Shown here in pieces: positions 1 through 46,553 of a stretch of 46,553 nt of DNA. The notes under the pieces are model-generated. The model saw only the letters and a program-made list of their open reading frames with translations. It was not told where the DNA came from and searched no databases. The translations under genes were made by a program, and so were the position numbers. Source of the DNA: Bacteroidota bacterium (GTDB lineage Bacteria; Bacteroidota; Bacteroidia; UBA7662; CANHCV01). Numbering within the stretch: position 1 is the first letter of the stretch; every line of letters starts with the position of its first letter. Where the stretch lies: NCBI GenBank assembly GCA_947459245.1, contig CANHCV010000015.1, positions 1-46,553 of the forward strand. The letters run 5' to 3'.

Positions 1-506
1 CGATTCGGATTGGTTTCATCCAAAACAATTCGAGCAATGTGGTGGGATTCGGGAAGGCCCATGTATTCCCATTTTTTTCCAAAATCGGTCGATTTAAAAA
101 TGCCGTATCCCGCGTAACTGCTGCGAGAGGAATTGGCTTCCCCGGTGCCCAACCAAATGGTTTTTTTCTTCCAGTCCACCGCAAAATCTCCAATGGTGAG
201 CGTTGGCAATTCATCCGATAAGGGAGTGAAGGTGGTACCGTTGTTGTTGGAATACCACAATCCCCCCGAAGCATACGCCACCAATATTTCAGACGGATTG
301 GATGGATTCACATCGAGGTCGGTGATCCGTCCGCTCATGATGGTTGGTCCAATGTTGGGCATTTGAATTCCTTTGAGGATGGAATTTCGTTTGGAATACA
401 CTTTTTCTTGTGCAAACAACAATCGATCTTGATCGGATTTGGTTTGAGCAGTCATGGAAAGGGTACAACCCAAACCAAGAAACAAGGTGAAGAATTTTAT
501 AGCCAT
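1..506 (-). CDS. Exported BNR/sortilin (VPS10)-like repeat protein, C-terminus outside the window
   Basis: The reading frame opens with ATG at 506 and runs off the left edge, so only about 168 N-terminal residues are visible. A signal peptide is clear: MAIKFFTLFLGLGC followed by TLSMTAQ, with likely cleavage after AQ. The mature part contains GPTIMSGRITDLDVNPSNP, then GGLWYSNNNGTTFTPL and GIFKSTDFGKKWEYMGLP. This is the pattern of sortilin/VPS10-like and BNR beta-propeller repeats (the Asp-box-like S-x-D-x-G-x-x-W element), common in large secreted Bacteroidota proteins that often carry a T9SS sorting domain at the missing C-terminus. The start overlaps the 3' end of the upstream permease gene by 10 bp, so the two are probably co-transcribed. 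The molecular role is unknown. The family call is fairly secure; T9SS export is inference. Confidence 0.75.
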   Translation of the reverse strand, partial: MAIKFFTLFLGLGCTLSMTAQTKSDQDRLLFAQEKVYSKRNSILKGIQMPNIGPTIMSGRITDLDVNPSNPSEILVAYASGGLWYSNNNGTTFTPLSDELPTLTIGDFAVDWKKKTIWLGTGEANSSRSSYAGYGIFKSTDFGKKWEYMGLPESHHIARIVLDETNPN

Positions 507-1918
507 AATTCAAACAAGGTAATGAGGATAATTCCTGCTAAGTCTAAAAGGAGTCCGATCAAAATCATTTTTTTGATGGGAATTTTTCCGGTTCCAAAGG
601 CGATGGTATTGGCGGCTGTTGCTACGGGAAGGGCAAAGCCGATGGATGCCGCCAAGGTTGCGGGAAGCAATAGCGACGTGGCCGAAAGGCCCAATTGCAT
701 TTGAAGGGCAACCAAAATGGGAGCCACCAGCTGGATGCTGGCCACGTTGGAGGCAAACTCGCTGATGAGGGTTACCATGGCCACAACGCCAATCATCATT
801 ACCGGAAGCGGCCAGTCCGACAAAAAGGCCAGGGAACTGGCCAGGGCTTCCGAAAGGCCGCTCGATTCAAATCCCATGGCCAAGGCGAATCCGCCTCCGA
901 AAATAAGGAGAACATCCAAGGGGATTTTTTTCATTTCGTCCCAACTCAGCAGTTTGCGATTTTCGTTGGACGGCAAAATCATCAATAAAAAAATGGCCAG
1001 AAGAGCCGGGGCGCTGTCATCAACTTTTACTCCCTTGGGGAATAAGTTGGCCCATCCAAAAAGTTGAAGAGATCCCAAATGAATGGGATTTCGGGTGAAC
1101 CATGCAAGGGCTGTAAACAAGAAAATGGTACCCACCCATTTTTCTTCTCTGCTCATGGGTCCCATGGCTTGCAAATCTTCTTTAAAATGAGAACGATTGA
1201 CCGAGAAAGTCTCTTCATCCTTAAAGAAAAACAACTTCAATAAAAAGAAACAGATGATCAGTAAACTCATGGAAAGCGGAAAACCCACCAACGCCCATTC
1301 GAAGAAATCGGGTTGATGCTCTTGGGGGTAATGCTGTCCCATCACCTTAAAAAAAATGAGGTTGGGCGGAGTTCCCACCGGCGTTGCCATTCCACCAATG
1401 CTGGCGGAATACGCCAAACCCAGCAACAACGCAGCGGAAAACTTTGGAGGGTTGCCCAAGGTTTTAATGATGCCCAACACCACGGCAAGCATCATGAGGC
1501 AAGTAGCGGTGTTGCTCATCCAGTTGGATAAGGAGTAGGTGACTAACATCACACCACCTAAAATCCAGGCGGGACGGGTTGGGATTTTGGATAACAACCA
1601 TGACGATAGGCGGCGGTGGAGATTCCATCGCTCAATGGCGAAACTGAGTCCGAAGCCGCCCATGAACAAGAATAAAATGGGATCCATGTAGGCGGAAGCC
1701 ACCTCGCTGGAGGGAGCGATGCCCAAAATGGGCATGAGAAACATGGGTAAAAAAGAGGTAAATCCCAAGTGAACCACCTCGGTCATCCACCACCAAGCCA
1801 TCCAAACGGCTATTCCGGCCATTTTGGCTCCCAATTCGTTGGGCCATCCTTGGAAAGCTACCAGCAAGCCCAGTAAAGGGCCGAGCGCGAAAAGTAGTTT
1901 CTGACGGTTCGTGTGCAC
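497..1918 (-). CDS. SLC13/DASS-family sodium:anion symporter
   Basis: An inner-membrane permease of the divalent anion:Na+ symporter family (INDY/SLC13), expected to import dicarboxylates, sulfate or similar anions with sodium. It has about 473 residues with 11 or more hydrophobic segments. The first hairpin signature NWMSNTATCLMM carries the SNT substrate/sodium motif, followed by SASIGGMATPVGTPPNLIF. The second signature reads EFASNVASIQL, so the usual SNT is SNV. No ATG lies near the N-terminus. The candidates are TTG at 1924 and GTG at 1918. A TAACTTTG box (1922-1929) covers the TTG, which favours GTG, possibly as a leaderless start. The gene follows mnmA closely and overlaps the next gene. 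The family is certain; the substrate cannot be read from the sequence. Confidence 0.85.
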   Translation of the reverse strand: MHTNRQKLLFALGPLLGLLVAFQGWPNELGAKMAGIAVWMAWWWMTEVVHLGFTSFLPMFLMPILGIAPSSEVASAYMDPILFLFMGGFGLSFAIERWNLHRRLSSWLLSKIPTRPAWILGGVMLVTYSLSNWMSNTATCLMMLAVVLGIIKTLGNPPKFSAALLLGLAYSASIGGMATPVGTPPNLIFFKVMGQHYPQEHQPDFFEWALVGFPLSMSLLIICFFLLKLFFFKDEETFSVNRSHFKEDLQAMGPMSREEKWVGTIFLFTALAWFTRNPIHLGSLQLFGWANLFPKGVKVDDSAPALLAIFLLMILPSNENRKLLSWDEMKKIPLDVLLIFGGGFALAMGFESSGLSEALASSLAFLSDWPLPVMMIGVVAMVTLISEFASNVASIQLVAPILVALQMQLGLSATSLLLPATLAASIGFALPVATAANTIAFGTGKIPIKKMILIGLLLDLAGIILITLFELWL

Positions 1919-1921
1919 GTT

Positions 1922-1929
1922 CAAAGTTA
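1922..1929 (-). promoter_or_regulatory. -7 promoter box (TAACTTTG) for the DASS permease
   Basis: A perfect match to the Bacteroidota -7 consensus TAnnTTTG. The first three bases, TAA, are the stop codon of mnmA. A transcript starting 4-5 nt downstream would begin at or near the GTG at 1918. No TTTG -33 element at the usual spacing was identified. Confidence 0.5.
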
Positions 1930-3087
1930 GCCCGAAATCACCCCACTTCCAATGACTTCTTCGTTGGAATGAAAGGCGATGAATTGACCTGGAGTAATCC
2001 CTTTTTGCGGATGTTCGAATTCGAAATAAACTCCGTTTTCGTGTTGGTGCGCAGTGGCTTTCTGCAAAGGTTGTCGGTAACGAATGCGCACCAGAAATTC
2101 TTTGCTTTCACCCGTTTGCATTTTCCAATCTTCCCGAATCCAATGCATTTCTTCTTGGGAAACAAAAAGTGCTTTCCGATTTAAACCTCGGTGTTTTTCG
2201 CCCATTCCGGTGTAAATGGTGTTGGTTTCGGTATTGGTGGCAATCACAAAAAGCGGTTCGGATTTCCCTCCAATTTGCAATCCTTTGCGTTGGCCAACGG
2301 TGAAAAAATGGGCGCCATCGTGTTGGCCAATCACTTTTCCATCGGAAGGTAAATAGTGAAAGGGCTGGGCCTCGGTGGTGTAGTGGCTGCGGTCGGAATC
2401 GTAGCCCACCCAATCGGAATCGATTTCAATAACATCTCCGCGTTTTACGGTAAGTTGTTGTTGCAAAAAATCGGGTAAACTGATTTTGCCCACGAAGCAC
2501 AGACCTTGAGAATCTTTCTTCTTGGCTGTGGGCAACCCAATGGCATCGGCAATGGCTCGAACTTCGGGCTTTTGCAAATGACCAATGGGAAACAACGCTT
2601 TGGAGAGTTGCGCTTGAGAAATCTGACAAAGGAAATAACTTTGATCTTTGTTTTTGTCGGCCCCGGCGAGCAATTGGAATTGTTGTTTTTCAGCATCCCA
2701 ACCTTTTTGGCAGTAATGCCCCGTTGCAACGGCTTCAGCACCCAAACTCAATGCCGCTTGCAAAAACAGGTCGAATTTTATTTCTCGGTTGCACAACACA
2801 TCCGGGTTGGGAGTTCGTCCCGCGGCGTATTCGGAAAACATGTAATCAACAATGCGGGTTTTGTAGGCATCGCTCAAATCGATGGTTTGGAAAGGAATGC
2901 CCAAATGTTCGGCTACGGCCATGGCATCGTTGGCATCTTCCACCCATGGACATTCGTTGTTCAGGGTAAATCGATCGTCGCTCCAATTGCGCATGTACAT
3001 GCCAATCACTTCGTGCCCGGCCTCCATCAATAAATGAGCGGCTACCGAAGAATCTACTCCACCCGAAAGTCCTACTACTACGCGCAT
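1927..3087 (-). CDS. mnmA: tRNA-specific 2-thiouridylase MnmA
   Basis: Cytoplasmic enzyme that adenylates and then thiolates uridine 34 of Glu, Gln and Lys tRNAs. The protein is 386 residues, normal for the family. It starts [14 protein letters not shown], with the PP-loop SGGVDSS at residues 8-14. The catalytic nucleophile Cys lies in [12 protein letters not shown] (about residue 97) and the second Cys in SQGLCFVGK (about residue 196). The C-terminal beta-barrel contains [10 protein letters not shown]. The frame is open for another 121 codons upstream, but the PP-loop position and a promoter box ending 4 nt before the ATG fix the start at 3087. Downstream, the stop codon overlaps the permease promoter box. 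A very secure call. Confidence 0.96.
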
Positions 3088-3091
3088 GCTG

Positions 3092-3099
3092 CAAAAATA
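3092..3099 (-). promoter_or_regulatory. -7 promoter box (TATTTTTG) directly before mnmA ATG
   Basis: Perfect TAnnTTTG match. The sequence from box to start reads TTTTGCAGCATG, placing the predicted transcription start at or within a base of the ATG. It supports the short start of mnmA and suggests a leaderless mRNA. No convincing -33 element was seen. Confidence 0.55.
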
Positions 3100-3134
3100 A
3101 GGATGAGTTTCCACCCCTCCTTTTTTTCTTTGAA

Positions 3135-5228
3135 TTAAAAGGATAAACGGGTGCCTACGTATACATTTCTTGGGTCGGCCGGCAAAATTCCGGGGCCAGG
3201 CAAACCGCCTGCTCTTCTTGTGAAATAAACCTCGTTGAACAAATTGGTAACCCCGGCAAAAATTTTCCCACTTCCCCAATCGAAACTGTAGGAAAAGTCG
3301 GCAACACGGTAGGCGGGGATATTTCCTTGAACGCCATCGGTTTGAAAGATGGTGTTGGAAGCATTGGAGAAAGCTTGATCTACAAATTGATGTTGGAATA
3401 AAACGGAATGGGCACCCATTTTTGCTTCCACTGATGAACGAATCATCCATTTTGGAGCGTACTCTACCTGTTTCCCTGCAAAGGGCCCCGAGGTGTAGGT
3501 GGAGAAATTATAAGCACCGGTTTGGGAAAGACTCAATTCAAATTTAGGTCGTGCAATGCCAACCCATTCGGCGTAGTATTCCACGCCTTGGTGTCGACTG
3601 CTTCCTCCATTGGTTCGGAATGGTACTGCTTGTCCTTGAAAATCAACGGTATTGGTTGTGATTCGGTTTTGGTAGAGTAGGTGGTAGGCCAAAATTTCAA
3701 AAAGAAAACGGTCTCGTATTTTTCCACGGTATCCCACTTCCCACTGTTCACCCATCCCGTTTATTAAATTGGAATCGACCAAGGTCTTCGAATCGGTCGC
3801 AAATTGATCGGAAAACAAAACCGGGCGGTAACTGCGGAAGTAATTCAGGAAAGCCGAGGACTGTTTCCATTTTTTCTCCAAAGAAAATCCGGGCAAAAGA
3901 ACCATTGGAGAAGATTGTTGGAACTGGATATTTTTGGTAGAAGATGCTTTCCCGCTTCCGTTTGCGGCTATTCTTTCCCAGCGGATAGCGGGAGAAAACG
4001 TGACGGTTTTAATGGAAAATGCGGATGAGAAATAGGCAGCAACATTGGAGGAATGGAAAGTTAAATCACGGTTTAATCGCTCGAAATCCAATTGAAAGGA
4101 TGGAAGGTTTTCAGCGGAGGGATTGGCAGAAGTTTGCCGATGCAAACGGGTGTTTCCCCACCGTGCCCCGTAGTGCAGTTCCGCCATTTTCAACGTGGTT
4201 TTTCCACGAAATTCGTGCGCCAAATTGCGGTAGAGATCTTGGTCCACATTTCGATTGTTCCATTGGTCGGGGTTTAAAACGCCGGTAGGTAAAATAGGCG
4301 AGGTTTGAAATGCCGTGGAAATTCGACTCCCCAACGTAGCGAATGAATTCCATTGCAATACCGATTTGTTGGTTTTGTATAGAAGTTCTAATTGGGGAAG
4401 ATGCCATCCGATGTTGAGGTAATTGGCTGCTCGGTAACTTTTTTGAGGCTGAATTCGGTATAGGGAATCGTTCAAACCTCCCGGTTGCTGCTGATCGTTG
4501 ATGGAGTAGGTGTGGTAAAAGTTTAGTTGAAGCTTGGAAAAGAGGGGGATTTTCAATTCGGAATACATGGTTTTCGAGTTTACCTTTGAATTCTGCCTCC
4601 AGCCGTTGTTTTGCTTTTGGTGGTAAGAAGTGAAAAACGTGACTTTCCCCAATTTTACGCCATAGTTTAAGTAAGATGCCACGAGCCCGTAGCCGCCAAC
4701 GGTGGTGATGCTCTCTCCATTTTTTCCCCGCAGCGATTCAAATCCTTTCATGCTGAAGTTAACGGTACCACCGATTTGTGGACCGAATGCCAGTGAGCTG
4801 CCACCCCGCAAAATTTGAATTTTTTCTACGGCTTCCATGGGCGGGGTGTAATACGCTTCCGGATACCCAACAGGATCGGCGGCGATATCCATTCCGTTTT
4901 GGCGAACGTTGAAATCCCAGCTGCGATTGGGGCTGAGGCCCCGGGAAGAAATGTTGATCTGTTGGCCTGAACCTTCGTTTTCCCAAATCATAATTCCGGG
5001 TGTTTTGGCCAGGATTTGCCGCATGTTCGCCGTCGCCGGATTGGTAGGACTTTCATTTGGTCGTGTTGTTTTTAGCAACAACCCGTGTGTGGGATATACG
5101 GGTGGTAAGGTATCGGAAAAGTTTTTTTCCGACTCTCGGTGTGTGGTTTCAATGGTGGTTGGAGGGAGGGTGAATTCTCTCCTTGGCGAATCGGAAAGAG
5201 CGAGACTAATGAGTGCAATGAACGACAT
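3135..5228 (-). CDS. FecA-like TonB-dependent outer-membrane receptor
   Basis: Outer-membrane, TonB-powered import channel, 697 residues. The plug domain (about residues 60-180) contains [59 protein letters not shown] and [14 protein letters not shown]. These closely follow the FecA subgroup (ferric dicitrate receptors). The beta-barrel ends with VYVGTRLSF, a typical C-terminal aromatic BAM signal. The true start is ATG at 5228 ([12 protein letters not shown]). A TTG six codons earlier lies inside a promoter box. An A-rich stretch, GAAAAGAAAAAAG, precedes the ATG. The gene is divergent from the flippase and its end lies 47 bp from mnmA. The receptor family is certain; iron-citrate as substrate is inferred from the subgroup. 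Confidence 0.92.
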
Positions 5229-5243
5229 CTTTTTTCTTTTCAG

Positions 5244-5251
5244 CAAAGCTA
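5244..5251 (-). promoter_or_regulatory. -7 promoter box (TAGCTTTG) for the FecA-like receptor
   Basis: Perfect TAnnTTTG match located 16 nt before the ATG at 5228, giving a leader of about 11 nt. It decides the start, because the alternative TTG at 5246 falls inside the box. No Fur-box-like palindrome was recognised in the 111-bp divergent intergenic region (5229-5339). Confidence 0.6.
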
Positions 5252-5330
5252 AAGCTTATTTAGAATAAATAAAAATAAGGTGGAAAAGTTGTGCGGGAAA
5301 AAAGGCAAGGGTGAAACGAAAATCGGATTG

Positions 5331-5338
5331 TAATTTTG
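5331..5338 (+). promoter_or_regulatory. -7 promoter box (TAATTTTG) for the flippase operon
   Basis: Perfect TAnnTTTG match ending one base before the ATG at 5340. The predicted transcription start would lie at about 5342-5343, suggesting leaderless initiation at the in-frame GTG at 5343. No -33 TTTG was found at proper spacing. Confidence 0.5.
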
Positions 5339-5339
5339 A

Positions 5340-6617
5340 ATGGTGTTGAAAGGAAAAGGAAAAAACTTTGTTCGAGCATTGAGTTGGTCGGTGCTCCAAT
5401 CTGCCGTGAAAGTGGTCGGCAATTTTACCATGGGTAAATTGGTGGCGTTGTGGTTTGGTCCGGCTGGATTGGCGATGGTGGGTCAGTTTCAAAATTTGTT
5501 TTTTCTCCAACAAAGCGCCACGGGCGGTGCCGTTCAAAATGGAGTAATCCAAGGAGTGGCGCACTCGGAAACCGACCATCAGCAACAGCGGTTGGTGATT
5601 GAATCGGGAGCGGCCATTACCTTTTTGCTCACCCTCCTTTTTTCGGGGATTTGGATTTTTGGCTCGGTGTGGATTCGTGGGCATTGGTTGGCCAACGATT
5701 TTCCTCCCTTGGTGTATTATTTCTTGCCCATTTCCTTGGTTTTTTCGTCGGGATTTTTCCTGGTTTCGGGCTATTTTTCTGCCCTTAAAAACTACCAAAG
5801 CAACGCCTGGATTAACATCATTCAATCGGTTTCTACGGTGGCGTTGTTCGCTGTTTTCGGAAAGATTTGGGGAATTTACGGCGCTTGTTTCGGATTGTTA
5901 TTGGGTCAAATCCCCGCCGTTATTTGGGGTTTTCGGGCATTTAAAAAGTTTTTTTCGGTTCGTCTGTCCCTTCGCTGGCCCAAAAAGCAAGAAAACGGAA
6001 TGTGGAATTTTGCGCTGTTGGCTTTGTACAGTGCTATCGCAACCCAACTCAATCAGCTCCTCATTCGTACCCACCTCACCGAACAATTTTCGGAAGTTCA
6101 GGCCGGTTATTGGGAAGCACTGCAGCGCATATCGAACTTATGGGTGCCCGTGGTTTCGGTTTTATTCACGTCGTTGTTTCTTCCCCGATTAACCCAAAGA
6201 AAGCTGCGGAACGAATTCATGAAAGATACATTTCTAACCGTGGTTGCGGCCGGAGGATTGGTTTTCCTGTTTTCAGTTTCGGTTTTTGGAGTCAAAGAGT
6301 GGTTGATGGAATGGTTGTTCTCCAAAGAATTTACTTCTGCCAAAGACATGATGGGCTTGCACTTGATGGGAGATGTGTTGAAAGCCATGACTTGGTCGTT
6401 TGCGTATGCCTTGCTATCTCGGAAAAAAAGCATTGCCCTTTTGGTCATTGATTTGTTGTTCAATGTTTTGTACTACGGATTGGTGGTTTCCTTGTCAAAC
6501 CATGGCGATTGGACCGGAGCAATTTTGGCGTATCCGTTAGCCATGGTGGTGAATTTGTGTGCAACCATCGGATTTTGGGCCGTAATTTTGACGAAGCAAC
6601 CGATTTCTCATGAGTGA
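5340..6617 (+). CDS. Wzx-type polysaccharide flippase (MOP/MATE superfamily)
   Basis: Inner-membrane lipid-linked oligosaccharide translocase, 425 residues, with about 12 hydrophobic segments spread along the whole length. The N-terminus contains SVLQSAVKVVGNFTMGKLVA and WFGPAGLAMVGQFQNLFF. This is the pattern of WzxE/O-antigen translocases, which move undecaprenyl-linked repeat units to the periplasmic face. It overlaps the downstream methyltransferase by 8 bp and is the first gene of a three-gene unit ending with a glycosyltransferase, consistent with surface glycan or glycoprotein glycan assembly. The start may be ATG 5340 or GTG 5343 because a -7 box abuts the ATG. No polymerase or chain-length gene is adjacent. 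Confidence 0.85.
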   Translation: MVLKGKGKNFVRALSWSVLQSAVKVVGNFTMGKLVALWFGPAGLAMVGQFQNLFFLQQSATGGAVQNGVIQGVAHSETDHQQQRLVIESGAAITFLLTLLFSGIWIFGSVWIRGHWLANDFPPLVYYFLPISLVFSSGFFLVSGYFSALKNYQSNAWINIIQSVSTVALFAVFGKIWGIYGACFGLLLGQIPAVIWGFRAFKKFFSVRLSLRWPKKQENGMWNFALLALYSAIATQLNQLLIRTHLTEQFSEVQAGYWEALQRISNLWVPVVSVLFTSLFLPRLTQRKLRNEFMKDTFLTVVAAGGLVFLFSVSVFGVKEWLMEWLFSKEFTSAKDMMGLHLMGDVLKAMTWSFAYALLSRKKSIALLVIDLLFNVLYYGLVVSLSNHGDWTGAILAYPLAMVVNLCATIGFWAVILTKQPISHE

Positions 6618-7272
6618 TTATCAAAACAAACCGGAAGATTACTACGTACATGCCCGAGTGGATGTTCTCCAACTATTGAAGGGAAAATCCAATTGTTCCA
6701 TTTTGGAACTCGGAGCCGGGGGTGGTTACACCTTGGCCGAAGCAAAGCGTTTGGGAATCGCATCCTACGTTGCAGGGGTTGAACTTTTTCCCTTAGAAGG
6801 AACCCTGCAAAAAGAACCGATTTTGGATGAATTCCACCACGCCGATTTGAATTCAGACGTTTTGGAATTGAATCAAAAATCGTTCGATGTGTTGATTTGC
6901 CCGGATGTTTTGGAACACCTGATTGATCCTTGGTCGGTGTTGGAAAAATGGAGCAAATACTTAAAAAAGGACGGGCTCCTCATTATTTCCATACCCAACA
7001 TCCGCGAAATGTCGGTGCTTTGGAAAATCTTCGGAAAGGGCGATTTTGGTTATACTTCCGATGGTATTTTGGATCGAACCCATTTGCGATTTTTCGCCAA
7101 GAAAAATTTGTTTCATCTTCCGAGTCACCAACAATTTCACCGCATCGAGGTGAAAGCTGCCATGCACTACCAAAACGGAAGTCGTTGGAGGAAGTGGGCG
7201 AACCGACTCACTCTTGGAATTTTCGAATCTTTTTTCACCCACCAATGGTTTGTAACGGCCATTAAAAAATGA
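6610..7272 (+). CDS. Class I SAM-dependent methyltransferase (polysaccharide unit)
   Basis: A 220-residue Rossmann-fold methyltransferase. Motif I is CSILELGAGGGYTLAEAK (about residues 30-47). The acidic motif II region is VAGVELFP, and motif IV reads FDVLICPDVLEHLIDPWSVL, followed by LKKDGLLIISIPN. This is the DUF/Methyltransf_23 pattern frequent in Bacteroidota polysaccharide loci. It starts within the 3' end of the flippase (8-bp overlap) and ends with an ATGA overlap into the glycosyltransferase, so it is probably translationally coupled to both. The substrate is likely a sugar or lipid-linked glycan, by context only. Confidence 0.82.
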   Translation: MSDYQNKPEDYYVHARVDVLQLLKGKSNCSILELGAGGGYTLAEAKRLGIASYVAGVELFPLEGTLQKEPILDEFHHADLNSDVLELNQKSFDVLICPDVLEHLIDPWSVLEKWSKYLKKDGLLIISIPNIREMSVLWKIFGKGDFGYTSDGILDRTHLRFFAKKNLFHLPSHQQFHRIEVKAAMHYQNGSRWRKWANRLTLGIFESFFTHQWFVTAIKK

Positions 7273-8132
7273 GTCATTTCCCCACCATAGGGATCATTGT
7301 CATTCATTTCTCGGGGGTAGATCTTACCAAAAAATGTTTGGAACACGTTGCTCAGCTCACGGGGGTAAACATCCGTTTGGCATTGGTGGATAACGGAGTT
7401 CTCGGCGATGCTCCACCCATCCCATCTTCCCTGATAGGAAAAGTCATCCGAATTGAAAATCATGGATTTTCACACGCTAACAATGCTGGTTTTCAATGGC
7501 TTAAAGAACAGTCGGTTGATGCCGTTTGGCTCTTGAATAACGATGCTTTTCCGGAACCCCAATCCTTGGAGAATTTAATTTCCGATTCACAGGCATTGAC
7601 TTCTAATTTTCCCGTTGCAGCCGGTTCCATGTTGTTGAATGAGAATGGAAGCATTCAGGCCCGCGGTGGTGTTTGGTTTCCAGCCAAAGGTACCGGTTTG
7701 CAAGTTGTTTCCGGTCAGCCCGAACATGGAATTCCGTATCCCGCTGGAGCGGTTTTGCTCTTGAACCGTTCGGCTTTAAATTCCTTGGATTGGAAGATGG
7801 ACGACCGTTATTTTCTCTATTTCGAAGAGTTAGATTTGGTTCTTCGGTTGTCGAAAATGGCTGGTTTCAAAGTCATTTGGTCGGAAACTTCCAAAGTAAT
7901 CCATTTGGAAGGAGCAAGTGCCGGTAGCGGACATGCCCACCACGATCGGAGCACCTTCAGCGAATATCATTTTCACCGCAGCAAACGATTGTTTTACGAA
8001 AAGAATTTCCCCGAGTTGGTGGGAAAAATGGTTTTCCTTCAGATCGCTGTCGTTGGAAAACGGCTATTGAAGGGAGAAATAAGTCGGGCTGTGGCTGCGT
8101 GGAGAGGATTCTTTAAGAAACCGATGAAATAA
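7269..8132 (+). CDS. Family 2 (GT-A) glycosyltransferase
   Basis: A 287-residue glycosyltransferase with the GT-A beginning IGIIVIHFSGVDLTKKCLEH. The nucleotide-sugar region is LALVDNG, and the metal-binding region is VDAVWLLNNDAFPEP, with the DxD position as NND. Further elements are GAVLLLNRSALNSLDW and DDRYFLYFEELDLVLRLSK, the latter containing the ED-like acceptor-side motif (FEELD). This is the rhamnosyltransferase/WbbL-like pattern. It begins by an ATGA overlap with the methyltransferase and is the last gene of the flippase unit. It probably adds one sugar to a lipid-linked or cell-surface glycan. Sugar and acceptor are unknown. Confidence 0.86.
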   Translation: MSHFPTIGIIVIHFSGVDLTKKCLEHVAQLTGVNIRLALVDNGVLGDAPPIPSSLIGKVIRIENHGFSHANNAGFQWLKEQSVDAVWLLNNDAFPEPQSLENLISDSQALTSNFPVAAGSMLLNENGSIQARGGVWFPAKGTGLQVVSGQPEHGIPYPAGAVLLLNRSALNSLDWKMDDRYFLYFEELDLVLRLSKMAGFKVIWSETSKVIHLEGASAGSGHAHHDRSTFSEYHFHRSKRLFYEKNFPELVGKMVFLQIAVVGKRLLKGEISRAVAAWRGFFKKPMK

Positions 8133-8144
8133 CATCGTTTTTTC

Positions 8145-8200
8145 TTAACGGATTTCGGAAGAACAAAAGAATGAATGCTTCAGATTTTTTTATCCGTTAA
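8145..8200. terminator. Possible convergent-gene terminator (long-loop inverted repeat)
   Basis: TTAACGGAT at 8145-8153 is the exact reverse complement of ATCCGTTAA at 8192-8200, separated by 38 nt containing a T7 run. It lies between the convergent glycosyltransferase and xseB ends; the right arm includes the xseB stop codon. The loop is long for a classical terminator, so this is tentative. Confidence 0.3.
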
Positions 8201-8388
8201 TTGGGTTTATCGGTTTTCTGAAGTACATCGTTAATTTCTTTTTCTGCGTTTCGGAGTTTGGTCTTGCAAATTTCGACCAACTCATTGGCTCTTTTTACTT
8301 TGTCGGCCAGGTCGTCGATGGAAATTTCTCCTTGCTCCATCCCTTTTACCAACTGTTGGAGTTCTTCAAATGCTTCTGCAAATTTCAT
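8197..8388 (-). CDS. xseB: Exodeoxyribonuclease VII small subunit
   Basis: A 63-residue protein, typical for XseB. The N-terminus is MKFAEAFEELQQLVKGMEQG, and the following helix EISIDDLADKVKRANELVEI matches the family signature (F-x-E-x-x-x-x-L-x-x-I/V-V, then L-x-x-L/A-x-x-x-x-x-G/A). Several copies coat each XseA subunit to form the cytoplasmic nuclease that trims single-stranded DNA. It follows xseA with only a 2-bp gap, the normal arrangement. Confident despite the small size. Confidence 0.93.
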   Translation of the reverse strand: MKFAEAFEELQQLVKGMEQGEISIDDLADKVKRANELVEICKTKLRNAEKEINDVLQKTDKPN

Positions 8389-8390
8389 GG

Positions 8391-9695
8391 TTAATTGTTT
8401 TCTATTTTACTGCTGATGATCCCATTCAAAACTTCCGTTTTGATGACATCGCCGTCTTTTACTTGTTCAATGGTGGTGACTGATTTCCCGTTCAAACGGG
8501 TAATGGAATATCCGCGTTTTAGGACATGAACGGGACTAAGAATTTGAGTTTTTTGATCCAACATTTCAAGTTGTTGTTGGGCTTTTTGCCATTGATTTTG
8601 GCTAACATTCTTCAAGTGAGCAACTTGTTGAGCAATGGCAAAGTCCAATTCCTGAATTTTCCCTAGCGCCAAGATACTGGCTTTCTGCTGCAACTGTTGA
8701 AGGGAGAAATCCTTGTTTTGAATCTGCAATTGCATGGTATTCCGCAACAAACGATTAGTGGAGTCGAGTTGATGATCAGACTCCTTCAACTTCTGAAGGG
8801 TTAAATGATGGAATCGTTGAAGCATGGATTCCATGGGCTGTTCGAAATTTCGAAATTTTTGCAAGAGCAGTTCTGCCAGTTTGGTTGGAGTGATGGCATT
8901 GGTGTGAGAAACCATCTCGCTCACCGTTTCGTTGGTTGAGTGACCAATGCCGGTGAGCACGGGGATAGGGAAATTTGCGATGGATTTGCACAGTTCCAAA
9001 TGGTTGTAACAGCTCAATCCAACATCTCCACCGCCACCGCGAATGATGGCTACCGCGTCGAACCGATCGGCGGTGGCCGCTACTTTTTTCAATTGTTCTC
9101 GAATTTCAAACGGGGCTTTATCGCCCTGTAAAACTGCTGGAAACAATTGAATGGCAAAGTCGTATCCTTCTTTGTTGTTACGAATAACATCTACGAAATC
9201 CGACCATCCTTTGCTGGTTTCAACCGAAATAACGGCGATGCGTTGGGGAATCAACGCCAATGGAAGCTGTTTGTTCTGTTCGTAAATTCCGAGTTTCTTC
9301 AATTCGTTGATCGATTCCATTTTCTCCCGTTCCAAATCGCCCAAAGTCAACATGGGGTCGATATCAAAAATGGTGAGAGAAAGTCCGTAAGCGGGAGAAT
9401 AGGTAATTTTTGCTTCCAATAAAACCTTAATCCCGTCTTTGAGCGGTTCTTTGATTTGGGAAATGAATTTGTTTTGAATCCGCTCAAAATCGGCTTTCCA
9501 AATGATGGAGCGCATTTCAGCAACCACCCGGCCTTCTGTTTTTTCCACCAATTCCGGGTAAGCATGTCCGGAATGGGAATAAAAGTTCAATTTGTTGATT
9601 TCGGCTTTGACCCAATAGGTAGAAGTGTAGCGATCTGAAATGGTTTTCTGAATGCTTTGAGCCACTTGAAGGAGTGAAAAGACCTTGCGTTCCAT
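8391..9695 (-). CDS. xseA: Exodeoxyribonuclease VII large subunit
   Basis: A 434-residue catalytic subunit of exonuclease VII. The N-terminal OB-fold covers about residues 1-110 (FSLLQVAQSIQKTISDRY, then YWVKAEINKLNFYSHSGHAY). The conserved catalytic domain contains LPLALIPQRIAVISVETSKG, FDAVAIIRGGGG and LTGIGHSTNETVSEMVSHTN. A long helical region rich in Q and L follows, and the C-terminal element is HVLKRGYSITR. The start is ATG at 9695; an in-frame TTG two codons upstream is less likely. The next gene upstream ends 9 bp before, so the gene is inside the long minus-strand unit with xseB last. Confidence 0.95.
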   Translation of the reverse strand: MERKVFSLLQVAQSIQKTISDRYTSTYWVKAEINKLNFYSHSGHAYPELVEKTEGRVVAEMRSIIWKADFERIQNKFISQIKEPLKDGIKVLLEAKITYSPAYGLSLTIFDIDPMLTLGDLEREKMESINELKKLGIYEQNKQLPLALIPQRIAVISVETSKGWSDFVDVIRNNKEGYDFAIQLFPAVLQGDKAPFEIREQLKKVAATADRFDAVAIIRGGGGDVGLSCYNHLELCKSIANFPIPVLTGIGHSTNETVSEMVSHTNAITPTKLAELLLQKFRNFEQPMESMLQRFHHLTLQKLKESDHQLDSTNRLLRNTMQLQIQNKDFSLQQLQQKASILALGKIQELDFAIAQQVAHLKNVSQNQWQKAQQQLEMLDQKTQILSPVHVLKRGYSITRLNGKSVTTIEQVKDGDVIKTEVLNGIISSKIENN

Positions 9696-9704
9696 CGCCA
9701 AGAT

Positions 9705-10514
9705 TTATTTATTACCCAGCAGATAATAACAACTCGTGGTCATAAAATCGCGTAAAATGGGAATCGCAGTGAGGGGTTTCCACAAAACGCGTGTTTTTAA
9801 GCCAAATTTATCTTCATAAATGGGATTGATGAAGTAAAACTTGGAGGCCACCAATTGCAGTTGCGCGTCCTTCACGTATCCATTCATTTGGTTAATCGTT
9901 ACGCGCAAATCGTGAATTTCCAATAATTCTTCTTGCATGTTTGGGGATTCGCCGAAACGTTTTAAACACCAGCCGTACAATCCCCGAGGAAGAAGGTGAA
10001 TCCACGGTAGCTTTTTCAACCATTTGTTCGTTGCAATTTGCTGATGCCCTCCAAACGGCATAAAATAAGGCGGCCAACCGATGAAAATCAAACCCTTGGG
10101 AGATAAATAATTTCGCATGTTTTTCAAGGCCTCCAACTTGGATGGAATGTGTTCAATCACATCTTTCAAAATGATCAAATCGAATTGGCCTTGGAACTTG
10201 GCCGACCATTCTGGGTCGAAAATATTCCCGCAAAACAACTCCATATTTCCGCGGTCGATCCAGGTTTTCATGATGGATTTTCCGTGTTCAATTTTGTTGC
10301 ATTCCAAATCCATTCCAATGCAATGGGCGCCCTGTTCTGCGAAAGGTTGAAGGTTTCCGCCTTCACCGCAACCCAATTCCAAAATTTTCAAGTCGGAAAT
10401 TTGCGTTTTTCCACCGGGTTGGTGGTTCATGATGAACGGAAGCGAACTTTTTCGCGTATTGTTCACCAATAGCTCGAGGTATTTCTGAGGGTCGGTATGA
10501 AATTCGTACGGCAT
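9705..10514 (-). CDS. Class I SAM-dependent methyltransferase, unknown substrate
   Basis: A 269-residue methyltransferase. Motif I is LKILELGCGEGGNLQPFA (about residues 43-60), the ribose-binding acid lies in CIGMDLE, and FDLIILKDVIEHIP is followed by SPKGLIFIGWPPYFMPFGGH. The FGGHQ element and the C-terminal Tyr-rich region resemble methyltransferases found in glycan and lipid loci, but here the neighbours are a hydrolase and xseA. Its start is 1 bp from the end of the hydrolase gene. The fold is certain, the substrate unknown. It is distinct from the methyltransferase at 6.6-7.3 kb, although both share the V-x-E-H-I/L motif. Confidence 0.82.
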   Translation of the reverse strand: MPYEFHTDPQKYLELLVNNTRKSSLPFIMNHQPGGKTQISDLKILELGCGEGGNLQPFAEQGAHCIGMDLECNKIEHGKSIMKTWIDRGNMELFCGNIFDPEWSAKFQGQFDLIILKDVIEHIPSKLEALKNMRNYLSPKGLIFIGWPPYFMPFGGHQQIATNKWLKKLPWIHLLPRGLYGWCLKRFGESPNMQEELLEIHDLRVTINQMNGYVKDAQLQLVASKFYFINPIYEDKFGLKTRVLWKPLTAIPILRDFMTTSCYYLLGNK

Positions 10515-10515
10515 G

Positions 10516-11400
10516 TTACTTTTCGATGAAATTTAAAAGGGTATCGCAATAGGACTTTATGCCCATGATGTAAGGAACCGTTTCGTGTCCGGCGCCGAGA
10601 ACGGGAACCGCTTTTCCACCGGTTCCACTGTAGTTTTTCCAAACTACTTCTCCATGGGTTTTGTAACTGAGGTAATTGTCGGCCGTTCCATGAATCCACA
10701 TCAACGGTTGCTTGATGTTTTTAACTTGTTCGGCATTGTCCAATTTGGAATCGCCAAAAAAGGAAGCCGGCATGTTCAAACCACTGCCATCATTGGCCAT
10801 CACATCGGTGCCGGCAAATGGAGCTTCTAAAATTACTTTTTGGGGTGTTAAAGGCGAACAAGCGCAGTGAGCCAATTTGCATGCAGGAGCCGTTCCTAAA
10901 CTGAATCCATAAAAAATGGTCCGACGATTGGTCAATCCACGGTCGGCCAACCATTGCAAACAAGCCTTTACATCGGCATACATGTTCTCTTCCGTAGGAT
11001 TTCCGGTGGAACGCCCGTAACTGCGGTAATCCATCATTAATACTCCATAACGGTGCTTGTGCCCTAAATTGGCCAACATTTTGGTTCTTTGGTAGTAATA
11101 ATCCATGTTGCTGGCGTTGCCGTGCGTGTAAACGATCACGGTGTCTTCATCAATTCGAGAAGTATCTCCCAAATAAACAGCATAAATGGTGGCGGTATCC
11201 CCCAAATTATCGCTCTTTAGCGAAAAAAGGGTACGGTTTTCAGGAGCGATGTCGTAGGTAGAATCCACTTTGAAATAAGGATCAATGGGAGCGTTATCCC
11301 ACAAATACTCATCGCAAGCAAGATTGTTGAAAATATTTCGGTCCATGCGCAAACAAGAGGCGGTTGCAAGGAAAAACAAGGCAATGGCTAGAATTCTCAT
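10516..11400 (-). CDS. Alpha/beta-hydrolase lipoprotein
   Basis: A 294-residue serine hydrolase. The N-terminus MRILAIALFFLATASC ends in a lipobox (TASC), so it is probably a lipid-anchored envelope protein. The core has VIVYTHGNASNM (oxyanion region), YGVLMMDYRSYGRSTGNPTE, the nucleophile elbow GFSLG (about residues 167-171) and a C-terminal histidine in GAGHETVPY. This layout matches the BEM46/FrsA-like hydrolases (PF12146-type). The frame is open for 61 codons further upstream, but the lipoprotein signal and the ATGA overlap with the preceding gene fix the start at 11400. The ester or peptide substrate is unknown. Confidence 0.82.
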   Translation of the reverse strand: MRILAIALFFLATASCLRMDRNIFNNLACDEYLWDNAPIDPYFKVDSTYDIAPENRTLFSLKSDNLGDTATIYAVYLGDTSRIDEDTVIVYTHGNASNMDYYYQRTKMLANLGHKHRYGVLMMDYRSYGRSTGNPTEENMYADVKACLQWLADRGLTNRRTIFYGFSLGTAPACKLAHCACSPLTPQKVILEAPFAGTDVMANDGSGLNMPASFFGDSKLDNAEQVKNIKQPLMWIHGTADNYLSYKTHGEVVWKNYSGTGGKAVPVLGAGHETVPYIMGIKSYCDTLLNFIEK

Positions 11401-12062
11401 GATTTTTTGCGAAGGGTTTTGGTGGCAGAAAGATAGATTCCGGCGGCTCCTTTGTTGAAGGGCGTAGCATAATAAACCACTTTGCCGCCGTTCTCGAGAT
11501 TCATCCCCATGTAACGGAAATCCAAACCGAAATTCCAAGAGTGATGCGGAAGTCGAGCCCCAACGGTTACGTAGGGCAACCAACGGTTATTCTGCGGCTC
11601 GTTGAAAGCACGGGTGGAAGACAAAACCCACCAAGAACCAGGAGAAACAAATAAGGTCGATTTTTTAACTTTCCAATAGGCCGTTAGTTGAGTTTCCGGC
11701 CACAAACGGAAATCAGGATGGTACATGGCCTTCATCGCATTGAATTGAAGCGAACCCGTTAAACCTGGAAGTTTTCCTGATGGAGTAAGAAATCCTCGGT
11801 GAATACCCAAATCAACTTGCAAATTCTGGAACGCCATGGAAGTAAAATGAAGTCCACCGGATACCGTGGTTTTATCGTTTAACCCGTGTTGAACCGCCAA
11901 GGAAGTACTTGGAATCGGAATCGTTAATCCGGCAAATTCAATGATGGGACCACCGAAATGTCCCTGGATTTTGGTTTCTCCTTTGGAAAGCGGTTCAACA
12001 ACCCGAGTTGGAGTGCAACCGATCCAAAGGAAAGCCAGTAAAAAAATGGAGGCGTATTTCAT
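11397..12062 (-). CDS. Uncharacterised lipoprotein with outer-membrane barrel-like sequence
   Basis: A 221-residue protein of no recognised family. It starts MKYASIFLLAFLWIGC, a lipoprotein signal with Cys at position 16. The mature part alternates polar and hydrophobic residues with many aromatics (VSGGLHFTSMAFQNLQVDLG, SWNFGLDFRYMGMNLE), which looks like a small beta-barrel or beta-rich outer-membrane-associated protein. It ends with an ATGA overlap into the hydrolase gene, which suggests linked function at the envelope. A gap of 30 bp separates it from trmN6, with a possible promoter in and just beyond it. The function is unknown. Confidence 0.7.
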   Translation of the reverse strand: MKYASIFLLAFLWIGCTPTRVVEPLSKGETKIQGHFGGPIIEFAGLTIPIPSTSLAVQHGLNDKTTVSGGLHFTSMAFQNLQVDLGIHRGFLTPSGKLPGLTGSLQFNAMKAMYHPDFRLWPETQLTAYWKVKKSTLFVSPGSWWVLSSTRAFNEPQNNRWLPYVTVGARLPHHSWNFGLDFRYMGMNLENGGKVVYYATPFNKGAAGIYLSATKTLRKKS

Positions 12063-12068
12063 ATCAGG

Positions 12069-12102
12069 CTAAGGTAAGAAGAAAACAGGGCTTTAAAGCA
12101 AA
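12069..12102 (-). promoter_or_regulatory. Possible promoter for the lipoprotein-hydrolase pair
   Basis: On the minus strand, TTTG at 12102-12099 is followed after 22 nt by TACCTTAG at 12076-12069, one mismatch from TAnnTTTG. The ATG at 12062 lies 7 nt downstream. The spacing is close to that of Bacteroidota -33/-7 promoters. Weak, because the -33 part lies inside the trmN6 coding end. Confidence 0.3.
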
Positions 12103-12791
12103 AAAGGATCAACCAATTTTCGGTATTCCATGGATTTGCCACCCGATTCATCGTTCACCAAAAGGACAGAGAAACGGAGCTCGCAAGGATTTCGAACCCA
12201 TTTCCAAAGCGTTCTTTTGGGTGGTTTGGTAGATTTGTTTTTAACTTCAATTTCCGATTCGCACCACCACCCAAATGTTCGTCCGGCTTGCCGAACTTCG
12301 GCGGAGGAATGGCTGGGGAAAACCAAGAAAAAAACCGAATTGTGGTGGGCCAATTGGGCTGCACCCCGAAATAAATCTTCCAACGATAGGCCCGATTGTT
12401 GCCGCGCTTGTTCCCGTTCTTTTCCTTCAATTTGTCCGTTTGCTTCGAAATATGGCGGATTGCTGATCAAAACATCGAACTTATCAAGGACGTTTCCCGC
12501 AAATTCTTTGAAGTCGGCGCAGACCACTTCATGGTTTATACTCCAGGGCATTTGTGCGCCGTTTCTGTTGCATTCTTGTGCCGCCAAGGGATCTTTTTCC
12601 AAGGAAGTAAGTCGCAAATTGGCGGATTTTTGGGTGAGCATGAATCCTAAAATCCCGCAACCGGCACCAATATCCAACACCGATTCCCCCATTTGGGCAT
12701 CGGCCCAACTGCCCAACAATACCGAATCAAACCCAATTTTCATGGCCGATTCTCCGTGCTCCAATCCGAATTGCTTGAACTCAAATCTCAT
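12093..12791 (-). CDS. trmN6: tRNA1(Val) (adenine(37)-N6)-methyltransferase, TrmN6/YfiC family
   Basis: A 232-residue N6-adenine methyltransferase of the TrmN6 family. The N-terminus contains FKQFGLEHGESAMKIGFDSV followed by LLGSW, the characteristic family opening. Motif I is VLDIGAGCGILGFMLTQKS and the catalytic NPPY is in VLISNPPYFEANGQ (about residues 108-113). Its predicted role is m6A formation at position 37 of tRNA1(Val), in the cytoplasm. The start overlaps the stop of the small membrane protein by ATGA. A large open frame on the opposite strand (12130-12987) is a shadow. Family assignment is confident; the exact tRNA target is taken from characterised members. Confidence 0.87.
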   Translation of the reverse strand: MRFEFKQFGLEHGESAMKIGFDSVLLGSWADAQMGESVLDIGAGCGILGFMLTQKSANLRLTSLEKDPLAAQECNRNGAQMPWSINHEVVCADFKEFAGNVLDKFDVLISNPPYFEANGQIEGKEREQARQQSGLSLEDLFRGAAQLAHHNSVFFLVFPSHSSAEVRQAGRTFGWWCESEIEVKNKSTKPPKRTLWKWVRNPCELRFSVLLVNDESGGKSMEYRKLVDPFLL

Positions 12792-13105
12792 CGGTGTAAA
12801 ACAAATCGTTGATTTTTCAAAATCTTTTCAGCAACCAACACCGAGTCCTTCGGTTGAAGAAAAACCACCAATTGCGAATCTCGATGCCGAACAATACGAA
12901 TCATCATTTGCTCGAAAAAAGCGTCCTCATCAAAAGCATCCTTGGCATCTATTTGTGCACTTCCCACGGGTACGATCTTCGGATTAATCCAAACATGCGC
13001 CAAAATTTCCCGTTGTCGTTTCTGATTTACCAGGTGAATTACTCCAAGCAAAATCAAAAAGAGAAAAAAAACGCCAGCTTTTTTCAACAAACTGAAAGGT
13101 TTCAT
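12788..13105 (-). CDS. Small membrane-anchored protein of unknown function
   Basis: A 105-residue protein with an N-terminal hydrophobic segment (residues 10-26, AGVFFLFLILLGVIHLV) preceded by Lys residues. It is therefore probably a single-pass inner-membrane protein with a periplasmic domain of about 75 residues. The C-terminal part (QMMIRIVRHRDSQLVVFLQP) is mixed alpha/beta with no motif I recognise. It is the first gene of the minus-strand run and ends with an ATGA overlap into trmN6. It is divergent from the site-2 protease across only 33 bp. I have no functional call. Confidence 0.6.
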   Translation of the reverse strand: MKPFSLLKKAGVFFLFLILLGVIHLVNQKRQREILAHVWINPKIVPVGSAQIDAKDAFDEDAFFEQMMIRIVRHRDSQLVVFLQPKDSVLVAEKILKNQRFVLHR

Positions 13106-13116
13106 GTTTAGTTGGT

Positions 13117-13124
13117 TAAATTTA
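13117..13124. promoter_or_regulatory. Palindromic -7-like box (TAAATTTA) in a 33-bp divergent intergenic region
   Basis: TAAATTTA is its own reverse complement and matches TAnnTTTG at all but the last base in both directions. It sits 14 bp before the plus-strand ATG (13139) and 11 bp before the minus-strand ATG (13105), so one box could serve both genes. Confidence 0.4.
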
Positions 13125-13138
13125 GGTTCGAATTTACA

Positions 13139-14242
13139 ATGAAAACTTCATACCGCCTTTTTTCCATTTTCGGCATTCCCATTTACCTGGGCTGGACCGT
13201 TCTGCTTCTTCCTTTTATTTCAACTTTTTTCTTCTTCGATCCAGACCTCGCACAAGGTTGGTGGATCCCCGCATTAGCGTTTTCTACCATTATTCCCCTA
13301 TCTTTTGCTTGGCATGAATTCGGACATGCACTCATGGTTCGAAGGTTTAAAAAGACGGTAGATTTTATGGAACTTTCCGTTTTGGGAGGAACCACCAAAT
13401 ACAGCGAAGGAGATTTATCTTCCAAACAACTATCCTGGGTTTACGCCATGGGATTGGTGCATACTTTCGGCATTTTGGCTTTGGCAACCATTCCTTATCT
13501 GTTGAATTGGGTGGCCGTACCCACCGAATTGAAAGAAGAACAAACGTGGGATTTTTTCCTTCACCTTACCTTATTCGTCAATTCGTTTATTTTCCTTTTT
13601 AACCTCATTCCCGCTCAACCGTATGATTTAGGGAAAGTCGTTTTTTATGCGATGAAGCACAAGAGGGATGAAGGATATGCTCAAAAATGGTCCATTCGAT
13701 TGGGAACCTTGTCGTCCATTTTCTTCATTGGACTGGGCTTTTACACCGGAACGTTTCTGTTTTTCTTTCTCTCTGCCATTTTGTTTTTTAATTCTCGAGT
13801 GAAAATGCGGGTGATTCGACGTTCTGGTAATTTGGAACAAGCTTTTCAGGAATTTGAAGAAGAAAAAGTGCGGGAGAACGAAGGCGAAATTGCTGAAGAT
13901 TTAATCCGCGAACCGAAAGTAACCCTTTACACCAACGAATTCGTACTTCGCGTACAAGAATACATCCGAGATGCGGTAGAAGAGGTTTTCGTGGTTCTCG
14001 ATCCTTCCAAAAAACCATTGGGATTTGTTCAGAAAAGCGGATTGCTCGATCCAGATCAACTCAATCAACGCATCGAAACGCTGATGCAACCCTGGGCCGC
14101 TCCTTTGGAAGAATCGTTCTTTCTTACCAAAGAATTCCTTGTTCAAGAATTTAACCGCATCAATTCACCCGTTTTCCCTGTTATTCGTAACGGTAAAATG
14201 GTAGGGGTCGTTTATCAAAACGATTTGAATGCCTCTTCTTGA
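13139..14242 (+). CDS. Site-2 protease (M50 family) with C-terminal CBS-like repeats
   Basis: A 367-residue intramembrane zinc metalloprotease. The zinc motif HEFGH is at residues 59-63, within a membrane segment (LSFAWHEFGHALMVRRFKK). The third ligand region NLIPAQPYDLGKV lies about 100 residues later, with DLG in place of the commoner DGG. About five or six hydrophobic segments are followed by a soluble C-terminal half (about residues 245-367), whose paired beta-alpha units (EEVFVVLDPSKKPLGFVQKS and SPVFPVIRNGKMVGVVYQND) look like CBS domains. This is the SpoIVFB-like subgroup. ATG 13139 is preferred over an upstream TTG. It overlaps the exonuclease gene by 14 bp. The protease's substrate is unknown. 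Confidence 0.85.
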   Translation: MKTSYRLFSIFGIPIYLGWTVLLLPFISTFFFFDPDLAQGWWIPALAFSTIIPLSFAWHEFGHALMVRRFKKTVDFMELSVLGGTTKYSEGDLSSKQLSWVYAMGLVHTFGILALATIPYLLNWVAVPTELKEEQTWDFFLHLTLFVNSFIFLFNLIPAQPYDLGKVVFYAMKHKRDEGYAQKWSIRLGTLSSIFFIGLGFYTGTFLFFFLSAILFFNSRVKMRVIRRSGNLEQAFQEFEEEKVRENEGEIAEDLIREPKVTLYTNEFVLRVQEYIRDAVEEVFVVLDPSKKPLGFVQKSGLLDPDQLNQRIETLMQPWAAPLEESFFLTKEFLVQEFNRINSPVFPVIRNGKMVGVVYQNDLNASS

Positions 14243-15206
14243 GGTTCGCTCACAAGGCATTTATTGTCCGCCCGCCGATGTTTTTCTCGATCCACATCGC
14301 GCGGTTTCCAAAGCCATCATTTCTCATGCCCACTCCGATCACGCGCGATGGGGCATGCAACATTACATCGCTCCAACTCCCAGTGTAAATCTGATCAAAG
14401 CTAGAATTGGCAAAAATATTTCCATCGCTGGTTTCGCTTACGGGGAAGAATTTACCATCAATGGGGTGAAATTTTCGTTTCATCCCGCAGGCCACATTCC
14501 CGGCAGCGCTCAAATTCGGGTAGAATACCACGGAGAAATTTGGGTGTACACCGGCGATTTCAAGTGGGAGGTTGATCACGTTTCTGAGCCGTTTTATCCG
14601 GTAACCTGCCACACCTTAATTACCGAATGCACCTTCGGATTTCCCGTTTTTCAATGGAGGAAACAAGATTTTTGGTTTCAACAAATGGGGGAGTGGTGGC
14701 AGCAAAATCAAGAAGAAGGGAAGAATTCGATGGTGTTGGCTTATTCCTTAGGAAAGGCCCAACGAATCCTCAAAAATATTCCCTCTTGCGGTTCCATTTA
14801 TGTTCACCCTGCAGTAGCAGAGATGAATGATTGGGTGATGGAATTGGGGGTGAATTTTCAACCTTGGAAGAAGTTAACGGCCAATGATAAACCAGAAAAA
14901 TCATTGATCATTTTACCGCCTTCCGGACAAAGCGATGGCCTCATGAAACGTTTGGGAGAGGTTGAGGTGGGAATGGCCAGCGGTTGGATGGGCGTGCGTG
15001 GAAAACGAAGTTGGAGCTCGGTTGATCGCGGATTCGCCCTGAGTGATCATGCCGATTGGCAAGGGATTATCGATTTGGTAGATGCTTCCCAAGCCGAAAC
15101 CGTTTTCGCAACTCACGGGAATACCGACGTCTTGGTCAGGTACCTCACCGAAAAAGGGAAGGATGCCCGAGCTTGGGGCGCTTTCTTCGAAAGGGAAGAA
15201 GGATGA
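14229..15206 (+). CDS. Ligase-associated DNA damage response exonuclease (metallo-beta-lactamase fold)
   Basis: A 325-residue mRNA-3'-end-processing-factor-like nuclease of the ligase-associated family (TIGR04122 type). The start is MPLLEVRSQGIYCPPADVFL, and the metal-binding HxHxDH is HAHSDH at about residues 31-36. Further metal-site elements are FHPAGHIPGSAQ, YTGDFKWEVD and FALSDHADWQGI, and the C-terminal histidine is in FATHGNTDVL. The gene joins the downstream ligase through an ATGA overlap. In characterised Bacteroidota and Proteobacteria layouts this exonuclease, the ligase, a DEXH helicase and a phosphoesterase form one repair cassette; only the first two are here. Predicted role: cytoplasmic DNA end processing. 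Confidence 0.9.
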   Translation: MPLLEVRSQGIYCPPADVFLDPHRAVSKAIISHAHSDHARWGMQHYIAPTPSVNLIKARIGKNISIAGFAYGEEFTINGVKFSFHPAGHIPGSAQIRVEYHGEIWVYTGDFKWEVDHVSEPFYPVTCHTLITECTFGFPVFQWRKQDFWFQQMGEWWQQNQEEGKNSMVLAYSLGKAQRILKNIPSCGSIYVHPAVAEMNDWVMELGVNFQPWKKLTANDKPEKSLIILPPSGQSDGLMKRLGEVEVGMASGWMGVRGKRSWSSVDRGFALSDHADWQGIIDLVDASQAETVFATHGNTDVLVRYLTEKGKDARAWGAFFEREEG

Positions 15207-16753
15207 TGGATTTCGAGTTACTGGTTGATCGGTTGGATGCTACCAATTCCACCAATTCAAAAGTGAAAGCGCTGGAAACGTTCTTCAAAACGGCTTCGGC
15301 CTCCACGGCGGTATGGGCATTAGCCCTCCTCTCTGGCAATCGGCCGAAACGCTTGGTTTCCACTACATTGCTTAAAGAATGGGGGTGCGAAAAGCAAGCA
15401 ATGCCGGCATGGTTGATGGATGAATGCTACGCTTTCGTGGGCGATTTGGCTGAAACGTTGGCCTTGCTTACTCCCAATCCAGAAATAGAAATTCATCCTT
15501 CCCTCTCAATCCTCATGGGAGAATACCTTCAACACCTCAAGTCGGAGCATCTTCCAGTAAAAAAAGCTTGGATCTTTTCCCAATGGGAAACCATGGGTCC
15601 AACCCAACGATGGATTTTCAATAAAATATTGACCGGCGGATTTCGATTAGGGGTATCTCAGAAATTGGTCATCAAAGCCATTGCTCGCGTTCATTCCCTC
15701 CCCGAAGAAACGGTTACCCATCGGTTGTTGGGCAAATGGAATCCATCAGAATCTTTTTGGCATGAACTCATTGCCCCTACCATGGAAATGCCTCCATCCC
15801 ACCCGTATCCGTTTTTCCTCGCGAACACGTGGGAAGGAAAATTGCCCGTTCAAGATTTTCTTGTGGAATGGAAATGGGATGGAATTCGCTGCATGGCCAT
15901 CAAACGCAACAACCAAGTGTTCCTGTGGAGTAGGGGAGAAGAAATCATTACCCATCAGTTTCCGGAAATTGAAAAATCTTTGATGAATCTTCCCGATGGG
16001 ACCGTGATCGATGGAGAATTATTACCCGTTCAAAATGGCGAAGTGGCCGATTTTTCCATTTTGCAAATTCGTTTAGGAAGAAAAAAGGTTTCATCCAAAA
16101 TGATGGAAGAAAACCCCGTAATATTCCGAGCTTACGACTTGTTGGAATGCAACGGAACCGATCTGAGAACCCTGCCTTTGTTGGAAAGAAAACTGAAATT
16201 GGAACAAATCGGCTGGAACGATGTGAGTCCTTTTTGGAGCGTTAGCAATGAGGCAGAATTGGAGCAATTTCGATCTCGTTCTTTGGAACATCGGGCCGAA
16301 GGGCTCATGCTGAAGCACCAACATTCCGAGTACGGTGTAGGAAGAACCAAAGGAAGTTGGTGGAAATTCAAGGTGGATCCCCGTTCCATCGATGCGGTTT
16401 TGTTGTACGCCCAAGCCGGACACGGTCGACGAGCCAATTTATTCACCGATTACACCTTGGCGGTTTGGGATGGAGATCGGTTATTGCCGTTTGCCAAGGC
16501 CTATTCCGGATTAACCAAAGAAGAAATCGAGGAAGTGGATAAGTTCATCAAAGCCAATACCTTGGAGCGTTTTGGACCTGTTCGAACGGTTAAACCCGAA
16601 TTGGTATTCGAGATTGGATTTGAAGGAATTGGAGAAAGTAAGCGACACAAGTCGGGAGTTGCCGTTCGTTTCCCCCGAATTTTGCGTTGGCGAAAAGACA
16701 AACCTGCAACAGAGGCCAACACCATTGAAGATTTGAGGGCGTTGATTCGGTAA
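15203..16753 (+). CDS. ATP-dependent DNA ligase of the ligase-associated repair cassette
   Basis: A 516-residue ATP-dependent DNA ligase (TIGR04120-type). The N-terminal helical domain runs to about residue 190. Nucleotidyltransferase motif I is FLVEWKWDGIRCMAI, with the AMP-accepting Lys at about residue 224, followed by GTVIDGELLPVQNGE (motif III region) and RAEGLMLKHQHSEYGVGRT (motif IV). WWKFKVDP (motif V) leads to the OB-fold with SKRHKSGVAVRFPRILRWR. The frame stays open for 49 codons upstream, but the ATGA overlap with the exonuclease sets the start at 15203. The last 14 codons, and an internal segment at 16521-16561, recur as a decayed copy near 33.7 kb. The usual helicase (Lhr-like) and PdeM genes do not follow. 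Confidence 0.93.
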   Translation: MMDFELLVDRLDATNSTNSKVKALETFFKTASASTAVWALALLSGNRPKRLVSTTLLKEWGCEKQAMPAWLMDECYAFVGDLAETLALLTPNPEIEIHPSLSILMGEYLQHLKSEHLPVKKAWIFSQWETMGPTQRWIFNKILTGGFRLGVSQKLVIKAIARVHSLPEETVTHRLLGKWNPSESFWHELIAPTMEMPPSHPYPFFLANTWEGKLPVQDFLVEWKWDGIRCMAIKRNNQVFLWSRGEEIITHQFPEIEKSLMNLPDGTVIDGELLPVQNGEVADFSILQIRLGRKKVSSKMMEENPVIFRAYDLLECNGTDLRTLPLLERKLKLEQIGWNDVSPFWSVSNEAELEQFRSRSLEHRAEGLMLKHQHSEYGVGRTKGSWWKFKVDPRSIDAVLLYAQAGHGRRANLFTDYTLAVWDGDRLLPFAKAYSGLTKEEIEEVDKFIKANTLERFGPVRTVKPELVFEIGFEGIGESKRHKSGVAVRFPRILRWRKDKPATEANTIEDLRALIR

Positions 16754-16761
16754 GGTTTTTT

Positions 16762-16865
16762 CTTTTTCTTCTTCGGAGCCCTCGGGTTGTAATCCATGCA
16801 CCGTTGTAACCAAAAATCGAATTGTTCTTCCAAGTCGAAGAAATCAGGTGGAAGGAAAAGAAATC
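16762..16865 (-). repeat. 104-bp direct repeat, left copy; remnant C-terminal tail of an unknown protein
   Basis: Aligned by hand, this matches 33613-33716 at about 92 of 104 positions, in the same orientation. It begins 8 bp after the ligase stop. On the minus strand it reads in frame as FLFLPPDFFDLEEQFDFWLQ then RCMDYNPRAPKKKKK. The right copy keeps this reading with mostly silent or conservative changes, so the repeat looks like the last 35 or so codons of a former gene convergent with the ligase. In this copy the stop is lost and the frame runs into ligase antisense. The parent protein was not recognised. The rest of 16754-16902 shows nothing else. Confidence 0.75.
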
Positions 16866-16902
16866 CGAACTGAAGTTTTTCGGGGAGGGTGAGGAGAATA
16901 AT

Positions 16903-17100
16903 TTATAAAGTTTTCAATTGAGTACCACAGTTGCGGCATCCTCCACCGCTGTCGCGCGTAATGTTATTGGTGCAACGAACGCCATTGCTTACGTTTTTGC
17001 ATCCCGATAAACCGCATTTTGGGCATCGATATAAAATACCTCCACAATTGGATCGACTTGTGTTGCTTGCTTTTGCAACATTACCATTACATGTAGCCAT
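16903..17100 (-). CDS. Small eight-cysteine zinc-ribbon-like protein
   Basis: A 65-residue protein without a signal peptide. Eight cysteines are at residues 4, 19, 26, 29, 34, 43, 55 and 58, including two CxxC pairs: CPKCG at 26-30 and CRNCG at 55-59. The arrangement suggests one or two structural zinc sites, as in zinc-ribbon or rubredoxin-like small proteins. The ATG at 17100 follows an A-rich tract typical of Bacteroidota start sites. A TAACTTTT box (17134-17141, one mismatch) lies upstream, overlapping the stop codon of the barrel-protein gene. It lies at the left edge of the giant-protein block, just inside the direct repeat. Function unknown. Confidence 0.65.
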   Translation of the reverse strand: MATCNGNVAKASNTSRSNCGGILYRCPKCGLSGCKNVSNGVRCTNNITRDSGGGCRNCGTQLKTL

Positions 17101-17138
17101 TTTTCTTTTTTTTAAAACGTTTAAAAATAAAGAAAAAG

Positions 17139-17801
17139 TTACATTCTTCCTCCATTGAAACGATGAAAAATAGAATAAGTCATTTGAACTGAAAAAACAG
17201 AGAAAACGGAATAGTTGGAAGACTTAGGAGAAACAAAGTTGCTATTCCTTATCCTTTTGATTAAAAAAGAAAGTTTTAACTCATTGCTTTCCATACTGCG
17301 ATTGTGATAGGCTGGACGAGCTCCAGAAAAGGTGATTCCATAAACCAAGGAGTTGTTCCATGGATTCTCTCCTAAATTTGAAAAGGACTGATTTCTATCG
17401 TAAATGAATTCACCGCCAATGGTTGGAGAAATTTCAAGTAACATTTTTGGCCTTCCGGTTTTCGAGAAATAGAGTGGAATTTTGGTGTCTAGAGGGATCA
17501 TGCCAATCAATGGAATAGACCATCTTTGAAAATTAGAATAGGGCTTCAAGGAATTGGTGTCACTGATAAACGAATTACCAAAGTATATTTTTTCTAATCC
17601 TAAATATCCGTAATTGCCCAGAGGTAAATGAATGCCAATGTTATTGTAGGTTCCAATTTTCTCTGTCGGCAAAACCTGGGGAATAGAAGTTCCCCAAATT
17701 CCCATTCCCGATTGAATGCCAACACCCCAACCAGATCGGTAAGCGACTTGTCCCTTGGCTAGCAAAGGAAAAATAATTGCTATTATAAAAAGTCTTCGCA
17801 T
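17139..17801 (-). CDS. Outer-membrane beta-barrel protein, unknown, co-operonic with PorP/SprF partner
   Basis: A 220-residue exported protein with signal peptide MRRLFIIAIIFPLLAKGQ. The mature part is Gly- and aromatic-rich (YRSGWGVGIQSGMGIWGTSI, YNNIGIHLPLGNYGYLGLEK), with amphipathic strands typical of an eight- to ten-stranded outer-membrane barrel. The last visible strand ends in MTYSIFHRFNGGRM. Its start lies 19 bp inside the 3' end of the PorP/SprF gene, so it is almost surely co-transcribed and possibly translationally coupled. Context suggests an accessory role in secreting or anchoring the giant surface protein, but no family is recognised and this is inference. Confidence 0.7.
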   Translation of the reverse strand: MRRLFIIAIIFPLLAKGQVAYRSGWGVGIQSGMGIWGTSIPQVLPTEKIGTYNNIGIHLPLGNYGYLGLEKIYFGNSFISDTNSLKPYSNFQRWSIPLIGMIPLDTKIPLYFSKTGRPKMLLEISPTIGGEFIYDRNQSFSNLGENPWNNSLVYGITFSGARPAYHNRSMESNELKLSFLIKRIRNSNFVSPKSSNYSVFSVFSVQMTYSIFHRFNGGRM

Positions 17802-18913
17802 TTTGTTTTCTTGTCTTGAAATGGAACATTTTTTCCATTGGTTCTCAATTTTCTATTCTTTCCTACAATAGGAAGCCTTATTCGATTTTTATACATCTCA
17901 CCTGGTCCATCACAGGTTACCCCATGAGGCATGGTAGCAAACCCAATTTCGTAGCTTGGGCCTAAGCCATTAAACCCAATCGCATTTGCGGTTAAATCGT
18001 AAGCGAAGCCAGCCTCAAAAGGATTTTTCACTTGTTTTAGCTCTTTTGCCTTGAAATTTTGAATTCGAACTGCCATTACTACCGCATCGGGATAATTTAG
18101 GTTCATTAAATAGGAATTCCATCGATAAAAAGCAGAAACAGTAAAGTAATCACTTTTTGCCATGATGCCGATTTGCCCCATTTCAAAACCTCCTTGTTTT
18201 TGTAAAATGAATTGAGGACTAACCGCTTGAATTAACCTACGGTATTCATTATTTGTTTGAAAGGTGTGCGAAAACGAACCGTGAAGCGTCCATGTGGTAT
18301 TCAAATTAACTTGATCGAAGCCAAGTAAACTTTCATCGGGTGAGGTAAGGTGCTTCACTGCTAATCCAATCAGCATTCCCTGGGTTTTATTGAAGTTGTT
18401 TCGATAAGCTATTCCAGTAGAAAAATCTGGTGCAAACCTGGAGTTAACAATAGGTAATGCTGCCGAAGGTTTGGTCACCCCAAAACGAGGATCCAATTGA
18501 TCACGATAGATTAGTTTGCTAAAATCAATGGTTCTATTGAATATGCTGGCTTGAAATCCGACATACAGCCTCGAGTTTTTACTCAATAACATATGGTAGG
18601 CATAGGTCCCAGTAAAAAATGTTCGCGTTAATACTCCATTTCCCTCTTCATTTCGATTCAGTGAAATTCCGTATGCACCATGAATGCCATCTTTTAATTT
18701 TTCATAACTAGCAAAGGCATATTGGTAGTTCTGGTACAATCTTGTCCATTGAGATTTATACATTAGACTGATTCGATCACAACCATTAGCTGTTCCCGCT
18801 AGGGCGGGATTAAATTGAATTGGAGCTAAATAATACTGCGAGAAAAAGGCGTCTTGAGCTGAAATCGACCAGCTAATTCCTGTCAAAATAAAAATAATCA
18901 ACGTTCTCATCAT
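17783..18913 (-). CDS. PorP/SprF-family T9SS membrane protein
   Basis: A 376-residue outer-membrane protein of the PorP/SprF family. The signal peptide MMRTLIIFILTGISWSISAQ is followed directly by the family hallmark DAFFSQYYLAPIQFNPALAG, then ISLMYKSQWTRL. The rest is barrel-like. In Flavobacterium johnsoniae, SprF is encoded just downstream of the giant adhesin SprB and is needed for its secretion or surface attachment. Partners of this type accompany type B CTD cargo. Here the gene starts through an ATGA overlap with the giant-protein gene, the same gene order, so a dedicated partner role is well supported by context. Confidence 0.92.
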   Translation of the reverse strand: MMRTLIIFILTGISWSISAQDAFFSQYYLAPIQFNPALAGTANGCDRISLMYKSQWTRLYQNYQYAFASYEKLKDGIHGAYGISLNRNEEGNGVLTRTFFTGTYAYHMLLSKNSRLYVGFQASIFNRTIDFSKLIYRDQLDPRFGVTKPSAALPIVNSRFAPDFSTGIAYRNNFNKTQGMLIGLAVKHLTSPDESLLGFDQVNLNTTWTLHGSFSHTFQTNNEYRRLIQAVSPQFILQKQGGFEMGQIGIMAKSDYFTVSAFYRWNSYLMNLNYPDAVVMAVRIQNFKAKELKQVKNPFEAGFAYDLTANAIGFNGLGPSYEIGFATMPHGVTCDGPGEMYKNRIRLPIVGKNRKLRTNGKNVPFQDKKTKCEDFL

Positions 18914-21900
18914 CGAATCATTTGAAATGTACCAACACGTTTTTCCAAAGAAGAATTACCAGCTTTTTCTTTCCAATCTTTTCCATTGAGGCATTTTGCT
19001 TCAATTTTATAAATGTAAGTATCTAAGGGAAGTAACTTGTCGTAGCCTGGTTTGAAATGATGTTTACCATCCCATCCAATATCCATCGGTATACTTCCAT
19101 CTGGATTTAACTGAGTGGTTCGATACAATAATTCTCCCCAACTGCTGTAAACCTCCAATTTATATGATTCAAATCCCGATCCAACAGCATTAAACAAATT
19201 GACCTCACTTGGGCCTTCCGGTTGAAATGCATTCGGAACCTTCATAAAGCAATCCACCCAGTTCAATCGAATTCGTTTTGTTATGGAATCAATACAACCA
19301 GTGGTGTCTCCGGTAACCACCAATTTTACATTGTACCATCCGGTATCTCGGTAAGCGTGTGCTGCATTCTTCCCGAAACCAACATTACCATCACCAAAAA
19401 ACCACTGAGAAGAATAAGGATCACCCTTGGTGCGATTCGTAAATCGGAAAGTTCGGAAGGGTAACCACTTCTCTAAACTATCAACATCAAAATTAGCAAT
19501 CGGTTTCTCATAAACCCGAATGAAAGCAGACTTCACAATGGTGTCATCACAACCAAACATTCCAACCGCCCTTAAGGTAACTGTGTAGGTTCCCGGTTTG
19601 GAGGTAAAGTAGGTCGAAGGCGAGAAGGTGCTGCTCTGTAACCCATTTCCAAAATCCCATTGAGCACTATCCGAAAACAAACTTAAATTATTGAATTTAA
19701 CACGAACCGTATCGCATCCTTTGGTTAAATCGGCAGTAAACTCAGCCTTTGCACGTTTACCGATGAAGATGATTTTTGAGGCACTGTCAATGCATCCGTA
19801 ATCCGATTGAACCAATAAAGATGACCAATATGCTCTTGGTTTACTGTAGAAATGACTTGGTGTGAAATTGGTATCAATCAATGAACTATCTCCAAAATTC
19901 CAGAAATAAGAGTTCGTTCCTGAGAAAATCTGACTCTGGTTCGTGAATCGAATGAGACCAGCACCTGTACAAATTCGATTGGTGTCGACGGAATACTGAG
20001 CTTTCGGTTTAGGACGGACATAGAAAGTCATGCTGTCTGTATCCGATAAACATAAGTATTGATTGGTGGTAATCAGAATCAATTGATAAGGTGTTGAAGA
20101 TTGAGGAATCGGATTGAAATTAGGATTGACACCAACAATATCTTTTACGGTTACGCCATTATTGGTTAAAATCCATCGATTTCGGAAGGACTGGTGTCCT
20201 CTGGAACTATCAACCGGGTTGAAAATAAATGGTTCACAGTGATTAGTTGCTATTCTGCCAAGTCTCGATTTTGGATTGTACCAAACAATTCTTGTTCCAC
20301 TTAATGTGTCCTTACAACCGTAAACCGAAGTAGAAATTAAGGTATCGAAATAAGTGCTATCCCTAAAATTCTGATTGGTAAATGTGAAGGTAGGACTGCT
20401 ACCATTCGAAGTCCATTGATTGATTTTCCAGAGGTAAGTCACCGGTTGTTGGCCAATGGTAGAATTCGTAAATGTCGTAGTAGTATTGGGACAAACCTGA
20501 TCATTGATGGGTGTAAATGCAGTTAATGGTCTCGGATGCGTCGTGATGCTCGTTGTCGCAGAATCTCGACAACCTCGTGCATCCGTCATTTTTACTTCAA
20601 AAATATAGGTGGTATCTCGGTCGCCCTTTCGATCAAGGAAGTTAACCAAAGTACTTGAAGAATTAGGGTTATTCAAGTTCATTAAATAATTCCCCAAACT
20701 AGAACTCCAAGTATAACTCGCACCGTTTTGCGTTCCTAAATTGGTTAAAGTTGTACTAAACGGTACGCAAAGGTTGGAGGCATGAGAGGCAATTAAAACC
20801 TTGGGTCTTGGTTTCATCCATAGATCTTTAAGTGCAGTATCGGTACATCCCGAAGCTGTAGTAATTACCTGGATTAATTGATACCTCGTTACTCCAACTC
20901 CTTGTGAATCTGGGAAATTAATAAAAGTTGTAGTTGATGTAGGATTGCTAATTGCAGCTGCCGGTTGGTTAACGATCCAACTCCATTGTACACCACCAAC
21001 CACAGCAGGCAATGCTCTGCCTGGAGTTTGATTGTAATTCAACGAAATAAATCCACCCGCACAAACGGAATCTATACCGGTAATATTGGCCTGTGGTTTT
21101 GGATAGGTTACAAAATTTTGTGTAACACTACTTGAGCACCCCGTAGTGGGTTGTACCACCCTTAAAGTAATGCTCTCATTGTTGTTGGACGTAGAATTGT
21201 TCGTCCAAACGGTTCGAATTCTTGGAGAAGAGGTTGGAGTACTAGGGAAAATGAAACTTCCATTGGAAGATCCTAAGCTCCAAAAATGGTTCAATAATGC
21301 CGGAGACGAATTCGAAGTTGCACCCATTTGAAGTGGCGAACAGCCCTGTAAACTATCTAAAACAAAACTCGCAACCGGATTGGGATGAGTTCTGAAAATA
21401 ATTGTTTCAGTGTCGGATCCACAATTAAACATCGAAAAAGCAACCAGTGAAACAGTAAATGAATCGTTTGGAGTTGGGAAGTTGTAGCCTGGGAAATTGG
21501 GAACTGCTTGGATTGCAGTAATGGGCGAACCGTTCACCAACCATTGAAAAGACACGTTGGTGGTAGGTAGGGTATTAACGGTAAAATGAGAGTTATTCAA
21601 TTGAATGGGCGCACAACTCGGTGTAACAAAATTGCTACTGAAACTAGAAATAGGTTTTGGATAAACGGTTTTGTTTCCAGAAATCGTGTCCTTACATCCA
21701 AAAGCCGAAGTGCTGAACAACGTGTCAAAATAATTGATTGGATTAATGGTGTTATTCCTGAAAGGATGAACAAAATTCACAGAAGTACTTGTCCAACTTC
21801 TGTTGGCTGAGTCAATTTTCCATAAATAAGTCATCGGCTGTTCACCAATGGAAAGATTGTTGTAAGTATAATTGCCCGGACAGATCGTTTCGATGAGGTT

Positions 21901-24900
21901 TGTATAATCATTCAACGGTCTCGGATGAGTTATGACTTGTGTTTGAGCATTATTTGTGCATCCCCTTAGGTCGGTCATCGTTACCGAATATCGGAAGGTG
22001 TCTAATCTCACCCCCTGTCGATCAAAATAGAATAAACGAAGGGAGTCTGAAGAATTCGGATTGAAAACAGAACCTGCAACCGGGGTAGAGGTTGTCCAAG
22101 AATACGAAGCTCCAATTTGATTGGAATCATTCTTGAAGGTAACCGTAGCAGGTACGCAAATCTCTTTTAAAGGATCTGTAAAGGCTATCACCGGAAGCGG
22201 CTTTAAAAAGATGGATTTTTCAATGGTATCCTTACACCCATGAATGGTTGAAACCTCAAGCTTTAAATTGTGCCTACTAACAAACCTGCCTTTTACGGTA
22301 TTGAATTGAATGGAAGAAGCAGAATCATTAGGGCGAAGGATACTTCCGTAGTTATTTGGATTGGATGCCCAAAACCATCGATAACTTTGAATAGCCGGTG
22401 GAATGGAGTCCCCATCAAAGGCAATTTGAATGGAATCTCCGGCACACAATGAATCCCTTGAAACAATTCCAGCGTGTGGTTTTGGGTAAATCTTTATGGT
22501 TTTCCAGCTGGTATCACTGCAACCCGTTAGCGGGTTTCGAACCATTAACCAAATCGTATCAATAACGGTGGTATCCGTTAAATTAACCCAGTTGGTGCCT
22601 AAGAGAGGTTTTGAGGTGGAGGAATAACCCGGATTAAAACTTCCACTCCTTCCGAGAATCCATTGGTAATTTACCACACCAGGAACAGCCCTACCTCGAA
22701 TCATGGTAAAGTGCGGAGTGCATCCCGAATCAATATCAATATCAAACTGAGAAATCGGATTGGGGTAGGTAAAGAAGGTTTTTTCAGAAGAATCGGCCGA
22801 ACAGCCATTTTTACTTTGAACTACCAATTTGATGGTTACTTGGCTATTTGGCAATGAAAATTGAAATCCAGGAAAGGCGGAATTGGTATTCGGACCTGAT
22901 ATTAAGGAATCATTGGCATACCAAGTGAAGGAAGAATTGGCATCGGGATATTGGGTTACTGAAACATCCGATGGCAAAATGGCAAATGGGGCACAATGAC
23001 TATCCGGTATGTTAATTCCGACAGTTGCTTTTGCTTTGGGATAAATGGTAATGGTATCGTAGGCAAAACCAATACATGGTTGATTGGTGTTTACTTTAAG
23101 TCGCACCAAATAACGTGTCGGATTGACCGAGCCGCTAGAACCGTAAAAGGTGGTATTGTAATCTTTTGAAGTACTCACCACGGTGAAATTCCCAGTTATC
23201 CCAGAATCTATGGCCCATTCATACGCCAAAACATTTTGCGGCCCTGTAAATTGCGTGGTATTGGTGAATTGTACTTGATGTGGGCCGCAGGAATCTTTTT
23301 TGGAAACCGTAAACTGGGCTCTTGGTCCTTCATAAACCCTTACATTCGTATAGGCCGTATTGCTACAACCCAAGGCATTGAAAACAACCAATTGAACTTG
23401 GAAAACTCCCCAGTTTTGGTACATGTGACTTACGGGCGAACCAATTCCGGTTCCGCCATCTCCAAAGTTCCATAAACTTTGAGAAGGAATGGAACCGGTG
23501 GAGAGATCATTAAAGGTGGCCAAAAATGGACTGCAATCATTCGGCCCTGCATTGCTGCCAATGATGGCCGTTGGGATGGGTTGAATGGTAATGTTTACCG
23601 TGGCGGTATCGTAACAGAAAATACCAATGGGTACGCCCATGGAGTCCAAAATTTGTCGGCTCACCACCAAAGAAATGGTGTAACTCCCAGGTGTGGAATA
23701 AACGTATTTCGGATTTGAACCCAAGGTGTTTTTCCAACCTGTACCATCTCCAAAGTTCCATTGGTAGGTGCTGGCATTGAGACTCGAACTGCCAGTCAAA
23801 ATCACCGAATCCCCTGGACAGAAATTCAAACGGTTGACGTTAATAACAGCTGTAGGTTTTGGGAAAACATAAACTGTATCAAAGAAGGTCGTATCCGAAC
23901 AGCCGTTAGACGCCCTCATGCTCACTTCAAAGGTTCCAACCCTTGAATATTGGTGATAAATAACATTTGCTCCCGGTTGAAGTGTGGTAATTGCTGTAGT
24001 GCCATCACCAAAATTCCAGAAAAAGGTTGTTGCTCCACTACTGGTATTAACGAAACCAACATTTCCACTTTCACAGTGGTATTTTTGACCAGAAATAACC
24101 GACATTCCCGCTTGAATGGTATTCGGGGTTATCAATACCGTATCACTCATGAAATCAACACCGCAAGCGTTGGTGGCAGTTAACTTGATCCAATACTTGG
24201 TAGGTTGGGTTACATATGGGTAATAGCGAATCGGATCAACGGTATTGGTTGTTGTTGTAAAAGATGCGGTATCCGAGAATTCCCATTGGTAAATGTTTGG
24301 CTCGCCACGGGAATTGTTAAATAGGGTAACAAACTTGGGAGCGCATCCTGTTTTCGGATTCGGAGTAAACAAGGCCGTTGGTTTGGGACGTACTGTTATG
24401 GTATCCCAAAGCGTATCCGAAGCACAACGGTTTTTAACAATCAATCGAACGTAGTATTTTTTATCAAACCCATTCAAAATATCAGCACTTAAGGTATTTA
24501 TTCCAGGATTGAAATTGGTGCTGGTAATTGGGGTGATTTGAGGCAAAACCGTATCCACATTACCAATTTCCCAAGCATAGGTTACTTGAATATTGGTGGT
24601 TTGATTGGTGATGCTTAAGTTCACAGGACCGCATTTTGAGGTGTCAGATAACGTGAACTTCGCTTTCGGCTTTTCTAAAACTTCAACTTGGAAGGTGTCC
24701 GTGCTAACTCCACATGGATTAACCCCTTTCAATTTAACCGTGTAAATTCCTTCTTTGGAATAGGAGTGATATACCGTGGTATCACGTGTGGTAATGAGAG
24801 AATCACCATCCCCGAAATACCAGGTGAACGTATCGATTGATCCGTAACTGCGATTAAAGAAAGTATCGGTAACAAAAGCTTGATTTCCCAAGCAGAAAAA

Positions 24901-27900
24901 GGTGTCTTTCACCGCGAATTTAGCAACCGGTCCTGGTCTAACAATGACCGAATCCCTAACATTCTCCTCGCAACCAAAATGAGTAACCACTTTCAAGTTG
25001 AAGAAGATGGTCGAGTCCGCGTTGAAAGGTGTTGGGAAGGTGAAGGAAGTGGTAGTATCAGTGGAAGTATTGCTCGAAGAAAAATTCCATAACAAGTTGG
25101 TCCTTAGAGTAGAAGTGTCGTTGAATTGAACCGTTAATGGGCCGCAACCAATCGTGGGCGTAAAGCTATAAACGGGCCTTGGTTGCGGATGAATCTTGAT
25201 TTCTCTTTTTGTACTATCTACACACCCGTTCGCCGAGGTGTTAAACAACGTAATCGTGTAAACTTCATCCACTAAACCCGTGTTTTTGGGAAATCCAAAA
25301 ATGGGTTGCGTGGAAGTCGGATTGGAAATGCTTACCAACAGTGAATTGACCGACCAACCAATTTGGGAAGTGGAATACAACGATTGGTAGCTAACCGAAG
25401 CCGTATCCGGTCCGCATTTGGTGGTGTCGTTAAACTCAAATCTCGAAATCGGACGGGTTGAAACAATAAATGATTTCGACACACTATCGATACACCCTTG
25501 GAACGATTTGGCAATGAGTTTTAAGGCATCCGTTCGATCAATTCCAGAAGTATTATCTTGGAAAATGAAGGTAGTGTTTGAATTGAAAAGGGTGTCTTTC
25601 CATGTATTTTTTCGAATGGATAAGTTAGTAGTACCAAAAGTCCAAAGCAAAGAGTCAATCCGAGGTGGAGAAAGTGGGATATAAGTAGCCAAACCACTAT
25701 CCGGGAAACAATATCTTGGGTTGGAAAATGAAAAATCAGGTCTTGGAAGCGGGAAAACGGTAAACGGATGTTCCACCGAATCTTTACAGCCGCTACTGGC
25801 ATCTCCAACAATCAGTTTTACGTTGTATTTCTGATCTACATTTCCGGAGTTAAGCCCAACCAAAGTATTGGTAATTCCGGAATTGTTACTACCGGTAACG
25901 CCAACAGGTAAGATCCATTGGTGTGAAACACCTGCAGGGGTGGATAAGCTTCTAACTTGAACGGAATACGGAGTACAACCCGAAGAATCATTAACAAAGT
26001 CGAAGAAAGGTTTGGGGTTGTCTTTGGTTTGGTAAATCCGTACCATTGTGTCGTTTTTACACCCCCATTTGCTTTGGGCTATCAATCGAATTTTCAAGGT
26101 TTGATTGGCCACTTGTAAGGTTTCGGTTGGCAAAGTGGTTCCGCTACTAATGGGAACCCACGTGCCCGAAACATCTTCTTTCTCCCAAATATTTCCTGAA
26201 TTGGTGGTGGGGTATTGCAGGAAGGTATCGATGGTAATAATGAAAGGGGCGCAATTGACGTATTTACTGGAAGAAAAGAATGCCTTGGCATCGGGTTTTA
26301 CCAAAATGGACTTTTCCAAGGAATCGGTGCAGCCATAATCACTGTGAATGATCAGTTTTACATACTGACTTGCAGTATCGATTCCTGGGTTGAAAAAAGG
26401 AAGCGTCGTGGTGTCAAATTGCCCAGTTGAGGTTTGAAAATTGTTTTTGGTCCAAGTTAAAGAAAAACGATTCAAAGACTTTTGGAATTGACTTGCCTGT
26501 GCATTAAAAAACAAAGAATTGGAATCACAAATGGAATCTTGATTGGTGATTTGGACATCCGGTAACGGATGCCAAGTGATTTGTCTGCCAATGGTATCAG
26601 CACATTGATTTTGGTTTTTCACCACCAAGAAAATGGAATCCAATCGATCAAATTGACCTTTGAAAATATTGGTGTTTACCCGTACAGCAATGCTATCTGA
26701 ACTGATTTTTTGAATGGTGTCAAGACCATTATTGGAGGACCAAATTCGTTGGATCCGATTAATGGAATTATCTCGAAGGGTAATGAATCCAGGAACACAA
26801 GAGGAACTGTCATCCAATTTGAAAAATGCTGTAGGACGAGCAAAATGAGTTAGTTGTACCACCGTGGTATCAGCACACCCAACCAAAGTTTTACTGATAA
26901 TGGTCACTCGATATTGAGCGTCCACACCTTGGTTTTCTCCGAAATGGTAGGTCATCCCGGTGGAAATAGCCAAGGTATCTATAAGCGGGAAATGATAAAA
27001 ATGGGTGGTGGCAATGGGAGGACTTCCCGCCGCAGCCGTAGGTGAAATGCTGATGCTGTTGAACGGACAGACGGCAGGATTGGGGATAGCAACCAGAGAA
27101 GGTTTGGGATTGATGACGATGTTTTGGATGGTTGAATTACTACACTGGAAGGTTCCACTTCCAACTTTTACCATCATTTTTACAGGGATAATGATGGGTG
27201 CATTGGTGGGGTTGTTAAACAAAACGGTAACCACCGTTGAATTGGAATTGGTATTCACCAAGGTACCGTAAGGTCCGAAATCCCAGGTATGAACGAGCCC
27301 GGGATCGGAGGTGCTGGTGAAAGTGATTGTTCTTGGGCTACAACCTTGTGTTTCGCTTGCAGTAAACGATGCTACCGGGTTGGGAATGGTTCGGAAAGCC
27401 ATGGTGGTGTCGGCATTTTTACACCCATATTTGGAAATTCCTACTAACTTGATGTAATTGATATCGTTTGCATTGGGAATCGTAGCTCCCGGGAAATTAA
27501 AAGTGGTACCCAAAAGGGTCTGCGTAATGGGTGGTGTTGAATTGATTTGGTACCATTCCTGTCCTGAATTGGCAAATGGGAAAGATAAAATCTTGGCCGG
27601 GTCGATAACAATGGGGAATGGAGCGCAAGCAACGGTGTTCAGCGGTGGGGTGATTCCCACAAACGAATTCGGACGCACAAAAACTTGGGTGGTATCGCTG
27701 TTCACACAACCAAAGGAACTGGTTGCTACCACTTTGATGGTTTCAAACGTGGTTTGTTGGGTTTGATTGAAAAATCGGCGAGTAAAGCTATCGATTGTAG
27801 CCCCAACGCTATCAATTCCATTGCTGCTCCACTGGTAAGTTGCAGGAGTTTGAAGGACCGATGTAGATGTTCGGAAAGTACTGGTATTGCTATCGCAAAC

Positions 27901-30900
27901 GGATGGGTTCCTTGGGGTTATTCGAATATCAGGCAATGGGTGCCAAATGATGTTTTTATAGACCGTGTCTCTGCACCCATTTAACGTTCTCGCCTCAAAG
28001 AAAATAAGATCATTCCGATCCACATTTCCAACAAACGTATTGGTGGTAATCGCAACATTGTTGTTGGTATTGCTCGGGTTGAACGTATTGAGAGAAACAT
28101 AGTCTTGCCAGAAATACAAAGAGGCATTTTGGGATGAATCTTCTAAGTTTATGATGCCCGGTACACAAGATGTGGAATCGGTTAACTTCAATAAGGCCGT
28201 TGGGCGATTATACAGTTGAATGGTGGTTGGAATAATTTCCTGACAACCATCACTGGTGGTGGCCGTTAGCGTTAAAGTGTAAGGAATCGAAGCATTGGTT
28301 TGGTTTTCGCCAAATCCAATGTTGACTTGTGTTCCAACAAAAGAAAAGTTTTGTGGGGTGGGGGAAATACTCCAATTGAGATTTGAAATATTTGCTCCAG
28401 CTGTAACGCTAGCAGTAAAGCTCAAAGAATTGTGCGGACAAACCCCGGCAGGAAGCGTAAAGGGCGCAAACTGCGGTTTCGGTTTAACAAAAATTAGGGT
28501 ATCTAAAGTGTCCACGCACGCGCCACCAACAATTTGACGAACCGAATATTGGGCTGCTGTATTCCCGTAATTGACCGGGAATTGTATGATCGCATTTCCA
28601 GATGCATCTGGGGTAATAACCACATTGGTAGAAGGATTAACCTGATAGGAAATGGTATTGACTGGAGCAAATTGACTTTTGTTGATGAAGTGAAGGGTGT
28701 CAGGCCCGCAAATGGTATCCTTGGTAATGTAAAAACCTGCTTTCGGCTTTGGAAACAAAGTCAATAGCATGTCCGCAGTGTCTTTGCAACCTTTGTTGGA
28801 AGTAACAATGAGTCGGAGGTTGGAAGTAACGGTAGTAGCTCCAGTTAGCGGATTAAGGGTAATCGTTGTTGAATTTGCACCCGGACTTCCCAACGTTCCT
28901 GGATGACCACTTGGAATCAGACTCCAAGCGTAGGTATTCAGGGGAATACTGCTGATAAGGTTGTTAGCTGTTGCCGTTGGAATTATTCCGGAACAAAAAG
29001 AAGCATTAGGTGAAATTTGAATGGATACGTTGGGTTTGGGATGAACAATTTGCTTGATGATGGACGAAGTACTCACGCATTTTCTGCTGAAAACCAATCT
29101 TTGATAAGCTACATAACCAGCAGTCAATTCACCTGGTTGATAGGTGGCTTTGGTTGCACCAGGAATATCCGTCCAATTGGGATTGATGGGATCGGTACTA
29201 ATCTGCCATTGATATTGATAAAATCCAGTTCCGCCTGTAATCGGTAAAATATCAACAAAACTCCACCCCGTATCTCCAGCACACTTTTCAACATAAATAA
29301 TTTGAATGTTTTGAACAATCCGTTGGAGTTTAATGATGTTTAAGGAATCTGAATAAGAAACACATTTACCGCTAAAAACCACGCGACGAACCGTAATGTC
29401 TGCAGTTATTGGTCCTAAAACAATATCCTTGCGTGTTGAATCCTGGATGTTACTCCAAACTCCATTGGCTAACTTCCTCTGCCATTGATAGGTGTAATTC
29501 CCGCAATCGCCTTTTTGAGGTATGCTACCCGTTATCAACCCTATGGGGTCATTTTCACAAACGGAGTCATTTCCGGTAATGTAATTGCTATCAATCGGAG
29601 GGAAAATGGTAATGTTTTGGATGGCCGTGTCTTTCCCGCATTCATTTTCAAAAATTAATTTAACTTGATACACCCTTTTACAGCTTCCAACAGCCGGGAA
29701 AGAAAAACGGGGGGTGTCAGTGTTTGAATATTGAACTGTCAGAGTAGTATCGTACGTCCATTGGTAGGTAAATGGACCGGTAGCTGCCCCATAATCGATG
29801 GAAAAACCAAAAATTCCACTTCCATTCAACTGATAATTTTGCGACAATAAACTGCCGCAAATAGAATCATCCTTTGCCAAACGAATGCTTGGTCGGCTTT
29901 TTACCGTAACGAATTTTGAAATGGCATCCCCACATAGGGCATTCCCAACCTGTTGCAAGATTTGATAGGTTATGGGGGTTTTGGTGGTATTTGCTGGAAA
30001 AGTAATGATAGGATTAGCAGTATTCGGATTGGAAATAACGACTCCGGTGCTTGGGGTAACCGAATAAATAAATGAAGTTCCAAATGTAGAATTATCGGTT
30101 ATTTGAACACTATCCCCTCCGCAGAGTAGTGTTTTATTCAAGTTGAAATTCGCTACCGGCCTTGGACTAACATTCAAGGTGCTGTTTACCGTGGTAGAAC
30201 AGCCATTGGTAGCGATGGCCAACAATTGAATTTGATTGGGTGTAACCACCGAAACATTGGTTGGACTTACGTTTAATATGGGGTTGGCAATGGTGGCGTT
30301 GCTGAAGCTAACATTGGTGCCTGAAAGAAGGCTCCATTGATAACTAGCAATGGATAAAGAAGGTGGGTTGTTGGTAGTAGTTACCGTGGAAGATTGTCCA
30401 GGACAAACTTGAGTTGGATTCAAGGTTACTGTAATGGAAGGATTTGCCTTGATTTCAATGGTGATGGAGTTAGATGTGCTAACACATGGAACGGTGGTTG
30501 ATCCTCCACTGCTTACAATTCTTCTAAAATAGTAAGTGCCTACTCCAAGTCCGGTAGGGGTGTAGGTGCTGGAGGTTGCTCCAGGAATGGCAGTGTAGTT
30601 GATGCTATCGGTGCTTGTTTCCCAAGAATAGGTGTACGTACCAGTTCCACCTCCCAGGGTTGGAGAAGCTACCTGCCCAAGGGTGGAAATCGTTCCTCCC
30701 TGACAAATGATTTGGGCATTCCCAATTTGGTTCCCCGTAATGGGCGGAATGATATTTACTGATATGGTATCGGACCTTGATGTGCAAACACCAGAAGTAA
30801 CGGTTCGTTGGTAATATGTTAAACCGGTCTGACTACTCGGGTTGAGGTTAATCCCCGTTTGCCCGGGAATGGTAGAAAGTGCACCGATGCTAGGTCCTGA

Positions 30901-33525
30901 CTGCCAAGTGTAACTGTAATTGGTACAATTTCCTTTCGTGGGTTGAGAACCGGTTAATTGATTGGGCGCAGCATTGGTACAAACCAAGGTTTGACTTGAA
31001 GTAATGGTATTGTCTTGAATGGGAGGGAAAATCCGAATGATTTGCGTTTGATTGGTCGAAAAACATTCGTTTCCATAATTTAAACGAATAAAATAATGCT
31101 TCGGGCAGCTATCTGCATTTTCAGGTAGGGTGAGGATTGGATTGGCTGTAGTTGCTCCTGAAATGGATGAGCCATTCCCTCCCGATAAAGTCCAAGAAAA
31201 AGTACGGGTAGAGCCAAAATTATTGTTAACGGTGTATTGGTGTCCAATCGAGGTTCCCATGGTTAAATTCTGAGATCCACAGTAATTTTGGTCAGCCGGC
31301 CAGGTTAAACTTGGCGGCCCAATGATGGTAACCACGGTGTCGGTGGAAGTAACACTGCATTCGGTGGTATCAATAAGGGTAATACGATAAACTCCGGGGG
31401 CGGTTAAAGTAAAATTGGGATTGAAGCTGTTATCGGTAGTTCCACCGTTAAAAACCACATTGGTTGAAAGGGTATTGGTGACACCATCACGAATTTCCCA
31501 CTTGTAGCGGGTAGCCGAACATCCTAAGATGAGGTTCGATTTATTATTAGCTTGAAAGGTTGCAGGAGAACATAAAGGAGTAGCGTAATTGAGATCAAAA
31601 TCTGCTTGAACAACGTCTTGGATACAAATGGTTTTTATTATCGTATCGTAAGAACATGAACCGGCACCATTAAAACAAACTAGTCGAATTGAATAAGTTC
31701 CACTATTGGAAAAAGTCAAATCAATATCCTTACATTCGGTTTGTAATGGTGGAGGGAAAGTAATTGGACAATTTTGACCTAGAATGGTTACTCCAATATT
31801 TGGAGTGACATCCCATTTAAAAAAGCCAATTGAATCACATCTTGAAGAAGTTCCAGAATTACGAATATTGTAACCTATATCACTAGTGTTATAAATTTTA
31901 ACTAATTGATTTTTACACGCATTTTTAGGTGCAGTAAAATTTGCTTTAGATGATTTGTTTAAAGTGATAGGACCTACCGTTGGATCTGTTACTCCACAAG
32001 CATTTTCAATTACCATTTTTACGTAGTATCTGTTTTGATTAGAATTAAAAATTGCTCCACAAGATGAATTTAAAAATAAATGAGAAAATGAACTTGGAGG
32101 GGGTTGAACAAAAGAAGTGTCAGGACTATTATCATTATATTGAATTCTATAGGTAGTGCCAGGTTGATTTTTAGACCAAATTTTTACGCCATTAGAATCT
32201 ATCAAAGAGGAATCAATTATGTTAAATGAATAGGATTTGGGAGCACATTCGCCAGTGGTATTTCCATTTAAGGTAATTCCTCCCCCAGGATTAGATCCCT
32301 TAAAAACTTGATGTATTGTTTCTGTTGTGCAATTGTTTGATGAAATGGTAAGATACCTAACCGTAAAATATCCCGATATCAGGTATTGGTGACTAGCAGG
32401 ACTATTAAATTGGGGCGGAGATGAATAATTATTAACATTGCCGTCTCCCCAATTAATAATAAATCGAGTTGTTGTTGGGTATATATTGAAATTGTTATCA
32501 ATTAATAAAATACTTAAATTTGAGTTTTTGCAATTTGTCCAAATTGTTTTATTATTTCGAGTACTAGTATCCCAATCCCCATTTGAAATTAATAATAAGT
32601 TTAGATCGCTATTGTAGCGCTCCCCAATTCCAACAGATTGCCCAGCCGAGATAACGGTACAAGGTCCTTTTCTAACCCTTACTTGAAAGTTTTTCGTGGT
32701 AGTGCCTCCACCAATAAAATCATAGGTTTGGGAGTAGGTATTCCCGGAAATACTTACCCATCCACTTCCTTCATTGATTTCATAATTGCAAGAAGCATCA
32801 TAGTTTGTTATCCTCAATGTCACACGGGAAGGAGAACAGGTTTGATTTTGGGTGAGTGTAAAAGTTGGGGTAGAAGGAAGAGCAGTAACCAAAACATCTT
32901 CCGAATTATCCAAAAATTTCCAAGTGTTGTTGATTTTGTAATAGAATTTTGCGTAATAAGTCCCCGAATTGGTGAAAGTATAAGAAGTTTGGGTGGTTGT
33001 GTTTAATGGAGATGGGTTGTGGGTATGAATGATTGTACTTGGTCTTTGAATAATTTCAACTTTTAAATCATCCAAAGAATCGATCGGACAAACATCAAAT
33101 CGGAAATTTACACTTTGGTTTTCGCAAATATTGACAGGATTGGAGGGTGAAATATTGCTAACAATTACATTGGAAAAAATTCTTTCTGCTGGAGTTGTTG
33201 AATCTACAGCACCATTGAAATAAACTTTGGCGTAGAACTTATAGGTTCCTATTGTATCAGTTGTAAATGTGTCAAGAAGAGAATTTGAAAAACCAGTTGA
33301 ACTAATCCTTACTTTTTTCGTTCCATTGGAAAAATCACCATTTCTATCAGAATAATTAAATTCAATGCTATCAACTTGACTGGGAGAGGTAAGGCTATAT
33401 CTAAAGAACGTTTTTTCTCCAAAACAAACTACGATATCAGATGCTGGAAATTGGAGTTGGATTGTTTGAGAATTCCCAACCAATGAAAACAATAGACCTG
33501 CAATTACAAATAAAAAATTTCTCAT
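18910..33525 (-). CDS. Giant PKD/Ig-repeat surface protein with T9SS type B (CHU_C) sorting domain
   Basis: A single uninterrupted frame of 4871 residues, roughly half a megadalton. The signal peptide is MRNFLFVIAGLLFSLVGNSQ. The body is a chain of dozens of PKD or Ig-like modules of about 80-100 residues. Many show the PKD core (WYFGDGDS, WNFGDGTT, WNFGDGTG, WFFGDGNV) and an early Cys (CxP) plus a late GCxDT Cys, suggesting one disulfide per module. Three pairs of multi-module super-repeats are visible. The C-terminal 110 or so residues (VPNAFQPEGPSEVNLFN, YSSWGELLYRT, DTYIYKIEAKC) are the gliding-motility-associated type B sorting domain (TIGR04131). A SprB-like adhesin or motility role is plausible. 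The PorP/SprF partner follows with an ATGA overlap. Confidence 0.95.
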   Translation of the reverse strand: MRNFLFVIAGLLFSLVGNSQTIQLQFPASDIVVCFGEKTFFRYSLTSPSQVDSIEFNYSDRNGDFSNGTKKVRISSTGFSNSLLDTFTTDTIGTYKFYAKVYFNGAVDSTTPAERIFSNVIVSNISPSNPVNICENQSVNFRFDVCPIDSLDDLKVEIIQRPSTIIHTHNPSPLNTTTQTSYTFTNSGTYYAKFYYKINNTWKFLDNSEDVLVTALPSTPTFTLTQNQTCSPSRVTLRITNYDASCNYEINEGSGWVSISGNTYSQTYDFIGGGTTTKNFQVRVRKGPCTVISAGQSVGIGERYNSDLNLLLISNGDWDTSTRNNKTIWTNCKNSNLSILLIDNNFNIYPTTTRFIINWGDGNVNNYSSPPQFNSPASHQYLISGYFTVRYLTISSNNCTTETIHQVFKGSNPGGGITLNGNTTGECAPKSYSFNIIDSSLIDSNGVKIWSKNQPGTTYRIQYNDNSPDTSFVQPPPSSFSHLFLNSSCGAIFNSNQNRYYVKMVIENACGVTDPTVGPITLNKSSKANFTAPKNACKNQLVKIYNTSDIGYNIRNSGTSSRCDSIGFFKWDVTPNIGVTILGQNCPITFPPPLQTECKDIDLTFSNSGTYSIRLVCFNGAGSCSYDTIIKTICIQDVVQADFDLNYATPLCSPATFQANNKSNLILGCSATRYKWEIRDGVTNTLSTNVVFNGGTTDNSFNPNFTLTAPGVYRITLIDTTECSVTSTDTVVTIIGPPSLTWPADQNYCGSQNLTMGTSIGHQYTVNNNFGSTRTFSWTLSGGNGSSISGATTANPILTLPENADSCPKHYFIRLNYGNECFSTNQTQIIRIFPPIQDNTITSSQTLVCTNAAPNQLTGSQPTKGNCTNYSYTWQSGPSIGALSTIPGQTGINLNPSSQTGLTYYQRTVTSGVCTSRSDTISVNIIPPITGNQIGNAQIICQGGTISTLGQVASPTLGGGTGTYTYSWETSTDSINYTAIPGATSSTYTPTGLGVGTYYFRRIVSSGGSTTVPCVSTSNSITIEIKANPSITVTLNPTQVCPGQSSTVTTTNNPPSLSIASYQWSLLSGTNVSFSNATIANPILNVSPTNVSVVTPNQIQLLAIATNGCSTTVNSTLNVSPRPVANFNLNKTLLCGGDSVQITDNSTFGTSFIYSVTPSTGVVISNPNTANPIITFPANTTKTPITYQILQQVGNALCGDAISKFVTVKSRPSIRLAKDDSICGSLLSQNYQLNGSGIFGFSIDYGAATGPFTYQWTYDTTLTVQYSNTDTPRFSFPAVGSCKRVYQVKLIFENECGKDTAIQNITIFPPIDSNYITGNDSVCENDPIGLITGSIPQKGDCGNYTYQWQRKLANGVWSNIQDSTRKDIVLGPITADITVRRVVFSGKCVSYSDSLNIIKLQRIVQNIQIIYVEKCAGDTGWSFVDILPITGGTGFYQYQWQISTDPINPNWTDIPGATKATYQPGELTAGYVAYQRLVFSRKCVSTSSIIKQIVHPKPNVSIQISPNASFCSGIIPTATANNLISSIPLNTYAWSLIPSGHPGTLGSPGANSTTITLNPLTGATTVTSNLRLIVTSNKGCKDTADMLLTLFPKPKAGFYITKDTICGPDTLHFINKSQFAPVNTISYQVNPSTNVVITPDASGNAIIQFPVNYGNTAAQYSVRQIVGGACVDTLDTLIFVKPKPQFAPFTLPAGVCPHNSLSFTASVTAGANISNLNWSISPTPQNFSFVGTQVNIGFGENQTNASIPYTLTLTATTSDGCQEIIPTTIQLYNRPTALLKLTDSTSCVPGIINLEDSSQNASLYFWQDYVSLNTFNPSNTNNNVAITTNTFVGNVDRNDLIFFEARTLNGCRDTVYKNIIWHPLPDIRITPRNPSVCDSNTSTFRTSTSVLQTPATYQWSSNGIDSVGATIDSFTRRFFNQTQQTTFETIKVVATSSFGCVNSDTTQVFVRPNSFVGITPPLNTVACAPFPIVIDPAKILSFPFANSGQEWYQINSTPPITQTLLGTTFNFPGATIPNANDINYIKLVGISKYGCKNADTTMAFRTIPNPVASFTASETQGCSPRTITFTSTSDPGLVHTWDFGPYGTLVNTNSNSTVVTVLFNNPTNAPIIIPVKMMVKVGSGTFQCSNSTIQNIVINPKPSLVAIPNPAVCPFNSISISPTAAAGSPPIATTHFYHFPLIDTLAISTGMTYHFGENQGVDAQYRVTIISKTLVGCADTTVVQLTHFARPTAFFKLDDSSSCVPGFITLRDNSINRIQRIWSSNNGLDTIQKISSDSIAVRVNTNIFKGQFDRLDSIFLVVKNQNQCADTIGRQITWHPLPDVQITNQDSICDSNSLFFNAQASQFQKSLNRFSLTWTKNNFQTSTGQFDTTTLPFFNPGIDTASQYVKLIIHSDYGCTDSLEKSILVKPDAKAFFSSSKYVNCAPFIITIDTFLQYPTTNSGNIWEKEDVSGTWVPISSGTTLPTETLQVANQTLKIRLIAQSKWGCKNDTMVRIYQTKDNPKPFFDFVNDSSGCTPYSVQVRSLSTPAGVSHQWILPVGVTGSNNSGITNTLVGLNSGNVDQKYNVKLIVGDASSGCKDSVEHPFTVFPLPRPDFSFSNPRYCFPDSGLATYIPLSPPRIDSLLWTFGTTNLSIRKNTWKDTLFNSNTTFIFQDNTSGIDRTDALKLIAKSFQGCIDSVSKSFIVSTRPISRFEFNDTTKCGPDTASVSYQSLYSTSQIGWSVNSLLVSISNPTSTQPIFGFPKNTGLVDEVYTITLFNTSANGCVDSTKREIKIHPQPRPVYSFTPTIGCGPLTVQFNDTSTLRTNLLWNFSSSNTSTDTTTSFTFPTPFNADSTIFFNLKVVTHFGCEENVRDSVIVRPGPVAKFAVKDTFFCLGNQAFVTDTFFNRSYGSIDTFTWYFGDGDSLITTRDTTVYHSYSKEGIYTVKLKGVNPCGVSTDTFQVEVLEKPKAKFTLSDTSKCGPVNLSITNQTTNIQVTYAWEIGNVDTVLPQITPITSTNFNPGINTLSADILNGFDKKYYVRLIVKNRCASDTLWDTITVRPKPTALFTPNPKTGCAPKFVTLFNNSRGEPNIYQWEFSDTASFTTTTNTVDPIRYYPYVTQPTKYWIKLTATNACGVDFMSDTVLITPNTIQAGMSVISGQKYHCESGNVGFVNTSSGATTFFWNFGDGTTAITTLQPGANVIYHQYSRVGTFEVSMRASNGCSDTTFFDTVYVFPKPTAVINVNRLNFCPGDSVILTGSSSLNASTYQWNFGDGTGWKNTLGSNPKYVYSTPGSYTISLVVSRQILDSMGVPIGIFCYDTATVNITIQPIPTAIIGSNAGPNDCSPFLATFNDLSTGSIPSQSLWNFGDGGTGIGSPVSHMYQNWGVFQVQLVVFNALGCSNTAYTNVRVYEGPRAQFTVSKKDSCGPHQVQFTNTTQFTGPQNVLAYEWAIDSGITGNFTVVSTSKDYNTTFYGSSGSVNPTRYLVRLKVNTNQPCIGFAYDTITIYPKAKATVGINIPDSHCAPFAILPSDVSVTQYPDANSSFTWYANDSLISGPNTNSAFPGFQFSLPNSQVTIKLVVQSKNGCSADSSEKTFFTYPNPISQFDIDIDSGCTPHFTMIRGRAVPGVVNYQWILGRSGSFNPGYSSTSKPLLGTNWVNLTDTTVIDTIWLMVRNPLTGCSDTSWKTIKIYPKPHAGIVSRDSLCAGDSIQIAFDGDSIPPAIQSYRWFWASNPNNYGSILRPNDSASSIQFNTVKGRFVSRHNLKLEVSTIHGCKDTIEKSIFLKPLPVIAFTDPLKEICVPATVTFKNDSNQIGASYSWTTSTPVAGSVFNPNSSDSLRLFYFDRQGVRLDTFRYSVTMTDLRGCTNNAQTQVITHPRPLNDYTNLIETICPGNYTYNNLSIGEQPMTYLWKIDSANRSWTSTSVNFVHPFRNNTINPINYFDTLFSTSAFGCKDTISGNKTVYPKPISSFSSNFVTPSCAPIQLNNSHFTVNTLPTTNVSFQWLVNGSPITAIQAVPNFPGYNFPTPNDSFTVSLVAFSMFNCGSDTETIIFRTHPNPVASFVLDSLQGCSPLQMGATSNSSPALLNHFWSLGSSNGSFIFPSTPTSSPRIRTVWTNNSTSNNNESITLRVVQPTTGCSSSVTQNFVTYPKPQANITGIDSVCAGGFISLNYNQTPGRALPAVVGGVQWSWIVNQPAAAISNPTSTTTFINFPDSQGVGVTRYQLIQVITTASGCTDTALKDLWMKPRPKVLIASHASNLCVPFSTTLTNLGTQNGASYTWSSSLGNYLMNLNNPNSSSTLVNFLDRKGDRDTTYIFEVKMTDARGCRDSATTSITTHPRPLTAFTPINDQVCPNTTTTFTNSTIGQQPVTYLWKINQWTSNGSSPTFTFTNQNFRDSTYFDTLISTSVYGCKDTLSGTRIVWYNPKSRLGRIATNHCEPFIFNPVDSSRGHQSFRNRWILTNNGVTVKDIVGVNPNFNPIPQSSTPYQLILITTNQYLCLSDTDSMTFYVRPKPKAQYSVDTNRICTGAGLIRFTNQSQIFSGTNSYFWNFGDSSLIDTNFTPSHFYSKPRAYWSSLLVQSDYGCIDSASKIIFIGKRAKAEFTADLTKGCDTVRVKFNNLSLFSDSAQWDFGNGLQSSTFSPSTYFTSKPGTYTVTLRAVGMFGCDDTIVKSAFIRVYEKPIANFDVDSLEKWLPFRTFRFTNRTKGDPYSSQWFFGDGNVGFGKNAAHAYRDTGWYNVKLVVTGDTTGCIDSITKRIRLNWVDCFMKVPNAFQPEGPSEVNLFNAVGSGFESYKLEVYSSWGELLYRTTQLNPDGSIPMDIGWDGKHHFKPGYDKLLPLDTYIYKIEAKCLNGKDWKEKAGNSSLEKRVGTFQMIR
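18913..19260 (-). other. T9SS type B C-terminal sorting domain of the giant protein
   Basis: Approximate span of residues 4756-4871. It has the hallmark order VPNAFQPEG, then NLFNAVGSGFESYKLEVYSS, WGELLYRT, GWDGKHHFKPG and DTYIYKIEAKCLNGK, ending in a basic GTFQMIR tail. This matches the CHU_C or type B domain that routes proteins through the type IX secretion system. Boundaries are hand-estimated. Confidence 0.88.
20281..23040 (-). repeat. Super-repeat pair Q inside the giant gene (two units of about 460 residues)
   Basis: Approximate units: Q1 at 21661-23040 (residues 3496-3955) and Q2 at 20281-21660 (residues 3956-4415). Landmarks in order are HCAPFAI versus SCAPIQL, FTYPNPISQF versus FRTHPNPVASF, DSLCAGDSI versus DSVCAGGFI, DRQGVRLDTF versus DRKGDRDTTY, MTDLRGC versus MTDARGC, GEQPMTYLWKID versus GQQPVTYLWKIN, and AFGCKDTISG versus VYGCKDTLSG. 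The clearest of the three pairs. Confidence 0.82.
25750..28480 (-). repeat. Super-repeat pair P inside the giant gene (two units of about 455 residues)
   Basis: Approximate units: P1 at 27106-28480 (residues 1682-2140) and P2 at 25750-27105 (residues 2141-2592). Five modules recur in the same order. Landmarks are VCPHNSLSF versus VCPFNSISI, FGENQ in both, RPTALLKLTDSTSCVPG versus RPTAFFKLDDSSSCVPG, WHPLPDI versus WHPLPDV, and SKYGCKN versus SKWGCKN. Directly follows pair R. Confidence 0.78.
28481..31322 (-). repeat. Super-repeat pair R inside the giant gene (two units of about 470 residues)
   Basis: Approximate units: R1 at 29900-31322 (residues 735-1209) and R2 at 28481-29899 (residues 1210-1682). 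Matching landmarks in the same order are YCGSQNL versus ICGSLLSQNY, LTGSQPTKGNCTNYSYTWQ versus ITGSIPQKGDCGNYTYQWQ, IPGATSSTY versus IPGATKATY, and PSTGVVISNPNTANPIITFP versus PSTNVVITPDASGNAIIQFP. Visible at protein level only; boundaries are hand-estimated. Confidence 0.75.
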
Positions 33526-33544
33526 GAATTTTTGTTGATAACTG

Positions 33545-33552
33545 CAAAGTTA
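33545..33552 (-). promoter_or_regulatory. -7 promoter box (TAACTTTG) for the giant surface-protein operon
   Basis: Perfect TAnnTTTG match followed by C, 20 nt before the ATG at 33525, giving a leader of about 15 nt that ends in an A-rich run. It would drive the giant gene, the PorP/SprF partner and the barrel gene. No -33 TTTG at standard spacing was seen. Confidence 0.65.
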
Positions 33553-33594
33553 TTTAGTTTTGTAGACGCTTTTTTGACTTTTTTTTATTTTAAT

Positions 33595-33606
33595 GGTTAA
33601 TTAACC
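33595..33606. promoter_or_regulatory. Perfect 12-bp palindrome upstream of the giant-gene promoter
   Basis: GGTTAATTAACC is self-complementary. It lies about 43 bp upstream of the -7 box, centred near -60 relative to the predicted transcript start, a common position for an activator site. It also contains the TAA stop of the minus-strand reading of the right repeat copy. Role unknown. Confidence 0.3.
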
Positions 33607-33612
33607 CCTCTT

Positions 33613-33716
33613 CTTTTTCTTCCTCGGAGCCCTTAGGTGATAATCCATGCACCGCTCCAACCAAAAATCGAAGTGCTCTTCCAAATCGAAGAACTCAGGT
33701 GGAAGGAAAAGAAATC
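33613..33716 (-). repeat. 104-bp direct repeat, right copy; remnant protein tail
   Basis: Same orientation as 16762-16865. On the minus strand it reads FLFLPPEFFDLEEHFDFWLE then RCMDYHLRAPRKKKKRG and a stop at 33601-33603. Most differences from the left copy are silent or conservative in this frame, which suggests it was coding when duplicated. It is joined at its right end to a ligase fragment through the shared AAGAAATC. Confidence 0.75.
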
Positions 33717-33779
33717 GAGGAAGAGGATCGGTTCACCAAAGCCAACACCATTAAGGATTTGAGGGCTTTGATACGGTAA
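33709..33779 (+). pseudogene. Decayed, internally deleted 3' end of the ATP-dependent DNA ligase gene
   Basis: Positions 33709-33749 match ligase 16521-16561 at about 36 of 41 bases, and 33741-33787 match 16715-16761 at about 43 of 47. The peptide reads EIEEEDRFTKANT, then IKDLRALIR and stop. The intact gene has EIEEVDKFIKANT and, 54 codons later, EANTIEDLRALIR. The fragment therefore lacks 162 bp lying between GCCAATACC and GCCAACACC, a short-repeat-mediated in-frame deletion. No upstream ligase sequence remains. The interval 33526-33817 otherwise holds the promoter, palindrome and repeat described separately. Confidence 0.82.
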
Positions 33780-33817
33780 GGTTTTTTGTTGATCAATTTG
33801 AAATGAACAATTTCCAA

Positions 33818-34975
33818 TTAGGAAATGTGCTTCAATCCCTGATCCAAATCAGCGATCAAATCATCCGCCGATTCGAGTCCGATGCTCACCCGAATTAAAT
33901 TGACCGGCAAACTTCCTTTTCGAATATCGTAGTACGCCAAAGCCGGCCAAATTAAACTTTCGTATCCTCCCCAACTCACCGCCATTAAAAAATGACGTAG
34001 CGACTCGCAGAATCGGGTGATCTTTTCGGGATCTTCGGTGGCCAATTCAATGGAGAACAGTCCCATGGGAATTTTGATGTCTCTCTTGGCCATTTTAAAT
34101 TGTGGATGACTGGGGTGATGCGGATAGTGAATTTTGGCGATTCCAGGATGATTCGCTAAAAAATCCACCACCTTTTGGGTGGTTTGACTTACCCGTTCAA
34201 TTCGAATTTCCAAGGTGCGTAAGCTGCGAAGCAAAAGCCATGAATTGAAAGGTGAAATCACCGCTCCCAAAGTCATCAATTCCCCGTAAAAAATCTTGGA
34301 AATTGCTGCTTTGGATCCCATGATGGCTCCTGCCACACAATCCGAGTGGCCCGCCAAATACTTGGTAGCGGCGTGAACCACCAAATCAATCCCCATTTTG
34401 GCGGGTTGCATGCCCAACGGGCTTGCGTAACTGTTGTCGATGACAGTTTTGATGCCTTTGGTTTTGGCCGCTTTGGCAATCTCCGCCACATCTTGAAGTT
34501 CAAACGTAAGGGAATTGGGCGTCTCCAAATAATACAACGTGGTGTTTTCTTGGGTTGCTGCCAAATACGATGCCGCGTTTTCACCGCTCACGTAAGTAAC
34601 GGTTACTCCAAAACGCAAAAGATATTCGTTGAACAACCGCATGGTCCAAGAATACGGATTCTGAATGCAAACCACGTGGTCGCCGGCTTTCACCACGCTC
34701 ATCACGGCCATGCTCACTGCCGCAGAACCACTTGCCACGGCCATGGCCGCTTCGGTTCCTTCCAACGCAGCTAATTTTTTGTTCAGAATATCGGTGGTGG
34801 GGTTGTTCCCCCGGGTGTACAACGGAATGTTTTCTTCATCGGAAACGGCTTTGGCCATTTCGGCCACGGTGGTGTACCGGAAGTTGGCCGATGCAATGAT
34901 GGGCGGACTCACGGCTCCGAAATAAGACGAACGGTCTTCGCCCAATTGATTCAGTAAAAAAGATAAATCATCCAT
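33818..34975 (-). CDS. Cys/Met metabolism PLP-dependent enzyme (cystathionine synthase/lyase-like)
   Basis: A 385-residue member of the trans-sulfuration PLP family (cystathionine gamma-synthase, cystathionine lyase or methionine gamma-lyase type). Visible elements are YTRGNNPTTDILNKKLAALE, then MAVASGSAAVSMAVMSVV, TVIDNSYASP (the PLP-ring Asp) and the PLP lysine in HAATKYLAGHSD (about residue 204). SVGGYESL, usual in the family, reads SWGGYESL, and the C-terminal RVSIGLESADDL is standard. The region that commonly reads YGGT reads PYSWTMRLF here, so the reaction specificity is uncertain. The start overlaps the asnB stop by one base (TAATG), so the two are coupled. Confidence 0.88.
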   Translation of the reverse strand: MDDLSFLLNQLGEDRSSYFGAVSPPIIASANFRYTTVAEMAKAVSDEENIPLYTRGNNPTTDILNKKLAALEGTEAAMAVASGSAAVSMAVMSVVKAGDHVVCIQNPYSWTMRLFNEYLLRFGVTVTYVSGENAASYLAATQENTTLYYLETPNSLTFELQDVAEIAKAAKTKGIKTVIDNSYASPLGMQPAKMGIDLVVHAATKYLAGHSDCVAGAIMGSKAAISKIFYGELMTLGAVISPFNSWLLLRSLRTLEIRIERVSQTTQKVVDFLANHPGIAKIHYPHHPSHPQFKMAKRDIKIPMGLFSIELATEDPEKITRFCESLRHFLMAVSWGGYESLIWPALAYYDIRKGSLPVNLIRVSIGLESADDLIADLDQGLKHIS

Positions 34976-36822
34976 TACGAGGTATGTTTTTCAAGCCAAA
35001 CGTTCAATGCGTACAAAATCCACAAATAAAATCCGTGGCGACGGTGCGATTCGTGTTCCTGGTGGAGTTCAGTTAGAAAAGAAAGCGAAACGTACTGCTG
35101 AATGGGGGCGCCTGTTTTCAAAACGCTTTCTTTGTACCACTGCGGTAAGGTGTGGTGAAGGAATGGGGTGAGCATCATCCCAAATCCAACTTTTGGGGCG
35201 TTCAGCAGGTAATCGGGAAGTTTGTTTTTGGCAATTTCACGGAAGATGGCCTTGGTTTTCCCCCCTTTCATTCGCAATTCGAATGGCCATCTCGCTGATG
35301 CTTCAATGAGGCGGTAATCAACCATGGGCGACCGCGCTTCAATGCTGGCGGCCATGCTGGGATAATCAATGCGCGGTAAAATCAATTCCGGCAAACGAAG
35401 TTTGTATTCCACATTCGATACTCCCCGTAAAAATTGGTCGGAGGTAGAAACGGTAATCTCGTTTTGAAGATCAGCTAAAATGCGGTAAGATGAAAACCCT
35501 TTCGTACCCATCCAATTTTTTCGAACCGTGCTTTCAGGAAATCCCAAAATATGGCTTTGGCTAACAATCGTGCCTTCGTGAAACACATCCAACTGTTTCG
35601 CATAGCGCAATGGCAATTTTGAAAAGGTAGATTGGGCGAACAATGGAATGTTTTTCAAGAAACGATTTCGTTTTTCCATCCGGAAATAATTGGGATATCC
35701 TCCCAATTCATCTCCACCTTCACCCACCATCAATACTTTGCAATCCATTTCCCGGGCTAATTTTCCCAAGTAATAAACCAAGGAAGTATTGGGGTCGCCC
35801 ATCGGAACATCTTCCTGAATACCAACGTATTCCTTGATCAATTTCTGAAAAAGATCGTCGGTAATGGTATGATGATGAAATGCAACTCCACGTTCTTTGG
35901 CGAATTTTTCTGCTGAAGCGCTTTCGTCGAAACTCGACGTTTTTTCGTAGCTCAACGTGAGCGCACTAATTTGCGGATTCACTAAACTGCTGTAATACAG
36001 GTTTAACGAACTGTCCAATCCGCCCGATAGGGCCGAGGTGATGGGAACGTCGGCGATGAGGCGCAAATTCTCGGCCGATTCCAACAAAGACTCCGTTTTT
36101 TGAACGGCTTGTTCAAATGAAATGTTTTCGGGTTGGTTGAGGTAATCGGAAATGTTCCAATACTGCTTCTTCTCGATTCCTTCGGGGGTGATTTTGAGGT
36201 AATGTCCGGCTTCCAACTTGGAAATTCCTTTGAAGAACGTTGCCGGAGCCGGAGTGGTTAGCAACGTGAGGTAATGAAAAATGGCTTCTTCATTGATTTC
36301 TTTCGGGATAATCCCCGGTGCCAACAAAGCATGAATTTCGGAGCAAAAAGCCAAGGTTCCTTCCTGTTGAAAATAATGCAATGGCTTTTTACCGATCCGA
36401 TCTCGAACCAAATAAAATTCTTTTCGATGGGGGTCGTACAAACCAATGGCAAACATGCCGTTGAATCGTTGAATCCCATCAATTCCCCATTCGAGGTAGG
36501 CATTTAAAATCACTTCCGTATCGGAATGGTCGGTTTGAAACGGGTATTTGCCTTCCAATTCACCACGAATTTCTGCGAAGTTGAAAATTTCTCCGTTAAA
36601 AACGATGTGGCATCGGCCATCGGCTTGCGACATGGGTTGGTTGGCAGAGGTGGAAAGATCGAGAATGGACAACCGACGGTGCCCTAATCCTACCACATCA
36701 TCGAACCAAAAACCGTCGGCATCCGGCCCCCGATGAGGCATCGCAGAGTTGATGGTATGGAGGTGATTTTTCCATTCTTGGGTTAAACCAGAGAAATTGA
36801 CGATTCCACTAATGCCGCACAT
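34975..36822 (-). CDS. asnB: Asparagine synthetase (glutamine-hydrolysing)
   Basis: A 615-residue two-domain amidotransferase that makes asparagine from aspartate, ATP and glutamine in the cytoplasm. The N-terminal glutaminase domain starts MCGISGIVNF, with Cys2 as nucleophile, followed by PHRGPDADGFW, GHRRLSILDLS and ADGRCHIVFNGEIFN. The synthetase domain has the ATP PP-loop SALSGGLDSSL (about residues 262-272) and VGEGGDELGGYPNY. The length is within the family range. Some AsnB-like proteins amidate other substrates in glycan or peptide pathways. It is co-transcribed with the PLP enzyme and divergent from adk. Confidence 0.92.
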   Translation of the reverse strand: MCGISGIVNFSGLTQEWKNHLHTINSAMPHRGPDADGFWFDDVVGLGHRRLSILDLSTSANQPMSQADGRCHIVFNGEIFNFAEIRGELEGKYPFQTDHSDTEVILNAYLEWGIDGIQRFNGMFAIGLYDPHRKEFYLVRDRIGKKPLHYFQQEGTLAFCSEIHALLAPGIIPKEINEEAIFHYLTLLTTPAPATFFKGISKLEAGHYLKITPEGIEKKQYWNISDYLNQPENISFEQAVQKTESLLESAENLRLIADVPITSALSGGLDSSLNLYYSSLVNPQISALTLSYEKTSSFDESASAEKFAKERGVAFHHHTITDDLFQKLIKEYVGIQEDVPMGDPNTSLVYYLGKLAREMDCKVLMVGEGGDELGGYPNYFRMEKRNRFLKNIPLFAQSTFSKLPLRYAKQLDVFHEGTIVSQSHILGFPESTVRKNWMGTKGFSSYRILADLQNEITVSTSDQFLRGVSNVEYKLRLPELILPRIDYPSMAASIEARSPMVDYRLIEASARWPFELRMKGGKTKAIFREIAKNKLPDYLLNAPKVGFGMMLTPFLHHTLPQWYKESVLKTGAPIQQYVSLSFLTELHQEHESHRRHGFYLWILYALNVWLEKHTS

Positions 36823-36847
36823 GCAATAAATACCTGTTAATCTTCTG

Positions 36848-36855
36848 CAATGTTA
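36848..36855 (-). promoter_or_regulatory. Possible -7 box (TAACATTG) for asnB
   Basis: One mismatch from TAnnTTTG, 26 nt before the asnB ATG (36822), in the 72-bp region divergent with adk. Tentative. Confidence 0.35.
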
Positions 36856-36869
36856 CGGAAAAGAAGGGT

Positions 36870-36877
36870 TATCTTTG
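36870..36877 (+). promoter_or_regulatory. -7 promoter box (TATCTTTG) for adk-obg
   Basis: Perfect TAnnTTTG followed by C, 18 nt before the ATG at 36895. It lies inside the 15-codon extension that would start at 36850, so it decides in favour of the shorter start. Confidence 0.65.
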
Positions 36878-36894
36878 CACGAAAACACACAAAA

Positions 36895-37464
36895 ATGCTG
36901 AACATTGTTTTATTTGGACCCCCGGGAGCAGGTAAAGGAACTCAATCCGAAAAATTGGTAGAAAAGTATCAACTTTGCCATCTTTCAACCGGTGATATTT
37001 TTCGTTATAACATCAAGAATAACACCGATTTAGGATTGGAAGCGAAGCGTTTTATGGATCAAGGGCAACTTGTCCCCGATTCTCTCACCATCTCCATGTT
37101 GGAAAGTGAAGTGAAGAAGAATCCAGAAGCTCACGGATTTATTTTCGACGGTTTTCCACGAACTTCGGCTCAGGCAGAAGCTTTGGACGCTTTTCTCCAT
37201 TCCATAGGAACTGGAATCAAATGCATGTTGGCGTTGGAAGTGCCCGAGGAAGAGTTGCGGGTGCGCTTGCTCAAACGAGCCGAAACCTCGGGTAGAACCG
37301 ATGATGCCGATCCTGCCATCATTCAAAAGCGGATCGATGAATACAATCAGAAAACAGCTCCCGTAAAACATTTTTACGAGGGTCAAGGAAAATACCAAGG
37401 AATTAATGGAGTTGGAGCGATTGAGGAAATTTTCTCGGCGCTTTGCTCCGCCATTGAAGGCTAA
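36895..37464 (+). CDS. adk: Adenylate kinase
   Basis: Cytoplasmic enzyme interconverting ATP plus AMP and two ADP. It has 189 residues, the short form without the zinc/LID insertion, as usual in Bacteroidota. The P-loop [10 protein letters not shown] is at residues 7-16, followed by [11 protein letters not shown] (AMP site), [17 protein letters not shown] (about residues 80-96), and the short lid and AMP-binding Arg residues in [19 protein letters not shown] 36895 is chosen because it gives the standard [11 protein letters not shown] start and follows the promoter box. The stop codon overlaps the obg start by one base (TAATG), so the two genes form an operon. Confidence 0.96.
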
Positions 37465-38486
37465 TGTCAGAAGAAAATTTTGTTGATTACGTCAAGTTGT
37501 ACTGCCGCTCTGGAAAGGGTGGAGCAGGGTGCTTGCACTTTTTGAAAACCAAAGGTGCGCCGAAAGGCGGACCCGATGGAGGAGATGGAGGCCGAGGAGG
37601 GCATGTGATTTTAAGGGGAAATAGCCAGTATTGGACATTACTTCACCACAAATACAACCGCCACGTTTTCGCGGAAAACGGCGTTGCTGGACAAGAAAAC
37701 AATAAAACCGGTCGATACGGAAAAAACTCCTACATTGAAGTTCCCTTGGGAACCATTGCAAAAGATGCCACTACGGGTGAAATTTTAGGCGAGGTAACCG
37801 AACACAAGCAACAAGTGATTTTGTTGCACGGTGGCCGAGGCGGACTGGGAAATTTGGCGTTCACAACAGCCACCAACCGAGCTCCTCACTATGCTCAACC
37901 CGGCGAGCCATTGCAGGAAAAGGAAATCATCCTCGAGTTAAAACTGCTCGCCGATGTTGGATTGGTGGGATTCCCCAACGCAGGGAAATCGACCTTGCTT
38001 TCCGTTATTTCAGCCGCCCGTCCGAAAATTGCCGATTATCCGTTCACGACCATTACGCCCAACTTGGGCATTGTTGAGCACCGAAATTACAAGTCGTTCG
38101 TGATGGCCGATATTCCGGGAATCATTGAAGGTGCCGCGGAAGGAAAGGGATTAGGATTGAGATTTTTGCGGCACATCGAGCGCAACTCCATTTTGTTATT
38201 CATGGTTCCCGCCGATGCTAACGACATCGCGAAGGAATACAAAATCCTCTTGAAGGAACTCAAAACCTACAATCCGGAACTCATTCACAAGGAACATTTG
38301 TTGGTCATCACCAAATGCGATTTGTTGGACGAAGAACTGACCAAATTGATCAAGAGAACGTTGCCCAAAAAGGTCAAAAGCTTTTTCATTTCCAGTGTTG
38401 CCCAAATTGGATTGCAGGAATTGAAGGATGCCATTTGGGAAATGTTGCATAACGGTGAAGAGCCAGAGGAAGAAGGAGTAGAATAA
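37464..38486 (+). CDS. obg: GTPase Obg/CgtA
   Basis: An essential ribosome-associated GTPase, 340 residues, acting in large-subunit assembly and stress control. The N-terminal Obg fold (about residues 1-160) is glycine-rich ([35 protein letters not shown]). The G domain shows G1 GFPNAGKST (about residue 170), the switch region [16 protein letters not shown]3 DIPG (about residue 216) and G4 TKCD (about residue 283). The extra C-terminal OCT domain of some Obg proteins is absent; only a short acidic tail (EEPEEEGVE) follows. Co-transcribed with adk. Confidence 0.96.
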
Positions 38487-38527
38487 ATTTTTTTTAAGGT
38501 TTTCAATGCCTTTGAAGATTTTTACAT

Positions 38528-38535
38528 TAAATTTG
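38528..38535 (+). promoter_or_regulatory. -7 promoter box (TAAATTTG) for the AT-rich gene pair
   Basis: Perfect TAnnTTTG match 15 nt before the ATG at 38550. A TTTG lies at 38511-38514, but its 13-nt spacing is shorter than the usual 19-21. The background is AT-rich, which lowers the weight of the match. Confidence 0.5.
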
Positions 38536-38549
38536 AAAAAAAAATTAAG

Positions 38550-40499
38550 ATGAAAATATTAGCATTTATTTTTCTTATTACATTTTCTGTAGATTTAAAA
38601 TCGCAAACAATCAAAGATCGAGAAGAATTTTATAAAAGTATGATTTCAAAAGGGGAAACAGTTGTTAAAACCCATAATTTAATGAAACAAGAGCTTTTTG
38701 ATAAAATTCTTCCAAACATTGATTTTGGACATGATAATTATTTTGAAGATAAAATTTATTTAATGGGCATGAGTATATATGGCGATCCAAATAGTATATT
38801 TTTAAGGTATAATGAAGAATTTATTAAACTAAATAAATTTAAGTCAATTCCAGATATGACTTATTTAAAAAAAATGAATGCAATTCATGAAAAACGAAAT
38901 TCTATTTTAATCGAACTCACTAAATTTTATGAGATTCTTGCAACTGAGTTTAATTCAAAATCTTTCGACAGGATAGATGTTAACTTTATTGACAATTATT
39001 GCAATAATAATGCTACTTTAAAAAATAGTTTAAAATTATTCTACAATCTATCTCCAATTTTACCAGAAGTAATCAAAATAGGAGAAATGCAAAATATGGT
39101 TGTAAGTTTAAGATGTATGTATTCTTTTCATGAAAAGTATTTGTTAGTGGATAATAATCTTGGTTTAAATGAAAAAATATTTACAAATTATTTGCCAAGG
39201 ATAAACCCTATTAAAAATTACGAGATGATAAATCATTTTGAAGCTTTTAATAATCCTCAAACTGATTCCTCAGAAATTAGTACCCTTAAAAAAATTAATT
39301 ATCACAGAATTAAATTTTATGATTACCCTGATTATAAGGTGTTTAGTTCATGGACTAAAAAGGATATCAATATTGATACCTTTAAGAATAAATATGGGTA
39401 TTTCAATGACGAAATGGCGAATTCCAATAATTCTTTGTTAATTGCATTTTTTATTTCCTCTTTTGATTTTTACGATTCATTTCTAAATGAGTTATTCAGA
39501 AAATGTAATGCTCAAATTGACAAAAAGATTTATTTTGATTTCAATGAAAAAAAATGTATGTGCCGTGGATTAATTAATGAAAGTGTCGATAAATTAGATT
39601 TTTATTTATTGATAAATAATGACAGTTCAATTAATTACATAAAGAATAATTCGTTGAAAATAAATAAATTAAATGACATTTTGGCTAATTGCAATCCTAA
39701 TTTCTATAATAGCAGCGTTGACTTGAAAGAAGATATATTAATTTTAGATAGTAATTGGTTTAAAGTTTATCTAATTAAGCAAAAAATGTTGACTGCTTCA
39801 GCTTTTTCTTGTTCAATAATTAATGACATGACCATAAAGAAACTACCACAAAAACCCTTTATAGATTGGTTCGATAGCAAATTGGAAAAAGAGAGTATGG
39901 TTGCTTATTTCAATAATGAATATATGAAAAAATTGGAAAAGGATAATTATTCTATTTGGGCGCGTGATTTATTATTTATTGAAAAATTTATTTCTGATCT
40001 TGATTCAATAAAAAATAAAATGAAAACAGATGATGAAGTTTCCAGTATTAAAGTTAATAATCATGAAGGATTTTATTCTGACACAATTAAAATAAATGGC
40101 AATAACCTCCATAATATTATTGAAAATAATATTATGGAGGTTAATTCATCTTTATTGTTAAACGTTGACGAAAATAAACTAAAAGGAAAAGATTTGTGTA
40201 ATCTAGCTTGGCGATGTCTATTGAATAATCAATTAATTGTTGCAGAGAATTATCTAATAAAAGCAAGAGATAAAGATCGAAGGAGTTACTTATTCAATCT
40301 TAATATGGGTCATTTGTTTTTAATTAAAGGTGATTTGAATAAATCCTATGAATTTTATAATCTATGTTTAACTGAGAAGTCTTTTCAGAAATCAAATGTA
40401 GATATTAAAGAAACTATCCTTAATGATTGGAATATGTTAGAAAAAAATGGAATTTATCTTCCGGATTTAGTAAACTTTAGGTTGAAGTTAAATTTTTAA
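38550..40499 (+). CDS. AT-rich exported protein with C-terminal TPR-like region, unknown function
   Basis: A 649-residue protein with a signal peptide (MKILAFIFLITFSVDLKSQ), so it is exported to the periplasm or beyond. Most of the sequence is helical, rich in Asn, Lys, Ile and Leu, with no family I recognise. The C-terminal section (about residues 550-620) reads DLCNLAWRCLLNNQLIVAEN, then LFNLNMGHLFLIKGDLNKSY, which fits a pair of TPR units like those at the ends of other Bacteroidota proteins. Base composition is unlike the neighbours: the line at 39541-39600 has 16 G/C in 60 by hand count. A perfect inverted repeat lies inside. It is followed after 3 bp by a second AT-rich gene. Acquisition by transfer is inferred. 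Confidence 0.7.
   Translation: MKILAFIFLITFSVDLKSQTIKDREEFYKSMISKGETVVKTHNLMKQELFDKILPNIDFGHDNYFEDKIYLMGMSIYGDPNSIFLRYNEEFIKLNKFKSIPDMTYLKKMNAIHEKRNSILIELTKFYEILATEFNSKSFDRIDVNFIDNYCNNNATLKNSLKLFYNLSPILPEVIKIGEMQNMVVSLRCMYSFHEKYLLVDNNLGLNEKIFTNYLPRINPIKNYEMINHFEAFNNPQTDSSEISTLKKINYHRIKFYDYPDYKVFSSWTKKDINIDTFKNKYGYFNDEMANSNNSLLIAFFISSFDFYDSFLNELFRKCNAQIDKKIYFDFNEKKCMCRGLINESVDKLDFYLLINNDSSINYIKNNSLKINKLNDILANCNPNFYNSSVDLKEDILILDSNWFKVYLIKQKMLTASAFSCSIINDMTIKKLPQKPFIDWFDSKLEKESMVAYFNNEYMKKLEKDNYSIWARDLLFIEKFISDLDSIKNKMKTDDEVSSIKVNNHEGFYSDTIKINGNNLHNIIENNIMEVNSSLLLNVDENKLKGKDLCNLAWRCLLNNQLIVAENYLIKARDKDRRSYLFNLNMGHLFLIKGDLNKSYEFYNLCLTEKSFQKSNVDIKETILNDWNMLEKNGIYLPDLVNFRLKLNF
40103..40143. repeat. 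Perfect 19-bp inverted repeat with 3-nt loop inside a coding sequence
   Basis: The left arm 40103-40121 is the exact reverse complement of the right arm 40125-40143, with loop GAA at 40122-40124. Each arm contains AACCTCC or GGAGGTT plus an AT-rich inner half. It lies in frame within the exported-protein gene and encodes an Asn/Ile-rich stretch around IIENNI. There is no U-run after it, so it is not an ordinary terminator. Confidence 0.85.
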
Positions 40500-40502
40500 A
40501 AA

Positions 40503-41354
40503 ATGATATTTAAAACAACTTTTTCAATTATAATTTTACTTTTTTTTTCACTTAATTTATTGTCGCAAAATATTGATAATAAAAAGGCATCCAATAAAAA
40601 GAAAGAGATTTCACATTTAGTTAGATTGCAGAATAAATTAGATTCTCTTTTCCTAGAATCAGACTTTAAAAATTTCTCTTCACTACTTTTCGATATTTCC
40701 CTTGAAAATGATTCACTTTACAAACAGAATTTAATTTTTATTGATCAATGGTACTATGATGTATCACAAATTGTTTGTGAAAATTTGGATAGCTTAGAAT
40801 TTGTCATTTCTTTAGATAACATTAAAATTATGGATGATTTAGATTTCTTTCTCTCCCAAAAAAATTCTAATTGGAATTCAAAAAAAATGGAAGTCCTTAA
40901 TTTAAAATGTGAGTATAACAATAAATTAAATTCAAAAATTGTTTCAGACATAAAAACCGCATCAAAGTTTAGGATGTCAAAAAATAATTATTCGGAAGCC
41001 GGAAAATATATCGCATACGTTCAATTCTATAGAACTAAATTTTTTAGAGATGTTTGTTTTAATTTTTCAGATTACAATCAAAAAATTAAGGAGGCTATGG
41101 AAATTTATTACTGGATTGAAAAATCTGCACTTAATGATAAAATACAAAGTATTCGTGATAATCAACCAGAGTGGGTTAAGATGGGAATGTCTTATGAACA
41201 ATATCAAGAGTGGTGGGCAAAAAAGTTAACTATTGGAAGTAGTTATATGGGTGGAGGTTGTAATAATTGTGGTAAGACAATTTACAAGGGAAAAAGAGGG
41301 GGCACCTATTATATTAATAAAAATGGCAATAAAACATATGTTCCTCGTAACTAA
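40503..41354 (+). CDS. AT-rich exported protein with C-terminal basic GG-Y motif, unknown function
   Basis: A 283-residue protein with a signal peptide (MIFKTTFSIIILLFFSLNLL, then SQ). The middle is predicted helical, without recognised domains. The C-terminus has a CNNCG pair and then KTIYKGKRGGTYYINKNGNK followed by TYV. This resembles the short basic motif G-x-R-G-G-x-Y-Y-I-N-x-N-G-x-K-x-Y-V, known as the PBCV basic adaptor domain (PF08789-like), found at the ends of diverse viral and bacterial proteins. It begins 3 bp after the previous gene, and its stop codon enters a strong terminator. The pair forms a self-contained AT-rich cassette. No function can be assigned; the C-terminal motif call is moderate. 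Confidence 0.7.
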   Translation: MIFKTTFSIIILLFFSLNLLSQNIDNKKASNKKKEISHLVRLQNKLDSLFLESDFKNFSSLLFDISLENDSLYKQNLIFIDQWYYDVSQIVCENLDSLEFVISLDNIKIMDDLDFFLSQKNSNWNSKKMEVLNLKCEYNNKLNSKIVSDIKTASKFRMSKNNYSEAGKYIAYVQFYRTKFFRDVCFNFSDYNQKIKEAMEIYYWIEKSALNDKIQSIRDNQPEWVKMGMSYEQYQEWWAKKLTIGSSYMGGGCNNCGKTIYKGKRGGTYYINKNGNKTYVPRN

Positions 41355-41381
41355 AAAACCCCGCCATCGGCAGGGTTTTTT
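41353..41381. terminator. Bidirectional rho-independent terminator
   Basis: A 13-bp stem with one mismatch: A6-CCCCGCC (41353-41365), loop ATC, GGCAGGG-T6 (41369-41381). T runs flank it on both strands. It lies between the convergent AT-rich pair and pckA and can serve both. Confidence 0.85.
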
Positions 41382-41400
41382 GTTGCAATAATCTTTTTTA

Positions 41401-43008
41401 TTAAATCGCTTTTGGAGCTGCGGCAAGAATTTCTTCGCTGCTTCCTTCGGCATATTGTTCGAAGTTTTTGTTGAACTGATTGGCCAAGCTATTCGCTTTT
41501 TCGTCGTACGCTGATTTATCGGACCACGTGTTGCGTGGGTGCAATACTTCAGCTGGAACGTTGGGGCAAGAATCTGGCATTTGGAATCCGAAAACAGGAT
41601 GTTGGGTGTAGTTCACGTTTTCCAATTCTCCGTTGATCGCTGCGGTGATCATCGCACGGGTGTATTTCAACGCCATGCGGCTTCCTACTCCGTAAGGACC
41701 ACCGGTCCAACCGGTGTTGATCAACCAAACGTTCACGTTGTTCTTGCGCATTTTTTCGCCCAACAACGCAGCGTATTTGGCAGGGTGCAAGGGCAAAAAT
41801 GCCTTGCCGAAACAAGCCGAGAAGGTGGTTTGTGGTTCGGTTACTCCAACTTCAGTTCCAGCCACTTTTGCGGTGTAACCAGAAATGAAATGGAACATCG
41901 CTTGTCCTGGATTCAATTTAGAAATGGGAGGAATAACGCCAAACGCATCGGCAGTAAGGAAGAAGATGTTTTTGGGAACTCCACCAACTGAAGGAATTAC
42001 CGCTCCATCAATGTGGTGAATCGGATAAGCAACGCGGGTATTTTCGGTTTTTGCAATGTTGTCAAAATCAACCGTTGATGTTCCGGCAATGAAATTGGTA
42101 TTTTCTACGATCGCTCCAAATTTAATGGCATTCCAAATTTGAGGTTCTTTTTCCTCGGTTAGGTTAACGCATTTGGCGTAGCAACCTCCTTCAAAGTTGA
42201 AGATGGAATTTTCTCCCCATCCGTGCTCGTCGTCCCCAATCAAATTGCGATTTGGGTCGGCAGAAAGGGTGGTTTTTCCAGTACCCGATAATCCGAAGAA
42301 GATAGCGGTATCACCGTCTTTGCCCAAATTCGCAGAACAGTGCATCGAAAGCGTCTGTTTTTCTTCAGGAAGGATGTAGTTCAAAATGGAGAAAATGGAT
42401 TTTTTGATCTCTCCGGTGTATCCAGTTCCACCGATCAACACCATTTGTTTTGTGAAATTGATGATGGCGAAATTGGATTGACGGGTTCCATCCACTTCTG
42501 GAGTAGCATGAAATCCAGGAGCGCAAAGGATGGTCCAATCGGTATTTGCCAATTGTTCCAATTGTTGGCGTTCAAATCGATTGAACAAATTATCAGCGAA
42601 CAAATTACTGAAAGCCCATTCGGTGATGGTGCGAACGGTCATGCGGTACGCAGGATCGGCACAAACGTAGTTGTCGCGAACGTAAACCTTTTTATCGGCC
42701 AAGTAAGCGGCAACTTTTTGGTGCAAAGCATCGAATTTCTCGGGAGCAAAAGCAATGTTAACATCTCCCCACCAAACGGTGTTTTCGGTTTTTGCATCTC
42801 GAACCACGAAACGGTCTTTGGGCGAACGGCCTGTGAATTTACCGGTATCTACGGCCAAAGCGCCGGTGTCGGTTAACGAACCTTCTCCGTTTTTGATCGA
42901 TTCTGCTACCAATTGAGCAGGAGTTAAATTCCAATGTGCTTCGGAAACCGTAGAAATACCAGCCCCCATCAACGATGCTTGGGACGACTTCATGCCAAAT
43001 TCTTTCAT
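41401..43008 (-). CDS. pckA: Phosphoenolpyruvate carboxykinase (ATP)
   Basis: The gluconeogenic enzyme converting oxaloacetate and ATP to PEP, CO2 and ADP in the cytoplasm. It has 535 residues, the usual length. Visible are FTGRSPKDRFVVRD (substrate Arg), the kinase-1a P-loop GLSGTGKTTLSADPNR (about residues 237-252), LIGDDEHGWGENSIFNFEGG (kinase-2 acid and metal ligands), YPIHHIDGAVIPS, and WLINTGWTGGPYGVGSRMAL. ATG 43008 (MKEFGMKSSQ) is preferred over a longer frame because a perfect -7 box lies 20 nt upstream of it. ATG at 42993 is an alternative. Divergent from the ABC exporter. Confidence 0.96.
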   Translation of the reverse strand: MKEFGMKSSQASLMGAGISTVSEAHWNLTPAQLVAESIKNGEGSLTDTGALAVDTGKFTGRSPKDRFVVRDAKTENTVWWGDVNIAFAPEKFDALHQKVAAYLADKKVYVRDNYVCADPAYRMTVRTITEWAFSNLFADNLFNRFERQQLEQLANTDWTILCAPGFHATPEVDGTRQSNFAIINFTKQMVLIGGTGYTGEIKKSIFSILNYILPEEKQTLSMHCSANLGKDGDTAIFFGLSGTGKTTLSADPNRNLIGDDEHGWGENSIFNFEGGCYAKCVNLTEEKEPQIWNAIKFGAIVENTNFIAGTSTVDFDNIAKTENTRVAYPIHHIDGAVIPSVGGVPKNIFFLTADAFGVIPPISKLNPGQAMFHFISGYTAKVAGTEVGVTEPQTTFSACFGKAFLPLHPAKYAALLGEKMRKNNVNVWLINTGWTGGPYGVGSRMALKYTRAMITAAINGELENVNYTQHPVFGFQMPDSCPNVPAEVLHPRNTWSDKSAYDEKANSLANQFNKNFEQYAEGSSEEILAAAPKAI

Positions 43009-43027
43009 GTAATTGAGTTTAATGGGG

Positions 43028-43035
43028 CAAAAATA
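43028..43035 (-). promoter_or_regulatory. -7 promoter box (TATTTTTG) for pckA
   Basis: Perfect TAnnTTTG followed by C, 20 nt before the ATG at 43008, implying a leader of about 15 nt and excluding the longer frame that begins at 43053. Confidence 0.65.
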
Positions 43036-43104
43036 CGGAATTTTTTCATCCAAAAAAACTGATTTTCATGACTTTTTCTTGAAGGTTCATTGCTGATTAT
43101 TGCC

Positions 43105-43112
43105 GAATTTTG
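43105..43112 (+). promoter_or_regulatory. -7-like box (GAATTTTG) directly before the ABC exporter ATG
   Basis: One mismatch from TAnnTTTG. From the box on it reads TTTTGCAGCATG, identical to the junction before mnmA. It suggests a leaderless start at 43117 rather than the frame opening at 43090. Confidence 0.45.
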
Positions 43113-43116
43113 CAGC

Positions 43117-44910
43117 ATGGCACGACCCAGTTTAAACAGCGGTGCTCCTCTTACTCAAGAAGGACAACGAGCAAAAATATCCCTCCAATCCCTCAAACAA
43201 CTCAAATGGATCCTCCAGCATCTGCGTCCACACCGATGGTTGTTTGCTTCGGGTTTGATGTTTCTGATTGTTGGAAGCGGCGTTTCGCTCATGTTTCCTT
43301 GGTTCATCGGGAAGCTAACCGATTTGGTGAACGGTAAATCCATCGCCCCTTGGTTGGGTGGGCTGTACGGTTTGTTGGGTTGGCTCATCGCCGTTTTCGG
43401 AATTCAGGCCTTTCTATCTTTTTTTAGGGTACTCTTTTTTGTTCGCATCGGTGAAAAGGTATTGTACGATATTCGCTCCAAGGTGTACGAAAACCTCATT
43501 GCCCAACCTATTCGCTTTTTTCAAGACCAAAAAGTGGGGGAATTGAACAGCCGTGTAACCTTGGATTTGAGTTACATCCAAGATACCATAACAACTACCT
43601 CCGCCGAACTCATTCGTCAATTTTTAGTGATCATTGGCGGGGTGATTTTTTTGTTCACTCAAACATCTACTAAGTTAACCCTCATCATGTTAGGGGTATT
43701 TCCTGTGCTCATCGGTTTAGCCATTTTCTTTGGAATTTTCATTCGGAAGATGGCCCGTCAAGCTCAGCAAAAAATGGCCGATAGCCAAGCCGTTTTGGAT
43801 GAATCCATGCAAAACATCACCACCGTAAAAGCGTTTGGAAACGAATGGTACGAAATCAAACGTTTTCGTGAAAACCTATCCGAAGTCGTTCGATTTGGAA
43901 TTCGAGGTGGACTTTTTCGCGCCATGTTTTCTTCCTTTATCATTCTCGTGGTGTTTGGCGCGATCATCGGCATTATTTTTCTTGGATTCCTAGAGGTGCA
44001 AAAAGGAAACCTATCCCTCGGTTCCCTCATCAGTTTCATTACCTATAGCGCCATGGTGGGAGCAAGCATGGGTTCCCTTTCCACCTTGATTTCCGATTTT
44101 CAACGTGCCATCGGGGCCTCCGAACGCGTATTTGAATGGATGAGTCAGCCCGGAGAAGACATCAAAAAGCCCAGTAGTGATTTCCAGCCCTCCGGTAAAA
44201 TCGTTTTTGAAAACGTAACCTTTGCTTACCCCACTCGAACGAGTCGCCAAGTGTTCAAAAACATTCATTTGGAATTACTCCCACAAGGCATGTACGGAGT
44301 CGTGGGAAAGAGCGGGGCCGGGAAGTCAACCCTAGCGCAACTTTTGCTGCGTTTCTTTGAAATCAACCAAGGATCTATTTCTTGGAATGGGGTGAATTTT
44401 CAAGATATTCCTTTGGTCGATTTACGGCGATCCATTGCCATTGTTCCTCAAGAAGTGTTGTTGTTCCACGGAACCATTTCTGAAAACATTGCTTACGGTA
44501 AGCCCGGTTGTTCCCGTGATGAAATTCTTGATGCCGCAAATCGGGCACACGTGATGGAATTCGCGGAAACCCTTCCCGATGGACTTGAAACCATGATTGG
44601 AGAAAAAGGAGCTAAACTTTCTGGAGGACAAAAACAACGCATCGCGATTGCTCGGGCACTCATCAAAAAGCCTGCATTACTCATTTTTGATGAAGCTACT
44701 TCGGCCTTGGACAACGAATCGGAAAAAATGGTTCAAACGACCATTCATGAATTGAAAGGAACGTGCACCATGTTAATCATTGCTCACCGTCCATCCACCT
44801 TGGAAGTTTGCTCCCAGTTTATAAAAATTTCGGGCAATGGAACAGTGGAAGTGGTTGAAAATCAAGGTAATTTAGCTCAGATTTTATCTTCGGTCAAAAA
44901 GCAAGATTGA
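43117..44910 (+). CDS. MsbA-like ABC exporter (fused membrane and ATPase domains)
   Basis: A 597-residue half-transporter that works as a homodimer or heterodimer in the inner membrane. The transmembrane domain (about residues 25-330) has six hydrophobic segments and the coupling sequence FDQKVGELNSR-like FFQDQKVGELNSRVTLD. The ATPase domain shows Walker A VGKSGAGKSTLAQ (about residue 398), the Q-loop IVPQEVLLFHGTISENIAYG, signature LSGGQKQRIAIARAL (about residue 499), Walker B ALLIFDEATSALDNESE and the H-loop in IIAHRPSTLE. This is the lipid/multidrug exporter subfamily. The substrate is unknown. ATG 43117 (MARPSLNSG) is chosen over a start nine codons earlier because the promoter-like box lies between them. 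Confidence 0.92.
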   Translation: MARPSLNSGAPLTQEGQRAKISLQSLKQLKWILQHLRPHRWLFASGLMFLIVGSGVSLMFPWFIGKLTDLVNGKSIAPWLGGLYGLLGWLIAVFGIQAFLSFFRVLFFVRIGEKVLYDIRSKVYENLIAQPIRFFQDQKVGELNSRVTLDLSYIQDTITTTSAELIRQFLVIIGGVIFLFTQTSTKLTLIMLGVFPVLIGLAIFFGIFIRKMARQAQQKMADSQAVLDESMQNITTVKAFGNEWYEIKRFRENLSEVVRFGIRGGLFRAMFSSFIILVVFGAIIGIIFLGFLEVQKGNLSLGSLISFITYSAMVGASMGSLSTLISDFQRAIGASERVFEWMSQPGEDIKKPSSDFQPSGKIVFENVTFAYPTRTSRQVFKNIHLELLPQGMYGVVGKSGAGKSTLAQLLLRFFEINQGSISWNGVNFQDIPLVDLRRSIAIVPQEVLLFHGTISENIAYGKPGCSRDEILDAANRAHVMEFAETLPDGLETMIGEKGAKLSGGQKQRIAIARALIKKPALLIFDEATSALDNESEKMVQTTIHELKGTCTMLIIAHRPSTLEVCSQFIKISGNGTVEVVENQGNLAQILSSVKKQD

Positions 44911-45016
44911 ATTTTTTGATTTTTTTGATGGGCGATGCAATTATTTTTTCTTTCCTTCGTTAAAAGCTACAAACCAACTTCTATGAAACAAAACTACGCG
45001 GATAAAATGTACCATC

Positions 45017-45571
45017 ATGAAAACGATCATTTCCCCCGCGTTGGTCAGCGAAGTTTCAACTGCGCCCCTCACTGCCGAGTTGTTTGCAGTACGCTCTAAA
45101 GTTATTGCCATTGCCGTTTCCTTTTTGAAAGATCGAGAAGAAGCGGAAGATGTTTTTCAAGATGTTTACTTGAAAATTCAGTCGGCTCAATCCCGTGGAT
45201 TTTATTTGGAAGGAGGAAAAGCCCGTGCTTGGATTCTCCAAGTTACCCGTAACCATTGCACTGATTTAACGAGAAGAGGCAAAAACAAAAAGAACGTTTC
45301 AACCTCTTTCGATCAGAATATTTTCGATTTTATTCCATCTGCCGATGGAGACAAGGAAACACAAATGGCGCATCAAGAGCGGTTGGATCGGGCATTGGCT
45401 TGTTTTAAACGGTTGCCCGAAGATCAAATGCAGGTTGTTTTTTGTCGAATTTACCACCAAATGTCATTCAAAGAAATCGCAGAAAAGCACAATATTTCGG
45501 TGAATACCGCCTTGGGAAGAATGCGATACGCCATCATCAATATGAAAAAATATTACGATGGCAATAAATGA
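45017..45571 (+). CDS. ECF-type RNA polymerase sigma factor
   Basis: A 184-residue sigma-70 family member with only regions 2 and 4. Region 2 contains AVSFLKDREEAEDVFQDVYL (about residues 31-52) and ARAWILQVTRNHCTDLTRR. Region 4 has LPEDQMQVVFCRIYHQMSFK, then EIAEKHNISVNTALGRMRYA, a helix-turn-helix that would read the -35 element of target promoters. It ends with an ATGA overlap into a tiny protein likely to act with it. The 106 bp upstream (44911-45016) show no clear TAnnTTTG box, so its promoter may be of another class. Targets are unknown; the adjacent secreted-protein gene is a candidate. Confidence 0.93.
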   Translation: MKTIISPALVSEVSTAPLTAELFAVRSKVIAIAVSFLKDREEAEDVFQDVYLKIQSAQSRGFYLEGGKARAWILQVTRNHCTDLTRRGKNKKNVSTSFDQNIFDFIPSADGDKETQMAHQERLDRALACFKRLPEDQMQVVFCRIYHQMSFKEIAEKHNISVNTALGRMRYAIINMKKYYDGNK

Positions 45572-45774
45572 GTTTTTCCGGCGTTTCAAAAATAAAACGT
45601 ATGGAACAACACTACCCGCAACGTTGGCTTGAATACCTCATGGGTCAATGCAATCAACAGGAAAGATTGAATTTTGAAACGGAAATTCTTCATCAAAAAG
45701 ATGTGAAAAAGGAATTGATTGAGATTCAAACTTTTTTGCAAGATTTGCACGATGCCTTGATTTTTGAGGAATAA
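45568..45774 (+). CDS. Small anti-sigma-like protein coupled to the ECF sigma factor
   Basis: A 68-residue soluble protein starting by an ATGA overlap with the sigma-factor stop; a second ATG at 45601 would give 57 residues (MEQHYPQRWLEYL). The core, RWLEYLMGQCNQQERLNFET followed by EIL, resembles the N-terminal helical part of Bacteroidota anti-sigma factors (L-x-x-Y-L-x-G-x-x-x-x-x-E, then E-x-x-L). No transmembrane segment or zinc-binding HxxxCxxC is present. Sequence pattern and position suggest it binds the sigma factor, but it could be an unrelated regulator. Confidence 0.6.
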   Translation: MSFSGVSKIKRMEQHYPQRWLEYLMGQCNQQERLNFETEILHQKDVKKELIEIQTFLQDLHDALIFEE

Positions 45775-45786
45775 TTTTTATCTTGG
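45757..45786 (+). promoter_or_regulatory. Possible promoter of the secreted-protein gene
   Basis: TTG at 45757-45759 followed after 19 nt by TATCTTGG at 45779-45786, one mismatch from TAnnTTTG. The ATG at 45808 is 22 nt beyond the box. The spacing is right for a Bacteroidota -33/-7 pair. Confidence 0.45.
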
Positions 45787-45807
45787 CGAAACAACCAAAA
45801 TTTCGTC

Positions 45808-46553
45808 ATGAAAAAAATCTTACTCTTTTTGTTTGCTGCGCTTGGTAGCGTTGCAACTTATGCCCAATCCAACGGTTCCGGTGGCCCCGATGGTTACGGG
45901 TACACCTGGCGCGATAACCGCGACCCTCAAGGACCAACCTACAATTGGTTTGATATCTCAACCATTGGAACTCCAGTTACCGGTTTAGGAGACGACAATG
46001 TTGTTGGTCCATTTTCCATGACCGGTTTCCAGTATTATTGGTACAACCCCGAGCGTTTCTGGATTGGTTCAAACGGTTACATCATTTTCAACGGAAACGG
46101 GCAGTTGGCCTCTTTGTTTCCTGGTGTAGTTCCTAGTCCTACCGGGGCCAACGATTGGATTGGTGGATTTGTATCGGATTTGAATTTCGGTGGAACCGGT
46201 AACCCCGGGCGTTGCTACCGCTACGATCAAGGAGATACCATCTGTATTTCTTGGGTTAATGTGCCTTTCTGGCGTCAAGCTGCTCCCGGATACGTGGGTG
46301 CGGTAAGTTTCCAAATCATCCTTAACAAAGCAACAAAACAAATTACCTACAATTATAAAACTCTCAATAACCAACCTACAATTTCATCGGGTTCACGCTC
46401 ACTATTGATTGGAATTGAGAACAATGTAGGAAATTTGGGATTGGCTCACAGTTACGATACCTATCCCGATACCAGTTACACCGTGGTTTACAATTATCCA
46501 GCCGTTGTTACCTACCAAGTTTCAGACGTTGGGGTGCAATGGAATAACAACAA
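45808..46553 (+). CDS. Secreted protein, N-terminal part, probable T9SS cargo
   Basis: The frame opens at ATG 45808 and is still open at the window end (248 complete codons). Signal peptide: MKKILLFLFAALGSVATYAQ. The mature region contains GDDNVVGPFSMTGFQYYWY, then RFWIGSNGYIIFNG, ANDWIGGFVSDLNFGGTG, ISWVNVPFW and FQIILNKATKQITYNYKTL. This is the beta-sandwich pattern seen at the N-termini of many Bacteroidota secreted proteins (a smooth beta-rich domain with a GSNGYI core), usually followed by PKD-like repeats and a T9SS sorting domain. Base composition matches the neighbours. The C-terminus is not visible, so the secretion route is inference. Confidence 0.8.
   Translation, partial: MKKILLFLFAALGSVATYAQSNGSGGPDGYGYTWRDNRDPQGPTYNWFDISTIGTPVTGLGDDNVVGPFSMTGFQYYWYNPERFWIGSNGYIIFNGNGQLASLFPGVVPSPTGANDWIGGFVSDLNFGGTGNPGRCYRYDQGDTICISWVNVPFWRQAAPGYVGAVSFQIILNKATKQITYNYKTLNNQPTISSGSRSLLIGIENNVGNLGLAHSYDTYPDTSYTVVYNYPAVVTYQVSDVGVQWNNN

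Follow-up and report, generated by a model that had tools for sequence, protein, structure and literature searches.

A 17-kb giant surface-protein block between a DNA ligase gene and a PLP-enzyme gene of a Bacteroidota genome, flanked by nested duplicated gene tails

A stretch of 46,553 nt from a Bacteroidota bacterium, hereafter the window, carries a 17-kb block whose insertion between two neighbouring genes of this lineage is well supported by comparison with related genomes. The direct repeats that flank the block are broken ends of genes, i.e., by-products of the insertion, and not evidence of present-day mobility. The reading proposed here as a whole, for which we regard the case as evenly balanced, is that a circular or tandemly repeated donor may have brought in a cassette through joining at microhomologies and that the flanking repeats would be the scars of this joining.

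Organization of the locus

The order of elements at the locus is L1 - T1 - block - T2 - L2 - PLP gene. This is a nested pair of direct repeats, and both outer ends are native. The elements outside of the block are as follows.

15206-16753, plus strand: L1, the intact ATP-dependent DNA ligase gene at the insertion site (start codon approximate; Pfam DNA_ligase_A_N/M/C)
16521-16552, plus strand: ligase segment that is the source of the start of the stub (copy at 33709; repeat search)
16715-16764, plus strand: ligase 3′ end with stop codon (copy at 33741-33790; repeat search)
16760-16893, minus strand: T1, left TfoX_N C-terminal fragment, about 45 codons (repeated part 16760-16865)
33604-33716, minus strand: T2, right C-terminal TfoX_N fragment; it has a stop codon of its own and is joined to the ligase stub at AAGAAATC
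33709-33790, plus strand: L2, ligase stub (16521-16552 joined to 16715-16764), 82 bases that share 89% identity with the intact ligase
33818-34975, minus strand: right flank, Cys/Met-metabolism PLP enzyme, the next gene after the ligase in congeners G001 and G002

A repeat search within the window shows that 94 of 106 bases (89%) are identical between 16760-16865 and 33611-33716, in direct orientation. The preliminary description of this DNA had counted about 92 of 104 bases in the same orientation, which is correct. The second-best 106-nt match to the T repeat in the window has only 48/106 bases identical, and in a genome-wide search, where the pair gives E = 1.4e-33, no third copy was found.

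Two further duplicated pieces abut the right T copy and had been overlooked. Positions 33709-33740 correspond to ligase positions 16521-16552 (28/32 bases), and positions 33741-33790 to the 3′ end and stop codon of the ligase at 16715-16764 (45/50 bases). The resulting stub is without 162 nt of the ligase, and the motif GCCAA is present at either end of the gap. The stub is open in the ligase frame up to the stop codon (EIEEEDRFTKANTIKDLRALIR); the length of the gap, 162 nt, is divisible by three. At its right end it runs unbroken into the native spacer and the PLP-enzyme gene that follow the ligase directly in the congeners. A ligase-end match on contig C7 of the same genome (38 bp, 84% identity) was set aside as a chance match; its flanks show no homology to any window protein.

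The genome is a draft of 104 contigs, and an assembly artefact, whereby unrelated contigs were joined through the repeats, was considered. However the copies differ by 10-11% and are not confusable by an assembler, and both flanks are syntenic with the congeners, so that an artefact is very improbable.

Origin of the 104-bp repeat

The preliminary description derived the repeats from the DNA-ligase locus. This applies to the ligase tail, which is also duplicated, but not to the 104-bp repeat, which by its coding content is the 5′-truncated tail of a TfoX_N-family gene on the other strand and is without ligase origin. In a single frame of the minus strand, both copies display a conserved protein tail, FLFLPPDFFDLEEQFDFWLQRCMDYNPRAPKKKK and FLFLPPEFFDLEEHFDFWLERCMDYHLRAPRKKK, that represents 36-45 codons at the 3′ end of a TfoX_N-family gene, the remainder of the gene being missing. 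In a comparison of the tail peptide with 60 relatives, 8 of the 12 non-self matches, including the top seven, are genes that independently match TfoX_N (PF04993). A profile made from TfoX proteins of other genomes was also compared with all reading frames of the window, and only T1 and T2 are above threshold (E 1.9e-6 and 7.7e-6).

No complete TfoX_N domain or intact gene is formed by either copy, the N-terminal part being absent from both, and no other PF04993 match is found in this genome (G000) or in G001 and G002. The possibility raised earlier, that the copies are two independent intact genes, does not agree with the 5′ truncation of both and the absence of an intact TfoX_N gene from the genome.

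The two fragments differ at their ends. T1 has no stop codon of its own; it is joined to the ligase 3′ end through TTCTTTTTC and reads into the ligase-end antisense sequence. The stop codon of T2 lies directly before the upstream region of the giant gene, and T1 reaches further than T2 at its 5′ side. Differences between T1 and T2 are biased to third codon positions (8/12, p 0.019, a test on small numbers). The GC3 values of the fragments, 0.53 and 0.59, are like those of the host and unlike those of the block; thus the block may have arrived without the TfoX tail.

The empty site in congeners

In both G001 and G002 the site is empty: the ligase is followed, after 42 bp, by the same PLP gene, with the flanking genes in the same order. 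On contig C102 of G002 the genes of window positions 7269-16753 stand in the same order and are followed by the PLP gene, and on contig C22 of G001 the ligase end is followed by the PLP gene and those after it; neither contig has the block. The ligase orthologues at the empty site are 74-78% identical to that of the window. The comparison rests on these two congeners and on a contig from a draft of 104 contigs; in a ligase scan of genome contigs (GTDB r220) no further congener was found, only distant ligases.

Over the shared region the identity between G001 and G002 is 94%, and that of the two to this genome is 75-82%. Since the two are near kin and both are distant from this genome, presence and absence alone give no polarity. 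The stub provides it. At 13 sites L2 has the same base as L1 and differs from both congeners, and at only 2 sites does L2 agree with the congeners and differ from L1. The stub thus groups with the ligase of its own genome, which places the duplication after the split and the insertion in this lineage.

The same sites bear on the reverse reading, that the block is ancestral and was lost in the congeners through recombination between the ligase 3′-end repeats, restoring a clean ligase - PLP junction. Such a deletion would yield exactly the arrangement of G001 and G002, and since these are sisters a single loss would be enough. However the 13 shared sites show a repeat that arose after the split, and the composition of the block is foreign, so that loss is improbable. 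GC3 in the block is 0.33-0.38, versus 0.42-0.59 (mean 0.50) in 18 native genes (Mann-Whitney p 0.0015). The earlier suggestion that the block arrived by duplication or integration is therefore borne out by two congeners without the block at the syntenic site, by the foreign-like GC3 and by a stub that postdates the split.

Genes of the block

Four genes only are found in the interval between the repeats:

16903-17100, minus strand: small Cys-rich protein, 65 aa, with zinc-ribbon-like spacing
17139-17801, minus strand: 220-aa protein
17783-18913, minus strand: PorP/SprF-family type IX secretion system (T9SS) outer-membrane protein (PF11751 E 1.9e-34; TIGR03519 E 8.7e-40)
18910-33525, minus strand: giant PKD-repeat protein, 4871 aa (PKD_4 E 2.8e-66)

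These are the same four genes as listed in the preliminary description; its label of an outer-membrane barrel for the 220-aa protein was only a guess and is without family support, no match having been obtained in Pfam and NCBIfam searches. The 65-aa Cys-rich peptide has no relatives in 60 genomes. The PorP/SprF assignment of 17783-18913 is certain on the strength of its profile matches (TIGR03519, 137 bits vs a cut-off of 90.55).

The C terminus of the giant protein shows a weak match to CHU_C (PF13585, T9SS type B), with E 4.4e-4 and 20.8 bits, under the Pfam cut-off of 27. It resembles the C termini of giant proteins in G001 and G004 that are likewise followed by porP; over the last 241 aa it is 41% identical to the G001 protein. 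An NCBIfam ZirU match of the giant protein was set aside (22 bits vs a cut-off of 100). SprA (SprA_N) is present in G000, G001 and G002, and thus the host has a T9SS. According to published work, type B CTD proteins are anchored at the surface in association with PorP-like proteins, and sprB adjoins sprF (PMC9143113). Because of these protein families the block is most likely a cell-surface adhesin cassette, in which the long protein is predicted to be secreted by the host T9SS and held by its PorP-like partner.

The G001 locus in which porP follows the giant-protein gene is also GC-poor (contig C15, L069:9839-15255). A neighbour gene of that locus (L069:6583-7683) is found in G002 and not in G000. 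The contig ends inside the giant gene, and no second pair of filled and empty sites can be read there.

Proposed mode of entry

Both novel joins lie at microhomologies of 8-9 nt: the right T copy passes through 8 bases, AAGAAATC, into the ligase stub, and L1 and T1 share TTCTTTTT(C). The polyT junction is of low complexity. On the right side the order of the two tails, T and L, is reversed, and this nested order is produced neither by a single tandem duplication nor by a simple insertion with target duplication. Given the nested order, the microhomology at both joins and the absence of a recombinase, the best fit is a circular or tandem donor that was joined at microhomologies, and it is on these grounds that we infer such a donor and such a joining mechanism.

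The steps would be as follows. A GC-poor giant-protein cassette would have been joined between the ligase and the PLP-enzyme gene in the lineage of this species. The donor may have been circular or tandemly repeated DNA that carried the block and a TfoX tail. Its joining would be illegitimate and mediated by microhomology, with the donor read slightly more than once around. Rejoining upstream of the exit point in L would then duplicate both the donor end (T) and the target end (L) in one step. The 162-nt deletion inside the stub, a further one, is likewise at a short repeat.

The divergence of the duplicated pieces is nearly equal, 12/106 (11.3%) for T and 9/82 (11.0%) for L, which agrees with a single event. 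Counting against a single event is the third-position bias of T1/T2, a hint that the tails diverged while still coding. The main rival is an entry in two steps, in which a host-type TfoX tail was first joined into the ligase end and a Campbell-type homologous recombination in T followed, with a circle or transforming DNA that carried the block and its own copy of TfoX, to give T1 - block - T2. Two steps would explain why T2 stops naturally by the giant gene while T1 extends further 5′, and a divergence of the two TfoX copies while they were genes would agree with both the third-position bias and the host-like GC3 of T. However an extra event is required, the ligase end must already have held a 106-bp piece of TfoX, and the near-equal divergence of the T and L pairs becomes a coincidence. 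We infer the choice between one step and two from small numbers, and hold the two-step entry to be possible but rather doubtful.

The donor itself was not found, and no examined genome has a TfoX gene beside a ligase, porP or giant gene. PorP relatives at E<=1e-45 are absent from 395 genomes of the class, and neither a close PorP relative nor a donor was found in 21 genomes of the order, the 395 of the class, or viral contigs.

Comparison with known systems

The block resembles gene pairs of the sprB-sprF type of Flavobacterium johnsoniae (PMC9143113), in which a T9SS adhesin with a type B CTD has a PorP/SprF-family partner next to it. In the block, too, the giant secreted-protein gene and a PorP/SprF gene overlap on one strand, and SprA is present in the host; the same pairing is seen in G001 and G004. 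Unlike sprB-sprF pairs, the block has PKD repeats, the 220-aa protein of unknown family and the Cys-rich peptide. The nearest relatives found for its PorP share only about 30% identity with it.

In being present or absent between syntenic flanks, without mobility genes and with short homologies at its joins, the block is similar to the variable segments attributed to illegitimate or homology-facilitated illegitimate recombination, of which about 10% at the microdiversity loci studied have direct-repeat flanks (PMC2884548). Those segments are short, whereas the block spans 17 kb and displays a nested duplication of donor-side and target-side gene tails. The components are thus of known kinds, and the nested scar is the unusual part.

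A third comparison concerns mobile elements. Many integrating elements insert at a gene's 3′ end and leave that gene end duplicated. Genomic islands may integrate at a gene 3′ end by a tyrosine recombinase, duplicating the gene end at the far side. The block was likewise inserted at a gene 3′ end that is duplicated on its far side. However no integrase or transposase is found among its four genes, no attachment core is shared, the junctions are at unrelated microhomologies and the stub is internally deleted. A mobile element of unknown type that is or recently was active, and for which the TfoX or ligase tails at a conserved gene's 3′ end would serve as attachment sites, is hardly likely. The divergence between the two copies is 10-11%, the repeat is coding debris whose family occurs elsewhere outside such a context and has no further copy in the genome, and the PorP protein is without relatives in viral contigs. 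The longest identical runs are 22 bp in the TfoX pair and 14 bp in the 50-bp ligase pair, and the earlier proposal that recombination between the copies could lose or amplify the block is not supported by the evidence. Flanking direct repeats without an integrase thus need not indicate a mobile element, as in this case, where they consist of gene debris that was duplicated.

With both of its joins legible, the locus provides a clean pair of filled and empty sites for the acquisition of a very large surface-protein gene, and such a pair lets the route of these genes into Bacteroidota genomes be studied from sequence. It might be speculated, with little confidence, that giant T9SS adhesin-PorP cassettes spread between Bacteroidota without dedicated mobility genes, as circles or concatemers joined by microhomology into gene ends. 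If so, nested duplications of donor and target would be a recognisable signature of such spread.

Other loci

A second insertion is present at positions 38550-41354 of the window, between obgE and the PEP carboxykinase gene, which in G001 are about 145 nt apart. It has two open reading frames (649 and 283 aa) and about 25% GC. There is no Pfam match over the cut-off and no PADLOC match for either open reading frame, and the 283-aa sequence ends in a weak PBCV_basic_adap-like motif.
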